IMG/VR virus record: IMGVR_UViG_3300025430_000017
Coordinates: 1-64,000 of that record
Reading direction: 5' to 3' (one strand)
DNA from: a virus
DNA length: 64,000 nt
Part shown: in pieces, positions 1 to 64,000 of the stretch
Numbering within the stretch: the first letter of the stretch is position 1
Layout of the letters: every line of letters begins with the position of its first letter
Position numbers and translations under genes: made by a program
Notes under the pieces: model-generated
Databases searched by the model: none
The model's input: only the letters and a program-made list of their open reading frames with translations
Told to the model about the DNA's origin: nothing

Positions 1-209
1 ATCTGTTCAACTTGAGCAGACTTGTAGATATTAGTGCCGCCAAAATTAAGAAAGGCGCCAGGAGTAGTGGCACTAGGAATGTCCGTAGGACCAGAGATAA
101 TTTGAACATTGTGATCTTCCTTTGCAAGTAGATAAGGTACATGAGACTGCCATTGTCCCGTGTACCTACTCTCCACCGCCTCTATATCGACGATGAATAC
201 ATTTGCCAT
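1..209 (-). CDS. Partial conserved phage protein, N-terminal part only
   Basis: Reading the minus strand from an ATG at 209 gives an open frame that runs off the left edge, beginning MANVFIVDIEAVESRYTGQW and containing SGPTDIPSATTPGAFLNFGG. The start codon overlaps the stop of the upstream gene (TAATG), a translational-coupling pattern used throughout the window. The N-terminal VxIVDxE strand and the later glycine-rich segment recall nucleotide-sugar-binding glycosyltransferase-like phage proteins, but only 69 residues are visible, so this is a weak inference and the function should be treated as unknown. Confidence 0.6.
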   Translation of the reverse strand, partial: MANVFIVDIEAVESRYTGQWQSHVPYLLAKEDHNVQIISGPTDIPSATTPGAFLNFGGTNIYKSAQVEQ

Positions 210-433
210 TACGCTTCCTGACGTGCTCGTGCTTCTCGGCGTGCCTTACGCTCCAAGTACTCTTGCTCTTGTTGATAACGACGATAGTCGGGACTGCGAT
301 ACAGATCCTTTTCGTCATACTTAATAAGGTTGAAACGGCAGTGGTCAAGCCACCGATCCAAGTCATCGAACACCCGTGTAACTTCGGGTTTCATCTTAAG
401 AGTTTTTTGGATATAGGCAGGGATATTAGCCAT
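209..433 (-). CDS. Small hypothetical protein, charged C-terminus
   Basis: Encodes 74 residues beginning MANIPAYIQKTLKMKPEVTR. The second half is rich in Arg, Glu and Tyr (YLERKARREARARQEA at the end), which suggests a helical, possibly nucleic-acid-binding or coiled tail. It is followed without gap by the partial gene at the left edge. No family is recognised. Confidence 0.6.
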   Translation of the reverse strand: MANIPAYIQKTLKMKPEVTRVFDDLDRWLDHCRFNLIKYDEKDLYRSPDYRRYQQEQEYLERKARREARARQEA

Positions 434-452
434 GGTGTGTTTTTCCTTTAGT

Positions 453-824
453 TTAGGAGGTTAATGAAATAAGTGGAGTATATTCTACAATACCATCTGA
501 CTCACCATCTTCAGAAACCACAACTTCGTAATATCGTTCTCCGTATGTGGGAATAAGATGGTTTTGCAAAATATCTGTTGCTATCATTTCGCAGGATTTA
601 TGATTCTGATTGCCTGCTTTGATAAAATCTTGTAGTGCCCATTTAACAAGGAAGAACTCTAGTTCACGATCCAAATGCGTGACAGAGATTTTAACTTCAA
701 CCTTGAACATATGGCGATGTTCATGTTCTAAGAATTCGATACGAGGATCGATCAATCCTGCGTTAGGATAAAAATGAAATCCTTCGAATTCTGTTCGAAC
801 TTTGATATAAGTGCTAGTTGTCAT
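453..824 (-). CDS. 6-pyruvoyl-tetrahydropterin synthase/QueD-like protein
   Basis: A 123-residue protein whose first half carries a Zn-ligand-like pattern: a His in EFEGFHFYP near residue 17, then HEHRHMFKVEV near residue 37, the His-x-His plus beta-strand arrangement of the PTPS/QueD fold. The phrase DRELEFFLVKWALQDF after it resembles the conserved Asp/Glu and helix of that fold, but the family's catalytic Cys is not evident, so activity on 7,8-dihydroneopterin triphosphate is uncertain. It is shorter and more divergent than the clear QueD at 51839-52345. It shares an ATGA-coupled operon with two unknown proteins just downstream of a DpdA-like gene, which supports a role in or near 7-deazaguanine metabolism. 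That link is inference. Confidence 0.5.
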   Translation of the reverse strand: MTTSTYIKVRTEFEGFHFYPNAGLIDPRIEFLEHEHRHMFKVEVKISVTHLDRELEFFLVKWALQDFIKAGNQNHKSCEMIATDILQNHLIPTYGERYYEVVVSEDGESDGIVEYTPLISLTS

Positions 825-1000
825 TCTGCTGACGGTTTCTTAACAACTTTTTGACTAGCAGTTGTGGGTTTTGATGGAAGGTTATCTTTCATCATATTAT
901 AGATTTCCCACAGCTTCCAGTCAATGCCTTCGAGTACTTTAAACAAGCGTTCTTCTACATCCGGCTTTGGAGCACCCTTAGTAACCTTAGTTGTAATCAT
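821..1000 (-). CDS. Small hypothetical protein (59 aa) in the dpdA-side operon
   Basis: Reading the minus strand from an ATG at 1000 gives 59 codons and a TGA at 821-823. The protein starts MITTKVTKGAPKPDVEERLF and ends KKPSAE. Both ends use ATGA overlaps, with the upstream gene ending at 997 and the downstream PTPS-like gene starting at 824. This is good support for translation despite the small size. The middle (LEGIDWKLWEIYNMMKDN) looks like a single amphipathic helix. No family is recognised. Confidence 0.6.
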   Translation of the reverse strand: MITTKVTKGAPKPDVEERLFKVLEGIDWKLWEIYNMMKDNLPSKPTTASQKVVKKPSAE

Positions 1001-1536
1001 AATGTTTTGTCCTTACTATATTGAGACCAGTCTGTAAACTTACTACGATCCTTCAGTGAGTGTAGACTGTGTGACCACACACCGGGATTGGTTGCATTAA
1101 AATCTTTATCGTCGATCTTAATCATTGTATTATAATTCCACAAACCGATATACGGGATTGGAACACGAATTTGTGGAATAAAGTTATTATATTCGTTTAA
1201 TCCGTTATCTAAAAACTCTTCTGCTAGTGCAACTGGAATATCAAGACTGCAAAAATAATCTTGATCTAAAAAGTACTGAATCATACTTTCCCAATTTTGC
1301 CACTCTTCAAAAGAACTAGGATGAAAACTGTGATTAGCACCAAAGAAGATATGCTTAATATGCTTAGATGTGTCTAGCCAAGAATTGCTGTCTACAAGAA
1401 TACTTTCTATCTTATCGATAGGCTGTACGCCTGTAACAAACAAGGTTTCTAATCCAAATGCAGGCGTATGCTCAATTTCAGTTCCTGTAAAGAACTGAAC
1501 ATCGGTATGTTCGCCTGATGTATAGTTTCGTTTCAT
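997..1536 (-). CDS. Conserved phage protein of unknown function (179 aa)
   Basis: I place the start at the ATG at 1536 (MKRNYTSGEHTDVQFFTGTE) rather than five codons upstream, because a promoter-like TTGCGT-17-TATACT element ends six bases before it. The protein has an alternating hydrophobic core (LFVTGVQPIDKI, HIFFGANHSF) and many aromatic residues, suggesting an alpha/beta enzyme fold, but no Cys-rich radical-SAM motif and no P-loop. It is ATGA-coupled to the next two small genes and lies immediately downstream of the DpdA-like gene, so it may serve the same DNA-modification pathway. The function is not recognised. Confidence 0.65.
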   Translation of the reverse strand: MKRNYTSGEHTDVQFFTGTEIEHTPAFGLETLFVTGVQPIDKIESILVDSNSWLDTSKHIKHIFFGANHSFHPSSFEEWQNWESMIQYFLDQDYFCSLDIPVALAEEFLDNGLNEYNNFIPQIRVPIPYIGLWNYNTMIKIDDKDFNATNPGVWSHSLHSLKDRSKFTDWSQYSKDKTL

Positions 1537-1542
1537 GCTATA

Positions 1543-1571
1543 AGTATACAATCTAATAAAGTTTTACGCAA
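1543..1571 (-). promoter_or_regulatory. Sigma70-like promoter, near-leaderless
   Basis: On the minus strand TTGCGT (1566-1571), a 17-base spacer and TATACT (1543-1548). Only six bases separate the -10 box from the ATG at 1536, so the predicted transcript would begin at or near the start codon. Confidence 0.45.
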
Positions 1572-1588
1572 GATTAAATATTACCAAA

Positions 1589-3160
1589 TCATAGATCTTC
1601 GTTAAACTTATTTTCCAAATCATCTAACTTGCTTTCGTCTAACTCTGGCATAGCAAAAATTTCTGATACAGTTTTATCAATCACTGGAACATCTATTTCA
1701 AAAAAGTTGTTAAATGTATTTTGGGCAGGGCCTCCACGTAGTCTAGAACCTTCCAAACTACGTAAAAATCCAATACCTTTATCAATCATAGCAAATGCTT
1801 CGTCTTTAGTTTTTGTATTAAAAAGTTCTTCTACAAAACGATCGAAATACAAAATACTACGTGGAACCCATTCACTATATTCATCGCTGTTGATATTTTT
1901 AGAATCTAACTTCTTCCAATGACGCCAGTCGGGTTTATGTTTAGCACGTTCAACATCCATTAGATGATTAGCACGTTGTACAGCAACAATGTGTTGATAT
2001 ACATTATGACCCATCATAAGGGCGTAGCTAAAACTATCCCAACTTGTACGACCTTCTTTGCCAATCTTGTTTAACATGCCAGGTGCATAATGACAAATAT
2101 CGCCCATGGTCAGCCTGCGGCCGAATTCACTTTCCCACGGGAATGGAATGTCTGATTCGGCAAGTGACTTGTTATCTGGTGCTTTTTCCATAGCAACACT
2201 CCACCGCTTTGTGGTATGTTGCGAGTTTGTGTAGACAAGTCCGTAGGCTGTTGCGACAAACGGTGAGGCGCAGTCAAAAGATATGGTAATTTCTTCATTG
2301 ATATGTTTCCTTATTTGTCGTTGAATAGATGTTAGATAGCAAGCCCAATCTAACTGTGCTGTACCCAAAAAGTGGATCCAGTTTTTGCCTTTTAGCAAAC
2401 CATCTTCTCTTAATGTCATTAGACGTTTAAGAGCAATATCCATCTTACACATATTAGCACCACCGAATGCCCAACCTTCGGCTTCCTTGCCCTCGTAAGG
2501 ACCATTAGGATCGCTAAATTCTTTTACGCCTTGATACCATTTTTCAGCAGTTTCCCAATCGCTACCTTGTAAAACATTTAGGAACTTGGTCTTACCTTGG
2601 CGGTTAACTAGGAAATAATCGTTATTGAAACGAGTCTTATCCAAACAATCATCAAATGTTTTTAGTCCAGTCTTGTGTGTATGATTTTCATCACATGCCC
2701 AAGTAGGAACGTCCAGCATCATTGACCAATCAGCGGTTTGTTCCAACCAATCTAAAATCTGTTGACGAACATAGTTAGCCTTGGGCCCTTCAAAATCTAA
2801 CCAATCAAATTTCAAAACACCTTTACCAATCTGGAATCCGCCTGAATCGCCTAACATCATTGTGTTAGCACGATCACGTTGTTGAATCATGCTGTCTTGT
2901 GTTTGACTTTTTGTTAAATCTAATTGAGCATGACCTGCAGAATATAAACTATATTTGTAATAGAAGTATCCTTCTTCGGGATTTAAAAAGTTCATACCTT
3001 CAATACCTCGATCAAATCCCGCAGGAATACGATCATCGGGTACAAACTTTTCTAATCTCTGTTTGGCAACATAAGTGCTATAGAAAGAGCTAATAGCTGG
3101 CAAATAGCAGGCATAATCCTTATTCAATACACTTAAATCTACTGGTGGTTTACTTTTCAT
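1589..3160 (-). CDS. dpdA: DpdA-like DNA 7-deazaguanine transglycosylase (TGT fold)
   Basis: A 523-residue protein with the queuine tRNA-ribosyltransferase signature [14 protein letters not shown] (Asp near residue 105) and a second acidic loop [11 protein letters not shown] (Asp near 150) at the place of the TGT catalytic Asp. Further TIM-barrel-like strands follow ([20 protein letters not shown]). Phage TGT homologues of this length outside the tRNA enzyme context are DpdA proteins, which exchange guanine in DNA for a 7-deazaguanine. Start chosen at [10 protein letters not shown] (3160), which overlaps the stop of the upstream GIY-YIG gene by 11 bases; a longer frame would lie inside that gene. 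A clear QueD and a QueD-like protein in the window support the pathway; FolE, QueE and QueC are not seen here. Confidence 0.75.
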
Positions 3161-3830
3161 TTCGTTTTTGTTCCCATAATTTTTTTCTTGCTTCTGACAT
3201 CTTTCTTTTAGTTTTGTCTGACATCTTTCTACCTTTAAGTGTAGCACTTATTTTCTCTTTTTGCAAGTCCGACATTACTTTACCTTTTTGTGCGGCACAC
3301 ATTTTAGCACGGGTTTCGGCACTTACTTCTACTCCTAATCTGGAGCCTTTTTGAACACCTGTCTTGCCTTTATTCCAAGGAGTTTTACCTTTACCAGCTT
3401 CGCTTAATTTTTTTCTATGCTCTTCTGATTTTGTTTTACCTTTTAACGCTTCTGATATTCTTTCTTTGTGTGTATCTTTTCTTGGTTTCTTATTTGCTTC
3501 GGAAATAGTCTTTCTCCCTTTTTCTGATAGGTACGACCCGATCTTTATATCTTTGTTCCACGGAATAATGCCTGCCGATCCATCACCACCGTCTGTCCTA
3601 TTATGTAAAATACCTGTACCTATATCTTTTCGACCATACCATCTAATCATTCTACGCTCAATAGCAAATGCTCCAAGCTCTGTTAAATTTGTTTCTAATA
3701 TAACAATTCTATTTAGGTCTTTAGGAACAATAACAGAGTGAGACTTTTGCCACGCTCTGTCATCTTTCCCTTTACCAATATAATACGGTGTTAAATCTTT
3801 AGTTCTCAAATAAGCATATACATAAAACAT
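3150..3830 (-). CDS. GIY-YIG homing endonuclease with NUMOD-type repeats
   Basis: A 226-residue protein. The N-terminal GIY-YIG domain is read in [12 protein letters not shown] and [13 protein letters not shown] (residues 1-30), with the Arg helix further on ([12 protein letters not shown]) and the Asn-bearing [10 protein letters not shown]. The C-terminal half is a run of short basic repeats of the K-x-x-I-S-E-A-x-K-G-K type, the NUMOD3 DNA-binding repeats of phage free-standing homing nucleases. It lies directly upstream of the dpdA-like gene and overlaps its start. A late promoter and a hairpin covering the ribosome-binding site and start codon precede it (see 3825-3857). Confidence 0.85.
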
Positions 3831-3857
3831 AATAGTTCTCCTATATGTTTATTTATA
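3825..3857 (-). promoter_or_regulatory. Late promoter overlapping an RBS/start-codon hairpin (GIY-YIG gene)
   Basis: On the minus strand a perfect TATAAATA (3850-3857) is followed by a hairpin: AAACATA (3844-3850) pairs with TATGTTT (3825-3831), and TAG pairs with CTA inside it. The loop is GAGAA, so the Shine-Dalgarno AGGAG is in the upper stem and loop and the ATG is in the lower stem. Initiation about six or seven bases after the promoter octamer would begin near 3843 and delete the left arm, freeing the start region only in late transcripts. Confidence 0.65.
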
Positions 3858-3878
3858 CTTACTTGCTATATACACCTA

Positions 3879-4088
3879 TTATTCTTCTACTCCGAAATGT
3901 TCTCGCAATGCCTTAGCATCTTCTTCATTCATTGCCAGCCAATCAATACTTTCTTTCACAATTAACTCAGTAAAATCTTCTAAGTATTTTGTCAAGTCCG
4001 CATCTTCTCGATGGCAACTTACCAGTTTACCTTTATGTTCGCTAACTAACCATGATTTAATAGCAAGTTCTCTAATCTTCTCGTTCAT
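3879..4088 (-). CDS. Small conserved phage protein (69 aa), MNEKIRELA family
   Basis: Begins MNEKIRELAIKSWLVSEHKG and ends ALREHFGVEE, with a central helix YLEDFTELIVKESIDWLA. The same layout (short N-terminal helix, a central FxxLIVKE helix and a terminal HFGVE-like tail) is common in small T4-like phage proteins, and a related pattern occurs at 54830-55105. Function unknown. It is transcribed towards the GIY-YIG gene. Confidence 0.6.
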   Translation of the reverse strand: MNEKIRELAIKSWLVSEHKGKLVSCHREDADLTKYLEDFTELIVKESIDWLAMNEEDAKALREHFGVEE

Positions 4089-4200
4089 ATTCTTTGCTTA
4101 AAATTACTGTTGCCTTTAATTGGCGTTTAGCTCGTTCGACATCTTCGAGTACTTTATTTAGGTTTTCTTGAGCGGCTTCAACTGCCGGTGGTTTCTTCAT
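4072..4200 (-). CDS. Very small ORF (42 aa), duplicate of the upstream gene's C-terminal helix
   Basis: An ATG at 4200 opens a 42-codon frame beginning MKKPPAVEAAQENLNKVLED and ending at a TAG at 4072. It matches the C-terminal region of the upstream protein (PAIKAARENLLKARQQLEIT, then AILVEQE), including the Pro-Ala start, the AxENL core and the closing T-x-IL. It overlaps the upstream gene by 23 bases and the downstream gene by 17, all in different frames. The similarity argues for a partial tandem duplication. Whether it is translated is uncertain. Confidence 0.5.
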   Translation of the reverse strand: MKKPPAVEAAQENLNKVLEDVERAKRQLKATVILSKEYERED

Positions 4201-4558
4201 TGTTATTTTCTTCTTGTTCTACTAATATAGCAGTTATTTCTAGTTGTTGTCTAGCTTTAAGGAGATTTTCTCTTGCAGCCTTAATAGCAGGGTGATCACT
4301 TTGTTCCCATATCTGTTCTTCCTGCATACGTTTGATAACCCAATCTATAGCTCGTTCAGCGCTATATGAAAGTTTTATTGTAGGGCTGGAATCGATAATA
4401 GGTTTCCAGCTTATTCCGTCGTACACATCGAAGCCCTGACGAGATGAATTAAATTTAATCATTCCTGCCATGTCGGTTCCGTTGTTGTAAAAACTCGGAT
4501 ACTGTGAATATCCGCCGTCTACTTGAATATGCGTACCGCCTGCAATATTCTTAATCAT
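4178..4558 (-). CDS. Hypothetical protein with fibre-like N-terminus and coiled-coil C-terminus
   Basis: The 126-residue protein starts MIKNIAGGTHIQVDGGYSQY and contains GFDVYDGISWKPI, a phrase typical of phage structural or fibre-tip repeats (YDGxSW). From about residue 65 it becomes helical and charged (AERAIDWVIKRMQEEQ, PAIKAARENLLKARQQLEI), probably a coiled coil. The gene starts two bases from the end of the clamp gene, so it probably shares its transcript. A virion role is possible but unproven. Confidence 0.6.
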   Translation of the reverse strand: MIKNIAGGTHIQVDGGYSQYPSFYNNGTDMAGMIKFNSSRQGFDVYDGISWKPIIDSSPTIKLSYSAERAIDWVIKRMQEEQIWEQSDHPAIKAARENLLKARQQLEITAILVEQEENNNEETTGS

Positions 4559-4560
4559 TT

Positions 4561-5295
4561 TTAGACACCTGCTGGGATAATGTATTTGTAAGTTGCAATA
4601 CCGCTATCTAGTTCAATCTGCATAGCACCGCCATTACTGAAACTAACTTTAGCATTGTTAGTATCTGCAATCTTTAAAATACTCAATACATTACTAACTG
4701 GATATGTCCAAGCCTTAGTTAGCTTTCCAGTAACGCCTGTAGCAAATGTAAACTCACCTGCATGGCTGCTTTGATCTCCAAAAGAGAAAATCAACTTATC
4801 TCCATCTGTCTTAGCCAAGAAACTTGTATGTTCTGTATTTGCACCTGCTTGGAACTGAAAGCGTTGAATGCCGGTAACAGTAGGAGTAACTTCAACTTCC
4901 CAGTTAGCACCTTTGAACTTAACAGTCTTAAGTTTTTCTTCAATAACATCTTGATTCATGAAACGATAATCGTTCTTGAAATCACCGTCCTTGTTTTCAA
5001 AATGTAATCCTGTTGGGATGTTAACACCGTTGCGTTGACCAGTTACTAACTCAATCTTAGCATCTTCTTGGTATTCTTTACCTTCGATAAGATAACGAAG
5101 TTTTTCAAGTTGTGGCATACCAAATGTACCGATCAACTGTGGATATGGATCTGTAGTTTCTGCGTATAGAATAACACTTTTGTTTTCTTCAATACTATCG
5201 ATTAATGTTTTGTCTGATGTGCCAGTTACCTTAACAATGTTTAGGAAACCTAGTTTTTGTGTATGAGCTACGATGTCTTTAAGTAAATCTTGCAT
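4561..5295 (-). CDS. 45: DNA polymerase sliding clamp, T4 gp45-like
   Basis: The 244-residue protein has the size of T4-type clamps and a layout of alternating beta strands with few charged clusters. Recognisable elements are LLKDIVAHTQKLGFLNIVKV near the N-terminus, TDPYPQLIGTFGMPQLEKL, and a final NGGAMQIELDSGIATYKYII strand typical of gp45-like proteins. Start set at MQDLLKDIV (5295); the longer frame would run into promoter sequence. It lies directly downstream of the polymerase gene with which it works, tethering gp43 to DNA, and in T4-like phages it also activates late transcription, which matches the late promoters found here. Confidence 0.85.
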   Translation of the reverse strand: MQDLLKDIVAHTQKLGFLNIVKVTGTSDKTLIDSIEENKSVILYAETTDPYPQLIGTFGMPQLEKLRYLIEGKEYQEDAKIELVTGQRNGVNIPTGLHFENKDGDFKNDYRFMNQDVIEEKLKTVKFKGANWEVEVTPTVTGIQRFQFQAGANTEHTSFLAKTDGDKLIFSFGDQSSHAGEFTFATGVTGKLTKAWTYPVSNVLSILKIADTNNAKVSFSNGGAMQIELDSGIATYKYIIPAGV

Positions 5296-5314
5296 GATAA
5301 AAGTCCTTTGTATA

Positions 5315-5343
5315 AGTTTATTTAGGTTGAGAAGTAAAGTCAA
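5315..5343 (-). promoter_or_regulatory. Sigma70-like promoter before the clamp gene
   Basis: Minus strand TTGACT (5338-5343), 17-base spacer, TAAACT (5315-5320). A purine-rich AAAGGAC Shine-Dalgarno follows before the ATG at 5295. It lies between the polymerase stop and the clamp start and could give extra clamp transcripts. Confidence 0.4.
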
Positions 5344-5351
5344 TGACTATT

Positions 5352-8021
5352 TTATTCAAATGAGAATAAGGAGTTAAATGTATTGGTCTCAGTAGTAGAA
5401 CTTAAATCCCACTCCAATACACCGATAAGATTTTCAATCTTGTTATTAATAATAGTTGCTTCCATTTCTGCATGGTCAAATGGAAGTTCTTGGAACCACT
5501 TAGGTAATCGTAGTTCGTCGACTGGATAAGCAATGCTAGTGAATCCCAATGGATTTGGACGCATCTTGCAGACAATAACTTTCATACCGTCAACAATCTG
5601 TTGACTGTATTTGTCACCGTTCATACGTTTCAATGTGTTCCAGTTGATACTAGCACGAACGTGTCCTGGCATATTGGCCTTGCCAGCTTTCTTTTCTTTT
5701 TCTTGATATTCAGCAATATTATTGGCACGTTTTGGTGAACCTTTTTCCCATCCAGGTCGGGCCTTGAACTCGGTTCTAAACTCGCTAATCATATCTAGAA
5801 TCTCTCGTTCTTCACTGCCATTCAGTACTTTGGTAAGAACTTCTTCCAAGAACTTTTGCATAAATTCTGGAGTGTCACTGCGTTTCAAATCTAAACCCAT
5901 GGCTTTGATCTTACCAGGCTTGCCATTAACATCACTGCGCTTGCCTTCTTTATCGTAGTACAATACAGCATAGCGTTTCTTAGTAATGAATAAGCCTTTA
6001 ATAGCAACGATTTCACGACCAGCTTTAATAACTTCTCCACGTGATTTTGGGCAGTGATGAGAGTTTAACATATGCTGCGGGAATGTACTATTCACCTCAT
6101 CGGCAATGGTATCATATAGCTGAACAACGGTATCTTTAGTCCAAGGAATCTGCCCTTTGGCAATTTCATTCTTCAAGGATGTATAGGCGCTGAAGTAAGC
6201 GGAGTCAGTGTCTCCATAAATGATACTTTTGCCGATGTGGTTGTATTCGCCTGTGATGACTTCGTTAATTTTTGCTGCCATGTGTCTTGCGATTCCTCGG
6301 CCTGTAAGAGTGGTTGACTGACCAATGCGATTATCGAAAAAACGACAACCAGCGTTGAGAATAGCACCGTATAGGCTATTGAGGTTAATCTTTTTAACCA
6401 ATTGACGTTTGTCCCAGTATTCTTCTTCAATTTTGTTCTCCGCTTTGATAGCTTCTTTGAGCTTGGCCTGCATTTCCTTACGCTCTTTATACCAGCGGGC
6501 AAGCAACCCTGGAATAATACCTTCCTTTTCGTGTGTAAAAATAGTGCCATTAGAACTCAACATCCATGGATTATTACTTTCAAAGATAAGTTCATAAATT
6601 TGAGCACCGCTCATTACACTGGTCTCGCCATTTTCCCAGTCGATGATGATATCGTGAGCACGGTCTTGGTTCATAACAAATTCGTATTCGTTACTGCCAA
6701 ACTTACCTTCCCATGCACCTGCAAAACTAGTACCCTTGGAAATTTTATCTTCGATTTCTTCTTTGGTATAATCTTGACGTAACTGTCCGACAATAGTTTC
6801 TGGACCCATGTTCAATGCACGAATCACTGATGGATATAGTGAGTTAATATCCATTGAACCGATATAGTCGTGAAGTCCTTTTTTAGGATAAGCAACATAC
6901 GCACCTGCTGCCTGTGTGTTTAGTGTATCATCTCGCTTAGGACGACTAGGCACAATAAGACCGCGGTGATGTGCTTCATTTACAATAGCCTGTTCTGTAA
7001 CAGCTACAGCACCCATTGTAGTTTGTAGCAACACGGTGTTTTCATGAGCAACAGTATTAGCAAGGTCGATGAACTTGAGTTTCTTATCTAACTTATCTAA
7101 TAGCGCACAGTCTTGTCTATTATATTCGATAAACTTACGGAAGTCGTTATTGTAAAGTTGATCTAATGTGCCTTCGTAGACAGTCTTAGATTCGCCTACT
7201 TCCATTTCTCCGATTGCATCCAATCGATAAGTGTGACGTTCTTCATATGTGTACTTTCTGTACAACTCGAGACTATCAAGATGAACGCGACCGACAAGGT
7301 CATAAGTAACAGCGGCCTTTCCATACTTTTCGTACTCTCTCTTTTTAGGTAGTTGATCCCATAAGCAAAAACGACGAGTATCTTCCTTACTCAATGTTTT
7401 TGTAACTCTATTTACTGTGTAGGGAATATCGAAGCCTTCTGAGTTCCAACCACTTAGCACATCTGCATCCTGAATCAAGTCCAAGAATGTATTAAGCATT
7501 TCATATTCAGTTTCAAATAAAACAGTATTAGGAAATTCTTTAACTTGCTCTTGTGCTTGTTCCATGGTCAATGTTTTAGGTGGAACAGCAAGACAAACTA
7601 GTGTATCTAACCATTGTAGGTGAACAGCGATAGCAGTGATTGGCATAAATGCATCGTCTGGACTTGCATAGCCACGTTCTGGATCGAAGTCCACCTCAAT
7701 ATCAAAAAATGCTACATTTAGTTTTGGAGCATCTTTGCCAAGATAGTTTTCTTCTAGTGTGCGGAATACAGGATTGATATCGCTTTCATAAAGTTTATGA
7801 TTGCTGTGAATTCTCTGTTCTTTTGTGAATTCTTTAAATGTTCGGGCTGTAACTTTATTAAGATTTTCGCCGAAGATTGACTTATACTTGCCCCTTTGAT
7901 CGGGATAGTAAAACATATAACGAGCAGGATATTCTTGGAATATTCTACCTTTCTTAGGATCACGTTCAACAACATAGACAATGTCTTTGTCACGATCCCA
8001 TCGTGAATCTACATAACTCAT
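5352..8021 (-). CDS. 43: Family B DNA polymerase, T4 gp43-like
   Basis: 889 residues, the usual length for gp43. The 3'-5' exonuclease motifs are present: Exo I FFDIEVDF (Asp/Glu 107-109), Exo II LSGWNSEGFDIPY and Exo III IEYNRQDCALL. Polymerase motif A SMDINSLYPSVI, motif B KKINLNSLYGAI and motif C IYGDTDSAYF follow in order, so both activities look intact. The C-terminal tail TNTFNSLFSFE resembles the clamp-binding peptide at the gp43 end. A 6-bp stem, 8-base loop hairpin sits just before its Shine-Dalgarno sequence (8036-8055), where T4 gp43 binds its own mRNA. The clamp gene follows. Confidence 0.97.
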   Translation of the reverse strand: MSYVDSRWDRDKDIVYVVERDPKKGRIFQEYPARYMFYYPDQRGKYKSIFGENLNKVTARTFKEFTKEQRIHSNHKLYESDINPVFRTLEENYLGKDAPKLNVAFFDIEVDFDPERGYASPDDAFMPITAIAVHLQWLDTLVCLAVPPKTLTMEQAQEQVKEFPNTVLFETEYEMLNTFLDLIQDADVLSGWNSEGFDIPYTVNRVTKTLSKEDTRRFCLWDQLPKKREYEKYGKAAVTYDLVGRVHLDSLELYRKYTYEERHTYRLDAIGEMEVGESKTVYEGTLDQLYNNDFRKFIEYNRQDCALLDKLDKKLKFIDLANTVAHENTVLLQTTMGAVAVTEQAIVNEAHHRGLIVPSRPKRDDTLNTQAAGAYVAYPKKGLHDYIGSMDINSLYPSVIRALNMGPETIVGQLRQDYTKEEIEDKISKGTSFAGAWEGKFGSNEYEFVMNQDRAHDIIIDWENGETSVMSGAQIYELIFESNNPWMLSSNGTIFTHEKEGIIPGLLARWYKERKEMQAKLKEAIKAENKIEEEYWDKRQLVKKINLNSLYGAILNAGCRFFDNRIGQSTTLTGRGIARHMAAKINEVITGEYNHIGKSIIYGDTDSAYFSAYTSLKNEIAKGQIPWTKDTVVQLYDTIADEVNSTFPQHMLNSHHCPKSRGEVIKAGREIVAIKGLFITKKRYAVLYYDKEGKRSDVNGKPGKIKAMGLDLKRSDTPEFMQKFLEEVLTKVLNGSEEREILDMISEFRTEFKARPGWEKGSPKRANNIAEYQEKEKKAGKANMPGHVRASINWNTLKRMNGDKYSQQIVDGMKVIVCKMRPNPLGFTSIAYPVDELRLPKWFQELPFDHAEMEATIINNKIENLIGVLEWDLSSTTETNTFNSLFSFE

Positions 8022-8035
8022 ATTATTTTTCTTCC

Positions 8036-8055
8036 TTGAGATTTCAGGCTCTCAA
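8036..8055 (-). promoter_or_regulatory. Hairpin upstream of the DNA polymerase RBS, candidate gp43 operator
   Basis: On the minus strand TTGAGA, loop GCCTGAAA (8 bases), TCTCAA, directly followed by GGAAG and then the ATG at 8021. T4 and RB69 gp43 repress their own translation by binding a hairpin with a short stem and an 8-base loop that overlaps the RBS. The architecture matches; the loop sequence differs from the T4 loop AAUAACUC. Confidence 0.5.
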
Positions 8056-8091
8056 ATACCACTATGCGATTTATGGCTCGCTAGACCGTTC

Positions 8092-8388
8092 TCAAAAATA
8101 TTTAGCCAACATTCGAATGAGGCCTATAGAATCTATGCTTACAAGCAAGACATAGTTAGCAAGCATGCCAAATGATTGCCTAGTAAAACTAGCCCAAGCA
8201 TACAACATACAGCCAAAAATCCAAGCGGGATATAGTAGAACCAATGGAGGATTGGGTACCGTGACCGCCATCGTGATGCTACACGCGATGCTAATAGTCC
8301 AAGCCACAAACTCAGCAATGAACCTAATATGATTAGATTTGTAGTCATCTTTGATCCATTGTATAGTGTCTAATATAATTTTACGCAT
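8092..8388 (-). CDS. Small membrane protein, three predicted TM helices
   Basis: Start placed at MRKIILDTIQWIKDDY (8388), which overlaps the stop of the DsbA-like gene by eight bases; the longer frame would add unlikely N-terminal residues. Three hydrophobic segments are visible: IRFIAEFVAWTISIACSITM, LVLLYPAWIFGCMLYAWA and SFGMLANYVLLVSIDSIGLI. The length (98 aa) and segment arrangement resemble small PnuC-like or unknown inner-membrane proteins common in large T4-like phages. No transport residues can be assigned. Confidence 0.65.
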   Translation of the reverse strand: MRKIILDTIQWIKDDYKSNHIRFIAEFVAWTISIACSITMAVTVPNPPLVLLYPAWIFGCMLYAWASFTRQSFGMLANYVLLVSIDSIGLIRMLAKYF

Positions 8389-8653
8389 CGTCGCGACGAT
8401 TTGCGTGGCCGCTGATGTCAACAATAGTTTCTAAATCATCAAATTCACGGAATACTTGATCCCATTGGTCTTTTTGTGCAATCTTAATAGCCTTGCGAAT
8501 AACACTGGGCTTGACATCTAGTTCTTCGGCTACTGCTTTGATAGTTTCATTCAGACCTTCTGTAAGGTCTTGAATTTCCTGCATGACTGTGCAACCTTCT
8601 GCTACGATTTGTTTAATCTTTGCCTGTTCGGGTGCGCCAAAACTTTTACTCAT
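8381..8653 (-). CDS. dsbA: DsbA-like double-stranded DNA-binding protein
   Basis: 90 residues from MSKSFGAPEQ, with an AAGGAG Shine-Dalgarno about eight bases upstream. The sequence is helical throughout: AKIKQIVAEGCTVMQEIQDL, then ELDVKPSVIRKAIKIAQKD, then VFREFDDLETIVDI. The order of helices and the final acidic helix match T4 DsbA, a protein that binds DNA near late promoters and supports late transcription. Position just upstream of the replication genes and behind a strong promoter is consistent. Assignment is by pattern, not by alignment. Confidence 0.65.
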   Translation of the reverse strand: MSKSFGAPEQAKIKQIVAEGCTVMQEIQDLTEGLNETIKAVAEELDVKPSVIRKAIKIAQKDQWDQVFREFDDLETIVDISGHANRRDDA

Positions 8654-8675
8654 AAAAAATCTCCTTGTTAGTAAG

Positions 8676-8703
8676 TTTATACTATACAAGGAGTAAATGT
8701 CAA
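8676..8703 (-). promoter_or_regulatory. Strong sigma70-like promoter before dsbA-like gene
   Basis: Minus strand consensus TTGACA (8698-8703), 16-base spacer, TATAAA (8676-8681). The predicted start near 8669 leaves a short leader with AAGGAG before the ATG at 8653. It could also drive the membrane protein and polymerase genes downstream. Confidence 0.6.
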
Positions 8704-9443
8704 CTTTTGTCGTATAATTCTGAGTATTTTTCTTTTAATACTTTCTGTGCGTTTTGATAGTTGGTCACTGTTTGTATTAATGCCGGTGTTCTGGGAATTT
8801 CTGTAACTTTTTCTACAAATGATAATGTCCCTTCTGCATCATTTGTTAATGTTGTATAAGGAATATTAAAATATTTTTCTATGCAGTCTTCTAAAAAATC
8901 ATCAATATATCCACATCGTTTATTTTGTTTTTTTAATATCTTGGCTATTATAGAAGTTGGTAGATCTTTTAAACTAGATGCACTAGTTAATAGCGGTAAA
9001 TCACTGTTTTTTGATTGTTCAATATTATAAAGATCGTAAACATCATTTTTTCTATCATCTGTCAATCCGGGCGTTATAGGATCATTACCCCACATTTTTA
9101 AAAAATGATTTATTTCTATTTCATGATAATCATCAGGAGTAATGGTTATTCCTATCAATGAATAGTTTATGTACATGTTTTTTATTGTTAAATCATCACC
9201 TGTACTAACTTGTACTATATAAGGACTCGATGTATCTTTAGGTTCGAATTCAGTAAATTTTGGATTCCATGGCGTTTCGGATTTTATAGTTGTGTGGTTA
9301 TTAATATATTGAAACCAATATAAATGTGCATCGCCTTTTGGAAAATCGTATGTATTCCAATTTAAAAAAGAATGAGCAATAAGTCCGCCTAAAAAACTAT
9401 GCCCGTCACCACCACGGCTGAATACAGCATATATATCTTTCAT
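8700..9443 (-). CDS. Hypothetical protein, possible P-loop/sulfotransferase-like fold
   Basis: 247 residues, starting MKDIYAVFSRGGDGHSFLGG. The strand-glycine loop-helix at the N-terminus (VFSRGGDGHSFLGGLIAH) is similar in place and shape to that of the protein at 27970-28785 (IDYTEGSCGHFMSTLLINLL) and to sulfotransferase-like P-loops. The rest (ITITPDDYHEIEI, then a KKQNKRCGYIDDFLEDC helix) is not diagnostic. It is AT-richer than its neighbours and sits between the polymerase block and the capsid-targeted island. Function unknown. Confidence 0.6.
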   Translation of the reverse strand: MKDIYAVFSRGGDGHSFLGGLIAHSFLNWNTYDFPKGDAHLYWFQYINNHTTIKSETPWNPKFTEFEPKDTSSPYIVQVSTGDDLTIKNMYINYSLIGITITPDDYHEIEINHFLKMWGNDPITPGLTDDRKNDVYDLYNIEQSKNSDLPLLTSASSLKDLPTSIIAKILKKQNKRCGYIDDFLEDCIEKYFNIPYTTLTNDAEGTLSFVEKVTEIPRTPALIQTVTNYQNAQKVLKEKYSELYDKS

Positions 9444-10073
9444 TTAGTTGTTTAGATCAAATGCTTTAAGATTTTTTTCGATTTGATCTGGACGAACATC
9501 ACGGGTCAAACTCATTGAGTAGCGGGGATCATTGGCCTGTTTCTTAGTGGCAATAACCCCACTGGCATCTTCTATAGGATGATTTTCATCACCTAAGAAT
9601 GTATCAGCAAACTTTTTACATAGTTTTGTGATGTCCTTATTACCGGTACATTCTACGGTAAATTCAAAATCTTCATCATGTTGGCTAGGATCACTGTATC
9701 CACAATAGACTTTTTTTACAGGACTAGCATTGATGTAATCTGTACAACTACCTTGATACCGATCTGCCATAGCACCATCGCATGGACTTAGAGTTGTTAG
9801 TATAATACTACCTTCAGGGATATCGCCATACTCTCGTTCGTAAGCATCTATAGCATTACGTTCAGCATGGCTCCATTTGTTGCCAACTTTCATACTGGTA
9901 CGAGCAACCGCACGATGATCTGGATCTAATACACAGGCCGACACCATACCAAATTTTTTGGGATCTTTCTTTTGTCCAGCAATGATTAAATTGCAAAGTT
10001 CAACAAGGTACTTATCCAAGTGTTTACGACCGTGGATTTTGTAATCGCTCTTGATAAACTCTAAGATTTTCAT
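9444..10073 (-). CDS. Cytidine/deoxycytidylate deaminase-family protein
   Basis: 209 residues with a deaminase zinc site: WSHAERNAIDAYE (His-Ala-Glu, around residue 69) and LTTLSPCDGAMADRYQGSC, a Pro-Cys then Cys pair spaced wider than the common PCxxC. The fold is that of dCMP deaminase and RibD-type enzymes, which would convert a cytosine nucleotide to uracil. An N-terminal extension (MKILEFIKSDYKIHG) resembles those of the following genes. It overlaps the next gene by four bases (ATGA), so it belongs to the same island. The substrate is not predictable; a nucleotide-pool or injected role are both open. Confidence 0.7.
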   Translation of the reverse strand: MKILEFIKSDYKIHGRKHLDKYLVELCNLIIAGQKKDPKKFGMVSACVLDPDHRAVARTSMKVGNKWSHAERNAIDAYEREYGDIPEGSIILTTLSPCDGAMADRYQGSCTDYINASPVKKVYCGYSDPSQHDEDFEFTVECTGNKDITKLCKKFADTFLGDENHPIEDASGVIATKKQANDPRYSMSLTRDVRPDQIEKNLKAFDLNN

Positions 10074-10651
10074 TTCTTTTTAGCCCGGCCTGCTTTCATG
10101 TTTGCTAGCCAATGTGCCATACGGGCCTTTTCACCTGTTGAATGTTTGGCAGTATTTCTTAAACTACTAACACTTGCTTTGGTATTTACGCCACTACGTT
10201 TGGCAAGACCTTTTCGTCCGGGATTTTTTCCATCGGCAAAGTTCTCATCTGTTTTACCTGCTTTTTTTTTAGCAATAGCAATAGCAGCCTGTTGAGCAGG
10301 ATTGGCTGCTTCTTTCAATGTTTGTAATACATTGTATAGTTGTTCAACACTTTCACAATGCCATTTACGTAGTGCTTTATTGATACGGCTATTTGGATCT
10401 CTCTTGGTCGAGGCTCCTGTACGATGTTTCTTCATGCCCTTCATACGAGCACAGAAACTCTTACGACGTTTGCTGGCCTTGCTGCCTTTCTTTAACTTAC
10501 TGGGTTTAGTAGTCACAGCAGTTTGTAGTTTACTACCGGGATGTTCGCGACGATAACTCGCTACGCCTTTTTTATTAAGGCCACCGTTTTTATTTTTACC
10601 ACTTGATTTTTGCCAAGCGGCTGATTCAGTAATAAATTCTTCGGCTCTCAT
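10070..10651 (-). CDS. Highly basic protein, DUF6321-like, with capsid-targeting-like N-terminus
   Basis: 193 residues, very rich in Lys and Arg. The core RREHPGSKLQTAVTTKPSKL and SFCARMKGMKKHRTGA, followed by DPNSRINKALRKWHC, is the pattern I know as DUF6321 in T4-like phages. A second module follows (NPAQQAAIAIAKKKAG, STGEKARMAHWLANMKAG). The N-terminus MRAEEFITES closely resembles the T4 internal-protein leader MKTYQEFIAE, with a Phe-Ile-x-Glu end that a prohead protease could cut. The basic charge would suit packaging with DNA. Function unknown. ATGA overlaps join it to both neighbours. Confidence 0.7.
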   Translation of the reverse strand: MRAEEFITESAAWQKSSGKNKNGGLNKKGVASYRREHPGSKLQTAVTTKPSKLKKGSKASKRRKSFCARMKGMKKHRTGASTKRDPNSRINKALRKWHCESVEQLYNVLQTLKEAANPAQQAAIAIAKKKAGKTDENFADGKNPGRKGLAKRSGVNTKASVSSLRNTAKHSTGEKARMAHWLANMKAGRAKKK

Positions 10652-13140
10652 TTCTTTTTCTTCTTAGGATTTTTAGCGCCGTAGCTGGCAGCAATAGCCA
10701 TCTGACGTATTTTTTCTGGACTCTTGTTTTTAAACTGATGATGACCTTTTGCGTTAGGTGTTTGAGCAGCTTTGGCAAAATCATCAATATACTTTTTTAC
10801 TGGATCATTGGGTTTAAGTTTTTCAGCTAACTTAGAAGATAGTGACTCTAAATAAGCATCTTGTTCTTCGCCCATATCGTGTTCATCGTCTACAGCATTA
10901 AACACCGCATCTAAGTAATCAGCGGCCTTAGTAACTTTACTTTGTTGCCACGGTTCCAATGTATCGCCTTGTGCTTGCATTTGTTTGACAGCATGACGTA
11001 GTTTAGATGCATGTTTGACTAGACTCTTTAGTTGGCTGCTGGTCATGCCATTGGCTTCATCATTATACCATTCTGGATTTTCGTGAACACTATCATCGTG
11101 ACCAGCACCGGCCCATTTGCTAGTACCGTGTGCTGTAGCAGCCGCTCCTTGTCCCCAACCTTTGCCTACATCGCTATGATCTTCTTTAAGACCACCAACT
11201 TTCATGGCCTGTTCTTTATTTGAACTATATCCTTGAGCAATGGCCTGTTGTCTTTGGTTAGGCCAAATATTGGCAACATACATTTTTCCATCACGAACAA
11301 TGTACCAAGATTCCTTGTCCATTTCGTCACCAGCAGGACCACCTGTACCGTATCTTGTGCTGCGGTTGTAGTCCATTTGACGTTGTTGATCGCGCTCGTT
11401 ATCGTTGGCGTAATAGCCGCCTTCGTCATCATGACGACCTTCGTTAGGTACACAGTTACGAACTTGTCCACCGTTCTTACCTTTCTTAGTACCAGCCGCA
11501 TGATGTCCTGGCCAACATTTAGTAAAACCATTTGAGTCCTTAGCACCTTTCTTGATCTCATTAAGATTACCATGTGTTTGGCACATACCGCAATCTGGGC
11601 ATACTGCTTCCATTGTCATCATACTTTCTTCGTGCTTTTTCTTACCGGCACAGTGAGCCTTTTGACTAAAGCCTTTTGGATGACTACAGTTGATTGAACT
11701 CTTATACTTCTGACTCCACTCTTCCGCCACACCTTGCTCTTTAGGCATAGGAATATATCCTTTGCCACTACAACGACGACACGATTTGGTAGGGTCTAAA
11801 GTATCTTCGCCACTGCCATCGCATTGCGGGCAGGTGCGAGTGGCTTGATCTTCCGCCACACCTTGCTCGTTAATTCTTAATTGTTTCTTTGTGTAGGCGA
11901 TATTACTATCAAAACTTTTTTGACCTTTTTCTTCTGTGGGTTTGGTTATATCCGAATGAACTTGTTTTCCGCCAGCATAAACTCTTACTTGATATCCCCA
12001 TGGTGTCTTATGTAGTTCATGTGTGTATGGTCCTATTGTTTCAGAGCGGATAACAGATTCTTTTAGTGAGCCTTCCGCCACACCTTCCTTCATTCTGCGA
12101 CCATGTTGATCTAATACTATAAGTTTGCCGCCGAATTTTTTAATATGAGCCAATGCCAAGTCTCGTGATAGGAATGTTTTAACAAACTCATTTTTGCTAT
12201 CAGGAAATACACCATACTCAGTTGGTTCAGGGGTATATGTAAGTTTACCTTTTGCTTCCGCCACACCTTCCTGTAATCCCGGAATAGGATGTAATCCTTT
12301 GGGAATTTCTCCAGTCCAATGCTGTGATCCGTGCCTTGCTGGTAAATCTCTTATGGCATTTTCTTCCGCTAACTCACACAATTCAGTATGATGTAAAAAT
12401 ATAGTGCTACCACAATCATAACAAGGATAGTTATCAAATGGGTCCTCATCGTCATCGCCACCACTCATAGCAAATTCATTCAAGGAGCCTTCCGCCACAC
12501 CTTGCTCGTCACTCTTGTTAATCAAATCGATGTTACCAAACTGACGAAGATGTTTTATTGTGTTATTAAGATGGTGGTAATAATCTGGATCGTCTTTACT
12601 GACACCATTTTGTGCTAATAATTTTTCAGCATAACGATGTGTTGGCATTTCTTTCTTCAATAGTTCCGGAGCGCCTTCCGCCACACCTTCTTCTTTTTTA
12701 ACAACAAAGTTTATGTTTTTGTTTCCGGTGTTGGGATCAATGTATGTGCTTTTGAATACTTTACCGCCGTGTTCTCGAGCGTAGGCAAATGCTTCATGTT
12801 TGTTATCAAATCTATTAGTAGGCGGTTTAATCATAGGGCTTGCTTCTTCCGCCATATCTAATTCACGGGCTTTGTGTTTTACATCGCCCTGCTTTTCGGC
12901 CTTCTTCTTATCCTTGTGAGCACCGGCACCGCCCATCTTGGCGTTCTTGGCCACAAAGTTTCTTGGTTTACTAGCAGGTATTTCTTTAGGACCCATTCTG
13001 CTTTGAACAATAATACTATCTTTGCCTAATGGTTTACTAACGCTAGCAATGCCGCCAGCACTTGTTCCGCCACTTGTAGCAGATTCTAACGTATAAACGG
13101 TAGTGTCTTTAAAGTTTTTAGATTTAAATTCGTTGTTCAT
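10648..13140 (-). CDS. 830-residue mosaic protein with six GVAE linker repeats
   Basis: The N-terminal 100 residues are Lys/Ala/Gly-rich. From about residue 150 to 500 the chain is cut into modules of roughly 40-80 residues, each preceded by EGVAEG, EQGVAEG, EGVAEA, EGVAEG, EQGVAED or EQGVAEE. One module is a tiny Zn finger (CPQCDGSGEDTLDPTKSCRR, a DnaJ-like CxxCxGxG pair); another has CYDC and a His/Cys pair. The C-terminus (AEKLKPNDPVKKYIDDFAKA and HHQFKNKSPEKIRQMA) is a compact basic domain. Val-Ala-Glu fits the small-x-Glu cleavage preference of T4-type prohead proteases, so it may be a capsid-internal precursor. That is inference. Confidence 0.75.
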   Translation of the reverse strand: MNNEFKSKNFKDTTVYTLESATSGGTSAGGIASVSKPLGKDSIIVQSRMGPKEIPASKPRNFVAKNAKMGGAGAHKDKKKAEKQGDVKHKARELDMAEEASPMIKPPTNRFDNKHEAFAYAREHGGKVFKSTYIDPNTGNKNINFVVKKEEGVAEGAPELLKKEMPTHRYAEKLLAQNGVSKDDPDYYHHLNNTIKHLRQFGNIDLINKSDEQGVAEGSLNEFAMSGGDDDEDPFDNYPCYDCGSTIFLHHTELCELAEENAIRDLPARHGSQHWTGEIPKGLHPIPGLQEGVAEAKGKLTYTPEPTEYGVFPDSKNEFVKTFLSRDLALAHIKKFGGKLIVLDQHGRRMKEGVAEGSLKESVIRSETIGPYTHELHKTPWGYQVRVYAGGKQVHSDITKPTEEKGQKSFDSNIAYTKKQLRINEQGVAEDQATRTCPQCDGSGEDTLDPTKSCRRCSGKGYIPMPKEQGVAEEWSQKYKSSINCSHPKGFSQKAHCAGKKKHEESMMTMEAVCPDCGMCQTHGNLNEIKKGAKDSNGFTKCWPGHHAAGTKKGKNGGQVRNCVPNEGRHDDEGGYYANDNERDQQRQMDYNRSTRYGTGGPAGDEMDKESWYIVRDGKMYVANIWPNQRQQAIAQGYSSNKEQAMKVGGLKEDHSDVGKGWGQGAAATAHGTSKWAGAGHDDSVHENPEWYNDEANGMTSSQLKSLVKHASKLRHAVKQMQAQGDTLEPWQQSKVTKAADYLDAVFNAVDDEHDMGEEQDAYLESLSSKLAEKLKPNDPVKKYIDDFAKAAQTPNAKGHHQFKNKSPEKIRQMAIAASYGAKNPKKKKK
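11721..12689 (-). repeat. Six dispersed near-identical 15-base repeats encoding GVAE linkers
   Basis: The plus-strand 15-mer CTTCCGCCACACCTT occurs at 11721, 11850, 12072, 12255, 12489 and 12675, always in the same frame of the mosaic gene. Three copies extend identically through GCTC. A decayed copy lies near 12844 (CTTCCGCCATATCT) and a partial one in the next-but-three gene near 14400 (ACACCTTGTTCGG). Spacing is irregular (129, 222, 183, 234 and 186 bases), so the repeat marks module borders and is not a simple tandem array. Confidence 0.85.
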
Positions 13141-13508
13141 TTCTTTCTATTCCTAGGATTCCAATCAGCTATTGGACTAGTCTTATTTACATCTTTACTT
13201 TCTCTACTGCCACCAGGTGTTAGTTGAACTTTTGGAGTACCTACTAGATTAGCCGCGGCTTGTAGAATGTTATCTTCAACGTCAGTGTATCCAATAGTAA
13301 CCATTTTCAAGCCTGTTGGACCTGCAACATCCATTTTTTGATTCGGTAATCCTGCAACAGCAACACCAAATCTATAAGCAAGATAACCACTACTATTATC
13401 TAATTCTGGCCAGATATGACTATTAGGTAGTGCTTCAGCTACATCAGGGTGCCAACCGCTTGCACCTGAATAGTCTTTGGCTTCTTTTACAAATTCTCTT
13501 GCTCTCAT
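13137..13508 (-). CDS. Hypothetical protein with capsid-targeting-like N-terminus
   Basis: 123 residues starting MRAREFVKEAKDYSGASGWH. The first ten residues repeat the M-(K/R)-x-x-E-F-x-x-E pattern of the island. The rest (AYRFGVAVAGLPNQKMDV, then TIGYTDVEDNILQAAANLVG) has the look of a small alpha/beta domain and ends in a basic tail. ATGA-type overlaps connect it to the mosaic gene and the Dps-like gene. No enzyme motif seen. Confidence 0.65.
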   Translation of the reverse strand: MRAREFVKEAKDYSGASGWHPDVAEALPNSHIWPELDNSSGYLAYRFGVAVAGLPNQKMDVAGPTGLKMVTIGYTDVEDNILQAAANLVGTPKVQLTPGGSRESKDVNKTSPIADWNPRNRKK

Positions 13509-13954
13509 AGTCTTGCATCCTTACTTAAACTAGCACGTAGGAACCAAAGGTGTTTCTTATGTGCATCCATACGCTCTGCTAGAAAGTTGCTTAGGCCATG
13601 TTCGCCTTCGCCTTCAGCAGCATCATAGTTTTTCTTTAAGATTATCAATAACTTTTCGCTATCTATGATCAGTTCTTTAACCATGTCATCTTTACTGGGT
13701 ACACGATCTTCATCTTCGATCTTAGTTAACATACTTAGGTTATGATAACTTGTGGGCATATAGGCATTTAGCTTACGAACATTTTCAGCAAATGGATCGA
13801 TTGATTCATATACTTCATTATAGATTTCTTCAAATAGTTTATGGTATTCGTAAAAGTCGCTGCCTTCTACATTCCAGTGAAAACTATGAGTTTTCACATA
13901 GAAGCTAAAAGTGCTACTAAATGCTATTCGAGTTAATTGAACTAACTTATCCAT
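13505..13954 (-). CDS. Dps-like ferritin-family protein
   Basis: 149 residues from MDKLVQLTRIAFSSTF; the in-frame extension upstream would overlap the neighbour and was dropped. The sequence carries the Dps hallmark THSFHWNVEGSDFYEYHKLF (His ligand, later Glu/Asp), then EIYNEVYESIDPFAENVRKL, which together give the inter-subunit ferroxidase ligands of miniferritins. A final helix LAERMDAHKKHLWFLRASL completes the four-helix bundle. Dps proteins bind and protect DNA and store iron. Its place within the capsid-targeted island suggests it could be packaged or expressed with those proteins; its own N-terminus lacks the leader. Confidence 0.8.
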   Translation of the reverse strand: MDKLVQLTRIAFSSTFSFYVKTHSFHWNVEGSDFYEYHKLFEEIYNEVYESIDPFAENVRKLNAYMPTSYHNLSMLTKIEDEDRVPSKDDMVKELIIDSEKLLIILKKNYDAAEGEGEHGLSNFLAERMDAHKKHLWFLRASLSKDARL

Positions 13955-13956
13955 TA

Positions 13957-14238
13957 TTATTTTCCATACCATAGTTCGAACCATGCGGGAGTGCCTGGGC
14001 GAATATTATTTGCCTTCATATATTGTGCTTTGTCATTGCCACTCATTCCGGCTTTGTCTATATTTAGTTTATTTGCTTCGGCAACTTTGGCCTTGTATTC
14101 AGCCAACCTAACCGTGCTGCCCAAGCCACCCATATAACTAGCAATTTTAAGTTCGTGTATAGGATCGTTGGGCGCAAGATAACAATCATCGGGACTATCC
14201 TGAGTTATGTTTTCTTTTGTAATACGAAACTGTTTCAT
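13957..14238 (-). CDS. Hypothetical conserved phage protein (93 aa)
   Basis: Starts MKQFRITKENITQDSPDDCY and continues with YLAPNDPIHELKIASYMGGL, a phrase I know from many T4-like environmental phage proteins without a function. The C-terminal part KAQYMKANNIRPGTPAWFEL ends in a Trp-rich tail. It is ATGA-coupled to the nucleotidyltransferase gene upstream and three bases from the Dps-like gene downstream. Confidence 0.6.
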   Translation of the reverse strand: MKQFRITKENITQDSPDDCYLAPNDPIHELKIASYMGGLGSTVRLAEYKAKVAEANKLNIDKAGMSGNDKAQYMKANNIRPGTPAWFELWYGK

Positions 14239-15347
14239 TTTAGCTGACTCTCAATTAATCTTGCTAGGGCATCGGCCTTATCTTCAACCCAGTTCTCGCC
14301 TATGTTTTGTCCACGCCAGTTAGGTTGTGCTGTATAGTTTGCTTCACCGCTATAGCCAGGTTTGTTGACGGCATAACTTCCCCCGTCTGGAGTTTCCTTT
14401 ACACCTTGTTCGGCCCTGCGGCGGAACAACTCTTTAGATATATTTTGTGCTATATTTGTTTTATCCTGTGATTTACTTAGATTTTGTAATACTTGGATCA
14501 ATACTTTTGTTGGATATTTGGTGTAATCTGCTTGATTGATATTTTCTCCAACATTTTGATCAGTCTTTTTAGGTTCTTCTTTTTTAGGAATACTGCTGGG
14601 AGTTCTTTTTAAACTAGCATCACTCTTGGCACGTTGTTGATCCCATGCCTTGCTCAATTTAGCAGCAGCACTCATACGGGCTTCTGCTACTTTGCCTTTT
14701 TTAGTAGGAGTCATGGCCTTCATACGTTGTTCGGCCTTGTTCATTAAGTCTCGTACTTCATCATCACTGAGTTCGGGATTCATAGCATTACGCCAAACCG
14801 CAAACTTTTCTTCTTCACTCTTGGCAGGATCCATTAATACGGCTCGCATAGGTGTAGCACGTGGTCCTTCTTGATCACGGCTCGGATCCTTGGTTTCTTG
14901 ACGACTTATGACGTTTAATGTGTTGAAATTAAAGGGAATATTGCCAGATTTGTTAGGTTTTCCGTTGTAATTTTTAACATAGCTTAATGCCTTAACTTGA
15001 TCAGCACCTACCACAACGGTGGCAGCTGTATAACCCATTTCATTTAATTTGGCTAGTACCCGAGTTAAGTCTGGCATTTCTTCTGTAGCAGTTTGGAAAA
15101 TATGTCCGCTTTGTGGAAATACTTTTTTGTAGATAGCTAGTTTTTCTTTAGGGTTGATAGGATCATCTTTACCCACCGTACGACTAACAACAAAGTATGG
15201 ATCTGCTCCCAACTCTTTGGCCTGTGTAATAACACTGCTGGCCAAGAACATGTGTCCCTTGTGTCCCATACCACGACCCCAACCGACCACCGCAGCCTTA
15301 CCTTGACCAGTTCTTGATAGATCTTCAAAAATATTTCTTAATAACAT
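14235..15347 (-). CDS. Cytidylyltransferase-fold (HxGH) nucleotidyltransferase with basic C-terminal tail
   Basis: Start at MLLRNIFEDLSRTGQGK (15347), with GAGGAAAG upstream and one base after the previous stop. The first 180 residues contain the HxGH-type motif GWGRGMGHKGHMFLASSV of the NadD/NadM/TagD superfamily, then VVGADQVKALSYV and SRQETKDPSRDQEGPRAT, so transfer of a nucleotidyl group (possibly nicotinamide or glycerol-type) is plausible. After residue 230 come low-complexity modules, including GKVAEARMSAAAKLSKAWDQ and AEQGVKETPDGGS, a relative of the GVAE linker. The leader resembles the island's capsid-targeting pattern only loosely. Substrate unknown. Confidence 0.65.
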   Translation of the reverse strand: MLLRNIFEDLSRTGQGKAAVVGWGRGMGHKGHMFLASSVITQAKELGADPYFVVSRTVGKDDPINPKEKLAIYKKVFPQSGHIFQTATEEMPDLTRVLAKLNEMGYTAATVVVGADQVKALSYVKNYNGKPNKSGNIPFNFNTLNVISRQETKDPSRDQEGPRATPMRAVLMDPAKSEEEKFAVWRNAMNPELSDDEVRDLMNKAEQRMKAMTPTKKGKVAEARMSAAAKLSKAWDQQRAKSDASLKRTPSSIPKKEEPKKTDQNVGENINQADYTKYPTKVLIQVLQNLSKSQDKTNIAQNISKELFRRRAEQGVKETPDGGSYAVNKPGYSGEANYTAQPNWRGQNIGENWVEDKADALARLIESQLK

Positions 15348-15348
15348 A

Positions 15349-16488
15349 TTAGTCTTTCCTCGGTGCCCAGTTGGCTTGGTCAATGGCTTTGACAAATTGA
15401 CCTGGTAAATCATTTTTAAATTGTGTACCGGGGTGTGCTTGTACATAACCTTCAGGTTTAGTTTGACGAATTCCACCATGTGTGCCTGCACTGATTAGTT
15501 GTATTAGTTTGAGTTTTTCATGGCTAATCATTTCTACAGCATGTAATACAATATCTAGTCCAGGATCATTTAATACCTTACCTGCTTGTCCCGCAGATAA
15601 GTTAGCCTGTGCCCATTGAGCAAACTTTTGTTTAACGCCGGGAATACGAAGATTTTGATTATAGAACTTGTACAATATATCACCAGGTTTACTTAGTCCT
15701 GGTTTGGGTGCTAGAAACCCATCGATAGCCTGTGCATTTTTTGTAATGTATTGTTCGACTTTACTAACACCTGCAGGATCTAGTGTAGGAGCCTTTTCAA
15801 CATATGTAGTACCTTGAACAATAATGTCTGGTGTACTTAATGCTTCTGCATTGGGATAACGGCTTTCTTCACTGCTGCCTAATGTTTCATACCAACCTGT
15901 GGCAGCAACCATGACTTTGGCGATTTTAATACGTTGTCCTAATTTGCTACCTACCGGAATATGAAATTCAGTGATGTTGGGTTTGAAATCGTATTCTTGA
16001 CTTTGTGGATTTAATCTAGGTGGTTGATCAGGACTGAATAAAATACCGCCTTCAATGTATCCACGTTCTGGACTTGCGGCTTCAAAGTATCTCCACAAGT
16101 TGGCCATACCGCTGGCAAAATGTTCACGTTGACGTTCTTTACCAGGTTCGACTCGACCTGTGCCTAAAATAAATGCCTTGATATCTTCGGGACTATACAT
16201 TACGGTTTTTACACCGTTGTCTAATTCGGTCTTACCACGTTTTAAATATTCCCAAGCATTTTTAGGTATCATACTAAACCGGCCTTGCTCGTCCTTGCCC
16301 CAATATACAACAGGACTGCCATCCCATTTTAATTCAATGCCGTGTCCTTCCTTAGTCATGCTTTGTAGACGTTCGATGGCATGTAGGCCACCTTGACTAC
16401 CGTTAGTAAACACTAGGTCTTCGATATGTTGATATTTACGACCTACAGTAGGTGCTGCTGCTTCTGTTAATAGTTCGCGGATCTTCAT
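15349..16488 (-). CDS. Ligase-like (KxDG motif) phage protein, DUF6267-like, with targeting-like N-terminus
   Basis: 379 residues. The motif IELKWDGSPVVYWGKD near residue 50 matches the Lys-x-Asp-Gly nucleotidyl-acceptor site of ATP-dependent DNA and RNA ligases; later ERGYIEGGILFSP resembles the Glu-Gly motif and KIAKVMVAATGWYE could supply the motif V lysine. These features are shared with the family I know as DUF6267. The N-terminus MKIRELLTEAAAP ends in Leu-Thr-Glu, a good prohead-protease site. The gene overlaps the upstream nucleotidyltransferase by four bases. A role in nucleic-acid repair after injection is a hypothesis. Confidence 0.65.
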   Translation of the reverse strand: MKIRELLTEAAAPTVGRKYQHIEDLVFTNGSQGGLHAIERLQSMTKEGHGIELKWDGSPVVYWGKDEQGRFSMIPKNAWEYLKRGKTELDNGVKTVMYSPEDIKAFILGTGRVEPGKERQREHFASGMANLWRYFEAASPERGYIEGGILFSPDQPPRLNPQSQEYDFKPNITEFHIPVGSKLGQRIKIAKVMVAATGWYETLGSSEESRYPNAEALSTPDIIVQGTTYVEKAPTLDPAGVSKVEQYITKNAQAIDGFLAPKPGLSKPGDILYKFYNQNLRIPGVKQKFAQWAQANLSAGQAGKVLNDPGLDIVLHAVEMISHEKLKLIQLISAGTHGGIRQTKPEGYVQAHPGTQFKNDLPGQFVKAIDQANWAPRKD

Positions 16489-17216
16489 AGTATGTGGTCC
16501 ATTAAAAATCTAAACCATTCACGACTACCTTCTTGTAGACTAACATCAGGTGCATACTTGTCTCTGATTGCTGTGTATTTTTCTGGATAAGGTTTAAGAG
16601 CATTTAGTATGGCATGTACTGAACTCATATCTTGAGCAGTGGCATTTGGACCAATAATGCGTTTGGCAATTTCGTCTTTGTTATTAGTGATTAGTTCTTT
16701 AGTAGCACGATTTACTAGACCTTTATATGGACTTATCATCATGCTTAGTTCAGGTGTGCTGCTTAGATTAGCAAGGTCGGCCCAGATAGCGTGTAATGTG
16801 CCGCCCTTCATTTTAGGATCTTGACTATAGTCGTGTGTATGTAACGGTTGTGCAGCCTTAGCATTTTCCACAGCCATGATATCTACTTGTACTAACTTAT
16901 CAGTATTACCGATTGGTATACCTACATGGATACTAACTCCAGTACGGGCAGCAAACAGTCCTTTGTTTTTAAAATACTGTTCTAATGCCTGACGACTTAG
17001 TTTAAGTTCTTTTGCAGGAAACGCCTTCATTAATTCTGCGGCGTCTACCAATACATCGATATCACTACTAACTTCTTTCTTACCTGCAGACCCTATTGGA
17101 TATAAGTTTATTCCTGGTGGTAGGGCTTTTTCCAGATTAGCCATGACTAGTGGAAAATTTTGTTTTGTTAGTTCAACAGCACTAGGAACTACATTGCCAC
17201 CTTCGTTTAAATTCAT
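16485..17216 (-). CDS. Polymerase-beta-type nucleotidyltransferase
   Basis: 243 residues from MNLNEGGNVVPSAVELTKQN, with a GGAG Shine-Dalgarno upstream. The signature NLYPIGSAGKKEVSSDIDVL (Gly-Ser, then Asp-x-Asp) and a third acidic strand KLVQVDIMAVEN form the metal site of the pol-beta superfamily, which includes tRNA nucleotidyltransferases, antibiotic adenylyltransferases and MNT-like enzymes. The remainder is helical (GTLHAIWADLANLSSTPEL). It is ATGA-coupled to the ligase-like gene, suggesting that the two act together, for example one activating and one joining ends. The substrate cannot be read. Confidence 0.75.
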   Translation of the reverse strand: MNLNEGGNVVPSAVELTKQNFPLVMANLEKALPPGINLYPIGSAGKKEVSSDIDVLVDAAELMKAFPAKELKLSRQALEQYFKNKGLFAARTGVSIHVGIPIGNTDKLVQVDIMAVENAKAAQPLHTHDYSQDPKMKGGTLHAIWADLANLSSTPELSMMISPYKGLVNRATKELITNNKDEIAKRIIGPNATAQDMSSVHAILNALKPYPEKYTAIRDKYAPDVSLQEGSREWFRFLMDHIL

Positions 17217-17217
17217 C

Positions 17218-17592
17218 TTATACTCCAATTTGATATTTGCCGTGAACAATATCTTCTCGATAGTGATCGAATAATCGTTCACACATGTCTTTCATTAATT
17301 CTTTGCTAAAATGATCCTTAAAACGACCAGGCATTTTATTACTTTCAAAAAACTCACGGCATCCTTTTGCAACCATTGGCTCAAATGCTTTAACCATATC
17401 TTCTTTATCTAGAGAACCGCCTTTGTGTGATTTATGAATCTTTACTGCTAATGGATGAAAATAATCTTTATGAAGGCGGTCGTGGTCTATAATGTACCAG
17501 AATAGGTCATTCCCGATACCTTGATCATCGCGTTCTTTACGCATTTCTTTAGCGATGTCTTTGGCTTTTCCGAAGAATTCTTTTAATAACAT
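17218..17592 (-). CDS. Hypothetical conserved helical protein, first gene of the island
   Basis: 124 residues starting MLLKEFFGKAKDIAKEMRKE. Contains FWYIIDHDRLHKDYFHPLAV, with His/Asp residues spaced like a possible metal site, and a second half with KDHFSKELMKDMCERLFDHY. The leader shares the M-x-x-x-E-F start of the island but lacks the cleavable Glu. A late-promoter-like octamer lies about 50 bases upstream, so the island is probably expressed late. Function unknown. Confidence 0.6.
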   Translation of the reverse strand: MLLKEFFGKAKDIAKEMRKERDDQGIGNDLFWYIIDHDRLHKDYFHPLAVKIHKSHKGGSLDKEDMVKAFEPMVAKGCREFFESNKMPGRFKDHFSKELMKDMCERLFDHYREDIVHGKYQIGV

Positions 17593-17642
17593 ACTGATTC
17601 CTTATCAATCACAGTTAGACACTGAGATAGTAATACTATCGA

Positions 17643-17650
17643 GTATTTAT
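17643..17650 (-). promoter_or_regulatory. Late-promoter-like octamer AATAAATA before the capsid-protein island
   Basis: Minus strand AATAAATA, one base from TATAAATA. It lies between weak 7-base inverted repeats at 17606-17612 and 17676-17682 and is followed by the small hairpin GATAG-TATTA-CTATC. Transcription from here would cover 17592 down to 9444. Confidence 0.4.
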
Positions 17651-17672
17651 TACAAATTAAACAAATAGGAAA

Positions 17673-18068
17673 TTAGTGATTGTAGAGAACAGATTGTACT
17701 TGACCGTCGTTGATCATAACAGTACTGCGAACCCACACAAAGTTACCGTAAAAGTTATAAACATCTACAGTACTGGTATTGCGATCCATGATTTGTGTAT
17801 AGGTGCTGGTAGTACCTACAACATTAAACCAGTCAGTTTCAGATGGGTTTGTGGCTAAAGAAGCCTGCATGGTAACAGTGCCTACAAAAGATGGACTACA
17901 GGTATACATTACTGTATGTAGTCCATCTCCGCTACTAAAATATCCATCGCCCTTTGCAGGATTACTTACATAGACAAGTGTGCTAGTACCGCTGTTAGGG
18001 TACTGTACTGCTACACTGGCAGTTCCGAGGTAGTTGATAAATTCAAGGGCTTGGCTAAGTGCTGACAT
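17673..18068 (-). CDS. Predicted virion structural protein (beta-rich, 131 aa)
   Basis: Starts MSALSQALEFINYLGTASVA and continues as short alternating beta strands rich in Thr, Ser, Val and Tyr (FVGTVTMQASLATNPSETDW, VYNFYGNFVWVRSTVMI, GQVQSVLYNH at the end). This composition is typical of small phage head-decoration or neck beta-sandwich proteins. A perfect TATAAATA late promoter in an inverted repeat precedes it, which supports late, structural expression. Its first 58 bases overlap the end of the next gene in another frame. Confidence 0.6.
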   Translation of the reverse strand: MSALSQALEFINYLGTASVAVQYPNSGTSTLVYVSNPAKGDGYFSSGDGLHTVMYTCSPSFVGTVTMQASLATNPSETDWFNVVGTTSTYTQIMDRNTSTVDVYNFYGNFVWVRSTVMINDGQVQSVLYNH

Positions 18069-18772
18069 GTGTTATCCTGATCTAGATTAATATTTATACT
18101 AGATCTTGGGATATGTTCTTCAACTTTCTTAACATCTTGTCCCATGAACAAGCCGATCATAGCCAGCGTACCTGAGTCTTCTACATAGATATAGGGGCTT
18201 TGATACCACCCCTTGACAAACCAATGAACAGTGCCTCTGGGAATCTTAACCTTTGAGCTATAGTTATGGATCCAAGATTCAAATCGTGCCTTGGTATCTG
18301 CTTTACAACTAGGACTAAAATATACCTTGTACTTGTATTTGTTAAAGGGTATTTTATTACACAATACTTTTTTATGTCCGTTATCGTTCAAATAGTCTAA
18401 TTCAGCCGCACTTTCTGGCTCATGTAATTCTACAATGTATTGGTCTAATTCCTTTACCAACTCGTTGTAAAGATCAGTATCCTTGCAATAGATATTAAAG
18501 AAATCACCTTCTACTCGAATTTGTAGATCTTGGTCCAGGAACGGTTCTACACTTCGTGTAAAGTTTAGTAGCCGCGCCTTTTCTTCGGCGCCAATGGATC
18601 TAAAATCCCAGTAGTTGGACATACCCGGTCTGGCTCGATTTAGGCAATAATTCACAACCTCGTCGATGCCGAGCCGTTTAACCATCCAAAAGTTCTTGCC
18701 CCAACATTCAATCTTGTAGGGCCATTTCTTATAGAATAGTTTAGATGTTTTCAGTGTTCGATGTTTCGCCAT
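18011..18772 (-). CDS. Hypothetical protein, Trp/Tyr-rich (253 aa)
   Basis: Begins MAKHRTLKTSKLFYKKWPYK and is rich in Trp, Tyr and Lys through its first half (ECWGKNFWMVKRLGI, NYWDFRSIGAEEKARLL). The second half has VKIPRGTVHWFVKGWYQSPY and YIYVEDSGTLAMIGLFMGQD. I see no known catalytic motif. It overlaps the ClpA end by 32 bases and the structural gene start by 58 bases, in different frames. Function unknown. Confidence 0.55.
   Translation of the reverse strand: MAKHRTLKTSKLFYKKWPYKIECWGKNFWMVKRLGIDEVVNYCLNRARPGMSNYWDFRSIGAEEKARLLNFTRSVEPFLDQDLQIRVEGDFFNIYCKDTDLYNELVKELDQYIVELHEPESAAELDYLNDNGHKKVLCNKIPFNKYKYKVYFSPSCKADTKARFESWIHNYSSKVKIPRGTVHWFVKGWYQSPYIYVEDSGTLAMIGLFMGQDVKKVEEHIPRSSININLDQDNTCQHLAKPLNLSTTSELPV
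18079..18105 (-). promoter_or_regulatory. Late promoter inside an inverted repeat (structural gene)
   Basis: Minus strand TATAAATA (18091-18098) lies in the 13-base loop between GATCTAG (18099-18105) and CTAGATC (18079-18085). The Shine-Dalgarno AGGA directly follows the right arm. Initiation about seven bases after the octamer would start inside that arm (near 18084), so a late transcript cannot form the hairpin, while read-through RNA can. Confidence 0.6.
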
Positions 18773-21020
18773 CTGTGACCTTTTCTACTGGTAAAATATC
18801 TACTACTTCAAGTTTAAGTTTGTTGTCAACAATCGTAAGATCAACAACACCACCATTGGTTAACTTACCAAACAAGATTTCCTTACTCAACGGGCGTTTG
18901 ACTTGATCGTCAATAACACGTTGTAATGGGCGAGCACCCATCTTACTATCAAATCCATTAGACACCAAATACTCCAATGCTTCAATAGTGGGTTTGACAA
19001 CAATATGTTTGTCCTTGACCAACAAGTTGAGTTCGTTAATAAACTTCTTAACAATCATGATCATAGTTGCATGATCTAACTTGCCAAACTTGATAATGCC
19101 ATCCAACCGATTACGGAATTCAGGTGCAAAGAACTTGTTAACAGCATCCTTGGGATCGCCGTCACGTTCTAAACTACCAAAACCTACTGAATTCTTTTCA
19201 GCATCGGCGGCACCTAGATTAGATGTCATAATAATAATGGTTTGACGACCATCAGCCTTCTTACCATTGCTGCCTGTGATAAAGCCATTATCCATCAACT
19301 GTAGCAACACAGTGAGTACACTGGGGTGGGCCTTTTCAACTTCATCCAACAACAGTACACAGTTTGGATTCTCTTGTAGTTGCGTAATCAACTGACCAGC
19401 ATTGTCATCAAATCCGACATAGCCCGGAGGAGCGCCAATGAATTTGGCTACACTATGTTGTTCCTGATATTCGCTCATATCAAAACGAACAAGTTTAACA
19501 CCCAAGTTGCTGGCAAGTTGTTTAGCGGCTTCAGTTTTACCAACACCAGTTGGACCAACAAACAAGAAACTACCCACTGGTTTGTTTAAAGACTTCAATC
19601 CAGATTGTGCAATAAACACTTTATCTAGCAATACTTCAATGGCTCGTTCTTGACCATAGACTTTGGCTTTCATATTCTTTTCTAAGTTGACTAGATTATT
19701 GCTTTCTTTGTTACTAAGTTGTTCCAAAGGAAGGTTAGTAATCTTAGCGACTTCGAATAGAATCTCGTCATGGTCAACAATACCGCCTTCTTGATCCTTG
19801 ACTTTAAAGCGAGCACTAGCACAGTCAAGCAAATCGATAGCCTTGTCTGGCAACTTACGATCGTTGATATATTTGGCACTATATTTTACAGCATCGATAA
19901 TTGCTTGATTTGTGATCTTAACACCGTGATGTTTTTCGTAATACTTTTTGAGACCTTTGAGAATTTTAACAGCCACTGCTTCGGTTGGCTCGTCTACAGT
20001 GACACGTTGGAATCGACGCATTAGAGCACGATCCTTTTCAAAGTGTTTACGATATTCTTCCCATGTAGTACTAGCAATAACTTTAATCTTGCCTTTGCCC
20101 AATGCACTCTTAAGCATATTGGCCATATCGTTGGCGCCACCACTGCCGCCAGCACCTGCACCATTCATCATATGAGCTTCATCGATGAACAAGATACAGT
20201 TGCCACGTTTTTCGATTCCGCTAATAACACCCTTCAGGCGTTCTTCAAAATCACCACGATACTTACTACCGGCAAGCATGGCACTAATATCTAAACTTAA
20301 TACAGTATGATCTTTGATAAACTTTGGAACTTTACCTTCAAAAATCTTACGAGCAAGGCCTTCTGCAATAGCAGTTTTACCCACACCTGGATCGCCGATG
20401 AGAATAGCATTGGCTTTATTACGACGAGCGAGTACCAATGTGATTTCTTCGATTTCTTTTTCTCGACCAATAACTGGATCAATAGTTTTGGCCTTGGCTT
20501 TTGCACTTAGATCTGTACAGAACTGTGCAATCATCCTTTCTATTTGCGGATTTGATTTAGAACGAACTTCCTCTTCATCGATATCCCTAATAGCATCTTT
20601 GTTTAAGAAAGCAATAAACTTGTCTTTATCGATTTCTGCTTTATTGATAAAATATGATGCATGGCTTTTCTTTTCGCTGAATAGACTAATAAAGCAATCC
20701 ACATGATCGATGGTATCGCGGCCACTAAACACCACTTGCGTAAATGCACGATTAAGCATTTGCTCTACCTTAGAAGTTTTCTTTGGTTTAGCAATATTAG
20801 GATTTACAATATCGAGTAAATCTTTGTCAATAAAGTTTTCAACATCTTTTTTGAGTTGATCTGTGTCGGCTCCAAAATCTTTTAGAATTTTTACAAAAGG
20901 TTCATTGTTTAATAGTCCGCACAAAAAATGCTCTAGTGTAATATATTCGTGATTATGACTAGATGCATTTTGTACAGCATGTTCAAAAATCTTTTCTAAA
21001 TCTTTACTTGGTTCCAACAT
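18741..21020 (-). CDS. clpA: ClpA-like AAA+ unfoldase
   Basis: 759 residues, close to the 758 of E. coli ClpA. An N-terminal Clp repeat domain comes first (EYITLEHFLCGLLNNEPFVK). The first AAA+ module has Walker A GDPGVGKT (209-216) and Walker B CILFIDEAHM; the second has GPTGVGKT (489-496), CVLLLDEVEKAHPSV and the sensor-2-like GARPLQRVIDDQVKRP. The ClpP-binding loop position (IGL in ClpA) reads VGF at 612-614 (NSVGFGSLERD). It would unfold substrates for a ClpP partner, and a clpP gene is present at 53279-53878. The start overlaps the deformylase stop. Confidence 0.95.
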   Translation of the reverse strand: MLEPSKDLEKIFEHAVQNASSHNHEYITLEHFLCGLLNNEPFVKILKDFGADTDQLKKDVENFIDKDLLDIVNPNIAKPKKTSKVEQMLNRAFTQVVFSGRDTIDHVDCFISLFSEKKSHASYFINKAEIDKDKFIAFLNKDAIRDIDEEEVRSKSNPQIERMIAQFCTDLSAKAKAKTIDPVIGREKEIEEITLVLARRNKANAILIGDPGVGKTAIAEGLARKIFEGKVPKFIKDHTVLSLDISAMLAGSKYRGDFEERLKGVISGIEKRGNCILFIDEAHMMNGAGAGGSGGANDMANMLKSALGKGKIKVIASTTWEEYRKHFEKDRALMRRFQRVTVDEPTEAVAVKILKGLKKYYEKHHGVKITNQAIIDAVKYSAKYINDRKLPDKAIDLLDCASARFKVKDQEGGIVDHDEILFEVAKITNLPLEQLSNKESNNLVNLEKNMKAKVYGQERAIEVLLDKVFIAQSGLKSLNKPVGSFLFVGPTGVGKTEAAKQLASNLGVKLVRFDMSEYQEQHSVAKFIGAPPGYVGFDDNAGQLITQLQENPNCVLLLDEVEKAHPSVLTVLLQLMDNGFITGSNGKKADGRQTIIIMTSNLGAADAEKNSVGFGSLERDGDPKDAVNKFFAPEFRNRLDGIIKFGKLDHATMIMIVKKFINELNLLVKDKHIVVKPTIEALEYLVSNGFDSKMGARPLQRVIDDQVKRPLSKEILFGKLTNGGVVDLTIVDNKLKLEVVDILPVEKVTDGETSNTENI

Positions 21021-21544
21021 TATTTAAATTTCCTGTTTAATCTTACAATCTTTGTTTTCTTTGGTTTAGACTTTTTAACAGCCATTTCCCATTTCAATGA
21101 ACTTACTCTGTCTTTGAATACAATACCTTCTAAATGATCCAACTCATGTAAAAAGCATTTGCAGTTATACCCGTCAAATTCTGATTCTTGCCATTCTCCC
21201 TTTGAGTTTTGCCATCTTGCTAATATCTTCTTAGGACGCTTAATGTTAACATAAATCCCAGGAAAACTCAAGCATCCTTCTTCGAGATCATCGGTTTCGT
21301 CAGTCCATTTAACAATAACTGGATTGAAAAATGCCTGTGCTAGTTCTGGACTGGCCTTGTATCCCATAACGAATACACGCATATCTAACCCAACTTGGGT
21401 AGCAGCCAAGCCGATCCCGTCATTGGCCAGCATTGTTTCGATTAAATCCTTTTCTAACTGTATAGGATCAGTGATTGGATTTTCAAAATCAAACTCTTTT
21501 ACAACTGTTCTTAGGCTATTGTGTGGAAATTTTAATATTTGCAT
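21020..21544 (-). CDS. def: Peptide deformylase
   Basis: 174 residues with the three deformylase motifs: GIGLAATQVGLDMRVF (motif 1), EEGCLSFPGIY with the Cys ligand (motif 2) and FLHELDHLEGIVF with the HExDH metal ligands (motif 3). It removes the N-formyl group from nascent proteins. Phages encode deformylases, and cyanophage versions are thought to speed maturation of short-lived proteins. The length and motif spacing look full and active. It lies between ClpA and DnaJ, forming a protein-maturation block. Confidence 0.95.
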   Translation of the reverse strand: MQILKFPHNSLRTVVKEFDFENPITDPIQLEKDLIETMLANDGIGLAATQVGLDMRVFVMGYKASPELAQAFFNPVIVKWTDETDDLEEGCLSFPGIYVNIKRPKKILARWQNSKGEWQESEFDGYNCKCFLHELDHLEGIVFKDRVSSLKWEMAVKKSKPKKTKIVRLNRKFK

Positions 21545-21551
21545 ATGGTAT

Positions 21552-22391
21552 TTAAAATGTTATTTGTTTTAGAATATCTTTTTGTACTTGATTGAGTGCA
21601 GGAATAATAATGTTTACTGATATTAACATGCGTCCTTTGAATCTATTATCATTTACCTTAGGCATACCGTAGCCAGCTGCCGATAACATCTGTCCATGCT
21701 GTGTTCCCGGGTTTACAGTTAGTTCTAAAGTACGTTTATCAATAGTTTCTACTAGGTATTTTTTACCTAACATAGCATCGATGCAGTTAACATCAAGTTG
21801 GGTTACTAAATCATCGCCTTGTCTAATAAACTTAGAATGTGGTTGAACAGCAACAGTAAGATGTATATCACCCCTAGGAACACCTTGTATGCGATCATCG
21901 CCCATTCCGGATAATCGTAATGTCATACCATCGTTAATACCTGCTGGGATTTTAACTTCTAATACCTGATCACGACCGCTAGGCAATGTTAGGTTAGCAA
22001 TCATATCTTTGCCACTAAATGCTTCTTCTAATGTAATAGTAGTTTGTATGTTTAGTGTTTGATTGCGTGGTTGCTGTGGCCTTCCTTGTCCAAAACCAAA
22101 TCCAAACGGGCTACCGCCGCCACCAAACATACTATTGATAATGTCTTCAAACCCCGGAGGAACTCCGCCGCCAAAATGGCCACCTCCCCCAAACTGGGGT
22201 CTAGGGTTATCGTATTCTGCCCTGGATTCGGGATTACTTAAAATACGATATGCTTCTTCAACTTCTTGGAACTTACGAGTATCGCCACCTTTATCAGGGT
22301 GCCAGGCACTTGCTTGTTTCCTATAGGCCTTTTTGATTTCTTCAGGTGTGGCCGATTTAGAAACACCTAATATTTCATAATAATTATTCAT
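21552..22391 (-). CDS. DnaJ/CbpA-like co-chaperone without Zn fingers
   Basis: Start at MNNYYEILGVSKSATPEEIK (22391), preceded by GGAGG inside the small upstream ORF. The J domain is intact with HPD (ASAWHPDKGGDTRKF), followed by a Gly/Phe-rich linker of about 60 residues and the C-terminal substrate-binding beta domains (NIQTTITLEEAFSGKDMIAN, AGINDGMTLRLSGMGDDRIQ, TVAVQPHSKFIRQGDDL). No CxxCxGxG fingers occur, so it is CbpA-like (class B). It would stimulate the host DnaK. Neighbours are deformylase, ClpA and a remnant second J-domain start. Confidence 0.9.
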   Translation of the reverse strand: MNNYYEILGVSKSATPEEIKKAYRKQASAWHPDKGGDTRKFQEVEEAYRILSNPESRAEYDNPRPQFGGGGHFGGGVPPGFEDIINSMFGGGGSPFGFGFGQGRPQQPRNQTLNIQTTITLEEAFSGKDMIANLTLPSGRDQVLEVKIPAGINDGMTLRLSGMGDDRIQGVPRGDIHLTVAVQPHSKFIRQGDDLVTQLDVNCIDAMLGKKYLVETIDKRTLELTVNPGTQHGQMLSAAGYGMPKVNDNRFKGRMLISVNIIIPALNQVQKDILKQITF

Positions 22392-22483
22392 TTTTGTTTT
22401 TGCAATTGCCTCCGTGCCATCTTTGATAATTGCCAAGGACCTGCGTTTTTATCTACGCCTAATGTTTGATAATGATCTGCCAT
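22388..22483 (-). pseudogene. 31-codon ORF resembling the start of a J domain
   Basis: Reads MADHYQTLGVDKNAGPWQLS and ends RRQLQKQK, with its TGA overlapping the DnaJ ATG. Residues 1-13 (HYQTLGVDKNA) match the first J-domain helix start (YYEILGVSKSA), then the similarity stops before the HPD region. It is either a decayed second J-domain gene fragment or a small leader ORF that provides translational coupling and the GGAGG for dnaJ. A terminator lies just upstream of its start. Confidence 0.45.
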
Positions 22484-22485
22484 AA

Positions 22486-22520
22486 TAGAAAAAAGGTATA
22501 GTAAATTATACTATACCTTT
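22486..22520 (-). terminator. Rho-independent terminator
   Basis: A perfect 12-base inverted repeat (22492-22503 and 22509-22520, loop AATTA) is followed on the minus strand by TTTTTT after the CC of the stem. It ends transcription from the small exported protein gene at 22540-22743 before the J-domain genes. Confidence 0.75.
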
Positions 22521-22539
22521 AGAGTTAAGTCAACTAAAA

Positions 22540-22743
22540 TTATTTCTTATCTGGTACTACTTCTGCACCTTCTAATTTCTTATGAACTTTGATTTTTTTA
22601 CAATCTTGAACAGCCTTGCCATCTTTCATAACTGGCTTACCTGCTTTGTCTAGTTTGTCATGACAAACTTCTTTTACTTCTGCTTCGGCAAATGCCATGC
22701 CAACGAATGCTGTTGCTAATAATGCGATTAATAGTTTTTTCAT
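22540..22743 (-). CDS. Small exported protein with signal peptide (67 aa)
   Basis: Start at MKKLLIALLATAFVGMAFAE (22743), a classical Sec signal with likely cleavage after AFA, leaving about 46 residues. The mature part contains two Cys (VCHDKLD, QDCKKIKVH) that could form a disulfide in the periplasm and ends KLEGAEVVPDKK. It closes the lysis-side operon and is followed by a terminator. Function unknown; its location suggests an envelope role. Confidence 0.65.
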   Translation of the reverse strand: MKKLLIALLATAFVGMAFAEAEVKEVCHDKLDKAGKPVMKDGKAVQDCKKIKVHKKLEGAEVVPDKK

Positions 22744-22754
22744 TTTTATTTCCT

Positions 22755-23387
22755 TTAAATGACTGGATCTACTTGTGGTGCAGGAGCCGGTTTGCCCCCA
22801 AACCCTGTTACTACTTCTGCTGTTGTTGCAACTGGAGTTGTTCCCCAACTTGGGGTTGTCTCGACTGATGCTGTTGAAGGTGTGCTTCCAAACCCGCCTG
22901 GAGTAGGTACTGCGGCGGCTGCGCCGAATCCTCCTGGCGTAGGTGTGCCAAATGCTGGTGCGCCAAACGCTGGTGGGGTGACTGTTGAGCCGACATTTCC
23001 AAATCCTCCTAATGGTTGTGAACCAAACGAGTTAGTAACTGCTGGCGCACTTGGTGGTGGGCTTACTGGCGCTGTTGGACGATCCCAACCTTTGTTTGCC
23101 GCATCCAATGCTGCTTTTTGAGCATCTTTGTCTCCATTTGACAACATAATACCTGACAATGTGCCTGTTAAGAATGTAGCAATAGGAATAATCAGTTCAA
23201 AGAACTTTTGGTCAATTGGACTAATAGCATTAAGTGGTTGTGTTACAAATATCAAAGAATATAACACAACGAACACAATACCAGTTAATGTCAATGCTAG
23301 GCAAATACCGATAAAGAATTTCAAACGAGCCATCAACTGCTCTTCGGTATATAAAATAGGTTGATGTTGTTGGTTATTATTTTCCAC
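22755..23387 (-). CDS. Membrane protein with two TM helices and Pro/Gly/Ala-rich tail
   Basis: I choose a GTG start at 23387 (MENNNQQHQPILYTEEQLMA) because CAAGGAGCGAATT stands directly before it; the ATG 90 bases upstream would overlap the neighbour by 101 bases. Two hydrophobic segments follow: FFIGICLALTLTGIVFVVLY and FELIIPIATFLTGTLSGIML. The C-terminal 100 residues are a low-complexity tail of P, G, A and T (GGFG, TPGGFGAAAA). It could be a holin-like or scaffold membrane protein of the lysis region; no direct evidence for a pore. Confidence 0.65.
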   Translation of the reverse strand: MENNNQQHQPILYTEEQLMARLKFFIGICLALTLTGIVFVVLYSLIFVTQPLNAISPIDQKFFELIIPIATFLTGTLSGIMLSNGDKDAQKAALDAANKGWDRPTAPVSPPPSAPAVTNSFGSQPLGGFGNVGSTVTPPAFGAPAFGTPTPGGFGAAAAVPTPGGFGSTPSTASVETTPSWGTTPVATTAEVVTGFGGKPAPAPQVDPVI

Positions 23388-23694
23388 AATTCGCTCCTTG
23401 GGCTGTTGCTGGGGTTGAACAACACGGCGTCGGCGCGACGGAAGCCAACGGTTTAATATCTGCTTTAGTTGGGTCATCTTTTGGTGGTCCTAATCTCGGG
23501 TCTCTTTGACCTTTAAAAATATGTTCGGGGCAGGTTCTTGTAACATCACAAGTAGGAAACTTGCATAGTTCCTTGTCCCAGTTTAGTGGATCTTGGCAAG
23601 GATAGCGGAATCTATCCCCGCTACACATAGCCATGAGTACTGGTATTGCGATTACTACCGCCGCCCATCTCATTAATTTATGATCATTCATCAT
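23377..23694 (-). CDS. Small Cys-rich membrane-anchored protein
   Basis: 105 residues from MMNDHKLMRWAAVVIAIPVL, with AAGGAGC upstream. One N-terminal hydrophobic anchor (AAVVIAIPVLMAMC) is followed by a Cys/Pro-rich exported part (RYPCQDPLNWDKELCKFPTC, ending TPCCSTPATAQGANCGK). The Cys after the hydrophobic stretch is not a canonical lipobox. It lies between the endolysin and the two-TM protein, so it may act in lysis. Function unknown. Confidence 0.6.
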   Translation of the reverse strand: MMNDHKLMRWAAVVIAIPVLMAMCSGDRFRYPCQDPLNWDKELCKFPTCDVTRTCPEHIFKGQRDPRLGPPKDDPTKADIKPLASVAPTPCCSTPATAQGANCGK

Positions 23695-23716
23695 TGTGTT
23701 TTGCTCCTTTTGGCAT

Positions 23717-24337
23717 TTAAACGCCAAATATTTGTAGTGCATGTTGATAATTTTTGATACGATCATCGAGACCTAATGTACCGCCATTGATACGTTTGGT
23801 CATTGTGGTAATATCGCCATTATCAGCATATTGATTTAGGTTGTTGGCTTCCCAGAACCAGCAAGCACTTTGTACACAACCTTCGAATGTTTTTAAATAT
23901 TCGCTAGCATCGTCGATGCTGATTTGTAAACTGTCAGCAAATGCTTGATAGTTACTGCGACCAGTTAACTGAATAAGTCCACGACCGCAGAACTTCCAAC
24001 CATCACCTGATTCTTCTGGACCATTGCCCATACGACCGGCATATGCTCTGTTGGCAATCTTTTCTTGATTGTGAGCATATTGAGCGGCATTGCCAGCATT
24101 AAAATAACGAGGCCAAACACGTACTAGACTTTCTGCTTTATAGTTTAAATTTTCTTTAATAAAGTTAAAATTCCCACTTTCGTGAGCACATTGTGCTAGG
24201 AAAGCTGCTACTCGTTTTGGAGTATTGATTTCATAATCGGGTAATGCTTGTGATAAAGCATCAAACCAATGATCTAAATAGGGATTTTTTCCTATAATCT
24301 GTGATAGTTGTTCTTTTGTTAGTGCGAAATCTGCCAT
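23717..24337 (-). CDS. GH19-type chitinase-like endolysin
   Basis: 206 residues. The catalytic region AFLAQCAHESGNFNFIKENL carries the first Glu of glycoside hydrolase family 19, followed by WPRYFNAGNA, YAGRMGNGPEESGDGWKFCG and RGLIQLTGRSNY, all landmarks of the GH19 lysozyme-like fold. It lacks a signal peptide, so it would need a holin or similar to cross the inner membrane. It would cut peptidoglycan during lysis. Membrane and spanin-like genes lie on both sides. Confidence 0.9.
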   Translation of the reverse strand: MADFALTKEQLSQIIGKNPYLDHWFDALSQALPDYEINTPKRVAAFLAQCAHESGNFNFIKENLNYKAESLVRVWPRYFNAGNAAQYAHNQEKIANRAYAGRMGNGPEESGDGWKFCGRGLIQLTGRSNYQAFADSLQISIDDASEYLKTFEGCVQSACWFWEANNLNQYADNGDITTMTKRINGGTLGLDDRIKNYQHALQIFGV

Positions 24338-24341
24338 AATA

Positions 24342-24602
24342 TTATCCTGCTAAACTTGCTAATGTAATCAATCCATTTATAGCAGTATTTAACATTTCTA
24401 GGTTAGCTAAATCATTCATGGATTGTTGAATTCTTGCTGTATTGTTTAAATCTGCTATGGCCTGCATGTATTCTTCTTTGGTTAGTTGCCCTGCCTTAAA
24501 CATTTCTGTATATTGATTAGCGGTATTAGCCGCTTGTTGGATCACTGGATCAGGACTTGTAAAGGCTTGTCCTAGTTGGCCTTGGAATGTTTCTACGCTC
24601 AT
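24342..24602 (-). CDS. Small hypothetical protein of the lysis region
   Basis: 86 residues starting MSVETFQGQLGQAFTSPDPV. It is helical and Gln/Asn/Ala-rich (QQAANTANQYTEMFKAGQLT, then EEYMQAIADLNN), with a mildly hydrophobic C-terminus (LNTAINGLITLASLAG) that could touch a membrane. It overlaps the lipoprotein gene stop region by four bases and precedes the endolysin. No family is recognised. Confidence 0.55.
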   Translation of the reverse strand: MSVETFQGQLGQAFTSPDPVIQQAANTANQYTEMFKAGQLTKEEYMQAIADLNNTARIQQSMNDLANLEMLNTAINGLITLASLAG

Positions 24603-25000
24603 CTTGGTCTCCTTGCAATGGTTTCTTGCATTTTGTCAGCGTTGGTTTCTACGCTAGTAAACTTAATCTTACAAAACCCCGGACTTACCTTATCAAACTT
24701 AGCATATTGATCTGCTAGACCCTGTGCTATAGTATGTAGATCTCGACTGGCACTAATAACATTGTCATTACGTGGTACATGTTCGCTGTATAGCACAAAT
24801 AGTTGTGTATCGTTTGCTACTTTAACGGCATTGACCTTGCTTAGAACAGGATCATCGCATTGTGCTTTGGCCAACTGTGCTTCTGCTCTAATGTCAGTTA
24901 TTAACTTATATTCGTTAGGATCGTAGTGTGTCATCAGATACGCATCTAATAATGTACATCCTGATAATAATAGCAATGGTAACAATAAAAGTTTTTTCAT
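24599..25000 (-). CDS. Lipoprotein of unknown function (133 aa)
   Basis: Signal MKKLLLLPLLLLSGCTLLDA carries a clear lipobox LSGC, so the protein is probably lipidated at Cys15. The mature part (YKLITDIRAEAQLAKAQCDD, then NDTQLFVLYSEHVPR) has two more Cys. Position beside a spanin-like pair and the endolysin suggests an outer-membrane or envelope step in lysis. Adjacent genes overlap by four bases. Confidence 0.65.
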   Translation of the reverse strand: MKKLLLLPLLLLSGCTLLDAYLMTHYDPNEYKLITDIRAEAQLAKAQCDDPVLSKVNAVKVANDTQLFVLYSEHVPRNDNVISASRDLHTIAQGLADQYAKFDKVSPGFCKIKFTSVETNADKMQETIARRPR

Positions 25001-25272
25001 TTTATACTATCAAATATTTTCTTTTGGCTGTTATACCATTCAATCCAGTTATCTACTTTGACTTTACATTCATAGTATTGTGAGTAGTTAGCAGTAACGC
25101 CTGCTATTACTTGACTTAACTGTGTAGTTTTTTCAACATCTAATTTTGCTAGATCTGGACAAGTTGTGATCAAATCTTGTGGAACATCTGGAAATTTAGC
25201 AACTATAGGTACACCTTGACTAGCACAACCAGCAAGTGAACAAATTGCACATATTAAAAGGAGTCGTTTCAT
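24997..25272 (-). CDS. Rz1-like outer-membrane lipoprotein (o-spanin candidate)
   Basis: 91 residues: MKRLLLICAICSLAGCASQG with a lipobox LAGC, then a Pro-containing linker (VPIVAKFPDVPQDLITTCPD) and a helix with a conserved-looking Cys (YYECKVKVDNWIEWYNSQKK). Short lipoprotein downstream of, and overlapping, a protein with one TM and a coiled coil is the usual separated spanin layout. It would join the outer to the inner membrane at lysis. The assignment rests on architecture. Confidence 0.6.
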   Translation of the reverse strand: MKRLLLICAICSLAGCASQGVPIVAKFPDVPQDLITTCPDLAKLDVEKTTQLSQVIAGVTANYSQYYECKVKVDNWIEWYNSQKKIFDSIK

Positions 25273-25730
25273 TTTGTACCCCCTGTTTGATTAAACGGAT
25301 TTGTAGCCGCATTGTTTAAGATTTTAACTACAACAGGATCCAATTTACATTCTGCATTGATTATTTTTTCATTAACCTGTATTTCTTTTTGTATTTGAAC
25401 TTGAACATCATGAACAATTTGTTTTTGTTTAACAATCTTAGTTTCGATCACGGTGTTAACTTCTTTTGATTGTTCTGCTGCTAGTCTAACTTTTTCTTCG
25501 GCTTCTTTAACTTTGGCACGCCATGACATTTCGTTAGCATAACTACCTTCGCCGTAAACACCTGCAACAATTAATAAAGTTGCTAATATACGAATTGGTT
25601 CTTTATATACATTAAACGCTGGAAAAAAGCCGAGTAATAGCCCTATTACATATAAGACTAGCCCTACTCCTAAAACACTCAAAATCGCAAACTGTAATAC
25701 ACTATCTGGAATAAAAGATAGCATCCACAT
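25269..25730 (-). CDS. i-spanin-like inner-membrane protein with coiled coil
   Basis: 153 residues from MWMLSFIPDSVLQFAILSVL (start 25730, after AGGTGGTAAG). Two or three hydrophobic segments at the N-terminus (VLGVGLVLYVIGLLLGFF, IRILATLLIVAGVYG) precede a long charged helix (WRAKVKEAEEKVRLAAEQSK, VNTVIETKIVKQKQIV) that should form a periplasmic coiled coil. A Cys and a PFNQTGGTK tail close it. It overlaps the o-spanin-like gene by four bases. More than one TM is unusual for Rz, so it could also be a scaffold protein. Confidence 0.55.
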   Translation of the reverse strand: MWMLSFIPDSVLQFAILSVLGVGLVLYVIGLLLGFFPAFNVYKEPIRILATLLIVAGVYGEGSYANEMSWRAKVKEAEEKVRLAAEQSKEVNTVIETKIVKQKQIVHDVQVQIQKEIQVNEKIINAECKLDPVVVKILNNAATNPFNQTGGTK

Positions 25731-25731
25731 C

Positions 25732-26499
25732 TTACCACCTATTTTTTTGGAGTACAACCGCACGGGTACCGTTTCTAATCAGAAACTTGTCTCCAACCTT
25801 GTTTATATCGTAGTTACCTAAATATTTGTTTAAGAATGTTACCTGACTATTGCTACTTTCGTCTAATGACAATGCACCGGGCAACGTTTCTTTAACATCT
25901 TCATAATCACCGATAGCAATAAATGTAGCATCTATATTGCCACTATATGGTTTGCTAAATGTAATAGTATTATCTGATTCTAAAGTAACTTCTACAGTGC
26001 CTTGATCAAAAAACTCTTGTACATCTGTAGTTTTAATTTCTGTAATCTTGTTATCATAATCTGCAGGAGTCATTGGAATATGTTCCATAACAGATTGTTC
26101 ATTGAACTCTACACTACTTGGTGCTTTTTGATATCTAAATCTCCAGGTCTTATTGCCTGTTAGTTTGCTTACACCGTCTAATAAATGTTTTAGATTTTCT
26201 GGAAGTTGAGGATTGCGCTCTAACTCAACAAAAACTTGATATTGACCGTCATGTTCTTCACCTGTGCTCATGTCGGCATCTAAGATATAGGTGTAACCAC
26301 GTTCGATAAACTCAACTAGATCTGTTGCAGGATGTTTTTCTTTAACACGAAATCCTAATACAACAATATCAGCATCGTTGCCCATTTTACTTTTATATTG
26401 GTCAACGGTAAAAACTTCACTAACTAGATCTTTAAGATCGTTAGAGCGAAGACTTTCGTTTAGATTACGCGGTTGGTGCTGTTTCATCTGCTGTGTCAT
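25732..26499 (-). CDS. Conserved T4-like phage protein of unknown function (255 aa)
   Basis: Starts MTQQMKQHQPRNLNESLRSN. A globular alpha/beta region includes IVVLGFRVKEKHPATDLVEF, YILDADMSTGEEHDGQYQVF and KTWRFRYQKAP, then a beta-rich C-terminus (GTVEVTLESDNTITFSKPYS, FLIRNGTRAVVLQKNRW). Such proteins are recurrent in T4-like marine and freshwater phages, often with the gene upstream. It overlaps that gene by 35 bases. No catalytic motif seen; probably structural or assembly-related. Confidence 0.6.
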   Translation of the reverse strand: MTQQMKQHQPRNLNESLRSNDLKDLVSEVFTVDQYKSKMGNDADIVVLGFRVKEKHPATDLVEFIERGYTYILDADMSTGEEHDGQYQVFVELERNPQLPENLKHLLDGVSKLTGNKTWRFRYQKAPSSVEFNEQSVMEHIPMTPADYDNKITEIKTTDVQEFFDQGTVEVTLESDNTITFSKPYSGNIDATFIAIGDYEDVKETLPGALSLDESSNSQVTFLNKYLGNYDINKVGDKFLIRNGTRAVVLQKNRW

Positions 26500-27004
26500 T
26501 GCCTGGTTCCTCTAAACCTAACTCGCCTGTACTGGCAGTACCGTCATTTTTATATTTCATTAATTCAGCCATTTGAACATGATCTTTATTTTGTTGCCCA
26601 ACATAAACATCTTGCATTAATTTCTTAGGCATAGTGATTTCTACAACCCAAACTGGGTGTGCATCAATCTTACCTTTCTTTGTGCCTGGTCTAAAATCGT
26701 CTGGATGTTTAATCTTACGTGGAACCATAACATGTTCACGTTTGTAAACAACTTGGCAACCATAATCGTATAATCGTTTAGCACCTTCAGGATCTGGCAT
26801 TTCTTTTTCGTGCCACATAAATGCACATTTGACAGCATATCGTCCGACATCTGGTCCTTCGACTAACTCGCCTTCTTCCCAGTTCTTGAAAACATAGATA
26901 TCCAACTCGTCAAGAACACGCTCAAAGTCTTTAATAACTTTAAAAGCATTATCGTTCTCTGCTAGTTTTTGGACGTTTTTGATTACTTCTACAATATCGT
27001 GCAT
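26465..27004 (-). CDS. Conserved T4-like phage protein (179 aa)
   Basis: Start at MHDIVEVIKNVQKLAENDNA (27004). Recognisable conserved stretches are KCAFMWHEKEMPDPEGAKRL, VYKREHVMVPRKIKHPDDFR and HPVWVVEITMPKKLMQDVYV. The C-terminal 25 residues are acidic and low-complexity. The gene is preceded by the late-promoter-like CATAAATA inside a short inverted repeat (27016-27040) and is divergent from phoH. Function unknown, likely virion-related because of late control. Confidence 0.6.
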   Translation of the reverse strand: MHDIVEVIKNVQKLAENDNAFKVIKDFERVLDELDIYVFKNWEEGELVEGPDVGRYAVKCAFMWHEKEMPDPEGAKRLYDYGCQVVYKREHVMVPRKIKHPDDFRPGTKKGKIDAHPVWVVEITMPKKLMQDVYVGQQNKDHVQMAELMKYKNDGTASTGELGLEEPGNDTADETAPTA

Positions 27005-27015
27005 GGTGGTTCTCT

Positions 27016-27040
27016 TTGCTTTAGTATTTATGTTTAGCAA
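27016..27040 (-). promoter_or_regulatory. Late-promoter-like octamer within short inverted repeat
   Basis: Minus strand CATAAATA (27025-27032) in the loop between TTGCT (27036-27040) and AGCAA (27016-27020). The predicted start near 27018 falls in the right arm, the same geometry as stronger examples elsewhere, but the stem is only five bases. Confidence 0.35.
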
Positions 27041-27088
27041 GATTTAAACAAGATTAAACTTTTACCCATTTTGAGCTGATTTTTTCGA

Positions 27089-27094
27089 TATAAT
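27089..27094 (+). promoter_or_regulatory. -10 box upstream of phoH
   Basis: A consensus TATAAT with no good TTGACA at 16-18 bases upstream. A leader of about 40 bases with ACGGAGGC follows, directly before the TTG start of phoH. Confidence 0.35.
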
Positions 27095-27138
27095 GTAAAT
27101 ATCTATGCAGGTCGATCTTCAATTTACGGAGGCATAAT

Positions 27139-27897
27139 TTGTCCAGAGCAAGAAGACGTAACGAGAAAGAGCAGGTTCAGCGTGATCCACGCTTCCAACC
27201 TGACACAAATAACTTGATTCAAATCAAGCCTTATTTGAAAAGAAATAAGCAGGTAACGATTGTTCCACGCAACCTAGCACAAGAACAATATCTAGAACTG
27301 CTGAAAAATCCCAAGAAATTCATTGTATTTGCCATCGGGCCAGCAGGCACGGGTAAAACAATGTTGGGTGTACAGATGGCTATTAAACAGTTAAAGGAGG
27401 GGATGATTAGTAAAATCATTATAACCAGGCCAGCTGTAAGTGTAGATGAGGAGCATGGTTTCCTACCGGGAACCTTAAATCAAAAGATGGAGCCTTGGAC
27501 TCGTCCCATTATGGATGTGTTTGAGGATTATTACCATCCAAAAGAAATAGCAGAAATGCTAGAAGATGGCGTTATTGAAATAAGTCCCTTAGCCTACATG
27601 CGAGGTAGAACTTTTAAAAATGCGCTTGTTATCGCAGACGAAATGCAAAACGCCACACCTAGTCAAATGAAAATGTTACTTACACGCATCGGCGACAATA
27701 GCCGTATGGTAGTAACTGGAGACTTAAACCAGGCTGACCGCCCAAGAGAAAACGGATTGCTAGAATTTTGTAATTTATACGGCCAAGGAGGTGAGTATCG
27801 TATGATTGCTATGGCAAGGTTTGAACAACAACACGTTGAGCGTCACCCTGTAGTCAGAGAAATTTTAAAACTATATAAGGATACAGATATCGACTAA
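27139..27897 (+). CDS. phoH: PhoH-like P-loop ATPase
   Basis: 252 residues. A TTG start at 27139 is supported by ACGGAGG seven bases upstream and by the length of phage PhoH proteins. The Walker A motif reads IGPAGTGKTMLGVQMAIKQL and Walker B LVIADEMQNATPSQMKMLLT, followed by SRMVVTGDLNQADRP, the conserved PhoH block. The protein is a probable nucleic-acid-dependent ATPase; its role in phage infection is not settled despite its phosphate-regulon name. It stands alone on the plus strand between minus-strand operons, with its own -10 box. Confidence 0.92.
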   Translation: MSRARRRNEKEQVQRDPRFQPDTNNLIQIKPYLKRNKQVTIVPRNLAQEQYLELLKNPKKFIVFAIGPAGTGKTMLGVQMAIKQLKEGMISKIIITRPAVSVDEEHGFLPGTLNQKMEPWTRPIMDVFEDYYHPKEIAEMLEDGVIEISPLAYMRGRTFKNALVIADEMQNATPSQMKMLLTRIGDNSRMVVTGDLNQADRPRENGLLEFCNLYGQGGEYRMIAMARFEQQHVERHPVVREILKLYKDTDID

Positions 27898-27923
27898 CAC
27901 ACTCTCTTAACCCCACAAGAGCG

Positions 27924-27957
27924 CCGCACAGTTTTCGACCTGCAATCGACTGTGCGG
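27924..27957 (+). other. Perfect 9-base inverted repeat after phoH
   Basis: CCGCACAGT (27924-27932) and ACTGTGCGG (27949-27957) enclose a 16-base loop. It is the most GC-rich hairpin in the area, but only TTAAATATTTG follows, not a T run. It could be a weak terminator for phoH, an RNA-stability element or a protein-binding site. A TTAAATA late-like motif begins right behind it. Confidence 0.45.
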
Positions 27958-27969
27958 TTAAATATTTGT

Positions 27970-28785
27970 ATGTTTAAAGACCCTGAAAATTTTTATATAA
28001 TAGACTACACCGAAGGATCCTGTGGACATTTTATGTCTACCTTATTGATAAATCTTTTAGCAAATGAAAAAGATGCAATACCTTGGAATCATTACAGGGG
28101 GGCAGTAGCTTCGGGACACTGGACAGGATATGCCAAAGAACATTTGTCTTTGCCACCTGAAAAGGCTAGAGTGTGGGATGTTAAACTAAAACAGGAAAGT
28201 CCATTTGATTCTGTAGTAGTATGGGGTGTTCCCGAAACAGAACAATATTACAGCATACATTATATGGATCCAAATGAATATTTTACTACTTTTAAAATTC
28301 CTAAGAACTTTAAATATCTTGCCATAACATATGAAAAATCTGATTTGCTATTAATCAAAACTTTATTTTATTATAAAAATCTTTGGCAGTTTAATAGATG
28401 GTATCAAGAAGATAAAGAGCGTTACTCAAAACAAGTTCGAGATTTATTTGATGATTTTGATTTTGCTAACAATGGTTACACTAAACCCTATTCAGAAATT
28501 TCTTTATTTTTAAAAGAATTTGTAGAAATAAGATCAAATAATTTTATGGATTTAGAAGTCAATAGCTTTTCAAACTGCATATCCAAACTTAAGCCAGAAT
28601 ATAAACAATACATCCATACAATAAATTTTCATGACGTTTGGTACAATCCTGATGCAGCTCTACAACGATTAAGCGAAATAACAGGAAGACCTGTTACTCC
28701 GTATGTTAGACATTTATATCAACTTTATATTAAAGAAAATACACAGCACTTTGACCAGTACGGTATTAAAGTCTACCCAACTTAA
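27970..28785 (+). CDS. Hypothetical protein, possible P-loop fold (271 aa)
   Basis: Begins MFKDPENFYIIDYTEGSCGH at 27970; a GTG 18 bases earlier lies in the hairpin and is less likely. The first strand-loop-helix (FYIIDYTEGSCGHFMSTLLI) resembles the one of the protein at 8700-9443 and of sulfotransferase-like proteins. The centre is Tyr/Phe-rich (LKIKTLF-like helices, YYKNLWQFNRWYQEDKERYS). No Shine-Dalgarno is evident; TTAAATA with five bases to the ATG could give a near-leaderless late message. It converges with the clamp-loader gene, overlapping it by 20 bases. Confidence 0.55.
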   Translation: MFKDPENFYIIDYTEGSCGHFMSTLLINLLANEKDAIPWNHYRGAVASGHWTGYAKEHLSLPPEKARVWDVKLKQESPFDSVVVWGVPETEQYYSIHYMDPNEYFTTFKIPKNFKYLAITYEKSDLLLIKTLFYYKNLWQFNRWYQEDKERYSKQVRDLFDDFDFANNGYTKPYSEISLFLKEFVEIRSNNFMDLEVNSFSNCISKLKPEYKQYIHTINFHDVWYNPDAALQRLSEITGRPVTPYVRHLYQLYIKENTQHFDQYGIKVYPT

Positions 28786-29689
28786 TCAAGACTGCTGCTA
28801 ACCCAATCTCTGGATCAATCAATGCAGTATGGTCCACCAGACCTTGTTTAATAATCAATACTGCTGAATCTTTTTGTTCTTCAGTCTGACCTAACAAATC
28901 TAGATTATTATACAACCAAGTATAAATTTCTGGAATCTCTTCGGGTCGTGCTCGGCCGCACAGCAACTTGCGAGCATCTTGTATTCGGCCAGCTTTAAAT
29001 AACTCAACCATTTCAATCTTATAATCACTGCTATCACTATCACCCGATGTGGGACTAGTTAATCCTCCGGCTTCGGTAATATTTTGCTGAACAAGATTGA
29101 TACACTTTCGCAAATCTGGATAACTTAGTTTGACATAGGTATCTAATGTATCTAAATCAAACTCAATGTTTTCATTCATTAGGATTGTGGCAACACGAGC
29201 TGTAAATTCTGTTTGATCAGTTTTATCTACATGAAACCCCTGGCAACGACTGTGTAGTGCTGGAATAATCTTATTAGGATAGTTACAGGTTAAAATAAAT
29301 CTAGCTGTGTTGGAATAAGTCTCCATCAATCCACGCAGGATAGCCTGTGAGTTTAAAGACAAATAATCTGCTTCATCTAACAGCACAACCTTAAATGGTC
29401 CAAACGGGATCATTTGAACAAAGTTCGTGATTTTATTACGAACAGTATCTACATCATTTTCACGTGACGCATTGATTTCCAATACATCAAAATCTTCGAT
29501 ACCTAATTCGTTCATTAGAACTTTAGCTAAAGTAGTCTTGCCAATACCTGCTGAACCGCTTAACAACAGATGAGGAATGCTGCCTTCTTTGATCCAAGAC
29601 TGTACTTGGCGTTGTTGCGCCACATCTTTAAAAACATATTCTTTAATAGTTTTAGGGCGATATTTTTCTACCCAAAGCTCTTTAGCCAT
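28766..29689 (-). CDS. 44: Clamp-loader ATPase, T4 gp44-like
   Basis: 307 residues. Walker A HLLLSGSAGIGKTTLAKVLM, Walker B FKVVLLDEADYLSLNSQAIL, sensor 1 ARFILTCNYPNKI and the arginine-finger SRC in LHSRCQGFHV are all present in RFC/gp44 order. It would open and load the gp45 clamp on primer-template DNA. In T4 the partner gp62 follows; here the neighbours are small acidic proteins, and gp62 was not found in the window. ATG overlaps the previous stop by one base. Confidence 0.93.
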   Translation of the reverse strand: MAKELWVEKYRPKTIKEYVFKDVAQQRQVQSWIKEGSIPHLLLSGSAGIGKTTLAKVLMNELGIEDFDVLEINASRENDVDTVRNKITNFVQMIPFGPFKVVLLDEADYLSLNSQAILRGLMETYSNTARFILTCNYPNKIIPALHSRCQGFHVDKTDQTEFTARVATILMNENIEFDLDTLDTYVKLSYPDLRKCINLVQQNITEAGGLTSPTSGDSDSSDYKIEMVELFKAGRIQDARKLLCGRARPEEIPEIYTWLYNNLDLLGQTEEQKDSAVLIIKQGLVDHTALIDPEIGLAAVLIKLGRL

Positions 29690-29988
29690 TATTCTTCATC
29701 CTCTAGATATTCACATGCACCAGTTCCACGATTAATGTCTTTGGCAATTTCGTAGCCCCAGTCGTAGTTGTTGTCGTAGGCTTCTTTCCACTCAGGAGTA
29801 TCTTCGTCGGCGTCGATATAACCTTCTAGTGCATAGGCCCACCATTGTGCAAATTCATCTTCTTCGATGGAGTTGATATCAACTACTCCGGGCTTTTCAA
29901 GAATTTCACGAACGATGTCGATACTGACACCTTCGCCAACATATTCTTCTAATGCTTCGTCAGTTAATTCTAACAGAACATTAGCCAT
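29689..29988 (-). CDS. Small acidic conserved protein (99 aa)
   Basis: Begins MANVLLELTDEALEEYVGEG and contains FAQWWAYALEGYIDADEDTP, with about one third Asp and Glu. Acidic, Trp-rich proteins of this kind often mimic DNA or bind basic partners, but no direct evidence exists here. It is joined by one-base TAATG overlaps to the clamp-loader gene and to the acidic gene upstream, so the three are probably translated together. Confidence 0.6.
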   Translation of the reverse strand: MANVLLELTDEALEEYVGEGVSIDIVREILEKPGVVDINSIEEDEFAQWWAYALEGYIDADEDTPEWKEAYDNNYDWGYEIAKDINRGTGACEYLEDEE

Positions 29989-30494
29989 TATTCATCTTCC
30001 TCAGCTTCGGAAAAAGTAATAACATTACCTTCTGGATCTGCACAGATAATACGAACAGTTTCGCCATCTTCATTTTTAATTTCAATAGGCCCCCAAATCC
30101 ACCAGTGAGTATCGCCTTGCCGCCAGCCTTGTTCTTCTAGATTGTAGGCTGTATGATCTTCGAGGAACTCACGGAGTTCATCTTCCTCGTCATCAGTAAG
30201 CCCTTCGATTTCAACATCATACCAGCAACCACCGTCAAACATTTCATTAAGTTCGACACTTTCAATATTGTTGACTTCACAGTCTAACATATCAATACTA
30301 TCTTTCTTACCATCGCCTCCGGGTACAAATGTAAATTCAAATTCTGGAGGATTGTCGTCTGAAGTTTCTACAGTCCACTCGCCATAACGGAAACCGTTAG
30401 TGACAGTGACTTGACCTTCGCCTTCTTGTTGGTGATATGACTCGACTTCTTGACAAGACTTTTTATAATATGTACTAACGGCCCAGGTTGCCAT
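29988..30494 (-). CDS. Acidic conserved phage protein (168 aa)
   Basis: Begins MATWAVSTYYKKSCQEVESY. Landmarks are NGFRYGEWTVETSDDNPPEF, CWYDVEIEGLTDDEEDELRE and THWWIWGPIEIKNEDGETVR. It is strongly acidic at the end (FSEAEEDE). This arrangement of beta strands with a DDEEDELREFLED helix occurs in several large T4-like phages. Function unknown. Confidence 0.6.
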   Translation of the reverse strand: MATWAVSTYYKKSCQEVESYHQQEGEGQVTVTNGFRYGEWTVETSDDNPPEFEFTFVPGGDGKKDSIDMLDCEVNNIESVELNEMFDGGCWYDVEIEGLTDDEEDELREFLEDHTAYNLEEQGWRQGDTHWWIWGPIEIKNEDGETVRIICADPEGNVITFSEAEEDE

Positions 30495-30504
30495 GATATT
30501 TTCC

Positions 30505-30696
30505 TTATTCCAGATCCATTGAATTCCACTCTTTAATCACAGCAACGAGTTCTTCCTCTGTGTTACAAAGAGTTTTAACAGATGCCCAGTCGTCTTTCTT
30601 ATTGCGACCACTAACTTCTACCATCCAACCGTTGTCGTAACGATTAAGGGTGATGTTTTCATTTACTTTTGCTAATTTACCTAGTTTATTCGCCAT
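30505..30696 (-). CDS. Small protein, paralogue A of a tandem pair
   Basis: 63 residues: MANKLGKLAKVNENITLNRY then DNGWMVEVSGRNKKDDWASV. It matches the upstream neighbour in NGxxxExxGxxxxDDWxSVK, the spacing to the following helix and the closing MD. The predicted fold is beta-beta-beta-alpha. The gene ends one base from its paralogue. Function unknown. Confidence 0.65.
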   Translation of the reverse strand: MANKLGKLAKVNENITLNRYDNGWMVEVSGRNKKDDWASVKTLCNTEEELVAVIKEWNSMDLE

Positions 30697-30908
30697 TATT
30701 TTGCCCTATCCATTAATGAAATATCTTTAATACATTCAACCAGTTCATCAAATGAGTGATACATAAGTTTAACTGATTTCCAGTCATCGGTTTCGGCTTT
30801 GCCGCCAATTTCGATACCGTAACCGTTATCGAAAAAGTAAACAGTAAAAACATCATTTACTTTTTTTATTTTGTCACTAACTTTAGTGATACTTGCTTTT
30901 TTTGCCAT
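30696..30908 (-). CDS. Small protein, paralogue B of a tandem pair
   Basis: 70 residues, with VYFFDNGYGIEIGGKAETDD and DWKSVKLMYHSFDELVECIK aligning to the downstream gene. Sequence identity is only moderate, so the duplication is old. The pair lies in an operon headed by the Zn-finger/TM protein. Function unknown. Confidence 0.65.
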   Translation of the reverse strand: MAKKASITKVSDKIKKVNDVFTVYFFDNGYGIEIGGKAETDDWKSVKLMYHSFDELVECIKDISLMDRAK

Positions 30909-30909
30909 A

Positions 30910-31164
30910 TTATACTAACTCCTCTAAAATACCTAAAAATTCTGCAAAGATTAACAATGCGCCAGCAATGATTAACTCGCCTCGAACTAATGCAATACCT
31001 GCGCCAATTCTAACTCCACTCTTTACAAGGCTAACATAGAAATGCCTCTTGCTAGGATCCATGGGTTGGATTTTAAATAGTGGCGGATGCATAGGGCACC
31101 GACCTTGTTTATAGTCACACAAAGGTGAATATTCTTTATTACAAATGTTACAATGTGTTGTCAT
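30910..31164 (-). CDS. Zn-ribbon plus TM protein (84 aa)
   Basis: N-terminus MTTHCNICNKEYSPLCDYKQ then GRCPMHP supplies a CxxC...C...C metal-binding set. A hydrophobic segment follows (SGVRIGAGIALVRGELIIAG, ALLIFAEFLGIL). A promoter with its -10 box six bases before the ATG suggests a leaderless message. First gene of the operon ending with the clamp loader. Function unknown. Confidence 0.6.
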   Translation of the reverse strand: MTTHCNICNKEYSPLCDYKQGRCPMHPPLFKIQPMDPSKRHFYVSLVKSGVRIGAGIALVRGELIIAGALLIFAEFLGILEELV

Positions 31165-31170
31165 AGTTAA

Positions 31171-31199
31171 ATTATACTATAGTTTAAATTTTTAATCAA
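31171..31199 (-). promoter_or_regulatory. Sigma70-like promoter, near-leaderless
   Basis: Minus strand TTGATT (31194-31199), 17-base spacer, consensus TATAAT (31171-31176). Six bases separate the -10 box from the ATG at 31164. It would drive the operon down to the clamp-loader gene. Confidence 0.5.
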
Positions 31200-31774
31200 G
31201 CAGTAAAGGTTAAATCTAATATCTGATGCGGCTGTTGTATTGCCCAATTACACAAATCAAAAACATAGTTTGTATTCATTTTTTCAAAATGTAAATGTTT
31301 AGTCATATCAGTATCCACTAAACCAGGTTTTAAATGAATGATTTCTGGAGATTTCCAACTTAATGTTCTTAACTCGTTGACTGTGTGCTCTAAAGAAATC
31401 TTATGTGTTTCATACATAAGTAATCCATATTTTGCTTCTTCTGTGTTAGGATGTAAAGACCTGTATACCTCAGAAAGAGAACTACCAATCACTACGATTT
31501 TTTTAGATTGTCCTTGCCATAGTCGGTGTAGTTTAAGTAATAAATCAGTTTGAATAAATCCCTCCATTACGGAAGTAAAATTTCCTGAATAGGCATTGTT
31601 AATAAAAACATCGCAATCGGCTGATTTTTTAATTATCTTATCTACATTTTTTGGATTAACAATGTCGTATCCATTAGAACGACTGAACCCTATAACTTTG
31701 TGGCCTTGTTTTTTAAAACCTTCAGCCAAAGCAAGACCGATACCTTTTGTATGACCGGTTATTGCTATTTTCAT
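31196..31774 (-). CDS. Short-chain dehydrogenase/reductase-like protein
   Basis: 192 residues from MKIAITGHTKGIGLALAEGF, the Rossmann TGxxxGIG dinucleotide site. CDVFINNAYSGNF corresponds to the NNAG motif, and YGLLMYETHK supplies the catalytic Tyr-x-x-x-Lys after a Ser-containing strand (VIGSSLSEVYRSL). It is shorter than most SDRs (about 250). Two bases separate it from the upstream gene. It lies with a cytidylyltransferase in one operon, so nucleotide-sugar or envelope chemistry is possible. Substrate unknown. Confidence 0.75.
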   Translation of the reverse strand: MKIAITGHTKGIGLALAEGFKKQGHKVIGFSRSNGYDIVNPKNVDKIIKKSADCDVFINNAYSGNFTSVMEGFIQTDLLLKLHRLWQGQSKKIVVIGSSLSEVYRSLHPNTEEAKYGLLMYETHKISLEHTVNELRTLSWKSPEIIHLKPGLVDTDMTKHLHFEKMNTNYVFDLCNWAIQQPHQILDLTFTA

Positions 31775-31775
31775 A

Positions 31776-32168
31776 TTAACCGCGTAAGCTCTCCATAGTA
31801 ATAATCTTTGACAAACTTTCACCTAAATCCTGATCATGACCGACAATGTGTAGTTGATTCATATTGCGATCCTTAGCTTCATCGTAGCGCATAGTTTCAA
31901 CAATAGTTCCACCATTGGCACGAAATACATTCATACGCAGCGGATTACCTTCTAGTCTTGGACTATGATCGAGGGATACAACGGTATTACTTGCTAGACT
32001 ATTTTCTTCTTCATAGGCTCGTTTGCCAATATTAACTAGCCATCGTTTAAAAAAGTTCATTTTCTTTTCCTTTGGTTCTTCTTCCCACCTTGCCATTGAT
32101 CTTATTTGTTGTTTCCTATTACCACTACTGAGTTTTGCTGTTGTTGCGTACATACTACCTTGACTCAT
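31776..32168 (-). CDS. Hypothetical protein (130 aa)
   Basis: Starts MSQGSMYATTAKLSSGNRKQ; the ATGA overlap with the cytidylyltransferase stop and AAAGGAC upstream favour this first ATG over later ones at MARWEEE or MNFFKRWLV. The C-terminal region FRANGGTIVETMRYDEAKDR and QLHIVGHDQDLGESLSKIIT looks like a small conserved phage domain. Function unknown. Confidence 0.55.
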   Translation of the reverse strand: MSQGSMYATTAKLSSGNRKQQIRSMARWEEEPKEKKMNFFKRWLVNIGKRAYEEENSLASNTVVSLDHSPRLEGNPLRMNVFRANGGTIVETMRYDEAKDRNMNQLHIVGHDQDLGESLSKIITMESLRG

Positions 32169-32629
32169 TTTTTTGTCCTTTCTGCTTCTGCTACACGCTT
32201 GCGTAGACTTGAACTACTAAATGAATGATCTCGTCCGTTATAGACAATTTCTATTCCACGGTCATAACAGATATCTCTACCTGTAAATTCTTTGTCTGCG
32301 TACTCTATACCTAATATTCTAACATCTATCGGCAATGTGAGCAAGATATCTTCGAGGTCTTTTTCAGTCTGATATACAACTATTTCGTCCACATAACGAA
32401 CTGCGGCAAGTTGGATTTGCCGTTCCACAATACTTTGAACTGGCGGATTTTTGGTATCGGGTCTATCGATTGATGCATCTGTTTGTAGTGCAGCAATTAG
32501 GTAATCACAATGGTTTTTAACTTCGGCCAACATGGCAATATGTCCTGCATGTAGTAAATCGAACTGGCTAAACACAATACCAATCTTTTTACCATCTGCT
32601 TTGAGTGCTTTAACTTTATTGAATATCAT
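32165..32629 (-). CDS. Cytidylyltransferase-family protein (HxGH)
   Basis: 154 residues. IGIVFSQFDLLHAGHIAMLA contains the HAGH active-site motif and SFSSSSLRKRVAEAE the (I/F)SSSxxR motif of the TagD/RfaE2 family, which transfer CMP or AMP to phosphoglycerol, choline or heptose phosphates. A GRDICYDRGIEIVYN strand links them. A cell-envelope or capsular sugar activation role next to the SDR is reasonable; the exact substrate cannot be read. ATGA overlaps on both sides. Confidence 0.8.
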   Translation of the reverse strand: MIFNKVKALKADGKKIGIVFSQFDLLHAGHIAMLAEVKNHCDYLIAALQTDASIDRPDTKNPPVQSIVERQIQLAAVRYVDEIVVYQTEKDLEDILLTLPIDVRILGIEYADKEFTGRDICYDRGIEIVYNGRDHSFSSSSLRKRVAEAERTKK

Positions 32630-32865
32630 TTCTTAAGTATCTTGATTATTTTTCGTTGTTCTTGTTCTCGTAACCATTCATCTTCTGTCGTACCGAAACT
32701 TGGACAACGACTAATAGCATCGTCTAAAATTTCTTTTAATTGATAAAGGTCTTGTTTAACACACCAACCGTTAAATCCGTCAGTGTATGGACTTTGGCAA
32801 GTATATGCCGCTGAATTGATTTGTTGTGCTATGTTAGCAACTTCTAAAGGTTTCTTAAATCCCAT
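32626..32865 (-). CDS. Conserved small phage protein (79 aa), leaderless candidate
   Basis: Start placed at MGFKKPLEVANIAQQINSAA (32865), not at the ATG at 32880, because the latter lies within the spacer of a TTGACA-17-TATTAT promoter. Conserved-looking core: YTDGFNGWCVKQDLYQLKEI and a final EDEWLREQEQRKIIKILKK. Function unknown. First gene of the operon with the cytidylyltransferase and SDR. Confidence 0.6.
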   Translation of the reverse strand: MGFKKPLEVANIAQQINSAAYTCQSPYTDGFNGWCVKQDLYQLKEILDDAISRCPSFGTTEDEWLREQEQRKIIKILKK

Positions 32866-32870
32866 ACTAG

Positions 32871-32899
32871 ATAATAGCATGGGAGTTAATCTATGTCAA
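32871..32899 (-). promoter_or_regulatory. Sigma70-like promoter with consensus -35, near-leaderless
   Basis: Minus strand TTGACA (32894-32899), 17-base spacer, TATTAT (32871-32876). Five bases lie between the -10 box and the ATG at 32865, so the transcript would begin close to the start codon. Confidence 0.55.
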
Positions 32900-32902
32900 T
32901 AC

Positions 32903-33244
32903 TTAAACACCTTGACTGCGATAAATATCGCTGGGTTTTTCGTCCGCAATCATCATCATGGCAGCGACATCGGCTTTTTGAAGTTTGGTAATAGATCCAT
33001 CTTCATTTTCATACTCTGCTGCACGGCTCCAGCGGCCGTGTTCCATAAGAACCCAATCGCCTACTTTAACATCAGTTTGGTCCGGACCTACTGCCCAAAC
33101 TCGACCCCAACGAGGTTTGATACCTTGTACTTTACCGTCATCACTTTTTACAATAATGCCACTTTTGGTTTTTTCATCACCAAATTCCATATCGGACAGT
33201 ATTACACCGTTGCCTAATGGTCTTAATGTTCCTGTTACTTTCAT
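32903..33244 (-). CDS. 31: GroES/gp31-like co-chaperonin
   Basis: 113 residues. The layout MKVTGTLRPLGNGVILSDME, mobile-loop region DEKTKSGIIVKSDDGKVQGI, then RWGRVWAVGPDQTDVKVGDW and VLMEHGRWSRA follows the GroES beta-barrel (x-x-G-x-V-x-x-V-G...VKVGDxV). T4 gp31 replaces host GroES for folding of the major capsid protein gp23; this protein probably does the same. It sits in an operon with T4-like conserved genes and four bases from its neighbour. Confidence 0.85.
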   Translation of the reverse strand: MKVTGTLRPLGNGVILSDMEFGDEKTKSGIIVKSDDGKVQGIKPRWGRVWAVGPDQTDVKVGDWVLMEHGRWSRAAEYENEDGSITKLQKADVAAMMMIADEKPSDIYRSQGV

Positions 33245-33538
33245 TTATTCCTCTGTTGATTGTTGTTGATTTTTAGTTGATTTAGTCGTCGCAGGTGCTA
33301 CAACTTGTGGCGGTACAATTTCAGGAGCTTCTGTGTTAGAAACTGTTGATTTTTTAGCAGGAGTATCATAATATGATGCTACTACTTCTTCGCGCTTTTT
33401 AATGATTTCTCCGCCAGGCCCTATTTGATCTCCGCGGGCATTCACTCTAACATTGCCTACTGCAAGAGTTAGCTCGTTTTGTTTAGCTAACTTGTTCATG
33501 TCTACCATTTTACCTTGAGCTGATCTGTGTAATGTCAT
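33245..33538 (-). CDS. Conserved T4-like phage protein (97 aa)
   Basis: Begins MTLHRSAQGKMVDMNKLAKQ and continues NELTLAVGNVRVNARGDQIG, a conserved block of T4-like marine and freshwater phages. The second half is low-complexity (Pro, Thr, Ser, Gln). It is joined by a four-base overlap to the polymerase-III-like gene upstream and precedes gp31. A role in head or tail assembly is suspected only from context. Confidence 0.6.
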   Translation of the reverse strand: MTLHRSAQGKMVDMNKLAKQNELTLAVGNVRVNARGDQIGPGGEIIKKREEVVASYYDTPAKKSTVSNTEAPEIVPPQVVAPATTKSTKNQQQSTEE

Positions 33539-34059
33539 TTTATTTCTCCTTTTAGGAACTCTTGAATATCAAGTTCGTATCTTAGACTGTCAATTTTGTG
33601 TATGCCTATCAAATATAAAACATATGATGCTACACTACTACCGCGACCTACGCCCCAAACAATATCATGTTCTCGCATAGTATCTACCAAGTATTTACAA
33701 TAGTGCAGAACGTCAAACATATTATGTTGAATAAACAGTTCTAACTCTTCGGTGACCCTTGCTGTTTGCTGGTCTGTAGTACACATACCGTAAAGCATTT
33801 CTACAAGATTTGGACAGTAGTCCTTGGGCATAAACCATTCTGTTTGATTTGCTTCATCAAACAGTTCAACGCTGTCAAACTTATCGTGTTTGATTTTTTT
33901 GAGTTCGGGAAATCGATCTGCATTTTTGGATCTTGCTTGATTGAACTGTTCAATCATATCCACATATACATCGTCAAAGTTAACAATCTTGCCTGCGTAT
34001 AATGCGTTAAACGCTTCGATTTCTGTTAGTTCAACTTCGCCGTAGTTATTGATTTTCAC
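33535..34059 (-). CDS. Protein with DNA polymerase III alpha-like palm motif
   Basis: A GTG start at 34059 (MKINNYGEVELTEIEAFNAL) with GGTAAGA upstream is preferred to an ATG inside the upstream gene. Near the C-terminus VWGVGRGSSVASYVLYLIGI followed by HKIDSLRYELDIQEFL matches the GPGRGSSAGSLVAYLLGIT palm block of bacterial family C polymerases. The protein has only 174 residues and no DxD or PHP motif, so it is a domain fragment or a captured nucleotide-binding module and not a working polymerase. The N-terminal half is helical and unknown. Confidence 0.65.
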   Translation of the reverse strand: MKINNYGEVELTEIEAFNALYAGKIVNFDDVYVDMIEQFNQARSKNADRFPELKKIKHDKFDSVELFDEANQTEWFMPKDYCPNLVEMLYGMCTTDQQTARVTEELELFIQHNMFDVLHYCKYLVDTMREHDIVWGVGRGSSVASYVLYLIGIHKIDSLRYELDIQEFLKGEIK

Positions 34060-34597
34060 TCTTACCGCCCTTGATAATTCGAGGTTCGAATTTCGGGCTA
34101 TCATTAAGTTCTAAATCATCCCAGGATACATCTATTGTTGTACCTGTTTCTAGATTGTCCATATTCCACCAATGTTCGCCCGATAAATCTAATCCAGATT
34201 CTTCCGGATCTCGTATACAATACTGTACATGATCTCCAACGGCACTGTCAACAGTCATAAAGCCAATTTCAAAATATTTTGCAGTTATTACTTGGAATTT
34301 TCTGAGCAATACACTACCTACAAAATAATCGTAGGGTTCTGTGGGAAACTGTACTAAGTTACTGCTCGATATATTTAAAGGTTCTAACAATATGTTTTTA
34401 TCGAAAATAAAAATGCTATTGTGTAAACAACTATCTACAAAAGTTCTTAGTCTTCTAAATCCCATGGCAAGATCATGAGGACTTACTGGTTCTATTGCTA
34501 TCCCTATACTATATTGATTAGGAATAATAGTTGTATCTGATATAAGAGTACAGGCAAAGTTAGTGGGCCAAATGTAATGTTCTAGGTCATTCGACAT
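34046..34597 (-). CDS. Conserved T4-like phage protein (183 aa)
   Basis: Begins MSNDLEHYIWPTNFACTLIS. Contains AMGFRRLRTFVDSCLHNSIF, YDYFVGSVLLRKFQVITAKY and a Trp-rich segment SGEHWWNMDNLETGTT. The sequence looks like a compact alpha/beta protein. It overlaps the upstream gene by 11 bases and the downstream by 14. Function unknown. Confidence 0.55.
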   Translation of the reverse strand: MSNDLEHYIWPTNFACTLISDTTIIPNQYSIGIAIEPVSPHDLAMGFRRLRTFVDSCLHNSIFIFDKNILLEPLNISSSNLVQFPTEPYDYFVGSVLLRKFQVITAKYFEIGFMTVDSAVGDHVQYCIRDPEESGLDLSGEHWWNMDNLETGTTIDVSWDDLELNDSPKFEPRIIKGGKSENQ

Positions 34598-34832
34598 TGA
34601 TTAAATCATCCAATCCGCTATCTTGACTTTTCTTTGCAAGTGCTTTGTTAGCAGTTACTTGCCGTTGTTGTTGTTCCATTTTAAATGCATCTAAATTTAA
34701 AATAATCTGTTGAGCAACACTACCATTTCCTAATCGTAGTGCTGTATAGTATTTTTTAGTTAACTCGAAAATTTTGTTATCGAGATCTTGATCTTTCATT
34801 TTGCTTAAATCTGGTAATAAGGGATTGAACAT
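34587..34832 (-). CDS. Conserved small coiled-coil protein (81 aa)
   Basis: Starts MFNPLLPDLSKMKDQDLDNK and continues IFELTKKYYTALRLGNGSVA, then QQIILNLDAFKMEQQQRQVT. The L-x-D-L-S and K-I-x-E-L-T-K-K-Y pattern recurs in T4-like phages. Mostly helical. Separated by one base from the first tail-fibre gene. Function unknown. Confidence 0.6.
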   Translation of the reverse strand: MFNPLLPDLSKMKDQDLDNKIFELTKKYYTALRLGNGSVAQQIILNLDAFKMEQQQRQVTANKALAKKSQDSGLDDLINVE

Positions 34833-34833
34833 A

Positions 34834-36093
34834 TTAAAATCCTATAGCCATCCATTCGATTGCTTCGACTCCCGATGCTGGAGTAGAACTGTAACCGGGT
34901 GAGTTAATAAATCTAATATTAAATCCGGTAGCTGCTGTATTGACTACTTGGACCTGTGAATCAATACCATTGTCGTCTGTGATATTCCATGCAGTTGCCA
35001 TTACTTGTAATGCACCGTTTGGAAAACCTGTTTGTTGAACTCCGTTTTGTATTGGGGAGATACCGGGGATGATCGGGAATGATATAGTGGTAGTAATGTT
35101 TCCTGCTGAGGAAGTATTAAAGGCCGCATTGGCCAAAGTGCCCCAAATCATAATTAATCCACTGGGTAATACATGGTATCCGACTCCTGTAGTGTTTCCA
35201 GTACCGTCGCCACCTGTAAGACTACATCTCCATGTAGCAGTATTATTTCTTTGTTCTATTACTTGATTTGCATCAGTGAATATTAGATCACCGTCTATGG
35301 TTAAATTAACAAATTTTACAGAAGTTGATGTGCTTGATAGATTACCTTGCACATTCATATTTCCATTAACTACCAGGTTACCGTTGATATTTAGAGAGTT
35401 TGTAATACCAACCCCTCCTTGTACAACCAAAGTTCCTGTATTATATGCTGTTGATTCTATTCCAGCAGAAAATACAACATCCTGACTAAATGCTTCTGAA
35501 AGTAAAGTTGTTACAGTGTTGGCATTGATTACAGTGAATAACTCAAATGTTGGATTTGTAACATATACAACATTGTCAACAAATGTCGGCGGGGGGTCAA
35601 AATAAACAGTATAACCGTCTATAGCAGTTATAGTATATGGGCCACTAGCAGTGGGATTTTTTCCATAAAATGTTCCCCCTACTAGTAGTTCGGTTGTTGT
35701 ATTATAAGACATAAAACTACTAGTAGCAGCCGATAGAGATTCTATAGACATTGGTACAACATTTGGAAACATTGCTATAGAACCTGCGGCAGGGGTATTG
35801 TTTGCGTTTTTTCCAATAACTACAACATCATTCAACTGACCGATGCTAATAGAATCTATAGAACCTAATTTTAAAGTTTTTAAAGCATTAACAATATGAG
35901 TTCCTGTAATAATATTAGTAGTTGTATTATTAATAGTAGCTGCTAGTGTATCTATATACGAGTTTAATGTAGTTAACGATGCTTGTATATTATTGAAATT
36001 GTCACGAAACCCCTGTGCGTTATTATTTTCGCCAGGAAGGGGGTATAGGGAATTTATATTATTAATATATTGTGTTGCGCCAGTTGTGCTCAT
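34834..36093 (-). CDS. Tail fibre-like protein, paralogue 1 of 3
   Basis: 419 residues. The N-terminal attachment-like module (QYINNINSLYPLPGENNNAQ, then GFRDNFNNIQASLTTLNSYI) is shared with the next two genes. A central beta region with TAYNTGTLVVQGGVGITNSL repeats follows. The C-terminus YHVLPSGLIMIWGTLANAA and GFPNGALQVMATAWN is the tip domain of gp53-like tail fibres (GYxxLPxGLIxxWG). These proteins are likely receptor-binding or adsorption appendages. It lacks its own obvious promoter and follows paralogue 2 after four bases. Confidence 0.75.
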   Translation of the reverse strand: MSTTGATQYINNINSLYPLPGENNNAQGFRDNFNNIQASLTTLNSYIDTLAATINNTTTNIITGTHIVNALKTLKLGSIDSISIGQLNDVVVIGKNANNTPAAGSIAMFPNVVPMSIESLSAATSSFMSYNTTTELLVGGTFYGKNPTASGPYTITAIDGYTVYFDPPPTFVDNVVYVTNPTFELFTVINANTVTTLLSEAFSQDVVFSAGIESTAYNTGTLVVQGGVGITNSLNINGNLVVNGNMNVQGNLSSTSTSVKFVNLTIDGDLIFTDANQVIEQRNNTATWRCSLTGGDGTGNTTGVGYHVLPSGLIMIWGTLANAAFNTSSAGNITTTISFPIIPGISPIQNGVQQTGFPNGALQVMATAWNITDDNGIDSQVQVVNTAATGFNIRFINSPGYSSTPASGVEAIEWMAIGF

Positions 36094-36097
36094 AATT

Positions 36098-37186
36098 TTA
36101 GTGTCCTATTGCAAACCAAGTAAACGCTCCGGCCGAAGAGTTTTGAACTGCTGATGCATTACTCATAAACACAAACGAAGAATTGTTATAACTAACAATA
36201 TTTGGAAATACGTCCCAATAAAATGCTCCGGGTGTTCCTGGAGTATTATTTGCTGGCGGTGTTCCTGCGGCCCCTGCATTGTAGTTTAAGTTCCAATAGC
36301 TCATTTGAAGATTTAAACATGCATTTGGAAATCCGGGATTAGATTGTCCAGGCAATGTTGGGAATGGAATTGTATTTGTCGATTGCCAAGAAACTAACCC
36401 AGTAGTCCCCCACATCATTATTAATCCTGTGGGTAATATTTGATATCCTGAGGTAAGATTAGTAGCAGACGATGTAGAGGAAGTGATTGATTGTGTGTCT
36501 GAAGTAACAAAAAAGTTTAAAAAAGATGATGTGTTTAAAATAATAGCAGGGGATGCATCATTATTTTTATCTTTAAGTATTAAATTGCCAGTTAAGGTAA
36601 CACCGTTAAACGTTACATTACTTGATGTATTGATCAGATTTCCTTGAACAGTTAAGTTTCCATTAATGCCAAGACCGCCACCAACATTTAATGTTTTGCT
36701 AATACCGACCCCACCTTCTACAACTAACGTACCGTTGGTATAAGCATCTGAATCATCTCCAGCAGATAATATTAAATCTTGATTAAATGACTGCGATATC
36801 ATCTTATTAACATCGCTACTAGTCACTACTACAAAATCTTGGAATATAGGATTACTTCCGTTTTTAAAAAACCCCACAGACCCTGCTGCTGCTGTTCCGT
36901 CTGGATTTTGTCCAGTGATAACAATATCGCCTAACTGTCCGGTACTGATGTTAGTTCCTGTACCTAATTTTAACAAGGTTAATGCAGATAATAGTTGTGT
37001 AGCAGTAACAGTTGATGCATTTACATTTAATGTAGTTCCTGCTAAGTTATCCATGTAGGAGTTTAAATCATTCAACGAAGTTTGTATATAGTTGAAATTA
37101 TTTCTAAATGTCTGGCTGGAGTTATCTATACCCGATTGTGGATATAGTGTATTAATAAGTTGTGTACTAGTTAAGGCTGCGGTCAT
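36098..37186 (-). CDS. Tail fibre-like protein, paralogue 2 of 3
   Basis: 362 residues. Same modules: STQLINTLYPQSGIDNSSQT, FRNNFNYIQTSLNDLNSYMD, a central SDAYTNGTLVVEGGVGISKT repeat, and the tip YQILPTGLIMMWGTTGLVSW with GFPNACLNLQMSYWN. It lacks one central segment that paralogues 1 and 3 keep (the TVYFDPPP/TIYVSPDP region), which explains its shorter length. An AATAAATA octamer lies 13 bases upstream of the ATG. Confidence 0.75.
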   Translation of the reverse strand: MTAALTSTQLINTLYPQSGIDNSSQTFRNNFNYIQTSLNDLNSYMDNLAGTTLNVNASTVTATQLLSALTLLKLGTGTNISTGQLGDIVITGQNPDGTAAAGSVGFFKNGSNPIFQDFVVVTSSDVNKMISQSFNQDLILSAGDDSDAYTNGTLVVEGGVGISKTLNVGGGLGINGNLTVQGNLINTSSNVTFNGVTLTGNLILKDKNNDASPAIILNTSSFLNFFVTSDTQSITSSTSSATNLTSGYQILPTGLIMMWGTTGLVSWQSTNTIPFPTLPGQSNPGFPNACLNLQMSYWNLNYNAGAAGTPPANNTPGTPGAFYWDVFPNIVSYNNSSFVFMSNASAVQNSSAGAFTWFAIGH

Positions 37187-37198
37187 TGTTTTTATCTT

Positions 37199-37206
37199 TA
37201 TTTATT
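37199..37206 (-). promoter_or_regulatory. Late-promoter-like AATAAATA before tail fibre paralogue 2
   Basis: Minus strand AATAAATA with an expected start near 37192, leaving only about six bases before the ATG at 37186. No inverted repeat is seen. Confidence 0.35.
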
Positions 37207-37209
37207 GGG

Positions 37210-38385
37210 TCAATAACCTGTTGCAAACCAAATAACACTACTGCCGCCATTGGCACCGTTGTGTGTTTTGTTGTTTATTAGAGTTAGGCCTTGTGCTGAT
37301 ATACTTACAATCTGAGACATCATAGCATAATTTGTAGTAGCCGCTGAGTTTTGTACAACTGTTTGTGCATTAACACAGGCATTTGGAAATCCGGGAGTTG
37401 AATATCCTGGTAATGTCGGAAACACCACAGACCCTTGATTATCGAATGGAATATATGAACTTACACCCCACATCCATATCATTCCTCCAGGAAATACCTG
37501 ATATCCGCCGTTAGCATTAAATGACGAATCCCATGAATTAACATTTAGTACTAGAGTTGGTGAAGCATCGTTGTTAGAATCTGCAAGAGTAAGATTACCT
37601 GCTACCATTAATCCGTTTAATACTGTATTTGCAGAGTTTGATGTATAGTTTCCCACTAGATTTACATCGCCAGTGATATTAGTATTACTATTAACATATA
37701 CATTACCACTAACTCCCATACCGCCTTGTACCTGTAAGGCACCTGATGTAGTTGAAGTTGAATCGTGTCCGTCTGTTAGAGTGACTATTCCTGCAAATGC
37801 TGACGAAATTAAATTACTAACTGTACTGGCATTAATAACAGTGTAGTCCTGAAAAATAGGATTTGTAATGTTTATTCCTACATCGTCAAATCCAGGATCT
37901 GGACTAACATAAATGGTATATCCATCTACACCTGTGACAGTATAAACTGTGGTTGTATTAACAGGTGTAAATGAAGCACCTGGTAAAATATTTGTTGTAG
38001 TATTGAAAGTTGTAATAGAATGTGAACTAGACGAAATACTTTTAACTGCTATTGGTATAACATTAGGAAAAAATGCTATAGATCCTACAGCAGCAGTCCC
38101 ATTAGGATTAACACCTTGAACTTTAGTTTCGTTTGATGAACCTACAGTAATAAAGTTGTTAGCACCTAACTGTAAAGTTTGTGACGCAACTATAGTAGTT
38201 GCAGTAACACTTGGGGCATTTATATTAGACGGTGGACTAGCCAACGCATTCATATAAGAATCTAAACTTGCCAAGGCCTGTTTAATATTTCCAAAATTAT
38301 CGCGAAATCCTTGAGCATTGTTAAGTACTCCGGATGTTGGGTAGTTTACATTAATTTTGTTAATATATGGCAGTGCCGATGTCAT
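37210..38385 (-). CDS. Tail fibre-like protein, paralogue 3 of 3
   Basis: 391 residues. N-terminus ALPYINKINVNYPTSGVLNN then AQGFRDNFGNIKQALASLDS, central SGALQVQGGMGVSGNVYVNS, and tip YQVFPGGMIWMWGVSSYIPF with GFPNACVNAQTVV. The conserved ends with different centres suggest recombination within the cluster. An AATAAATA octamer at 38405-38412 precedes a GGAG Shine-Dalgarno, so late expression is likely. Confidence 0.75.
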   Translation of the reverse strand: MTSALPYINKINVNYPTSGVLNNAQGFRDNFGNIKQALASLDSYMNALASPPSNINAPSVTATTIVASQTLQLGANNFITVGSSNETKVQGVNPNGTAAVGSIAFFPNVIPIAVKSISSSSHSITTFNTTTNILPGASFTPVNTTTVYTVTGVDGYTIYVSPDPGFDDVGINITNPIFQDYTVINASTVSNLISSAFAGIVTLTDGHDSTSTTSGALQVQGGMGVSGNVYVNSNTNITGDVNLVGNYTSNSANTVLNGLMVAGNLTLADSNNDASPTLVLNVNSWDSSFNANGGYQVFPGGMIWMWGVSSYIPFDNQGSVVFPTLPGYSTPGFPNACVNAQTVVQNSAATTNYAMMSQIVSISAQGLTLINNKTHNGANGGSSVIWFATGY

Positions 38386-38404
38386 TGTTATCTCCAGATA
38401 GTCT

Positions 38405-38412
38405 TATTTATT
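38405..38412 (-). promoter_or_regulatory. Late-promoter-like AATAAATA before the tail fibre cluster
   Basis: Minus strand AATAAATA; the expected start near 38398 leaves a 12-base leader containing TCTGGAGATAAC before the ATG at 38385. It probably serves all three fibre genes. Confidence 0.45.
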
Positions 38413-38420
38413 GTTAAAAA

Positions 38421-40301
38421 TCAATCAAAAAAGAACATCTGCCATAGTCTACAGTTATCTTGATTATATCCAAAATATCCCAGTGCAGAATGTAGGTATC
38501 CTGCGTTAAAAATAACTAATCTGTTGTAAACATTTCCGATAACATCTACAGGTTCTAAAATAGTTTTATCTAGATTTTGCGAACCCGGTCTAAACGCCTC
38601 CATAATGCCTTCTTGACTGTTATGGAACACTCTATTCTTTTTAATGGCATGTGTGCCTGTACCTGTTTCGAAAGGAGCATCGGGAGTTAGATAAATCATA
38701 GCAGCCCATTTTTGACTGTCGCAATGATAAACTAATGGCTCACCTTCTGTGTTATATTGAAAACGACCATTCATACCATGTTCTTCCCACGCAGTGATTT
38801 CGCGACCCATGATACGTTCAAACTCAGGTTTTAGTTCAGGGAATAAAAACTGTTTAAAAGTTCTACGTCCAATATATCCCCGACCGATACCACCTTGATG
38901 ATATTCTTGTTCAAGTGCAAACTTTCTAATAGCATCCGGATCTTTATAAAAGTTATCTACGACCCAAAATCCCGGTCTAGGATTGCTATTGATTTTGCTA
39001 TTAGAAATAACAGTATTAATACTTCTATTAATGAGAGGTGCCTTAACTACAGTAGGCTCTGGGAACATATAGTCTCCAGCATACTGTAAATTATATTCAG
39101 TAACATTCTGCATCTTAGCAAGCACTTCCGCATCTATTAGATCAGGGTGTGCCCACCAATCTTCATAACTGTGAAGTTTATTATATCCAATGTCGTTGGC
39201 AACTAATACATACCCTTTAGATTTCAAAAACTCTCTAGACTGGTCTCGTATTGATTGATCAACATAGTAATCGTGTTCATAAGTGATTACCGCAAACTTG
39301 TGTGTGTCGAATGGTATTTTTTTTAAGATATTAAATGTTTGCTCAGGAGGATCGCAATCTAGTTGAAGAAAATCTATTGTCTTTTCTAAGTTAACTTTAT
39401 CAATGAACTTGGTGTAATCAATTTGTGTAGCGTCTAAACAAAACACTAGATTATTTCTTTCGTTCATGAACTTTTCAACAAGTTCCCTGTTAAAATCAAT
39501 ACTAGCGCCAGTCCATCCGAATTTAGTTTCTAATAATGCTGTGTTATTGCTTTTAAATGGATCGGCACTACCTATTTCTAAATAAGTTCCGTTTGTTTTT
39601 CCATTTAACATAGATAGCACAAACATGTCTTGATATGATTGCGAATAGTTGTCATCGATTGTTTCGATGTTATTAAACTTAAATCGTATATTGTCTAACA
39701 TTGACTTTTTATATTTAGATACTGTATATCGAGTTGCTGTATTTTGAGGATAACCAATAGAGTTAAGATTATTTTCTACAATATTTGAAAATAACTCTTC
39801 CATAGGATAGTTGTATTTTAGATCAGCCATGATTTCTCGGGCCTCTTCATTTTTACCAACCCACCATGCTGCTACACCTTTTTGGAAATATAATCCATAC
39901 CACCCCGGATATAATACATCTGATCGTAATGGATCTTGATTAAACTCACATATTGTTAGCCCTAATACAGCAAATGTATAAGAGTTTTGCCAATCTTTTT
40001 TCTTTTCGTATAATCTGCTTAACAAGAAATATGCTTCTGGTCTGTTGTGTATTAGTACGATGGCTTTTTGTAAGATTGCTTCTTCGGTCATGTCTCTGAG
40101 ACCTTGCCGATCAAAACATCTAGCACATTTAAGTAATGCTTCATATTGTTTTAAATCGTCAGTGGCACGTTCTGCGGCACGTAGATAAAAACTCAATGCA
40201 GCACCTGTTTGACCTAATGAATCGTATTCCAGTGCTAGGTTAAAATTAGCATCCGAATCTTCTGGGTTATCAATGTAATAAGAAAGTTGTGTTAGTTGCA
40301 T
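38421..40301 (-). CDS. TPR, FkbM-type methyltransferase and dioxygenase-like fusion protein
   Basis: 626 residues in three parts. Residues 1-170 are TPR-like helical repeats (NFNLALEYDSLGQTGAALSF, EAYFLLSRLYEKKKDWQNSY). Residues 215-350 match FkbM methyltransferases (SQSYQDMFVLSMLNGKTNGT, then YLEIGSADPFKSNNTALLET). Residues 440-626 look like an iron/2-oxoglutarate enzyme of the DUF6445 type: His526-x-Asp528 in YHCDSQKWAAMIYLTP and a distal His604 in FNAGYLHSALGYF. Such proteins modify sugars or peptides. It lies among fibre and glycosidase-like genes, so modification of surface glycans or of the fibres is possible. Confidence 0.7.
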   Translation of the reverse strand: MQLTQLSYYIDNPEDSDANFNLALEYDSLGQTGAALSFYLRAAERATDDLKQYEALLKCARCFDRQGLRDMTEEAILQKAIVLIHNRPEAYFLLSRLYEKKKDWQNSYTFAVLGLTICEFNQDPLRSDVLYPGWYGLYFQKGVAAWWVGKNEEAREIMADLKYNYPMEELFSNIVENNLNSIGYPQNTATRYTVSKYKKSMLDNIRFKFNNIETIDDNYSQSYQDMFVLSMLNGKTNGTYLEIGSADPFKSNNTALLETKFGWTGASIDFNRELVEKFMNERNNLVFCLDATQIDYTKFIDKVNLEKTIDFLQLDCDPPEQTFNILKKIPFDTHKFAVITYEHDYYVDQSIRDQSREFLKSKGYVLVANDIGYNKLHSYEDWWAHPDLIDAEVLAKMQNVTEYNLQYAGDYMFPEPTVVKAPLINRSINTVISNSKINSNPRPGFWVVDNFYKDPDAIRKFALEQEYHQGGIGRGYIGRRTFKQFLFPELKPEFERIMGREITAWEEHGMNGRFQYNTEGEPLVYHCDSQKWAAMIYLTPDAPFETGTGTHAIKKNRVFHNSQEGIMEAFRPGSQNLDKTILEPVDVIGNVYNRLVIFNAGYLHSALGYFGYNQDNCRLWQMFFFD

Positions 40302-40302
40302 T

Positions 40303-41307
40303 TTATTCTTTCAATAAATCTGCTAAAAGTGATTCTGGCATTTTAACAATAAATGCAGCATTATCTTGGAATCCAAAGGACAACAATAAGTCTCCTTTAT
40401 AAAATGTTGCTCCACAGCAAAACTCGATATCAGCCTTCATGAAACTAAATGTGTCAGTATATTTGATCAAGTTCCAGTTTTTATCCCAAACTAGAAATCT
40501 ATGAAGATATGTTCCGTCCTTTTCTCCTGCAGGACTCTTAAACAAGTTTACCTCGTGTATCAAAGCAATATAATAATCGCCGTACGGAATAACATGGCTA
40601 CTTCCTCTAAAGTCTGGAACTCCTTGAATGTACGTGGTTTCATCTAAATGAATAGTAGTTGTAGTATTGTTTACCGGATCAAATTTTACAACTTCTGTTG
40701 GATTACACCATTTAACGTATGTAAACGGTTGATCCAAGACTGGCATCCAGTTTTTTTCGCAATATGTATCGTTTAGTTTAGTAGCGGGGATTCTTGTTCT
40801 TTTTATTTCTTTTGCTGAGCTACTTGAAATCTCTAACTCAGACAGTTCCATACGTCCTTGTCCATTAGTTGTGGTATCTCTACGAACACCACAATGATAA
40901 AGCGTATCATTCCATCGAAATAATCTAGCATCTTCTAGACCAATAAACTCCCAAAGTGGTTCTACATCTAACTTTGATGTATCTACTTTGTTTACTGTTT
41001 TAATGGTTAAATCTTCATTTAGTTCAGCAATATAATTCCAAGTACGCAGTTTAATATCGTTTTCAGGATGAATATATTGTAAAGGCCCCCAACGATGTTG
41101 GAATTGTTTGCGCTCAGAATGGTATAATGTATAGTTTACATGGCGAATGTTACACAGGATTTTGTCTCCATCTATATAAATGGAAGGGTTCATTAATCCA
41201 GTGCCATTGGTTTGATCTGCTGGAATTATGAGTGGATGTATGCTGCCACCGGCATCTATGGCACATTTGACCAAGCCGTACTTTTTAAATTTGGATATTA
41301 AGCTCAT
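40303..41307 (-). CDS. Glycosidase-like beta-propeller protein (GH130/GH43-like)
   Basis: 334 residues. LMNPSIYIDGDKILCNIRHV and WEFIGLEDARLFRWNDTLYH have the Asn-Pro and GxEDxRLF landmarks of GH130-type propellers, followed by YCEKNWMPVLDQPFTYVKWC, VPDFRGSSHVIPYGDYYIAL and DIEFCCGATFYKGDLLLSFG. These enzymes cut or phosphorolyse mannosides. The protein may degrade or remodel host glycan, or serve as a partner of the upstream fusion protein's substrates. It has a late promoter within a 12-base inverted repeat covering the RBS. Confidence 0.7.
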   Translation of the reverse strand: MSLISKFKKYGLVKCAIDAGGSIHPLIIPADQTNGTGLMNPSIYIDGDKILCNIRHVNYTLYHSERKQFQHRWGPLQYIHPENDIKLRTWNYIAELNEDLTIKTVNKVDTSKLDVEPLWEFIGLEDARLFRWNDTLYHCGVRRDTTTNGQGRMELSELEISSSSAKEIKRTRIPATKLNDTYCEKNWMPVLDQPFTYVKWCNPTEVVKFDPVNNTTTTIHLDETTYIQGVPDFRGSSHVIPYGDYYIALIHEVNLFKSPAGEKDGTYLHRFLVWDKNWNLIKYTDTFSFMKADIEFCCGATFYKGDLLLSFGFQDNAAFIVKMPESLLADLLKE

Positions 41308-41308
41308 G

Positions 41309-41345
41309 TAACCTTAAATAATTTTAGACAAACTATTTAAGGTTA
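41309..41345 (-). promoter_or_regulatory. Late promoter within RBS-sequestering inverted repeat
   Basis: Perfect 12-base arms TAACCTTAAATA (minus strand, 41334-41345) and TATTTAAGGTTA (41309-41320), loop 13 bases. The left arm ends in the late-like CTTAAATA, so transcription would start in the loop near 41327; the right arm holds the AAGG Shine-Dalgarno four bases before the ATG at 41307. Confidence 0.6.
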
Positions 41346-41358
41346 GGGGTAGTTGTAC

Positions 41359-43743
41359 TTAACTATTCTTGAGTGCTGCTATTTCTGTTGTTAACTCTTT
41401 AATAGCTTCAATTAATACGCCTACAATATTACCGTAAGCAACACTTAACAATCCATTTTCGTTATCGATAACAACTTCTGGTAATATTTTTTGTATTTCT
41501 TGAGCAATAACACCTGTACCGTCTTTATTATTATCCAAACGTGTGTATGTTACACCTCGCATAGACATTACTTTATCTAACGCATTTTGTATAGTTTTTA
41601 CATCTGTTTTAATACGCTCATCGGAATATGCTGTGACGTTTCCGCCGCAAGTCAAATCTCCGTTATAGGTTAATCCACTGCTACCAGTTACACCACTTCC
41701 GGTACCGTAAACGACATAACTATTAGAAATACTTAGTGTAGCACCACTGGTACCTTGCGGACCTGTGCCTCCTGTACTGCCAGTTGATCCTGTGGTACCT
41801 TGCGGCCCAGTTGATCCTGTTGATCCGGTATATCCTTGCAGTCCGGTAGAACCATTAGAACCATTAGATCCAGCAGTTCCTTGTGGTCCAGTAGAGCCTG
41901 GATTACCTTGTGGTCCTGCACCTCCAGTAGTTCCCTGTGCACCTGTAGATCCAGTTGTACCTTGAGCGCCTGTAGCACCAGTAGTTCCTTGCGGTCCGGT
42001 AGAACCAACAAATCCTTGGGTACCAGTAGTTCCTTGCGGTCCGGTGGCACCTGTAGTACCTTGTGGTCCCGTAGCACCTGTTGTTCCCTGAGAACCTGTG
42101 CCACCACTGCTACCAGCACTACCTTGTAGACCAGTACTACCCTGAGTACCACTGCCTCCACTGCTACCAGCACTACCTTGTAGACCAGTACTACCCTGAG
42201 TACCACTGCCTCCACTGCTACCAGCACTACCTTGTAGACCAGTAGCACCTGTTGTTCCTTGATTACCAGAACCATTTGCCCCTTGGAAGCCCTGTACCCC
42301 AGTTTGCCCTTGAATGCTACCTGCTTGTCCTTGAACACCTTGTATTCCTGCACCCTGTAAACCTTGAGTTCCTTGTGTTCCCTGTGTACCTTGCGTTCCG
42401 TAAACACCTTGAACTGATGTACCTTGAACACCTTGAACACCTTGGATGCCCTGAGTTCCTTGTGTACCTTGCGTTCCGTAAACACCTTGTATAGAAGGCC
42501 CTTGAGTTCCTTGGATGCCTTGAATTCCTTGGACACTACCTGCTTGTCCTTGAACACCTTGTATGGCTGGACCTTGAATACCCTGTGTTCCTTGGATGCC
42601 GGTGGTTCCTTGAACCGATATTCCTTGTAAACCTTGTGTTCCCTGAGTTCCTTGTGTGCCCTGACTACCTTGAAGTCCTTGCAAGCCCTGAGTACCTTGA
42701 ATACCTTGAGCCCCGATACCGCCCGTAAATCCTTGTGTACCGTTTGATCCTTGAATACCTTGAATACCTTGAATACCTTGAATACCTTGGATACCTTGGA
42801 TACCTTGATTTCCCTGTAAACCTTGAATACCTTGATTTCCCTGTAAACCTTGAATACCTTGATTTCCCTGTAAACCTTGAATACCTTGGCTACCAGTAGC
42901 ACCTTGCGGCCCTGTAAACTGTACTCCGTTGTGATATATGTATCCACCGAGATAGATGTCACCGTCGATGCCAGCACCCCCGGCAACATATAAAGCATTA
43001 CTTGCTGTAACAACCGTGTTGGCTGTACTCAATACATTAACAATCGGTGCAGAAAATACATTATTACTATAACTTACATTAGTAGTAGCATATTCTGCTG
43101 AAAACCCTGGGAAAGTTCCCTTGGCCAATACAGGATAAAACACACTAGAATCTGTGTTTAATATTTGAGCAAGATTTGTTTGATTAGCAAATCCTACCCC
43201 GATACTAGAAGTTGTAACCCAAGTGGCTGTATTACCCTGGCTTAATAGGATAGTACCAGTTGAACCGATGGGAATAAATGCAGTGGTATTAGGCGCACTT
43301 TGAATAAGAATACTACCGGTATTACCGCCTATTACATTTTGTACTGTATTTGGAGTAACACCCTGTAGTCCTTGAAGTCCTTGAAGTCCTTGATTACCTT
43401 GTAGTCCTTGAATGCCTTGTAAACCTTGGGTCCCTTGAGTTCCCTGCAGGCCCTGTATCCCTTGAATACCTTGAATACCTTGATTTCCCTGTAACCCTTG
43501 AATGCCTTGTATGCCCTGTAAACCTTGAGTTCCCTGAAATCCCTGTAAACCTTGAGTTCCCTGGGTGCCTTGAGCACCAGTCGGTCCTTGCGGCAGTGGC
43601 GTTTGATTAAGTAGTTCTAAAACTTGAGGAGTTGTAATAAGGCCATCCACCCCACCAACTTGGACAATGAACTCAGTCGTACCGACTGTTGGGCTAGTAA
43701 TCACTGGCAAAGAAGTAAGATTTGGTCTATTGGTAATGGTCAT
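41359..43743 (-). CDS. Collagen-like fibre with S74 intramolecular chaperone
   Basis: 794 residues. A short N-terminus ([20 protein letters not shown]) leads to two Gly-x-y tracts ([15 protein letters not shown]-type, then [16 protein letters not shown]-type) separated by a globular beta part near residues 130-270. The C-terminus [20 protein letters not shown] and [20 protein letters not shown] is the peptidase S74 self-cleaving chaperone found on tailspikes and long fibres. The product is probably a trimeric adsorption fibre. Repeats are also conserved at DNA level (ACCTTGAATACC units), so repeat-number variation is expected. Confidence 0.9.
41759..43588 (-). repeat. Tandem Gly-x-y coding repeats
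   Basis: Two blocks of 9-base-periodic repeats, such as ACCTTGAATACCTTG units around 42740-42890 and a triplicated 60-base unit around 42100-42240 (ACCAGTACTACCCTGAGTAC). Identical neighbouring copies indicate recent slippage or recombination. Confidence 0.8.
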
Positions 43744-43773
43744 TTTTCAAAATACCTAGTTATTTTTATTGTA

Positions 43774-43781
43774 TATTTATT
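43774..43781 (-). promoter_or_regulatory. Late-promoter-like AATAAATA before the collagen-like fibre
   Basis: Minus strand AATAAATA, expected start near 43767, leader of about 24 bases with TAGG before the ATG at 43743. No clear hairpin. Confidence 0.4.
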
Positions 43782-43789
43782 GTTTTTTC

Positions 43790-46700
43790 TTATATGGCTG
43801 TATTTGGAAAAATCAAATATGAAGAGCCAGTAGTGTAAACTGTACTCAACATTTGTTCAACAACAATACGGTCTATGGTAAATTTAAGTTGATTAAAGTT
43901 AAATCCGCTGGTGTTTGCTGCACTGTTAACTCTGCTTACTATCTTAGCCCCTTGCTTGGCATTAGCATAACATATTACAACTCCGTTAATAAATCCAACA
44001 CCTGAGTTGATAGCAGTTTGTTGCCAAAGCGGTAATAGATTTGGATTTATACTGATTGTTCCTGAGTTTAAACTTGCTAGGTTAGATTTCATATTGGCTA
44101 AACTACCAGGGTAATAAGTTTTTCCATTTATTTGAACACTATGTAAAGAACTATGATGGTCGCTTACTGGCACATATACTACATCATAGATTGCGTTTCC
44201 GTTATTGTCTATAGCTGTAATACTACTTACAGGTCCAAAATATAGTTGTTCTTTGTGAAAGTTTTCCTGTAACGCAGATACATAATCAGTAGATGAGTTT
44301 AGTTCTTGAATGCCATACTCTAAATATGCCTTAATTTTAGATTTTAATCCAAAATTAGGATCATCTGCACGGTATATTAAACTAGCAGGAAACACAGATG
44401 AGTTATTAATAAAAGTATTATATGCTGTTCGTTGTGCCGCTGGCAACAGTGGACTTAGATATATATTGGTATATGGTAGACTAGTGCCCTTAACTGTAAA
44501 TGTAAAACTTTCTGCTGTACTAACAGCGGTAGTATAAACTCCGCTAGCTACAGTATTTGCCCATGATACATTGTTGTAAACAGTGCCAGTGGTTGCAACA
44601 ACAGTAATAGTGTATGTTCCTGAAGCAGTAGTAACTCCTATAATATCTCCATTGTTTGTTAGGGTAAGCCCACCTGGTAATGCAGTTGATCCAACTTGTG
44701 AGTATACTAATGGATATTGAGTTTGTATATGTGTAGCTGATATATGTAGATTACTAGGTTCTTCGGCTATTAATGTACCTAAGTTTGTAGGCCCTGACCA
44801 AGATATTACATCAGCATTACTTTGTAGTACAGTAAGAGTAAAAGTATTAACAACAGAAATTGACGATCCAATAAATTTACTTACTTTGGTAGCCGTGATA
44901 GGGATATTATAAGATTGTCTGTAGTTTGTTTGTGCATTGATATGACCATACAGATACCCGCTATTGGTGTCCAGAGTTAATCCCAAAGGTAAAACAGTTG
45001 AAGTACTATAGGTTAAAGGACCTGCCCACGGTTCGGGATCGTAGGCAGTAACCGGAAGATATTGATTACTGTTATCTTTAATGATTCCTAAATCTGTTCC
45101 ATTTATAAATTCTGGTGCCTGTATCGAACTAGTATTGGTAACAGTCATTACAAAAGTCTGCGTGGATGTTGTATATCCATTAGTTGCTTCTACTGTAAAT
45201 GATTTGTTAACAAACTGATTTAGGCCTACCTTGGTATCTAATATTCCCGATATTATTCCAGATGGGCTAAAAGTTAAGTTGTTTGGTATTATACTAGTTA
45301 GATTATATCTAATCTGATAATCTGATAATGCACCCCCCGGCGGTCTTGCTTCTAGCTGAATACTTACATAATCTCGATCTATAAAAGTTCCTAAAGTACT
45401 TGGTGTAACCCAAACTGGTGAGTCTTCTCCAATATAATATATTGAAAATGATTTATCGGCTATTTGCGAAAGTAGTTGACTAGATGCTCTAACTGTAAAA
45501 ATATAGTTTGAACTGGTTGTTAGATTAACAGGGTTTCCTGTTATAACTCCTGTGGAAGTATTCATACTCAATCCAGGAGGCAAAGACCCAGACAATATAT
45601 TAAATGTTGCAGTTGGATCAGACGTTTGTAATGGAGGATTTGGTGTCCATACTCCTGGCCCTGCTTGACCTAATACTGAGTTGCTGGTTATCCAATATAG
45701 ATTGTTTAATATATATAGGCTATAAGCAGATGATGTAGATAGCCTTGTAGGATAACTGCTATCAACTACCGCAACCGTAAATGTAAATGTACCTGCTATA
45801 GTAGGAGTACCTGATAAAATAAATGTATTAGTATTAAAAGTTAACCCACTGGGCAAAGAACTAGCAGATGAGAAATAAGGACTAGTTCCTCCAGTAACTG
45901 AATATGTTACTGGATTAATTGTTCTTGATATAATATCATTGGCTAACGATGTTGGCGATAAAGTTAAAGGTACTGCTTGTACATTAATGTTTACGGTTGC
46001 AGTATTTGAAATACCATTTATATTACTGGCCTGAAAACTAAATGAATCACTCCCATCAAAACCAACAGTTGGTGTATATGTTATTGTAGCATAAGTTGAT
46101 GTGGTTGCAGTTCCATTTAGTGGAGGAGTAACTATATCAAAATATACAGGAAAATTAGTAACAGATAGAGATATTGAGTTATTTAAAGAATTTTGATAAA
46201 TCGAAACATTGGAGTTAGATGCTATCGGAAGATCTGGCGGGATAACTGTAATGCTTACAATACCCGCCGGCGATGTTCCTATAGAGTTAGTTGCATTATA
46301 AGATACAGTATCAGTACCTGTATAACCGATATTTGGTGTATATAAAATTTCTAATCCGGATACATTTGCAGTTCCGTTAGTTGGTAAGGACACTATTCCT
46401 ACACTAGTATAAACATTAGTAATAGACAACGGCAATATATTATTACTACTATTGTATGCAACTATTGTTGATGTATTTCCTACGGCCGGCGGCGAAGACT
46501 CTAGGTATATTGATTGACCATTAGGAGTACCTAATCCTGTAACAGCATCCCATCCTGTTGTGGCTGCATATCCTGTTGTTACATTAGTGGCATTATTGCC
46601 AACAGTTATATCATTAAAAAATCTAGTATTTTGATAAAAATATGGATTTACATATCCCATATTTTTACCTAATAATGAATTTAATCTTGCAATCAATCCT

Positions 46701-48082
46701 GCCCATAATGGAGCGGCAGCACTAGTACCTCCGTATTGGACTAATTTGTTAGATTGAGAAGTACCGAGATATGCATAATATTGATAACCAGATGCAGGAT
46801 CAGCATTGGCTGCTACATCAGGCACACCTCTAGTAGGTAATGTTGTAGCAGAGCCATTTCCTGTTGTTCTAGAATATGGAGTATAAGTTAATCCTGATTG
46901 CCAAGACGGTGTTGTATATGCTTGACTAAGCCCTCCCCCACTACCACTGCCGCCTGGATAAGGTCCTTGGTACCAGGCTATTTCTTGTGCTATAGTGTTG
47001 TTAACATTAAGTGTTAATGAAGTTCCGCCAACACCTAGTACATAAGGACTGCTGGCCGGCCAGCATACTTCGACAGGACTACTACTTCCACTAAATGTAC
47101 TTCCATAATCTCCTGAAGCTGCAACAATGGTTATCCCCATGGCCTTGGCAACAGAAAATACCTGTGAATCTATTGTTGCAATAAAACTAAGAGGATACTG
47201 AGATGGGCTAGTAACACCTTCGGCTCTTGCCCAACTGATAGAAATAACGCTAGGTTTGTTAATACTGTCGTCTATAATGTAGGTTAATATATCTTGCCAA
47301 GTATTAATAAAATAAACAGCAATAGTTGCTCCTGGAGCAACACCGCCTGCAACATAAATGTCCAACATAACTTCTGTATTGTAGTTTGTTTGACTAATGT
47401 TATTAGACGAATCAGTAGGTGGTACTACTACATTTGGTACTGGAAGACCGTTTTGAACAAAAGATGATTGAATGTTTTGTGCGGTAAATCCACCACCAAA
47501 CTCTAATAATGCAATGCATGTGCCTGCACCTGTACTATCAGGAAATTGATATGCGCTGGCAACCGCGGTAGGTAATAATGAAACCGATCCTGAAAGTGAT
47601 TCAGCAGTTGCTTCTGAACGTATTCTTGTTGTATCGTGTGGTTGATCTAGATCAAAAACATATGTTATTACATTTGCAACATTATTAGGAACAGCTAATG
47701 AACCTTCGTAGGTATTGTAAGTTCTAGTCGGTGTGGTTACTGTGGATAGTGTTATTCCAAATAAACTATTGATTTGTTCTATAGTTCCAGAAAGTTTTAC
47801 TAATGCTGTTCGATTATTAGAACTTACTACAGTAAGTCCATTTTCTTCTGCCCAAGATGAAACTATATATAAATCGGCGTTAAAAGCACCAAAGTGATCA
47901 GTGAATGTATCTCTATCTAGGGGAGAATGTGTGCCCGCATCAATACCTTGAACAAACTGCTCTAGGGTAAGTCCATCCGGATTGGTACGTCTTTTTACCG
48001 AAATACTAAATGTAAGTGTTTCAGTTATATCTACCGGTGTTATTGATATAGCATCGGATGGAAAACTTAGGGGCTGAATCAT
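43790..48082 (-). CDS. Virion-associated S53 sedolisin (kumamolisin-like) protease with Ig-like repeats
   Basis: 1430 residues. Residues 1-150 resemble the S53 pro-domain (FSISVKRRTNPDGLTLEQFV). The catalytic core has Glu237 and Asp241 in NTEVMLDIYVAGGVAPGATI, Asp325 in AASGDYGSTF and Ser454 in GGTSAAAPLWAGLIARLN, with a calcium-site-like end WDAVTGLGTPNG, so all key residues are intact. Residues 530-1250 are Ig/cadherin-like repeats (TFNTNTFILSGTPTIAGTFT and relatives). The final 180 residues (YRADDPNFGLKSKIKAYLEY) look like a T4-type virion attachment module. A tail-mounted protease that digests envelope protein is suggested. Confidence 0.85.
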   Translation of the reverse strand: MIQPLSFPSDAISITPVDITETLTFSISVKRRTNPDGLTLEQFVQGIDAGTHSPLDRDTFTDHFGAFNADLYIVSSWAEENGLTVVSSNNRTALVKLSGTIEQINSLFGITLSTVTTPTRTYNTYEGSLAVPNNVANVITYVFDLDQPHDTTRIRSEATAESLSGSVSLLPTAVASAYQFPDSTGAGTCIALLEFGGGFTAQNIQSSFVQNGLPVPNVVVPPTDSSNNISQTNYNTEVMLDIYVAGGVAPGATIAVYFINTWQDILTYIIDDSINKPSVISISWARAEGVTSPSQYPLSFIATIDSQVFSVAKAMGITIVAASGDYGSTFSGSSSPVEVCWPASSPYVLGVGGTSLTLNVNNTIAQEIAWYQGPYPGGSGSGGGLSQAYTTPSWQSGLTYTPYSRTTGNGSATTLPTRGVPDVAANADPASGYQYYAYLGTSQSNKLVQYGGTSAAAPLWAGLIARLNSLLGKNMGYVNPYFYQNTRFFNDITVGNNATNVTTGYAATTGWDAVTGLGTPNGQSIYLESSPPAVGNTSTIVAYNSSNNILPLSITNVYTSVGIVSLPTNGTANVSGLEILYTPNIGYTGTDTVSYNATNSIGTSPAGIVSITVIPPDLPIASNSNVSIYQNSLNNSISLSVTNFPVYFDIVTPPLNGTATTSTYATITYTPTVGFDGSDSFSFQASNINGISNTATVNINVQAVPLTLSPTSLANDIISRTINPVTYSVTGGTSPYFSSASSLPSGLTFNTNTFILSGTPTIAGTFTFTVAVVDSSYPTRLSTSSAYSLYILNNLYWITSNSVLGQAGPGVWTPNPPLQTSDPTATFNILSGSLPPGLSMNTSTGVITGNPVNLTTSSNYIFTVRASSQLLSQIADKSFSIYYIGEDSPVWVTPSTLGTFIDRDYVSIQLEARPPGGALSDYQIRYNLTSIIPNNLTFSPSGIISGILDTKVGLNQFVNKSFTVEATNGYTTSTQTFVMTVTNTSSIQAPEFINGTDLGIIKDNSNQYLPVTAYDPEPWAGPLTYSTSTVLPLGLTLDTNSGYLYGHINAQTNYRQSYNIPITATKVSKFIGSSISVVNTFTLTVLQSNADVISWSGPTNLGTLIAEEPSNLHISATHIQTQYPLVYSQVGSTALPGGLTLTNNGDIIGVTTASGTYTITVVATTGTVYNNVSWANTVASGVYTTAVSTAESFTFTVKGTSLPYTNIYLSPLLPAAQRTAYNTFINNSSVFPASLIYRADDPNFGLKSKIKAYLEYGIQELNSSTDYVSALQENFHKEQLYFGPVSSITAIDNNGNAIYDVVYVPVSDHHSSLHSVQINGKTYYPGSLANMKSNLASLNSGTISINPNLLPLWQQTAINSGVGFINGVVICYANAKQGAKIVSRVNSAANTSGFNFNQLKFTIDRIVVEQMLSTVYTTGSSYLIFPNTAI

Positions 48083-48123
48083 GTAAATCCTCTAGAAACT
48101 TAAAGTCTATAGAGGTATTTACC
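48083..48123 (-). promoter_or_regulatory. Late promoter within RBS-sequestering hairpin (sedolisin gene)
   Basis: Minus strand GTAAATACCTCTA (48110-48122) pairs with TAGAGGATTTAC (48083-48094) over 12 bases with one bulged A; loop 15 bases. The left arm contains the late-like GGTAAATA (48116-48123), with an expected start near 48109 at the loop edge. The right arm holds the AGAGGA Shine-Dalgarno just before the ATG at 48082. Confidence 0.6.
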
Positions 48124-48130
48124 TAAAATA

Positions 48131-48352
48131 TCAATGTAAAGTTCTATTGCCTAATTCGTTAATATCATCGATCCCAAATATACTTAGGATCATCATTACT
48201 TCTTCTGGAGGATCATCCATTAAGTGTTCGGGAATCATAAAACTTTTTAATTCACCATCTGGACCTAGGACAAAACCAAAGTCATCTGCACCGTATTCTT
48301 CTTCATCGTACTCCTCAATATGTACGATTGCTTCTATATTATTGTTGGGCAT
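48131..48352 (-). CDS. Small acidic conserved protein (73 aa)
   Basis: Start at MPNNNIEAIVHIEEYDEEEY (48352) with GGAG nine bases upstream. Contains FVLGPDGELKSFMIPEHLMD and DPPEEVMMILSIFGIDDINE, a conserved-looking strip of large T4-like phages. Highly acidic N-terminal half. Function unknown. Confidence 0.6.
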   Translation of the reverse strand: MPNNNIEAIVHIEEYDEEEYGADDFGFVLGPDGELKSFMIPEHLMDDPPEEVMMILSIFGIDDINELGNRTLH

Positions 48353-48409
48353 ACTTTTACTCCATATAAAGTATAACATACATTTTGGTCATTGACCGTT
48401 AACTAACAA

Positions 48410-48961
48410 CTATTTGCCCTCCATTTTGTTATTAATCTTGTCCCAATCGATGATTTTCCATTGATTTTCTAAATATTTTTTCTTATCAGTACCAAAATCT
48501 GTCATAAAAGAGTGTTCCCACCAGTCTACAAGTATCACTATATCTTTTTTAATTTCGTGATTTGTAATAGTTTTAATCTCGCCACTTTTAGACAAATAAA
48601 CCCAACCGCTGCCTTGAATTTTCATTGCGGTTTCTTCAAATTTGTCTTTAAATTTATCAAAAGATTTAAAATGTTCGTCAATAAAATCTTTGATTGCACC
48701 GGTAGGAGTGTTTGAACTCTTAGGTGAACGAAACTGTGTAAAGTAAATGTCGTGCAGGAAAGCACCTGCTTCATTAAAGTCGGGATCGCCTTCGCCCTTG
48801 TTAAAACGGTCAACATAGCCCTTGTATAGTTGTCCGTAGTGATAATCTAATGCGGCCTTACTTAGACTACGACCTAGTGCATCTCGAGCATAAGGTAATG
48901 GAGTTTGTGTTAACTCTTTAGGAGTACGACCTTCATTAAGTGATTTGATAAAATTATACAT
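48410..48961 (-). CDS. Iron/manganese superoxide dismutase-like protein
   Basis: 183 residues from MYNFIKSLNEGRTPKELTQT. SOD landmarks follow: LPYARDALGRSLSKAALDYH and YGQLYKGYVDRF for the first helices, GAFLHDIYFTQFRSP for the second His ligand, GSGWVYLSKSGEIKTI for the mid-strand and VILVDWWEHSFMTDFG with Asp and His ligands, then YLENQWKIIDWDKIN. Some ligand positions are unusual, so enzymatic dismutation is likely but unproven. The N-terminus Phe-Ile-x-x-x-x-Glu resembles capsid-targeting leaders. A structured 100-base leader RNA (48975-49074) precedes it. Confidence 0.7.
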   Translation of the reverse strand: MYNFIKSLNEGRTPKELTQTPLPYARDALGRSLSKAALDYHYGQLYKGYVDRFNKGEGDPDFNEAGAFLHDIYFTQFRSPKSSNTPTGAIKDFIDEHFKSFDKFKDKFEETAMKIQGSGWVYLSKSGEIKTITNHEIKKDIVILVDWWEHSFMTDFGTDKKKYLENQWKIIDWDKINNKMEGK

Positions 48962-48974
48962 AGGTAAATATCTC

Positions 48975-49074
48975 GTCAAGTGGTTAACAGGGCATCCAAG
49001 GACCCCTAACTACGAACTTTCCCTGTCTTTGCGTAGTACAGCCAATGTGGTTTAAAGGTAAATTGGCACTTGAC
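48975..49074 (-). ncRNA. Candidate structured leader RNA: three-way junction with pseudoknot
   Basis: On the minus strand GTCAAGTG (49067-49074) pairs with CACTTGAC (48975-48982), closing two hairpins: CCAAT/ATTGG (49062-49066 with 49042-49046) and ACTACG/CGTAGT (49032-49037 with 49009-49014). The second loop contains ACAGGG (49021-49026), complementary to CCCTGT (48987-48992) downstream, giving a pseudoknot. The right arm of the closing stem ends just before the SOD-like start region. A late-like GCTAAATA lies about 20 bases upstream. Confidence 0.5.
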
Positions 49075-49143
49075 TTCATTTTTTGCATATCAGTATTTAG
49101 CGGCTGTTAAATAACTGTACATTTATATAAAGGAATCCATAAC

Positions 49144-49485
49144 ATGGAACTCATTATCGTTATTACTCTTGTTGCTCTTGCTGGTCTTGTTTATTATTAT
49201 AATCGTAAACCCAAAGCGGCTGCAACTACCACAGTTGAGGAAACTGCACCCTACAAGATCGAAGCACCTGCTCCTGTAGTTGAAGAAGCACCTGTACCTG
49301 CTACTGTAGTTGAAGAAGCACCTGTCGCCAAGAAGCCACGTAAGCCGCGTGCTCCTAAGGCTGCTCCTGCTCCAGTGGTTGCTGAAAAGCCAGTCAAGGC
49401 CACACGTAAACCACGTGCCGCTAAAGCTGAACCTGCTCCAGCTCCTGCTAAAAAGCCACGTGCTCCACGTTCAAAGAAGGTTTAA
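49144..49485 (+). CDS. Membrane-anchored Ala/Lys/Pro-rich (H1-like) protein
   Basis: 113 residues: one N-terminal TM (MELIIVITLVALAGLVYYYN) and a long A/K/P/R tail (KKPRKPRAPKAAPAPVVAEK-type repeats), similar in composition to histone H1-like proteins. The basic tail could bind nucleic acid or acidic envelope polymers at the inner membrane. AAAGGAATCC supplies the RBS. It is on the opposite strand to its neighbours, with a GTTAAATA element near 49107 as a possible late promoter. The 3' end overlaps the UvdE gene by 15 bases. Confidence 0.7.
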   Translation: MELIIVITLVALAGLVYYYNRKPKAAATTTVEETAPYKIEAPAPVVEEAPVPATVVEEAPVAKKPRKPRAPKAAPAPVVAEKPVKATRKPRAAKAEPAPAPAKKPRAPRSKKV

Positions 49486-50499
49486 TTCTCGAGCTTGATT
49501 GGCAAGGGCAAAACTAGCCAGGTTTTTACCTTTACTTTCGCACATGATGTCGAACTGATCGGTAAACCCCAAAGCCCAATCATTAACTGCGGCGTTCCAA
49601 TAGAAATCACTATGGGCCCGCAGTTTTTGTTTTTTGTAGCCGTTTTCTAAAAGTAAACTATGCTCGGGCTTTATAGTAGTGTCGTGGTCCACGAGACAAT
49701 CTTCGCGGCTGACAGAATAATGGCAAGTAGGGCGAACGCCACGCCAAGACTGAACCACCCTATCAACACGGGGGTCCATGGGGGAGAGGTATTCTCCTGT
49801 TTTAATCCAATGGTGATGAATGTCCAATACGATAGGAACGACATCAGCCAACTCAAGACAATCATCCAAACCATAACTAATCTCCTCGTTTTCAATAGTT
49901 AACATATTACGAGCCTCAGGGCTCAAGCGTTTCAACGCCTTGCGGATACCTTCAGGACCTTGGCGACCACTGATGTGTACATTGATCTTAAAATCCTGGA
50001 AAGTTTGACCATAGCCCATCCAACGAGCCATGTCTGTGTGATACTCAAATTCTTCTATGCTACGGTTGACGATATCGGGATTATCACTGGCCAGTACTGT
50101 AAACTGTCCAGGATGAAAGCTAAGGCGTACATTATTGAGCCTAGCACATTCGCCAATAGCGATAAAATGGCGAGCACAGTATTCCATAACATCACTACGG
50201 CGCCAAAAATAGCTCCAGCTAGATTCGGTGTAAGCAGGCAAAATATCACTGCTAATGCGAACCATGCGAAGATGCGGATCCAAACGGGATACACGTTCCA
50301 CCAAACGGCGAGTTGATTCGATATTTTGGACCATAATGTCCCAAAGTTTTTGTTCAGCCACTTCTCGTTTTTGGCGGTTGAGCCAGGAGATTGTGGTGCC
50401 TCCGGTGTTGTATTGTTTTGCATCATCTGTTGCCTTAATACCGTCTACTTGTTCTACGTGATCGATCCACTTACACGCAAAACCAATTCGTTTAATCAT
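49471..50499 (-). CDS. uvdE: UV damage endonuclease UvdE
   Basis: 342 residues. The TIM-barrel motifs are complete: [74 protein letters not shown] and [11 protein letters not shown] near the end. These supply the metal ligands (Glu, His, Asp) of the UVDE family, which nicks DNA 5' of UV photoproducts. A phage repair enzyme for sunlit water is a reasonable reading. It overlaps the epimerase gene by eight bases. Confidence 0.95.
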
Positions 50500-51454
50500 T
50501 GTTTACTTTCTGTGTCATAGTATTATTGTACACTACTTTGCGGAAATAGTCAATGGTCTTAACCAACCCCTTATCCAATTTGATTTTCGGTTCCCAATCT
50601 AATAATGCTTTAGCCAGTGTAATATCGGGCTTGCGTTGTTTAGGGTCATCTTTTGGCAAATCCATAAAAACAATTTTACTCTTACTCTTGGTTAATTTAA
50701 TGACCTTCTCAGCCAATTCCTTGATGGTAAATTCGCCAGGATTTCCAATGTTGACAGGTTCGTGATAATCGCTATGCATCAACAACATCATACCATCTAA
50801 AAGGTCTTCAAAATAACAGAAACTACGAGTTTGGTCACCTTCTCCGTAAATGGTAATGTCTTCACCACGTAATGCTTGTACAATAAAGTTACTGACTACA
50901 CGTCCATCACCTTCAGCCATCTTTGGACCATAGGTGTTGAAGATACGCATGATTTTAGTATCAACACCATGTTTACGATGGTAGTCCATAAACAGAGTTT
51001 CTGCGGCACGTTTGCCTTCATCGTAGCAACTGCGAATGCCGATTGGGTTTACATTGCCCCAATAACCTTCGGGCTGTGGATGTACGGCGGGATCGCCATA
51101 ACACTCGCTAGTACTGGCCTGTAGGATCTTGGCACCGGTTCGTTTAGCCAACCCCAGCATATTGAACGCACCGATAACAGATGTTTTCATAGTTTGAATT
51201 GGATCGTGCTGATAATGTTGTGGACTTGCAGGACAGGCAAGATTATAAATCTCATCTACTTCGACATAAAGCGGAATACAAATATCCTGCCGAATAACTT
51301 CAAAGTTTGGAAACTTGAGTAAATGTTCAATGTTTTTTTTACTACCTGTAAAATAGTTGTCAACACATAGAACATGATGGCCTTGTTTTACTAATCGTTC
51401 ACAGAGATGTGATCCAAGAAAGCCAGCACCGCCAGTTACTAATATCTTTTTCAT
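50492..51454 (-). CDS. UDP-glucuronate decarboxylase (UDP-xylose synthase)-like epimerase
   Basis: 320 residues. NAD-binding [20 protein letters not shown] at the N-terminus, [20 protein letters not shown] and [20 protein letters not shown] in the middle, and catalytic [12 protein letters not shown] (Tyr-x-x-x-Lys) with a preceding Ser ([10 protein letters not shown]). The CPASPxHYQxxP phrase is characteristic of UDP-xylose synthases. It would turn UDP-glucuronate into UDP-xylose, perhaps for glycosylation of DNA, fibres or host envelope. It sits between UvdE and small membrane genes. Confidence 0.9.
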
Positions 51455-51455
51455 T

Positions 51456-51623
51456 TTATTGATTCCAATGACGAATAACGCCTGCTACAATAAAGCAGTT
51501 AGTTAAAATATACGATAATATGATGATTGATCGAACAATGGCAATACGATCTGATTCGTTGTCTGTACTGCCTGCCTTTTCGCCTAGAGCCTTGGCCCAT
51601 AGTCTCCAAAGTTTACCTGCCAT
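51456..51623 (-). CDS. Small membrane protein (55 aa)
   Basis: Reads [20 protein letters not shown] from an ATG at 51623 to a TAA at 51456, with a hydrophobic second half ([20 protein letters not shown]). The LWxLWAKALGxKxG opening with one TM is familiar from small T4-like phage membrane proteins. It overlaps the neighbour upstream by 11 bases. Function unknown. Confidence 0.6.
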
Positions 51624-51825
51624 ATTTCTTTTCTATTTGTTTTAATGTACGGTCTGCCATAGCACCACTAGGGTGATCTTTATACATACGAGCTATATCG
51701 TCTAAGGCAGTCCACATAAGTTCGTGTTCGTTTTCTACGGTATAGACACGATTACGGAGATTACTGGCATCTACTATGCTGATAATGCCTGCTACAAAGC
51801 GGGCTAGTAATCGTGCTAAGTCCAT
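51613..51825 (-). CDS. Small hypothetical protein (70 aa)
   Basis: MDLARLLARFVAGIISIVDA then NLRNRVYTVENEHELMWTAL and a C-terminal [20 protein letters not shown]. The N-terminal 18 residues form an amphipathic or membrane-touching helix. Overlaps the next gene by 11 bases. No family recognised. Confidence 0.55.
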   Translation of the reverse strand: MDLARLLARFVAGIISIVDASNLRNRVYTVENEHELMWTALDDIARMYKDHPSGAMADRTLKQIEKKYGR

Positions 51826-51838
51826 ACATTAAGCGAAT

Positions 51839-52345
51839 TTACTCAAAACCTTCAAATAAGTCCTCATTCCATTCTCTATGACCTTCTCTAAAAGCCATAT
51901 TGCTCTGAGTCTCACGAACTTCTACACGATAGCACCACAAACGCTCGGCTTCGCCTGGTCCCCACATATCGGGAATATATACGGCATTGATATATTTGTA
52001 TAACATATCGGCCAACCCCTCGCAGCCAAGTTTAGGCAAAATTGTAAGTTTGGCCATTTTCTTTTCTTGTAGTAGTTTATATACTTCAAGATGGGGATCA
52101 TCGGAACTGACCAGAAGGGTATGATCGAATTTGTCCTCCAAAAAGCGTTTAAGTTCTTTAAGGCCGCCGTAGTCAGCAGCCCAATTGCGAGCATCTAAAT
52201 CATTAGTACCAAAGTAAAACTTCATACTAAATGAATATCCGTGAATAGTATTACAGTGGCTATCCGCACGCCACTGACGATATGCACATGGAAAGGCATC
52301 GACATATTCCTTTGTGCTTGTATATTTGTATACGACTGGTTGCAT
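51839..52345 (-). CDS. queD: 6-carboxytetrahydropterin synthase QueD
   Basis: 168 residues. CAYRQWRADSHCNTIHGYSF supplies the Cys and the two His of the zinc/catalytic site (C...HGYS), ARNWAADYGGLKELKRFLED the DFxxLK helix, FDHTLLVSSDDPHLEVYKLL the DHxxLN-type segment and the acidic C-terminus YRVEVRETQSNMAFRE the Glu that binds the pterin. The enzyme converts dihydroneopterin triphosphate to carboxytetrahydropterin in the preQ0 route, matching the DpdA-like gene at 1589-3160. A promoter TTTACA-17-TATTAT lies upstream. Confidence 0.85.
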   Translation of the reverse strand: MQPVVYKYTSTKEYVDAFPCAYRQWRADSHCNTIHGYSFSMKFYFGTNDLDARNWAADYGGLKELKRFLEDKFDHTLLVSSDDPHLEVYKLLQEKKMAKLTILPKLGCEGLADMLYKYINAVYIPDMWGPGEAERLWCYRVEVRETQSNMAFREGHREWNEDLFEGFE

Positions 52346-52363
52346 TATTTTTCTCCTATGTTA

Positions 52364-52392
52364 ATAATAGCATAGGCAGCAGAATTTGTAAA
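52364..52392 (-). promoter_or_regulatory. Sigma70-like promoter before queD
   Basis: Minus strand TTTACA (52387-52392), 17-base spacer, TATTAT (52364-52369). The predicted leader of about 12 bases contains AGGAG before the ATG at 52345. Confidence 0.5.
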
Positions 52393-52423
52393 GCGGGAAT
52401 GATGCCCAAGGCCGCTATTAAAT

Positions 52424-52984
52424 TTATTCAAACCCAAAACCTGGAATATTTTTTCTAATCCTAGTTCTTAATGTTTCTGTCGACATTCCAAGTGCTATTG
52501 CAGCATCATTCATACAAGGAAATACTCCAATCGGAGTTTTTACTTTTTTGGCTCTAACACTGTTTCCGCCTTTTGGTTGTTTTGATTTTATCTCTTTTAA
52601 TTTTAATATAGTTTCGGGTTTATGTTTTTTACCATAAAAAGAAGTCTGGTTACCAGTCTTTCCCCAATTTGGATTTTTTTCTCCTTTGAGTCCAGGACTA
52701 CCGGGTGCTCGACCATCTCTTCCATTTTCTGGTCTTAAATTTGCCCAGTCTTTAGATTCGACAATATTATTTTTTTTAGAAAAATCCAAAGCAAATTTTT
52801 CGCATTCGTCTATATTAGTAAATTCCCATACTTCTAATGTATCAATATCTTTTCCGTGAACTTTTAAATGCCGTCTCCAATGTTTTCCAGAACCTAAATA
52901 CACATAAGGATCTTTAGTAGCAGTCATTCCGAAATATTTTAATTTTGTTATTTTATGTTGTTTTACATATAGATAAATCTTCAT
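52424..52984 (-). CDS. GIY-YIG homing endonuclease, second copy
   Basis: 186 residues from MKIYLYVKQHKITKLKYFGM (52984), with AGGGAGAG upstream. The N-terminal GIY-YIG variant reads IYLYVKQH and KYFGMTATKDPYVYLGSGKH, then the helix WRRHLKVHGKDIDTLEVWEF. The C-terminus has a NUMOD-like repeat (FYGKKHKPETILKLKEIKSK) and a helix-turn-helix (MNDAAIALGMSTETLRTRIR). It differs in sequence from the first GIY-YIG gene but shares its hairpin plus late-promoter control. It lies upstream of queD. Confidence 0.8.
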   Translation of the reverse strand: MKIYLYVKQHKITKLKYFGMTATKDPYVYLGSGKHWRRHLKVHGKDIDTLEVWEFTNIDECEKFALDFSKKNNIVESKDWANLRPENGRDGRAPGSPGLKGEKNPNWGKTGNQTSFYGKKHKPETILKLKEIKSKQPKGGNSVRAKKVKTPIGVFPCMNDAAIALGMSTETLRTRIRKNIPGFGFE

Positions 52985-53009
52985 AGGACTCTCCCTATGA
53001 TTATTTATC
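52981..53009 (-). promoter_or_regulatory. Late promoter and start-codon hairpin (second GIY-YIG gene)
   Basis: Minus strand GATAAATA (53002-53009), then TCATAGG (52994-53000) pairing with CCTATGA (52981-52987) around the loop GAGAGT, which holds the Shine-Dalgarno; the ATG is in the right arm. Expected late start near 52995 removes most of the left arm. Confidence 0.6.
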
Positions 53010-53045
53010 CTAATTAGCGGGTTGATGCTCGGAGGCCGCTTGAAC

Positions 53046-53219
53046 TTATTTAAGTTCCTTGATATCTTGTTTGATTTTTTTAAGTTCGACGGATATTTCA
53101 TCAATCATATCCAACTCTTTACGACGGCTACAAACAGTTTGTACCAATGTATACGCAAATAAACTCCAACCTAATAAACCACCTGTAAATAAAAATGCCA
53201 ATATAAAGTATTGTGCCAT
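53046..53219 (-). CDS. Small membrane protein with coiled-coil tail (57 aa)
   Basis: Starts at an ATG at 53219 after GGGAGAATC: MAQYFILAFLFTGGLLGWSL, a TM segment, then SRRKELDMIDEISVELKKIK, a charged helix ending QDIKELK. It is alone between clpP and the GIY-YIG gene, with its RBS inside a 12-base inverted repeat. Function unknown. Confidence 0.6.
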   Translation of the reverse strand: MAQYFILAFLFTGGLLGWSLFAYTLVQTVCSRRKELDMIDEISVELKKIKQDIKELK

Positions 53220-53223
53220 AATG

Positions 53224-53267
53224 ATTCTCCCATAAGTGTAATTATTTACATAAGATTATGGGAGAAT
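53224..53267 (-). promoter_or_regulatory. Late-like promoter in the loop of an RBS-sequestering inverted repeat
   Basis: Perfect 12-base arms ATTCTCCCATAA (53256-53267, minus strand) and TTATGGGAGAAT (53224-53235). The right arm contains the GGGAGAA Shine-Dalgarno. The 20-base loop contains TGTAAATA (53243-53250); a start about seven bases after it falls near 53236, immediately before the right arm. Confidence 0.6.
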
Positions 53268-53278
53268 TTAGCTACCTG

Positions 53279-53878
53279 TTATCGACTTTCGACAATTTTG
53301 TCACATAGTCCGTAGGCTAACGCTTCTTCGGCACTCATAAATGTATCACGATCCATGTCTCGTTCAAAGTCCTCGTAGGTCTTACCTGCTGTATTATGTT
53401 TAACATACAATTTAGTAAGCATGGTTTTCATTTGAGTGATTTCTTTGTATTGGATTTCAATATCACTTTGCATACCACGAGCACCACCACTGGGCTGATG
53501 GATCATATGACGACTGTGTGGCAATATATAACGCTTGCCTGGAGTACCTGCCTGTGCTAGGAAACTGCCCATTGAACAACCTTGCCCAATAACATATGTG
53601 GCCACATCAGGTTTAACAAACTGCATGACATCGTAAATTGCCATGCCGCTGGTAATAACACCACCAGGACTGTTGATATAAAAGTGAATATCTTTTTCAC
53701 TGTCAGCACTTTCCAAATGTAGCATTTGTGCTACAACAAGACTGGCACTGGCATCATCCACTCCGCCATTTAAAAACACAATTCGCTCATTAAGCAAGCG
53801 ACTAAAAATGTCAAATGCTCGTTCGCCTTGACCGGTCTTTTCCACTACCATTGGTACTAGCATATTATTCTCTTTCAT
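53279..53878 (-). CDS. clpP: ATP-dependent Clp protease proteolytic subunit ClpP
   Basis: 199 residues. The catalytic triad is read as Ser102 in [14 protein letters not shown], His127 in [13 protein letters not shown] and Asp in [20 protein letters not shown]. The N-terminus [20 protein letters not shown] and [18 protein letters not shown] complete the family pattern. The phage ClpA at 18741-21020 could be its partner, or it could join host ClpX or ClpA. ATG at 53878 abuts the previous stop; a second ATG at 53863 with AAAGAGAA upstream is an alternative start. Confidence 0.95.
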
Positions 53879-54310
53879 TTAAAAATCATCATTTAATACT
53901 GGATTATTTGAACTCAATCCAGCAATAATTTGGAATCGTTCCCATGCTTCTTTTACAGCAGGTCGAGATTCGAGTTCTTCCTTAGGTAAACTTGCTTCTA
54001 ACCAGTAATAAGGCAAACGAGCAACATTAGCACCAAACTGACGAGGCTGATGTAGTCTACCAGTCTCATAAAGTTCAATACTTATTTCTCGGAACTTTTC
54101 TTCGTCCTCGTCTGCGTAAGATGTCCACTCAGGATTGCTCCATGGACTATAACCATGGTAGCCTGCCCAAATGCTGGCCCACTGTTCGTCAATAGTTGGA
54201 TTGAAATCTGTGCGGGCAATGATTACCAACACATCTCCGACATTGACTTTACCATCCACGATGTCGCGAACGCATCGGCTATAACTAAGACCAATCTTTG
54301 CCATTATCAT
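53879..54310 (-). CDS. Conserved phage protein (143 aa)
   Basis: Starts MIMAKIGLSYSRCVRDIVDG (the third residue is also Met, so 54304 is possible). Landmarks VLVIIARTDFNPTIDEQWAS, YHGYSPWSNPEWTSYADEDE and a Leu-rich end. The Trp/Tyr-rich centre is typical of unnamed T4-like proteins. The ATGA overlap couples it to the upstream RHH-like gene. Function unknown. Confidence 0.6.
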   Translation of the reverse strand: MIMAKIGLSYSRCVRDIVDGKVNVGDVLVIIARTDFNPTIDEQWASIWAGYHGYSPWSNPEWTSYADEDEEKFREISIELYETGRLHQPRQFGANVARLPYYWLEASLPKEELESRPAVKEAWERFQIIAGLSSNNPVLNDDF

Positions 54311-54843
54311 GCTCCATTAGGTGAACCAAACATTACTTTTGCCCTGGCCTTCATGCCTTCGGGGTCTTGTTCAAAATTTGATATCATTGTTCGAAGTGCT
54401 TCTTCGATAAACGCATTGAAAGTCATATCACGCTTGTGCGCTTCTTTCATATACAACAGCAAGTCCTCTTCCGGAATATCTAACTCCATTTGGACACGAG
54501 TATCATAGTCCTTACCATCCTTGATAGCAAGAGCCTTTTGAATGAAGTCGTCATCGACTTCCAAGTCAATCCATTTTGTACCATCCCAAGCCTTTTCACC
54601 TGCTTGGACTTGATCCTTATATAAAGGATGAACCAAACGATAAGCACGATTGAGTCGATAATCACAGGCTTCAACTTGGTAAACGACTTGTGTCTTGGTA
54701 TCAAACACAATGTCAAAACTATAACCATCTTGGGTCCCGCTCCAAGCGTTTAGGCTATAGGCGTTGGGGCTAAAGGCATAATAGTCTGTGCCTTCGGTGA
54801 TCTTATAGTCAACCAGTTCCATCCATTCTTTAAGACTTAGCAT
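54307..54843 (-). CDS. Hypothetical protein with ribbon-helix-helix-like C-terminus
   Basis: Start at MLSLKEWMELVDYKITEGTD (54843) after AGAGG; the longer frame runs into the upstream gene. The N-terminal part is beta-rich (DGYSFDIVFDTKTQVVYQVE). The C-terminal VQMELDIPEEDLLLYMKEAH and KRDMTFNAFIEEALRTMISN has the strand-helix-helix spacing of RHH DNA-binding proteins. Function unknown; DNA binding is inferred. Confidence 0.6.
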   Translation of the reverse strand: MLSLKEWMELVDYKITEGTDYYAFSPNAYSLNAWSGTQDGYSFDIVFDTKTQVVYQVEACDYRLNRAYRLVHPLYKDQVQAGEKAWDGTKWIDLEVDDDFIQKALAIKDGKDYDTRVQMELDIPEEDLLLYMKEAHKRDMTFNAFIEEALRTMISNFEQDPEGMKARAKVMFGSPNGA

Positions 54844-55105
54844 GCCATACCTCTTTGCTTTCTTTAATGTTAAAATGTTGTTTAATCGATTGTACAGCAG
54901 AACCATGTACGCAGTCAACTATACTTTTGTCAAATGTCGTATGTTGGCAACTACGGCCACTTTGTTCTACTAAGGCAACGCATTGATCCAAAACAAGACT
55001 TACCAACTTTAGTACAGCATCTCGATCATACTGATCCATTTTGTCCCATGAACCCTGGGCTGTTAGTCCCGCTTGGTACATCAAATCTTCCAAACTATTT
55101 TCCAT
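54830..55105 (-). CDS. Small conserved phage protein (91 aa)
   Basis: Starts MENSLEDLMYQAGLTAQGSW. Central helix RDAVLKLVSLVLDQCVALVE and terminal SAVQSIKQHFNIKESKEV share the layout of the protein at 3879-4088 (FxELIVKE helix, REHFGVE tail), a common small T4-like family. Two Cys in the middle may bind metal. Function unknown. Confidence 0.6.
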   Translation of the reverse strand: MENSLEDLMYQAGLTAQGSWDKMDQYDRDAVLKLVSLVLDQCVALVEQSGRSCQHTTFDKSIVDCVHGSAVQSIKQHFNIKESKEVWHAKS

Positions 55106-55271
55106 TTTGTAATTCCTTTAATTTGATTTCAACTTCTGATCGACTCCAATGGTAATAAACCGTTCGATTATCCTGGTCTTTAACAACCCAGTAAGTAAGC
55201 ATACAGCCTTCAAACTTTCCGCTGTCTATGCGATACCTGTTAGTATCGACTTCCTGGTTGATTTGGTTCAT
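55095..55271 (-). CDS. Very small hypothetical protein (58 aa)
   Basis: From an ATG at 55271: MNQINQEVDTNRYRIDSGKF, then CMLTYWVVKDQDNRTVYYHW and a closing KLKELQNGK. It is beta-strand-rich and overlaps both neighbours by 32 and 11 bases in other frames, which is common here. No family recognised. Confidence 0.5.
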   Translation of the reverse strand: MNQINQEVDTNRYRIDSGKFEGCMLTYWVVKDQDNRTVYYHWSRSEVEIKLKELQNGK

Positions 55272-55437
55272 TGCTGTTAGTACATTCTAGATTATGATCT
55301 GTTGCCTTTGGGCAACGCTTATTACCGCATATCGGGCATACAATAAAAGTTGACATAGTAATAGGCCATCCATTATGGTCCTTTACTTCTTTCAAACAAT
55401 TATAGCAACCGCACTGATTTTTGTCAAGCATTGTCAT
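55240..55437 (-). CDS. Small Cys-rich, Zn-ribbon-like protein
   Basis: 65 residues: MTMLDKNQCGCYNCLKEVKD then TFIVCPICGNKRCPKATDHN. Two CxxC pairs and a further Cys/His set form a likely zinc ribbon. The ATGA overlap couples it to the TM gene upstream. The C-terminal SNEPNQPGSRY is disordered. Function unknown. Confidence 0.65.
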   Translation of the reverse strand: MTMLDKNQCGCYNCLKEVKDHNGWPITMSTFIVCPICGNKRCPKATDHNLECTNSNEPNQPGSRY

Positions 55438-55646
55438 CTCTTTTCGTCACTTCCGTCTGGCCCTATTCGATCCTTATCCAATGGATCGTCGTCCCACTTG
55501 TTGCCTTTGTCCTCTCGTGTATTCACAATATAGACCTGTTCGGCAACAGGGGGACTTTGATCTTCATCGTTTTCATATTGGTTAGCATAGTTGGCAATAC
55601 TAAATGCCAACGCTAACGCAAACAAAATCGAATAGAGTATGCTCAC
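55434..55646 (-). CDS. Small TM protein with acidic tail (70 aa)
   Basis: MSILYSILFALALAFSIANY forms one signal-anchor; the rest (YENDEDQSPPVAEQVYIVNT, ending GPDGSDEKR) is acidic and soluble. Four-base overlaps join it to the 401-residue gene upstream and the Zn-ribbon gene. Function unknown. Confidence 0.6.
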   Translation of the reverse strand: MSILYSILFALALAFSIANYANQYENDEDQSPPVAEQVYIVNTREDKGNKWDDDPLDKDRIGPDGSDEKR

Positions 55647-56848
55647 TTGTACACTTTCAGGATAATAGTATCTTCACCAAATCGACCATTCAACAATGTG
55701 TCTGTAGTCTTGATCTTACCAAACCAAGTTTCAAAACGTCGTTGTGTATTTTGATCCTTGAACTCTTTGATCTGTTCCGCAGGTTTACGTAGTGTGCGTT
55801 GAACGCTTTTTGCTGTAAAGTTTAGTAGTGTAGTACCACGAACACTAAAACCTTCTGTACTAGTAGCAATATAATAGCCTAACTTTCGAGTCTTGTTGTT
55901 AAACACTACAACACCCTGAGCACCAACAATCTGTGCTGGCGGAACACTTACAATGCCTAACTTGTCGTCACGAACCATAAACTTCAATTTAGCAACCAAC
56001 TTATCTGCAGGCACAGCCTTTTTAGCACGTGGCTTCTTAAGCACTTTGGCTTCTGCGGCAATCTGTTCACAAGCACTAGCAATACCTTCGTAAAACTCAA
56101 TCAACTTCTTAACGTTTTTACGACTAGCAAACTTGTAGCCTTCACGCAACTGTTCATCGGCATTGCCACTGGCTAGCTCATGAAGCTCTGCCATACCTTT
56201 GGCAAAGAATGATTTAATATAACGAGCTTGAGCGGCTTTGGCACCCTTGCCACGTAACAAACTAACTAACTTGATTGCTTTAGGATCAAAAGCCTCTGGA
56301 TCCATGATCCAACTATCGATTGCTTCATCGATCTCGTCACTCATAGCAACTGCTTGTTCACGGATACGATCTTGGATGTTAATAACTTGAGTTTGGGGTT
56401 TGACACCTTTTTCCTCAACTACTACTTCAACATCGTATTGCCCTGCTTCCATAATTTTGGCAATTTCGTTCTTTAACCAAGTAACTGCACTCTTACCGCT
56501 ATTAAAATCTGCTCGAACATCGGGCATACCTTTTAACAAACAAGATGCAATAGCACCCATGGTCAAATGACAACGCCAGTCTTTGGTTTTCTTAAACTCT
56601 TGGATTTGATCTTTAGAGTAATCGTTACGGCCCATCCAATTGATGACCTTAACTTTCAAATCTTTTGCGCTAGTTTCCAAGTTGTAATACTTCATAGCAC
56701 TACGGAAATGAGACGCATATTGTTCGGCAGTCATATCAGCAACACCATCCCATTGTGGGCTGTGATCACGTTTGGCATTCTCGCGGATGCTAACGCTGGT
56801 GATCTTTTTTGCTTTGGGTTTGATCTTAACCCCTGCTACTGTTGCCAT
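55643..56848 (-). CDS. Conserved protein of unknown function (401 aa)
   Basis: Start at MATVAGVKIKPKAKKITSVS (56848) behind AGGAGTG. The first 150 residues are Lys/Arg-rich with HLTMGAIASCLLKGMPDVRA, the centre helical (LVSLLRGKGAKAAQARYIKS, EGIASACEQIAAEAKVLKKP), and the end beta-rich (LGYYIATSTEGFSVRGTTLL, NGRFGEDTIILKVYK). Such proteins are common in large T4-like phages. A full-consensus early promoter directly upstream suggests high expression early in infection. Function not recognised. Confidence 0.65.
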   Translation of the reverse strand: MATVAGVKIKPKAKKITSVSIRENAKRDHSPQWDGVADMTAEQYASHFRSAMKYYNLETSAKDLKVKVINWMGRNDYSKDQIQEFKKTKDWRCHLTMGAIASCLLKGMPDVRADFNSGKSAVTWLKNEIAKIMEAGQYDVEVVVEEKGVKPQTQVINIQDRIREQAVAMSDEIDEAIDSWIMDPEAFDPKAIKLVSLLRGKGAKAAQARYIKSFFAKGMAELHELASGNADEQLREGYKFASRKNVKKLIEFYEGIASACEQIAAEAKVLKKPRAKKAVPADKLVAKLKFMVRDDKLGIVSVPPAQIVGAQGVVVFNNKTRKLGYYIATSTEGFSVRGTTLLNFTAKSVQRTLRKPAEQIKEFKDQNTQRRFETWFGKIKTTDTLLNGRFGEDTIILKVYK

Positions 56849-56879
56849 TTTCACTCCTATGTTGTTACACAATGTAGTT

Positions 56880-56908
56880 ATTATAACGCAGAAGTGTCAA
56901 AGTGTCAA
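56880..56908 (-). promoter_or_regulatory. Full-consensus sigma70 promoter
   Basis: Minus strand TTGACA (56903-56908), 17-base spacer, TATAAT (56880-56885), both boxes perfect. A second TTGACA-like copy lies eight bases closer. The leader of about 25 bases ends with AGGAGTGAAA before the ATG at 56848. Confidence 0.8.
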
Positions 56909-57639
56909 GGCTTTTCGTAGACAAAGTATAGTCTATTATTGGCATCTTTTTTGAATTCCAATAAGTTTAGCCCAAATTTATCAGCAAATTCATTAACTAT
57001 TTCAAAATTCCAGGGGAATATTTCAACATATGGACCATTTTTATGGATAATCCCGGGATTAGCACGTAGATAAAACTTTCCGCCCTTCATTAATAGATTA
57101 ACACAATGTTGAAAACGGGCTTCTATTTCATCCCGGCTATTAAAGTTAATACTTCCTAATGCTATTATATGATCAAAGCTTTCTGGTTTAACTCGATATT
57201 CAAGAATATCAACTTCAAAATCGGCTAGATTATTGTAGGGATCAATTCCGATTAAGTTTGGTATTCTCCCTTTAAATGGATGATAACCACATCCGACATC
57301 TAAAACCTTTATTGGGTTACTGGCAGTAATAGTTTCGGCCAGTTTCCATCCTGTATAATCATAATCATTAGTACGGGGTTTCCAAATCTCACTAAAAAAT
57401 CTCAATATATAACGCTCGCTTAAATCATCGACAATATCTTTTAATGTACCTTGATAATCGCAAGGTAAATCTATTTCTAATTCAACTGCATCTTTAAACT
57501 TTCTATATCGAGCAGGCGTCCAAGGTAAATCTTCGATAATAGTATCTTCATTAATACTGTCTAAGATTTTTTTATATTTTGGTAAACTAAAAGATTTTTG
57601 TAAATTTTCTTTAATCAAGTTTAAAATTTTAGTGTTCAT
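56905..57639 (-). CDS. Class I SAM-dependent methyltransferase
   Basis: 244 residues. The SAM-binding motif I reads PIKVLDVGCGYHPFKGRIPN, followed by LIGIDPYNNLADFEVDI (motif II) and FDHIIALGSINFNSRDEIEA (motif III), then KGGKFYLRANPGI. The N-terminal 90 residues are unrelated helices. The substrate is unclear; neither a DNA-methylase catalytic motif (NPPY) nor a Cys nucleophile is seen. Its upstream region lacks a clear promoter and is divergent from the ferritin-like gene. Confidence 0.85.
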   Translation of the reverse strand: MNTKILNLIKENLQKSFSLPKYKKILDSINEDTIIEDLPWTPARYRKFKDAVELEIDLPCDYQGTLKDIVDDLSERYILRFFSEIWKPRTNDYDYTGWKLAETITASNPIKVLDVGCGYHPFKGRIPNLIGIDPYNNLADFEVDILEYRVKPESFDHIIALGSINFNSRDEIEARFQHCVNLLMKGGKFYLRANPGIIHKNGPYVEIFPWNFEIVNEFADKFGLNLLEFKKDANNRLYFVYEKP

Positions 57640-57710
57640 TAAGTTTTTTTCCGTTTTGAGTAAATATTATTGCACTAACTCAAGAAAATCGTCTGGAGTT
57701 TTGTGTTTCA

Positions 57711-57728
57711 TTAAATATATTTAAGGAG
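57711..57728 (+). promoter_or_regulatory. Late-like element and RBS before the ferritin-like gene
   Basis: TTAAATA (57711-57717) begins the palindrome TTAAATATATTTAA and is followed by AGGAG (57724-57728) seven bases before the ATG at 57734. A start about seven bases after TTAAATA would make a leader of ten bases that carries the Shine-Dalgarno only. Confidence 0.4.
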
Positions 57729-57733
57729 ATATT

Positions 57734-58429
57734 ATGAACGCGAAAGAATTTGTTAACAAAATTGTAGCGGATAACCAAGCACTTTTTAAAGCTAGCCAGC
57801 ACAATGTTAAAGCTTACTTTGACAGTAAGCCGGCTCAAGAAGAACTAGTTGAACACTTTGTTGGCCGTATGGTCAATGAGCGTATGAACATGGTTGAAAT
57901 CGCTAAACAAGTTGCCGAAATGGCCGCTGCCGCCGATCCGGTAGAGCTACAGTTGTTGACTCAACAAGCTCACGACGAAGCTGTTCACTTCCGTCTAGTT
58001 AAGGAAGTTATTGAACACATCCAAGGTTCGCCAGTTGATGTCGAAGCTGCTATTGCCGCCGAAGCTGCTAAACCGACTGCCAAAGGTGCTGGTCTATTGG
58101 CTAAGTATCAAGCTGAAACTGACGCCGCAGCCTTAGCCGCTTACCAGTTGGTTGCTGAAGGTCGTGCTGAAGCTGTTTGGGATCAAATGGCAGATTGTAT
58201 CGAAGACACTTTTATCTCCGGTGCCTATCGTAAGATTGCCAAGGACGAAGGTTTCCACAGCAAGATCGGTGCTCGTAAACTAGAACAACTAGTTACTACT
58301 GCTGAAGAACAAGCTCGTGTACAAGCACTTGTTGAAGCAATGCGTAAAGACCTGTATGAAATTTCATGCAAGAACACCGTTGCCGCTGAAGCTGGTAAAG
58401 AACTAGTAGCAGACGCATACGGGTGGTAA
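57734..58429 (+). CDS. Ferritin-like di-iron four-helix protein
   Basis: 231 residues. Helix pairs hold two E...DExxH-type metal sites: HFVGRMVNERMNMVEIAKQV with QQAHDEAVHFRLVKEVIEHI, and EGRAEAVWDQMADCIEDTFI with AKDEGFHSKIGARKLEQL. The arrangement is that of ferritin-like oxidases and oxygenases, so an iron-dependent oxidation is likely, but substrate and product are unknown. It heads the plus-strand cluster with TctA/TctC and a 2OG oxygenase, and is followed after one base by the amidotransferase. Confidence 0.65.
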   Translation: MNAKEFVNKIVADNQALFKASQHNVKAYFDSKPAQEELVEHFVGRMVNERMNMVEIAKQVAEMAAAADPVELQLLTQQAHDEAVHFRLVKEVIEHIQGSPVDVEAAIAAEAAKPTAKGAGLLAKYQAETDAAALAAYQLVAEGRAEAVWDQMADCIEDTFISGAYRKIAKDEGFHSKIGARKLEQLVTTAEEQARVQALVEAMRKDLYEISCKNTVAAEAGKELVADAYGW

Positions 58430-58430
58430 T

Positions 58431-58982
58431 TTGAGAATAGCTCTAAGCCAAAGAATTATCAAGTTTAGAGGCCGAGCGTATGATTCAATCGAGCACGGGT
58501 GGTACTCGTACTTGAAAGAGCATACGCTCTTTTTTGTCCCTAACAGATTGGATCAAGATTTCACAGCCATTGCTGATGAAGTTGATTGTTTTATTATCAC
58601 AGGCGGCGACGACCGTTTGATAAGACGCACAACAGAATTAAAACTTGCAACTCAAATGATGTTGCATAATAAACCTATATTAGGTGTTTGCCATGGATGT
58701 TTTTTATTAACAGATACCCTGGGAGGCACCGTGCTAAAGAAAGCCGGACATAGTGGTGGCATTACACACGATGTGAACTATAAAGGTCAAAAGCATCAGG
58801 TAAACAGTTTTCACGGATTAAACATCAAACTGCCACAACACAGTGCTACAGTATTGGCCACAGATGATGATGGCGATTGCGAAGCGTGGATAGATGGCAA
58901 TGTTGCCGGAGTTGTTTGGCATCCTGAAAGAACCAAGGACCACTGGCTTCCCGATGAAATACAAAACTTAATGAAACTATAA
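58431..58982 (+). CDS. Class I glutamine amidotransferase-like protein
   Basis: 183 residues from a TTG (58431), one base after the upstream stop, with GGTGG nearby. Catalytic Cys in ILGVCHGCFLLTDTLGG and His/Glu in GVVWHPERTKDHW match the GATase1 triad; CFIITGGDD is the oxyanion strand. It would release ammonia from glutamine (or hydrolyse a gamma-glutamyl conjugate) for a partner. No synthetase partner is visible in this cluster, though the ferritin-like gene precedes it. Its stop overlaps the TctA start. Confidence 0.8.
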   Translation: MRIALSQRIIKFRGRAYDSIEHGWYSYLKEHTLFFVPNRLDQDFTAIADEVDCFIITGGDDRLIRRTTELKLATQMMLHNKPILGVCHGCFLLTDTLGGTVLKKAGHSGGITHDVNYKGQKHQVNSFHGLNIKLPQHSATVLATDDDGDCEAWIDGNVAGVVWHPERTKDHWLPDEIQNLMKL

Positions 58983-60436
58983 TGGACTATGTTCACTATC
59001 TGCCATATTTGCTAGTTGGAACATTATATGGTTTTATTTTTGGTATTATACCTATCGCAGGTGCAACAACAGCATTACTAACTGTTTATGCTTTTATGGA
59101 TTACTTTAGAGCTGATCCATATTCCCTAGTAGTATTCACTACTTCGATAATTATTTCGTCTAGCGTGGGAGATTTGTTTTCTAGTGTAGTCATGAATATA
59201 CCGGGCGGAGGTGGCAGTGCCGCCACAATGGTTGATGGATTCCCACTAGCAAAGCGTGGTGAAGGTGCAAGGGCGTTGAGTGCCAGCATCTTTAGTGCCT
59301 GCGGACAAGGCCTATTTTGGGGTATATTGGTATTTGCATTTCTTCCTTACTATGCCAATGTTGTTACATATTTTGGCATACCTGAAATGTTATGTTTCTT
59401 ATTGCTAGCCTTGACCACAGTGACCTTTGTTAATAACGAATACTGGGCAAGAGGATTGTTTGGTGTATTTTTAGGAATATTCTTAGGACTGGTAGGAACC
59501 AATCCAGTTACCAATGCTGAACGATTTACTGGAGGTTGGTTTTATCTTGCTCATGGTATACAGATATTGCCACTAATGTCGGGATTGTTAGCAATGCCTG
59601 AAATATTAGAATCCTTGTTCGATAAAGCATCATATACACCAGTGTCTAATAATATTGTTAAACAAATGTGGCAAGGTGCAAAGGATGCTTGGCAATATCG
59701 TTGGGATAGTATGCGTTCGGGATTGATCGGTGGATTCATTGGCTTGTTACCCGGTGTAGGTGGTGCAGTTGTTGATTGGTTAGCGTATAGTCAAACAGTG
59801 GCCGCTGGTAAAAATGATCTAGTTAAGTTCGGTGAAGGAAATATAAGAGGTGTTGTTGGTGCTGAAGGTGCTAACATGGCACAAAAATCTACAGCATATA
59901 TTCCTACTATCTTGTTTGGTGTTCCCGCAGCACCATTCGAAGTCATTGTCATGAGTCTGTTTATGTATGTTGGATTAGAAATGGGTAGTCCGACTCTACT
60001 TGCTGATCCCGTATTCTTTCATGCTTTGAACTATAGTTTTATATTAAGTCTGTTGTTGACATTTTTAATAAGTCTATGGTTTGTTCGTTGGGCCACGATG
60101 CTTACCCGTGTGCCAGTAATGTATTATTTTATTCCGTTGATTATTTTAATATTTTGGAGTTGCGCCGAATATACAGGTGGTTGGGAAGATTATGCTATGT
60201 TAATAGGCTGTACGGTGCTAGGCATGGTTCTAAGATATTTTAAGATCAGCAGAGCCTGTGTATTAATAGGATTTGTACTAAGCCCGAGGATTGAACTAGT
60301 GGGTGAACAGTTCTTTACCATTTATCAAATCGACGAACTACTACATCATCCTATATCCGTTGGATTATTAGTTGCTACATTGATATCTATTGTTTACGGA
60401 ATATTTTTTAGCAAAACAAAAATTAACTATCATTAA
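58982..60436 (+). CDS. tctA: Tripartite tricarboxylate transporter permease TctA
   Basis: 484 residues with about ten hydrophobic helices. The TctA signature SSVVMNIPGGGGSAATMVDG followed by FPLAKRGEGARALSASIFSA is intact, as is the second repeat GGFIGLLPGVGGAVVDWLAY. It would be the large permease of a TTT system, moving tricarboxylates or related small acids with a sodium or proton gradient. The TctC-like binding protein follows after nine bases. No TctB gene is present between them, so host TctB would be needed or the system works without it. An unusual phage gene. Confidence 0.9.
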   Translation: MDYVHYLPYLLVGTLYGFIFGIIPIAGATTALLTVYAFMDYFRADPYSLVVFTTSIIISSSVGDLFSSVVMNIPGGGGSAATMVDGFPLAKRGEGARALSASIFSACGQGLFWGILVFAFLPYYANVVTYFGIPEMLCFLLLALTTVTFVNNEYWARGLFGVFLGIFLGLVGTNPVTNAERFTGGWFYLAHGIQILPLMSGLLAMPEILESLFDKASYTPVSNNIVKQMWQGAKDAWQYRWDSMRSGLIGGFIGLLPGVGGAVVDWLAYSQTVAAGKNDLVKFGEGNIRGVVGAEGANMAQKSTAYIPTILFGVPAAPFEVIVMSLFMYVGLEMGSPTLLADPVFFHALNYSFILSLLLTFLISLWFVRWATMLTRVPVMYYFIPLIILIFWSCAEYTGGWEDYAMLIGCTVLGMVLRYFKISRACVLIGFVLSPRIELVGEQFFTIYQIDELLHHPISVGLLVATLISIVYGIFFSKTKINYH

Positions 60437-60445
60437 GAGGAAAAA

Positions 60446-61501
60446 ATGAAAAAACTATTATTGTCGTTATTGTTTCTAACAGGTTTGGCACATGCCGATT
60501 ACACATTTGTTGTACCTCAAGAACCCGGTGCCGGTACTAGCGTGTGGACAAGCATCGTGGCACATGAACTAGAAAAGAAACTAGGTGAAAAGATTGTCAT
60601 TAGACACATTCCAGGCGCCAGGGATATTCCCGGGGCCAATAAGTTTCAAGACGAACTAAGATTTGATAATAAGACTGTAATGGTTGCACACGGTGGCAAT
60701 GCTGAGAGTTATCTAGTTGAAGATGTGCGCTACAACTACAACGACTGGGAAGCGATAGGTGCAATGAACATTACTATTCAAACAGTACGCAGAACCGACA
60801 AAGATGTATTTCAAGACCTAAGATTTGCCGCAGGTTCTGGTAACAATCCAGACATGATTGCTATGACATTGTTGTTATGTGGTGACTTGCCAGATATTCA
60901 AGCATATGCAAGTTGTTACAATAGCAAGAACTTTAAGTTCATTCCGGGCATGAACGCAGGTGAACGCAGACTATCACTAACTCGAGGTGAACTAACTGCT
61001 ATGCGTGAAACACCCAGTGCTTATTTGAAGTTCTTTACTACTATCCCTAATGTTGGTCCATGGTTCAACGAAGGTGTACTAAACATTAAGACAGGGCGAG
61101 TTGTTGCTGACCCTAACTTCCCTAAAGAACAATTCTTTGAAGAAGTTTACAAAGCTAAGTGGGGCAAATATCCCAAGGGTGATTTGTATGACACCTATAT
61201 GTTAGTAAAGAACTGGCGCGATGTATTACAAAAAAGTTTATGGGTTAACAAAGGTAACCCTAATCGTGACAAACTGCGCCAAGCATTAAAAGAGATGTTA
61301 GCTGACACAGAGTCAATGGCAGTTATTGAAAAGGACAACGGTAAATATGAATTCCTAGTTGGTACACAAGTTAATGATGCTATGAAGCACTTAGAAGCAT
61401 TGACTACTAAGAAAGCATTAAAGAATCTAGTATGGTGGAACAGCACGGTGTTTAAACAAAATGCTATATATAAAGACAATATTGCGAGTATTGCAAAATG
61501 A
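60446..61501 (+). CDS. tctC: Tripartite tricarboxylate transporter substrate-binding protein TctC-like
   Basis: 351 residues behind AAGAGGAAAAA. A signal peptide MKKLLLSLLFLTGLAHADYT exports it to the periplasm. VVPQEPGAGTSVWTSIVAHE and GEKIVIRHIPGARDIPGANK resemble the Tct/BugT-type binding cleft (P-x-x-G-G-x-x-D), followed by VAHGGNAESYLVEDVRYN and a long C-terminal helix set. The ligand cannot be read. It partners the preceding permease and is followed without gap by a sulfotransferase-like gene. Confidence 0.75.
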   Translation: MKKLLLSLLFLTGLAHADYTFVVPQEPGAGTSVWTSIVAHELEKKLGEKIVIRHIPGARDIPGANKFQDELRFDNKTVMVAHGGNAESYLVEDVRYNYNDWEAIGAMNITIQTVRRTDKDVFQDLRFAAGSGNNPDMIAMTLLLCGDLPDIQAYASCYNSKNFKFIPGMNAGERRLSLTRGELTAMRETPSAYLKFFTTIPNVGPWFNEGVLNIKTGRVVADPNFPKEQFFEEVYKAKWGKYPKGDLYDTYMLVKNWRDVLQKSLWVNKGNPNRDKLRQALKEMLADTESMAVIEKDNGKYEFLVGTQVNDAMKHLEALTTKKALKNLVWWNSTVFKQNAIYKDNIASIAK

Positions 61502-62118
61502 AATATATATTTGTAGCTGGTGCACCTGGAAGTAAATGGAGTAGTGTTGTTAAAAACATTTATTATAGCTCCGATATTGATCGAAGTGACTATACTGATA
61601 TTCGTACCTATTATCACGATGCGTCAGGTACTATGGATTTGATGCACCTTGGGGCCTATTACGACCCAGGAATGGAGTTTGGTGGATTCTTTGATAGGTT
61701 ACAAGATTTTACTAAAGAGCAATGCGAAAAAGAATTTGATAAACCATTCGACGGGAATGGAATACGCATTGTTAAAAGTCATGTATTTGCCCATCAAATA
61801 GACTATCTAAAGAAAACTTGGCCCGATTGTCCTGTTGTACTAGTACATCGTGGTAATGATGCTTGCTTGGGCTGGTGGGTAAAATGCGGTCATTTTGATA
61901 TCACATATCCTAGTTATGTAGGTTATTACAAAAATTTAAAAACCATGGCAGGTATTATTCAAGATCAAAATCGAGATATATTACAGGCTTGGAACACTTT
62001 TAAAGGCATTGATGTAGATACAAATCAGCATTTAAGCAAAGCATTAAATATTACTATTCCCCCGGTTGAATATTTCCAAAATTATCCGGCTAACGATATA
62101 AAGGTAAAGGTAATATGA
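61498..62118 (+). CDS. Sulfotransferase-like P-loop protein 1
   Basis: 206 residues: MKYIFVAGAPGSKWSSVVKN has the strand-P-loop-helix of PAPS-binding 5'-PSB sites (G-x-P-x-S-K/G), and GIRIVKSHVFAHQIDYLKKT with CPVVLVHRGNDACLGWW resembles the 3'-phosphate-binding part with its Arg-Ser. It may move sulfate from PAPS to an alcohol or amine. It starts four bases before the end of tctC, so it is in the same operon. Confidence 0.6.
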   Translation: MKYIFVAGAPGSKWSSVVKNIYYSSDIDRSDYTDIRTYYHDASGTMDLMHLGAYYDPGMEFGGFFDRLQDFTKEQCEKEFDKPFDGNGIRIVKSHVFAHQIDYLKKTWPDCPVVLVHRGNDACLGWWVKCGHFDITYPSYVGYYKNLKTMAGIIQDQNRDILQAWNTFKGIDVDTNQHLSKALNITIPPVEYFQNYPANDIKVKVI

Positions 62119-62780
62119 AAAAGAGCAGTTTTGATAAACTACGTGAAATAAGTCAGTATCATTTTGATAATGATACCATTGATCCTAGATGGGACACCGT
62201 TATTCAACTAGGTAAAATAGCACCTAACTGGGATGACGAGTTAGAACAGATACTTACAGAAAGTAAACCAGCTAACTGGGAAACACGCGGGTTTAAGGGA
62301 GAAGGCGTGTTTGTGCCTAAACCAGAACTAGAAGATGAAGAATATGATTTGGAAAGAGTTGGTATTGATCCCAAAGTAATCATTACTGATCTTGCTTGGC
62401 AACTTGGCCCTAAGTTGCAGGCTATCAGTGATAATTTTGGATTACAAGATTGTATGAATCGTATTCATGTACAGCGTCCAGGACAACTATGGCATTTACA
62501 TATTGATAAATTGTACAAATGGTTTCCGGAAAAACCAGAAAGAGTACTACGAGTTTTTATCGCCTTAACCGATTGGCAACCTGGACAGTTTTGGGAATAT
62601 GGCAATTTTGTTCATCGTAACTGGAAGGCCGGAGATGTTACTACATTTGATTGGCGTAACGTTCCTCATAGCACGGCCAACGCCGGATTCCATCCTAGAG
62701 TAACATTACAAATTACCGGTGTTATGACAGATAAGACTGACGACTATTTGAAAGAGTTAGCTAAGACAAATCCTCAATGA
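62115..62780 (+). CDS. Fe(II)/2-oxoglutarate-dependent oxygenase-like protein
   Basis: 221 residues. The facial triad is in MNRIHVQRPGQLWHLHIDKL (His-x-Asp) and WRNVPHSTANAGFHPRVTLQ (distal His, then Arg for 2-oxoglutarate), the jelly-roll pattern of aspartyl/asparaginyl-hydroxylase-like enzymes. It would hydroxylate a small molecule or peptide. It sits between two sulfotransferase-like genes, so the hydroxyl it makes could be the acceptor for sulfation. That link is a hypothesis. Confidence 0.7.
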   Translation: MKKSSFDKLREISQYHFDNDTIDPRWDTVIQLGKIAPNWDDELEQILTESKPANWETRGFKGEGVFVPKPELEDEEYDLERVGIDPKVIITDLAWQLGPKLQAISDNFGLQDCMNRIHVQRPGQLWHLHIDKLYKWFPEKPERVLRVFIALTDWQPGQFWEYGNFVHRNWKAGDVTTFDWRNVPHSTANAGFHPRVTLQITGVMTDKTDDYLKELAKTNPQ

Positions 62781-63430
62781 AAAAACTTTTAATAGTAACA
62801 GGTCCACAGGGATCTGGCAATCATATATTCAGCCGTTTACTAAGCCTTCATCCTGATGTGGAAGGGTGGACTGACATGTTAAACAACTATTGGGTACCTA
62901 GTGATCAGGAACCTTTTGCCGAGTATTGGGTTAATCCTGAACTATTAACTGAGGACGTATTTGAAGGTAAAGATTATTATTTTGCCAACGTCAGTTGTCC
63001 GTTCTTTTTTAATGGTACAAGGTATGTACCTAAAATTTTAGAAGTTGCAGAACGTGCTAAAAGTTTTGGAGTTAACGTGGAGATTGCTATCGTAGTTCGC
63101 GATCAAAATATAAATCGGGTCCAGCAGTTGCGTGTTCGTAAAGAACATACAACCCCTATAGCACAAAAATACTACTATGAAACTTTATTGCCTAGTGAAT
63201 TTCCTGTTCATTTTTTAGATCATGAAGCTTTCTTCCTTCATACAACTCACTATTTAAAATGGGTTAGTAAAATATTAAATTTCCCCATTGCCTATGACAA
63301 TCCTGATATTATGAAATTTATTACTGATGATGCTAATCATAAGTATGTATCTGCAATAGATACACATTGGTTAGATGAAGTAATACTTGCAGGTTGTCAG
63401 CCTACCAGAGAGGAACGACTAAATGGCTAA
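62777..63430 (+). CDS. Sulfotransferase-like P-loop protein 2
   Basis: 217 residues: MKKLLIVTGPQGSGNHIFSR with a GPQGSGNH P-loop like those of sulfotransferases, NVEIAIVVRDQNINRVQQLR as the 3'-phosphate-binding strand and Arg, and a helical C-terminus (HYLKWVSKILNFPIAYD). It overlaps both neighbours by four and eight bases. Substrate unknown. Confidence 0.6.
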   Translation: MKKLLIVTGPQGSGNHIFSRLLSLHPDVEGWTDMLNNYWVPSDQEPFAEYWVNPELLTEDVFEGKDYYFANVSCPFFFNGTRYVPKILEVAERAKSFGVNVEIAIVVRDQNINRVQQLRVRKEHTTPIAQKYYYETLLPSEFPVHFLDHEAFFLHTTHYLKWVSKILNFPIAYDNPDIMKFITDDANHKYVSAIDTHWLDEVILAGCQPTREERLNG

Positions 63431-63866
63431 AAGAATATTGATTATGGGATTACCTGGCTCTGGTAAAACTACTATTGCTTCGTTGTTAGCAGAAAAACTT
63501 GGAGCAGATCATTTTAATGCTGATGCTGTTCGCAATCAGTTTAATGATTGGGATTTTAGTAAGGAAGGGCGTATTCGGCAAAGCCTACGTATGCGTGAGT
63601 TATGCGATGCTAGTACTGCTGATTATGCCATTGCTGATTTTGTTTGCCCATTGCCTGAAATGCGTAACAATTTTGATGCACATTATACCGTCTGGATGGA
63701 CACCATACAACAAGGACGCTTCGAGGATACAAACAAGTTATTTGTACCACCCGAAGCGTTTGATATATGTATTACAGAAATGAATTCAGATTATTGGAGT
63801 GATTATATTACTCTGAATCTTCCCATTCAACAGATATCCAACCTAATTTCTTTAGATCTTCTTTGA
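63423..63866 (+). CDS. Adenylylsulfate kinase-like protein (CysC-like)
   Basis: 147 residues: Walker A ILIMGLPGSGKTTIASLLAE, then DHFNADAVRNQFNDWDFSKE, GRIRQSLRMRELCDASTADY and IADFVCPLPEMRNNFDAHYT, which follow APS kinase closely (NADxVR, DWDFSxxGRxxQ). It would phosphorylate adenylylsulfate to PAPS, the donor for sulfotransferases, two of which lie directly upstream. Shorter than CysC (about 200), so a truncated C-terminus or related nucleoside kinase is possible. Its last 59 bases overlap the convergent gene. Confidence 0.7.
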   Translation: MAKRILIMGLPGSGKTTIASLLAEKLGADHFNADAVRNQFNDWDFSKEGRIRQSLRMRELCDASTADYAIADFVCPLPEMRNNFDAHYTVWMDTIQQGRFEDTNKLFVPPEAFDICITEMNSDYWSDYITLNLPIQQISNLISLDLL

Positions 63867-63999
63867 TCTCATCAGTAACTTGACCCTCGGGAACATATTT
63901 CATTTTTTCCATATATTGATCGTTCTCATCTAACTCGTGAGAAGCAAATCCCCCTGAGCCGCTACAATACCAATCAATGTAATCACCTTTTTCACGCAT
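63808..63999 (-). CDS. Small hypothetical protein at the right edge
   Basis: MREKGDYIDWYCSGSGGFAS reads from an ATG at 63999, one base from the window end, so the true start could lie outside. Contains a Gly/Ser linker and a C-terminal DEIKEDLKKLGWISVEWEDSE helix and strand. It converges on the APS-kinase-like gene, overlapping it by 59 bases. Function unknown. Confidence 0.5.
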   Translation of the reverse strand: MREKGDYIDWYCSGSGGFASHELDENDQYMEKMKYVPEGQVTDEIKEDLKKLGWISVEWEDSE

Positions 64000-64000
64000 A

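Follow-up and report, generated by a model that had tools for sequence, protein, structure and literature searches.

Late-promoter-like octamers nested in translation-start hairpins at a minority of genes in a T4-related phage

How is a gene expressed when its promoter lies inside an inverted repeat that also covers its translation start? The question is raised by the leader of a 1430-aa S53 kumamolisin-type protease with Ig-like domains (43790-48082, minus strand), encoded in a 64,000-nucleotide stretch of viral DNA, hereafter the window. At 48083-48123, on the same strand, a hairpin (score 19.5) carries the octamer GGTAAATA (48123-48116) in its left arm and a GAGG Shine-Dalgarno in its right arm, with the ATG adjoining. 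The initial annotation had placed such repeats at six loci and proposed that early read-through RNA would be folded shut and late RNA open, as a genome-wide rule. Our analysis indicates that late-promoter-nested hairpins are a minority arrangement and not the rule. At four loci (41309, 48083, 52981 and 53224), a late promoter is probably nested in a translation-start hairpin, with translation mainly from the gene's own promoter.

The window comes from a T4-related phage and lies within a 68.4-kb virus record; T4-type DNA polymerase and clamp loader genes are present. A 97-kb record (G002) is 100% identical over window positions 1-42244 and continues upstream of the window, so that about 123.5 kb of one phage can be read; counts for this phage refer to these joined, overlapping records. 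Relatives were found via the clamp loader and reach sizes of 322-353 kb. A gp55-type late sigma factor is encoded in G002 (E 1e-26), and gp55 (phrog_234) is also present in G013, G015, G019 and G020. The gp45 family gave a weak HMMER match in one of 11 records, which are incomplete. An Rfam scan matched no family, and a tRNA scan returned zero tRNAs.

In this phage and most relatives, coding-strand TAAATA upstream of genes outnumbers its reverse complement two- to fourfold (26 vs 14 in this phage; 60 vs 18 in G013, a relative with 48% G+C), and its distance to the start codon is often 25-45 bases. A second promoter class has TTGACA/TATAAT boxes. By analogy with T4, TAAATA may be read as the late element. 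The coding-strand enrichment and the gp55 homologue in G002 bear out the earlier view that the octamers are real late-promoter-like elements, and a TAAATA-type octamer is found at all six loci.

The six inverted repeats and their octamers were recovered exactly where they had been annotated, all on the minus strand. The Shine-Dalgarno or ATG falls within the hairpin at 3825, 41309, 48083, 52981 and 53224; at 18079 the arm merely abuts the Shine-Dalgarno. With transcription starting about 5-6 bases past the octamer, as inferred from T4, the start would lie in the left arm or loop at all loci (at the loop's end for 18079), as had been expected. Octamers, hairpins, statistics, compensatory evolution and predicted accessibility were computed. 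RNA folding energies were -15.3 (41309), -14.6 (48083) and -15.8 (53224) kcal/mol, and weaker at 52981 (-8.3), 18079 (-6.2) and 3825 (-5.7 kcal/mol). Each locus was tested against 1000 dinucleotide shuffles of both flanks that left the octamer in place (floor p=0.001), the resulting p-values being uncorrected for the earlier reader's picking of the sites. The hairpins at 41309 and 53224 reached p=0.001, both at the test floor; those at 52981 (p=0.034) and 48083 (p=0.035) were nominally significant, and those at 18079 (p=0.054) and 3825 (p=0.18) did not beat chance.

At 53224-53267 (minus strand), a 12-bp perfect hairpin (score 28) has its left arm at 53267-53256, TGTAAATA in the loop (53250-53243) and its right arm, with a GGGAG Shine-Dalgarno, at 53235-53224. 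The gene behind it (53046-53219, minus strand), downstream of the head protease gene, encodes a 57-aa protein, hydrophobic over an N-terminal stretch, that is possibly a membrane protein and had no Pfam match above the cut-off. Relatives supply 34 distinct leaders from the position behind the head protease gene. In these, TAAATA is kept 13-32 bases before the called start, the octamer stays within the loop or left arm, and the arm pairs differ in 26 of 28 strong stems. In a mispairing test of these 34 leaders, own arm pairs scored a mean of 22.0 vs 16.0 for mispaired arms (z=10); when each 70% cluster was represented by a single leader, the 21 that remained gave z=8.2. Compensatory change on this scale, in 34 leaders at one locus, is evidence of selection on pairing itself. 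Under neutral scoring the stems of this family contain 18 G-U pairs vs seven A-C mismatches, as expected for a sense RNA hairpin. The median distance from the inferred start to the right arm that follows is 2 nt, which agrees with what the mechanism set out below needs. When the 34 leaders were folded, the mean unpaired probability of the -14 to +3 region was 0.31 in the read-through RNA vs 0.55 in the late RNA.

These comparisons bear on the reading of the palindromes as DNA operators, at which a repressor would bind and shut off the late promoter they overlap, in the way I-TevI represses its own promoter. The palindromes do overlap promoters, and the known autorepression of I-TevI provides a precedent (PMC2988022). 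However, the arms vary almost freely among orthologues with pairing kept, a freedom incompatible with recognition by a sequence-specific protein, and G-U pairs exceed A-C mismatches, so that we consider operators very unlikely.

The second leader with strong co-variation belongs to a gene (40303-41307, minus strand) for a five-bladed beta-propeller with a GH130/GH43 glycoside enzyme fold. Its 16-bp hairpin (41309-41345, minus strand; score 31.5) holds CTTAAATA in its left arm (41341-41334); a single base separates the AAGG of the right arm from the ATG. The propeller enzyme of the initial annotation is upheld at the level of predicted fold by an AlphaFold2 model (pLDDT 89) and by Foldseek matches to beta-1,2-mannobiose phosphorylases (E down to 3e-9, TM 0.5-0.66). 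Among orthologues, nine of 17 stem positions have changed in both arms without loss of pairing, around an unaltered ATAAAT; the 28 leaders gave a Fisher p of 1e-14, although as orthologues they are not fully independent. Pairing rather than sequence is thus conserved at 41309 and 53224, and such conservation is limited at 48083 and 52981. One orthologue group of the propeller gene (L192-L210) is mostly without a significant stem, so the hairpin at this gene comes and goes. In leaders L173-L190 only 5-12 bases separate the end of the octamer from the ATG, and a clear Shine-Dalgarno is missing from many; their late RNA may thus be almost leaderless.

Behind the hairpin at 48083, the annotated 1430-residue protease was confirmed as kumamolisin-type by its match to kumamolisin (PDB 1t1e, E=6e-84) and to the Pfam families Pro-kuma_activ and He_PIG. 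In the corresponding leader of G016 both arms are kept around a different loop, and in that of G006 an unrelated 16-bp stem surrounds the same GGTAAATACC element. Because the inferred start is within the left arm, late RNA would retain some of the stem. The phage kumamolisin has a prodomain, a GGTSAAAP serine motif and Ig-like repeats, and its C-terminal part reappears in shorter proteins of relatives.

At 52981-53009 (minus strand), GATAAATA (53009-53002) is followed by a TCATAGG/CCTATGA hairpin with GGGAG in its stem and loop and the ATG (52984-52982) in its right arm, ahead of a putative homing endonuclease gene (phrog_314; 52424-52984, minus strand). Close relatives keep GATAAATA and then CATAGG/CCTATG, with one compensated change (L423). 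This locus also fits a loose terminator pattern, as would be the case if the repeats were intrinsic terminators of the upstream gene that by chance precede the next start codon. We judge that explanation very improbable: what follows the hairpin at the other loci is a start codon and no T tract, the Shine-Dalgarno or ATG sits in the right arm, and the octamer remains in the loop or left arm in relatives.

The remaining two loci gave a different picture. At 3825-3857 (minus strand), TATAAATA (3857-3850) precedes a weak AAACATA/TATGTTT hairpin that holds the ATG, with the Shine-Dalgarno in its loop, at a gene (3150-3830, minus strand) for a putative GIY-YIG-like homing endonuclease with NUMOD3 repeats (phrog_314). 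Several relatives retain the left arm; among 32 distinct leaders of this endonuclease family a single one had a significant hairpin, and that one was without the octamer. A motif search for more homing endonucleases in loci of this kind gave three leaders, none of them significant. At 18079-18105 (minus strand), a 7-bp repeat with TATAAATA at 18098-18091 lies inside the coding sequence of the ORF 18011-18772. Its octamer is likely real. We rejected the repeat as a control hairpin, as the octamer is kept but the stem lost in L137/L021 and the Shine-Dalgarno is outside the stem.

The claim of a hairpin over the translation start therefore stands for 41309, 48083, 52981 and 53224, through statistics or compensatory change in relatives, is weak for 3825 and fails for 18079. 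As new members of the arrangement, two loci are well supported, two moderately and one weakly, and one is rejected. The failure of 3825 and 18079 against shuffles, together with the absence of the feature from most late leaders, is what one would see if AT-rich leaders formed such repeats by chance and a reader had picked the best ones. Chance is refuted for 41309 and 53224, where p=0.001 is joined by strong co-variation in relatives, and stands for 18079 and partly for 3825; as a general account we give it hardly any credence.

Exactly such an arrangement is known for T4 e, soc, 49, I-TevI, I-TevII, I-TevIII and segB and for Aeh1 mobE (PMC3014915, PMC2988022). At T4 e, soc and 49, the long early RNA hides the Shine-Dalgarno/AUG, and the late RNA is without the left arm (PMC3014915). 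The precedent of T4 lysozyme and I-TevI invoked by the initial annotation is accordingly found in the literature (PMC3014915, PMC2988022), and was recovered in T4 by the same code. At 41309, 48083, 52981 and 53224, the hairpin would likewise surround a T4-type late promoter and hold the Shine-Dalgarno and/or AUG on its 3' side. Read-through RNA from upstream would contain both arms and hide the translation start; RNA from the late promoter, beginning about 5-6 bases past the octamer, would miss the left arm, wholly or for the most part, and be open. Each gene would then be translated mainly off its own late promoter, as are T4 e, soc, 49 and I-TevI. The transcription start is taken over from T4, and the block and release of translation, like the identity of the silenced RNA, are inferred.

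The late promoter is placed as at T4 e, soc and 49, in the left arm or loop of the hairpin. The genes differ, being a kumamolisin-type protease, a GH130/GH43-like propeller and a 57-aa protein, the arm sequences are unrelated, and the arrangement is known here from sequence rather than from RNA mapping. With a late octamer, a hairpin and the ATG in the right arm, 52981 and 3825 resemble the homing endonuclease leaders of T4 and Aeh1 (PMC2988022). Unlike the I-Tev, segB and mobE leaders, they precede free-standing genes of the phrog_314 group, with modest support at 52981 and weak support at 3825. In the fold-back of IS10 and IS50, an inverted repeat silences transposase RNA entering from outside, and the native RNA is without one arm; those are transposons, whereas the elements considered here are phage late promoters.

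How widespread the arrangement is was assessed by counting hairpins with a score of at least 18 that span the start, against octamer-keeping shuffles. Such hairpins were found at three of 15 TAAATA leaders in the 123.5 kb of this phage (0.45 expected), at 12 of 130 late leaders in nine related records (3.67 expected) and at 11 of 29 in T4 (1.27 expected), which is thus richer in them than this phage. The starts used at 52981 and 53224 escaped the gene caller, so that the figure for this phage is up to two too small. As a positive control, the same pipeline recovered I-TevI, segB, e, 49, I-TevII and soc in T4 unprompted. The scan against shuffles therefore supports the annotated geometry as occurring above expectation, but most late leaders are without it, and a genome-wide rule is contradicted by both the phage and its relatives. 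When the mispairing test was pooled by genome, late promoters gave p=0.011 here and p=0.004 in G006; the other six genomes tested were not significant. Among all leaders, hairpins and TAAATA were associated with an odds ratio of about 2 at score 18 and not at all at score 24, so that the strongest hairpins show no particular preference for late leaders.

The upstream neighbours are a tail fibre gene at 41309 and the head protease gene at 53224. As both look structural, the silenced RNA may itself be late. This favours a more general reading, in which any entering RNA, early or late, is silenced, either promoter class may be nested, and the gene answers to its own promoter alone; we hold this to be a serious possibility that falls somewhat short of an even chance. 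In its favour, start-spanning hairpins (score at least 18) occur at 10 of 33 sigma-70 leaders in T4 (1.5 expected) and at six of 139 in relatives (3.0 expected), the pooled mispairing test on sigma-70 promoters gave p=2e-4, and a CCTATG/CATAGG hairpin around the -10 box of a QueD-like gene is conserved. In this phage the count was one of 12 (0.2 expected). Against it, the sigma-70 excess is modest outside T4 and absent at a score of at least 16 (7 vs 7.3), early promoter calls are consensus matches only, and the QueD-like leader arms hardly vary, so that they carry little information on pairing. Taken with the structural upstream genes, the T4 sigma-70 hairpins make "read-through versus locally started" a better fit to the data than "early versus late". 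One may go further and suggest, tentatively and as an extension less likely than not, that T4-type phages generally insulate their genes by nesting promoters of the sigma-70 and late classes alike in start-site hairpins, so that RNA is translated only if it began at the gene's own promoter; in some relatives the late RNA of the propeller gene would be almost leaderless and begin a few bases from the AUG.

In T4 (AF158101; L248-L251), hairpins span the sigma-70 starts of the leaders of regB, denV, alc, alt.-3, nrdC.8 and 45.2, with the Shine-Dalgarno in or beside the right arm. A literature search, mostly without subscription papers, returned no description of start-site hairpins at T4 early promoters as a class; this parallel excess can be checked in published T4 transcriptomes. 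The QueD-like leader (52346-52400, minus strand) has a TTTACA-17-TATTAT promoter with the CCTATG/CATAGG arms around its -10 box, and its hairpin is conserved in about 30 relatives, where the loop measures 6 to 11 bases and the arms are nearly invariant.

Nesting of late promoters in start hairpins would extend a classical T4 control, known for few genes, to uncultured T4-like phages and to new gene classes. It yields a testable prediction of the timing and RNA source for the kumamolisin-type protease, the glycoside-enzyme-like propeller and the small protein.

Two further features of the window were observed. A plus-strand cluster at 57734-63866 encodes a TctA-family tricarboxylate transporter protein (E 1e-83), a class-I glutamine amidotransferase and an AAA/APS-kinase-like protein, with a PHROG match in none of the six proteins scanned. 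At 22437-22540 (minus strand), an element TTGACT...GGTATAGTATAATTTACTATACCTTTTTT that is promoter-like and terminator-like together precedes the gene 21552-22436, and was found again in G009 and G013.

Follow-up and report, generated by a model that had tools for sequence, protein, structure and literature searches.

A conserved pseudoknotted RNA, probably standalone and distantly related to bacterial Atu_At1, adjoins superoxide dismutase genes in phage contigs

Introduction

Atu_At1 (Rfam family RF02496) is a sparsely described small RNA of Rhizobiales, reportedly first described in an RNA-seq report on Agrobacterium. The literature covered here, which included few subscription papers, held no paper on its function or on the phage RNA described below, and a word search did not find the name Atu_At1 in PMC4201532 and PMC3738593. 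RF02496-like DNA was present in 199 plasmid records, mostly of Rhizobiales, and a sample of 398 genomes from one phylum contained the family in 14. The annotated plasmid neighbours of the cellular RNA include ligD, xth, Mn catalase and Hsp20 genes, the neighbour varying from locus to locus. When searched with a loose expression, 13 of 24 cellular loci had a GGAAC-like motif with (G/A)TT whose start lies 30 to 52 nt upstream of the RNA. It is close to GGAAC-N17-20-GTT, given in PMC6599016 as the motif of EcfG, the alphaproteobacterial general-stress sigma factor.

GsrN, a small RNA controlled by EcfG, protects Caulobacter from peroxide via pairing with the leader of katG mRNA, according to PMC5869019. 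As described there, GsrN resembles the Atu_At1-like RNAs in being a small RNA of about 100 nt under a general-stress sigma factor, and it targets catalase/peroxidase expression; it differs, in a comparison by description only, in having a C-rich 5′ loop as its acting part and a 3′ terminator hairpin. Structured RNAs are also found in T4-like phages, where the cyanophage leader RNAs manA (RF01745) and wcaG (RF01761) sit in the 5′ UTRs of metabolic genes (PMC2864571).

Here we analyse a window of 64,000 nucleotides (positions 1 to 64,000 of the IMG/VR virus record IMGVR_UViG_3300025430_000017), in which an initial annotation made from the sequence alone had placed a structured leader RNA before a gene resembling superoxide dismutase (SOD), with manA and wcaG as the nearest idea. 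That suggestion was not borne out: neither family matched at the element, and the only significant Rfam match was RF02496, reached through a diverged relative. The annotation had likewise found no match to preQ1, SAM, glnA or THF, and here our searches agree with it.

Results

Conserved structure

The element is a structured noncoding RNA of about 100 nt at positions 48975-49074 on the + strand (element bases 1-100), identified by a covariance model, by structure counts and by its match to a model of the cellular RNAs. Its density of complementarity had been taken as suggestive of a riboswitch or translational control element. Folding of the single sequence gave no signal, as neither strand was more stable than its shuffled versions (z −0.28 and −0.07, the pseudoknot being uncounted), and the complementarity seen by eye is thus insignificant alone. 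Because the single sequence was unconvincing and no Rfam match was obtained at gathering scores, relatives were compared, and it is on this comparative evidence that the reality of the structure rests.

In an alignment of 59 distinct copies, 94.6% of the cells in 31 pairs were paired. Compensatory changes in homologous sequences, the absence of which had been named as the finding that would speak against the structure, were present: 24 of the 31 pairs showed double changes, with 218 double-changed cells as compared to 57.3 when the alignment was shuffled and no more than 33 when it was slid. The pairing of three helices, P1, S1 and S2, was kept by double changes first in 45 and then in 59 distinct copies. 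P1 (48975-48982 with 49067-49074) is the 8-bp closing stem already seen in the window; double changes affected all eight of its pairs and 96.2% of its cells were paired. The 6-bp pseudoknot of the initial annotation also held, as a helix S1 of 6-7 bp (48986-48992 with 49021-49027; 98.1% of cells paired), in which a C-G pair is replaced by U-A in 23 of the 59 copies. Only one of the two proposed hairpins survived the comparison. The CUACG/CGUAG hairpin, S2 (49010-49014 with 49032-49036), is conserved, with double changes in five of five pairs and 86.8% of cells paired. The GCCAAU/AUUGGC hairpin was rejected, since none of its pairs showed a double change and one was broken in 17 of 45 copies.

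The bases of the rejected hairpin are used otherwise. They form a long-range helix, P5 (48996-48999 with 49063-49066; element bases 22-25/89-92), and a short hairpin, P4 (49041-49051). In P5 all 236 of 236 cells (100%) were paired, and an A-U pair is replaced by G-C in 24 of the 59 copies. P4 reads GCC-AAUGU-GGU, a version with GGC also being given, and pairs element bases 67-69 with 75-77; 98.6% of its cells were paired, and relatives have GCU/AGC, GUC/GAC or AAGC/GCUU at this place. A further helix, P6 (49004-49006 with 49056-49058; element bases 30-32/82-84), is likely but unproved: its first two C-G pairs are invariant and its third pair is uncertain, being a standard pair of one of five types in 30 of the 59 copies and unpaired, mostly C-A, in the other 29. 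The alignment (A2) was fitted to a covariance model (R1) whose structure comprised P1, P5, S2 and P4, without S1 or P6. The counts for S1 are for this reason the least biased.

The most diverged copy, at locus L355, had P1, S1, S2 and P4 wholly rewritten with the pairing intact as judged by eye, and R1, built without this copy, detected it at E 1.3e-11. Several unpaired bases are conserved as well, namely GGA before P6, UUU before the 3′ strand of S1, ACA before P4 and AA before the 3′ strand of P5. They were invariant in one comparison and nearly so in another, which suggests that they form a binding core for a protein, an RNA or a small molecule. The mean identity of the element was 0.766, as compared to 0.682 for the SOD coding DNA and 0.484 for SOD third codon positions (595 pairs, 35 loci).

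Strand and promoter motif

The strand of the RNA can be read from its G-U pairs, because a G-U pair becomes A-C on the other strand. P1 contained 29 G-U cells versus 1 A-C cell on the + strand of the window (59 copies), and all helices other than P6 together contained 73 versus 10. P6 was the exception, with 26 A-C and 6 G-U cells. Concomitantly, TAAATA was found on the + strand 2-5 nt upstream of the element in all 59 distinct copies, as part of GGTAAATA at 48963-48970 in the window; its background frequency is 0.00054 per base and strand, and an equivalent motif past the other end of the element was found in only 4 of the 59. From the G-U counts and the promoter motif we conclude that the RNA is encoded on the + strand, opposite to SOD (48410-48961, −; Pfam Sod_Fe_C, 3.4e-23), its divergent neighbour.

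The distance from TAAATA to the first stable pair of P1 was nearly fixed (4 nt in 48 copies, 5 nt in 10 and 6 nt in one). In five contigs, the promoter motif and the RNA were jointly flipped relative to SOD, with P1 shorter by 1-2 bp and this spacing unchanged; the SOD tree groups the five in a single clade (support 100/94) that is nested among divergent loci. Since both were flipped together, the promoter motif goes with the RNA rather than with SOD. TAAATA is the late-promoter motif of T4-type phages. This reading is supported by the [ACGT]ATAAATA motifs in the window, most of which lie shortly upstream of gene starts when read against the ORF list, and by proteins of the gp55 family (late sigma) in 6 of 11 records and in 2 of 4 of a second set. 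The motif, its spacing and the gp55 homologues together predict that transcription starts at or close to 48975, and the 3′ end of the RNA would lie near 49074.

Many phage SOD genes carry a TAAATA of their own just 4-5 nt ahead of the ATG (for instance at L016, L018 and L022), and the resulting mRNAs would be leaderless. This arrangement was seen in 35 of 87 distinct rows that were divergent or lacked the RNA, 20 of the 87 being without an ATG start.

Genomic neighbours

Beyond the 3′ end of the RNA, the window contains a TAAATA in the SOD direction (49094-49099, −), a likely SOD promoter from which the transcript would cross the RNA antisense. A further TAAATA (49108-49113, +) is the likely promoter of the gene downstream of the RNA (49144-49485, +), which encodes a lysine-rich protein of 113 aa with no Pfam match. 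This protein is rich in lysine, proline and alanine and has an N-terminal hydrophobic stretch, and many contigs have a similar gene after the RNA. No tRNA or tmRNA was found in the window.

A long frame on the opposite strand ended at most 7 nt from the 3′ end of the RNA in 8 of 46 loci, and likewise at L355. The L355 record (331,570 bases, perhaps a fragment) contained no SOD detectable with the SOD protein or with Pfam Sod_Fe_C, the same search being positive for G003. From these opposite-strand gene ends and from the presence of the RNA in a contig without detected SOD, it follows that SOD is a neighbour of the RNA and not its cis partner. A stretch of TTTT was found at most 20 nt past the RNA in 24 of the 46 loci, versus a background of 11.6%, and in 32 of the 59 distinct copies; this excess is a weak sign of termination, and no conserved terminator was found after the RNA in either set. 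Taken together, the RNA is probably standalone and not a leader of SOD. In five loci (L090, L120, L131, L232 and L355, the last in the contig without SOD), the RNA is abutted by a convergent gene whose product ends in MK(A/S)G(R/K)(A/S)KK...

Distribution in viruses

A search for SOD in viral contigs gave 80 loci, in which the element was present on the divergent strand in 18, absent in 58 and undecidable near a contig end in 4. Further loci were gathered by DNA patterns. Of 97 viral loci selected by pattern, 93 were matched by the covariance model at E ≤ 0.01, a figure that is not a prevalence, given this selection, and that is a consistency check for those loci from which the model was partly built. 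Searches of whole records found at most one good copy per record, with 17 of 24 and 6 of 28 records positive; one record (G026) held only a cut copy, at the contig end. Because nearly all element-free records had been included for holding a SOD gene, SOD without the RNA is common.

No convincing copy was detected in phage T4, Vibrio phage 2.275.O, MW462191, Pseudomonas phage 30-3, phiM12, Atu_ph07 and Cr30 (best E 0.56 and 3.3), among them three cultured alphaproteobacterial phages. A blastn search of the element against phage records and one of L355 against plasmids returned nothing relevant. The P4/P5 pattern gave seven matches in cellular genome contigs, none of them real by the covariance model (E < 1); one, in Limnobacter, sits inside a long frame that we take to be SulP-like. 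Wide pattern scans likewise gave mostly chance matches, and among 152 loci searched with the model only L232 was real.

Kinship with Atu_At1

A permissive Rfam scan of L355 gave RF02496 as the sole match, over its full length, at 37.6 bits (E 4.8e-5, and 3.4e-5 in 141 bases), short of the gathering cut-off of 60 bits. The same kind of scan gave no match in the window, at L012 or at five other diverged loci. We then compared the two groups of RNAs. In an alignment of 24 cellular copies, 92.5% of cells were paired, double changes affected 22 of 30 pairs, and there were 114 double-changed cells versus 34.2. The pseudoknot S1, which the Rfam structure line does not contain, was present in these copies as AACCGG pairing with CCGGUU, a few of them having compensated versions.

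A model built on the 24 cellular RNAs alone, and thus free of phage sequence, gave 18 matches at E ≤ 10 in 455,615 bases from 60 phage loci. Each of the 18 covered a phage element over its whole length and in the correct orientation, and together they represent 18 of the 59 element-bearing loci. Single E values were 1.1e-5 for L355, 0.017 and 0.022 for two others and at least 0.05 for the remainder; in the window, the best match was 48971-49074 (+), at 9.4 bits (E 0.039 in 601 bases). Conversely, a phage-only model searched against seven plasmid loci gave three matches, all at the RF02496 site (E 0.0018, 0.11 and 1.1). With stricter filters, it gave none at E ≤ 0.1 when run on 61 genomes of Rhizobiaceae, including three with RF02496, and this blank indicates a large sequence distance.

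The order P1-S1-P5-internal loop-P6-S2-P4 and the pairing of these parts are the same in cellular and phage copies, which also share GUCAA before S1, a U-run before and UUUC after the 3′ strand of S1, and GCCAA in P4. They differ in P5 and P6, which are shorter in the phage RNA (4+3 pairs versus 6+4), and in the upstream motif, which is of the late-phage type in the phage copies and of the EcfG type in the cellular ones. Common descent of the phage and RF02496 RNAs, with large divergence, is well supported by these sequence comparisons, and the scores below the Rfam cut-off mark the phage copies as a diverged branch.

Discussion

The data show that the + strand encodes a conserved, structured RNA that has its own promoter motif. 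The reading that we favour, with a probability of roughly two in three, is that 48975-49074 (+) is a standalone phage-borne RNA gene, a diverged branch of Atu_At1, expressed late and acting in trans. That the RNA works independently is made probable by its own late promoter motif and by its distant kinship to an RNA of soil bacteria; the near-constant placing of the RNA beside SOD is a point against it.

The nature of the neighbours bears on the unlikely case that the RNA is a cis leader of whichever gene follows on its own strand, that is, of the lysine-rich gene in the window, of SOD in the flipped clade and of DNA-repair genes in bacteria. By a crude ORF caller, 26 of 46 phage loci had a co-directional next ORF, which in five of them was SOD at 7-8 nt; in bacteria, the RNA is followed after about 55 nt by the start of ligD (Agrobacterium fabrum pAt and A. 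vitis) and after 22 nt by that of xth (Sinorhizobium sp. B11). However, the next ORF lay on the opposite strand in the other 20 loci (in L039 and L119 it looks spurious), the lysine-rich gene has its own TAAATA, and the downstream genes have no common function. Nor is any expression platform conserved beyond P1, and terminator-like hairpins with T-runs were seen by eye after the RNA in the cellular loci L380 and L388.

The remaining readings tie the element to the SOD strand. An antisense regulator of SOD mRNA, which we hold to be quite improbable, would find a fully complementary 5′ UTR wherever SOD is read from the far promoter, and 17 of 46 loci, including the one in the window, do have a TAAATA in the SOD direction at most 60 nt beyond the 3′ end of the RNA. 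Such complementarity is, however, impossible in the five flipped loci, pairing needs no conserved pseudoknot, and the RNA is present in the L355 record, where SOD was not detected. Furthermore, of 42 distinct rows with a divergent SOD, 17 have a TAAATA 4-7 nt ahead of the start of the gene, and an mRNA begun there would miss the RNA. The same 17 rows, with an SOD-direction promoter motif between element and gene, argue against the cis-regulatory part of the initial annotation, a riboswitch or translational leader on the − strand ahead of SOD. Although 11-26 nt separate the element from the start of SOD in divergent loci and most stems are common to complementary strands, the G-U cells would turn into A-C there (29 versus 1 in P1) and the ever-present adjoining promoter motif sits on the other strand. 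The RNA is SOD-strand upstream only in the five flipped loci. We thus regard this leader as very improbable; what stands of the proposal is the structured RNA with its pseudoknot. A small protein, encoded by a 31-codon frame (MKSSANL...) overlapping the element on the − strand, has practically no chance of being the explanation: the frame is open in near relatives of 96-100% identity, but stops or frame changes occur at L008, L010, L011, L012, L016 and L049, where the pairs are kept, and the broken frame refutes it.

For the standalone trans-acting RNA, a plausible course can be outlined. As suggested by the motif, its spacing and the gp55 homologues, host RNA polymerase with a gp55-type late sigma factor of the phage would start from TAAATA at the first bases of P1. 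The transcript would then adopt the fold shown by covariation, with P1 joining its ends, an H-type pseudoknot of S1 and S2, a two-part P5/P6 helix with the conserved internal loop, and the hairpin P4. Late in infection it would act in trans, probably by offering its conserved unpaired core bases to a host protein or RNA. The phage RNA might in this way provide, at the command of the phage, a function that in bacteria comes from their own version of the RNA under the general-stress sigma factor. That the RNA is free, is expressed late, acts in trans and takes part in stress physiology are all suggestions drawn from sequence comparison. We put forward, tentatively and as a rather doubtful extension, that large T4-like phages took over a general-stress small RNA of bacteria and swapped its stress-sigma promoter for a late one, in order to run or silence the stress programme of the host at the end of infection, via a double-pseudoknotted core that binds a protein or ligand and not by base-pairing.

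The comparison gives RF02496 a well-supported pseudoknotted structure and many diverged phage members, and the cellular and phage members jointly reveal which part the RNA cannot do without, namely an unusual core of unpaired bases that do not vary. A putative phage late gene is thereby linked to a bacterial stress small RNA, and the function of both becomes testable in laboratory hosts. The locus also illustrates that what looks to the eye like a leader can be an independent RNA from the opposite strand.

Near SOD, the window contains on the − strand genes for a UvdE-type UV endonuclease (49471-50499) and a sugar epimerase/dehydratase (50492-51454) and for a 6-pyruvoyl tetrahydropterin synthase (51839-52345), which together make up DNA-repair and metabolic cargo. 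Farther along, this phage contig encodes a TctA-type subunit of a tripartite tricarboxylate transporter (58982-60436, +; Pfam 1.4e-83). In another phage contig, a sub-threshold match to wcaG RNA (L107:3622-3725, −; 26.2 bits, cut-off 42) lies away from the element.
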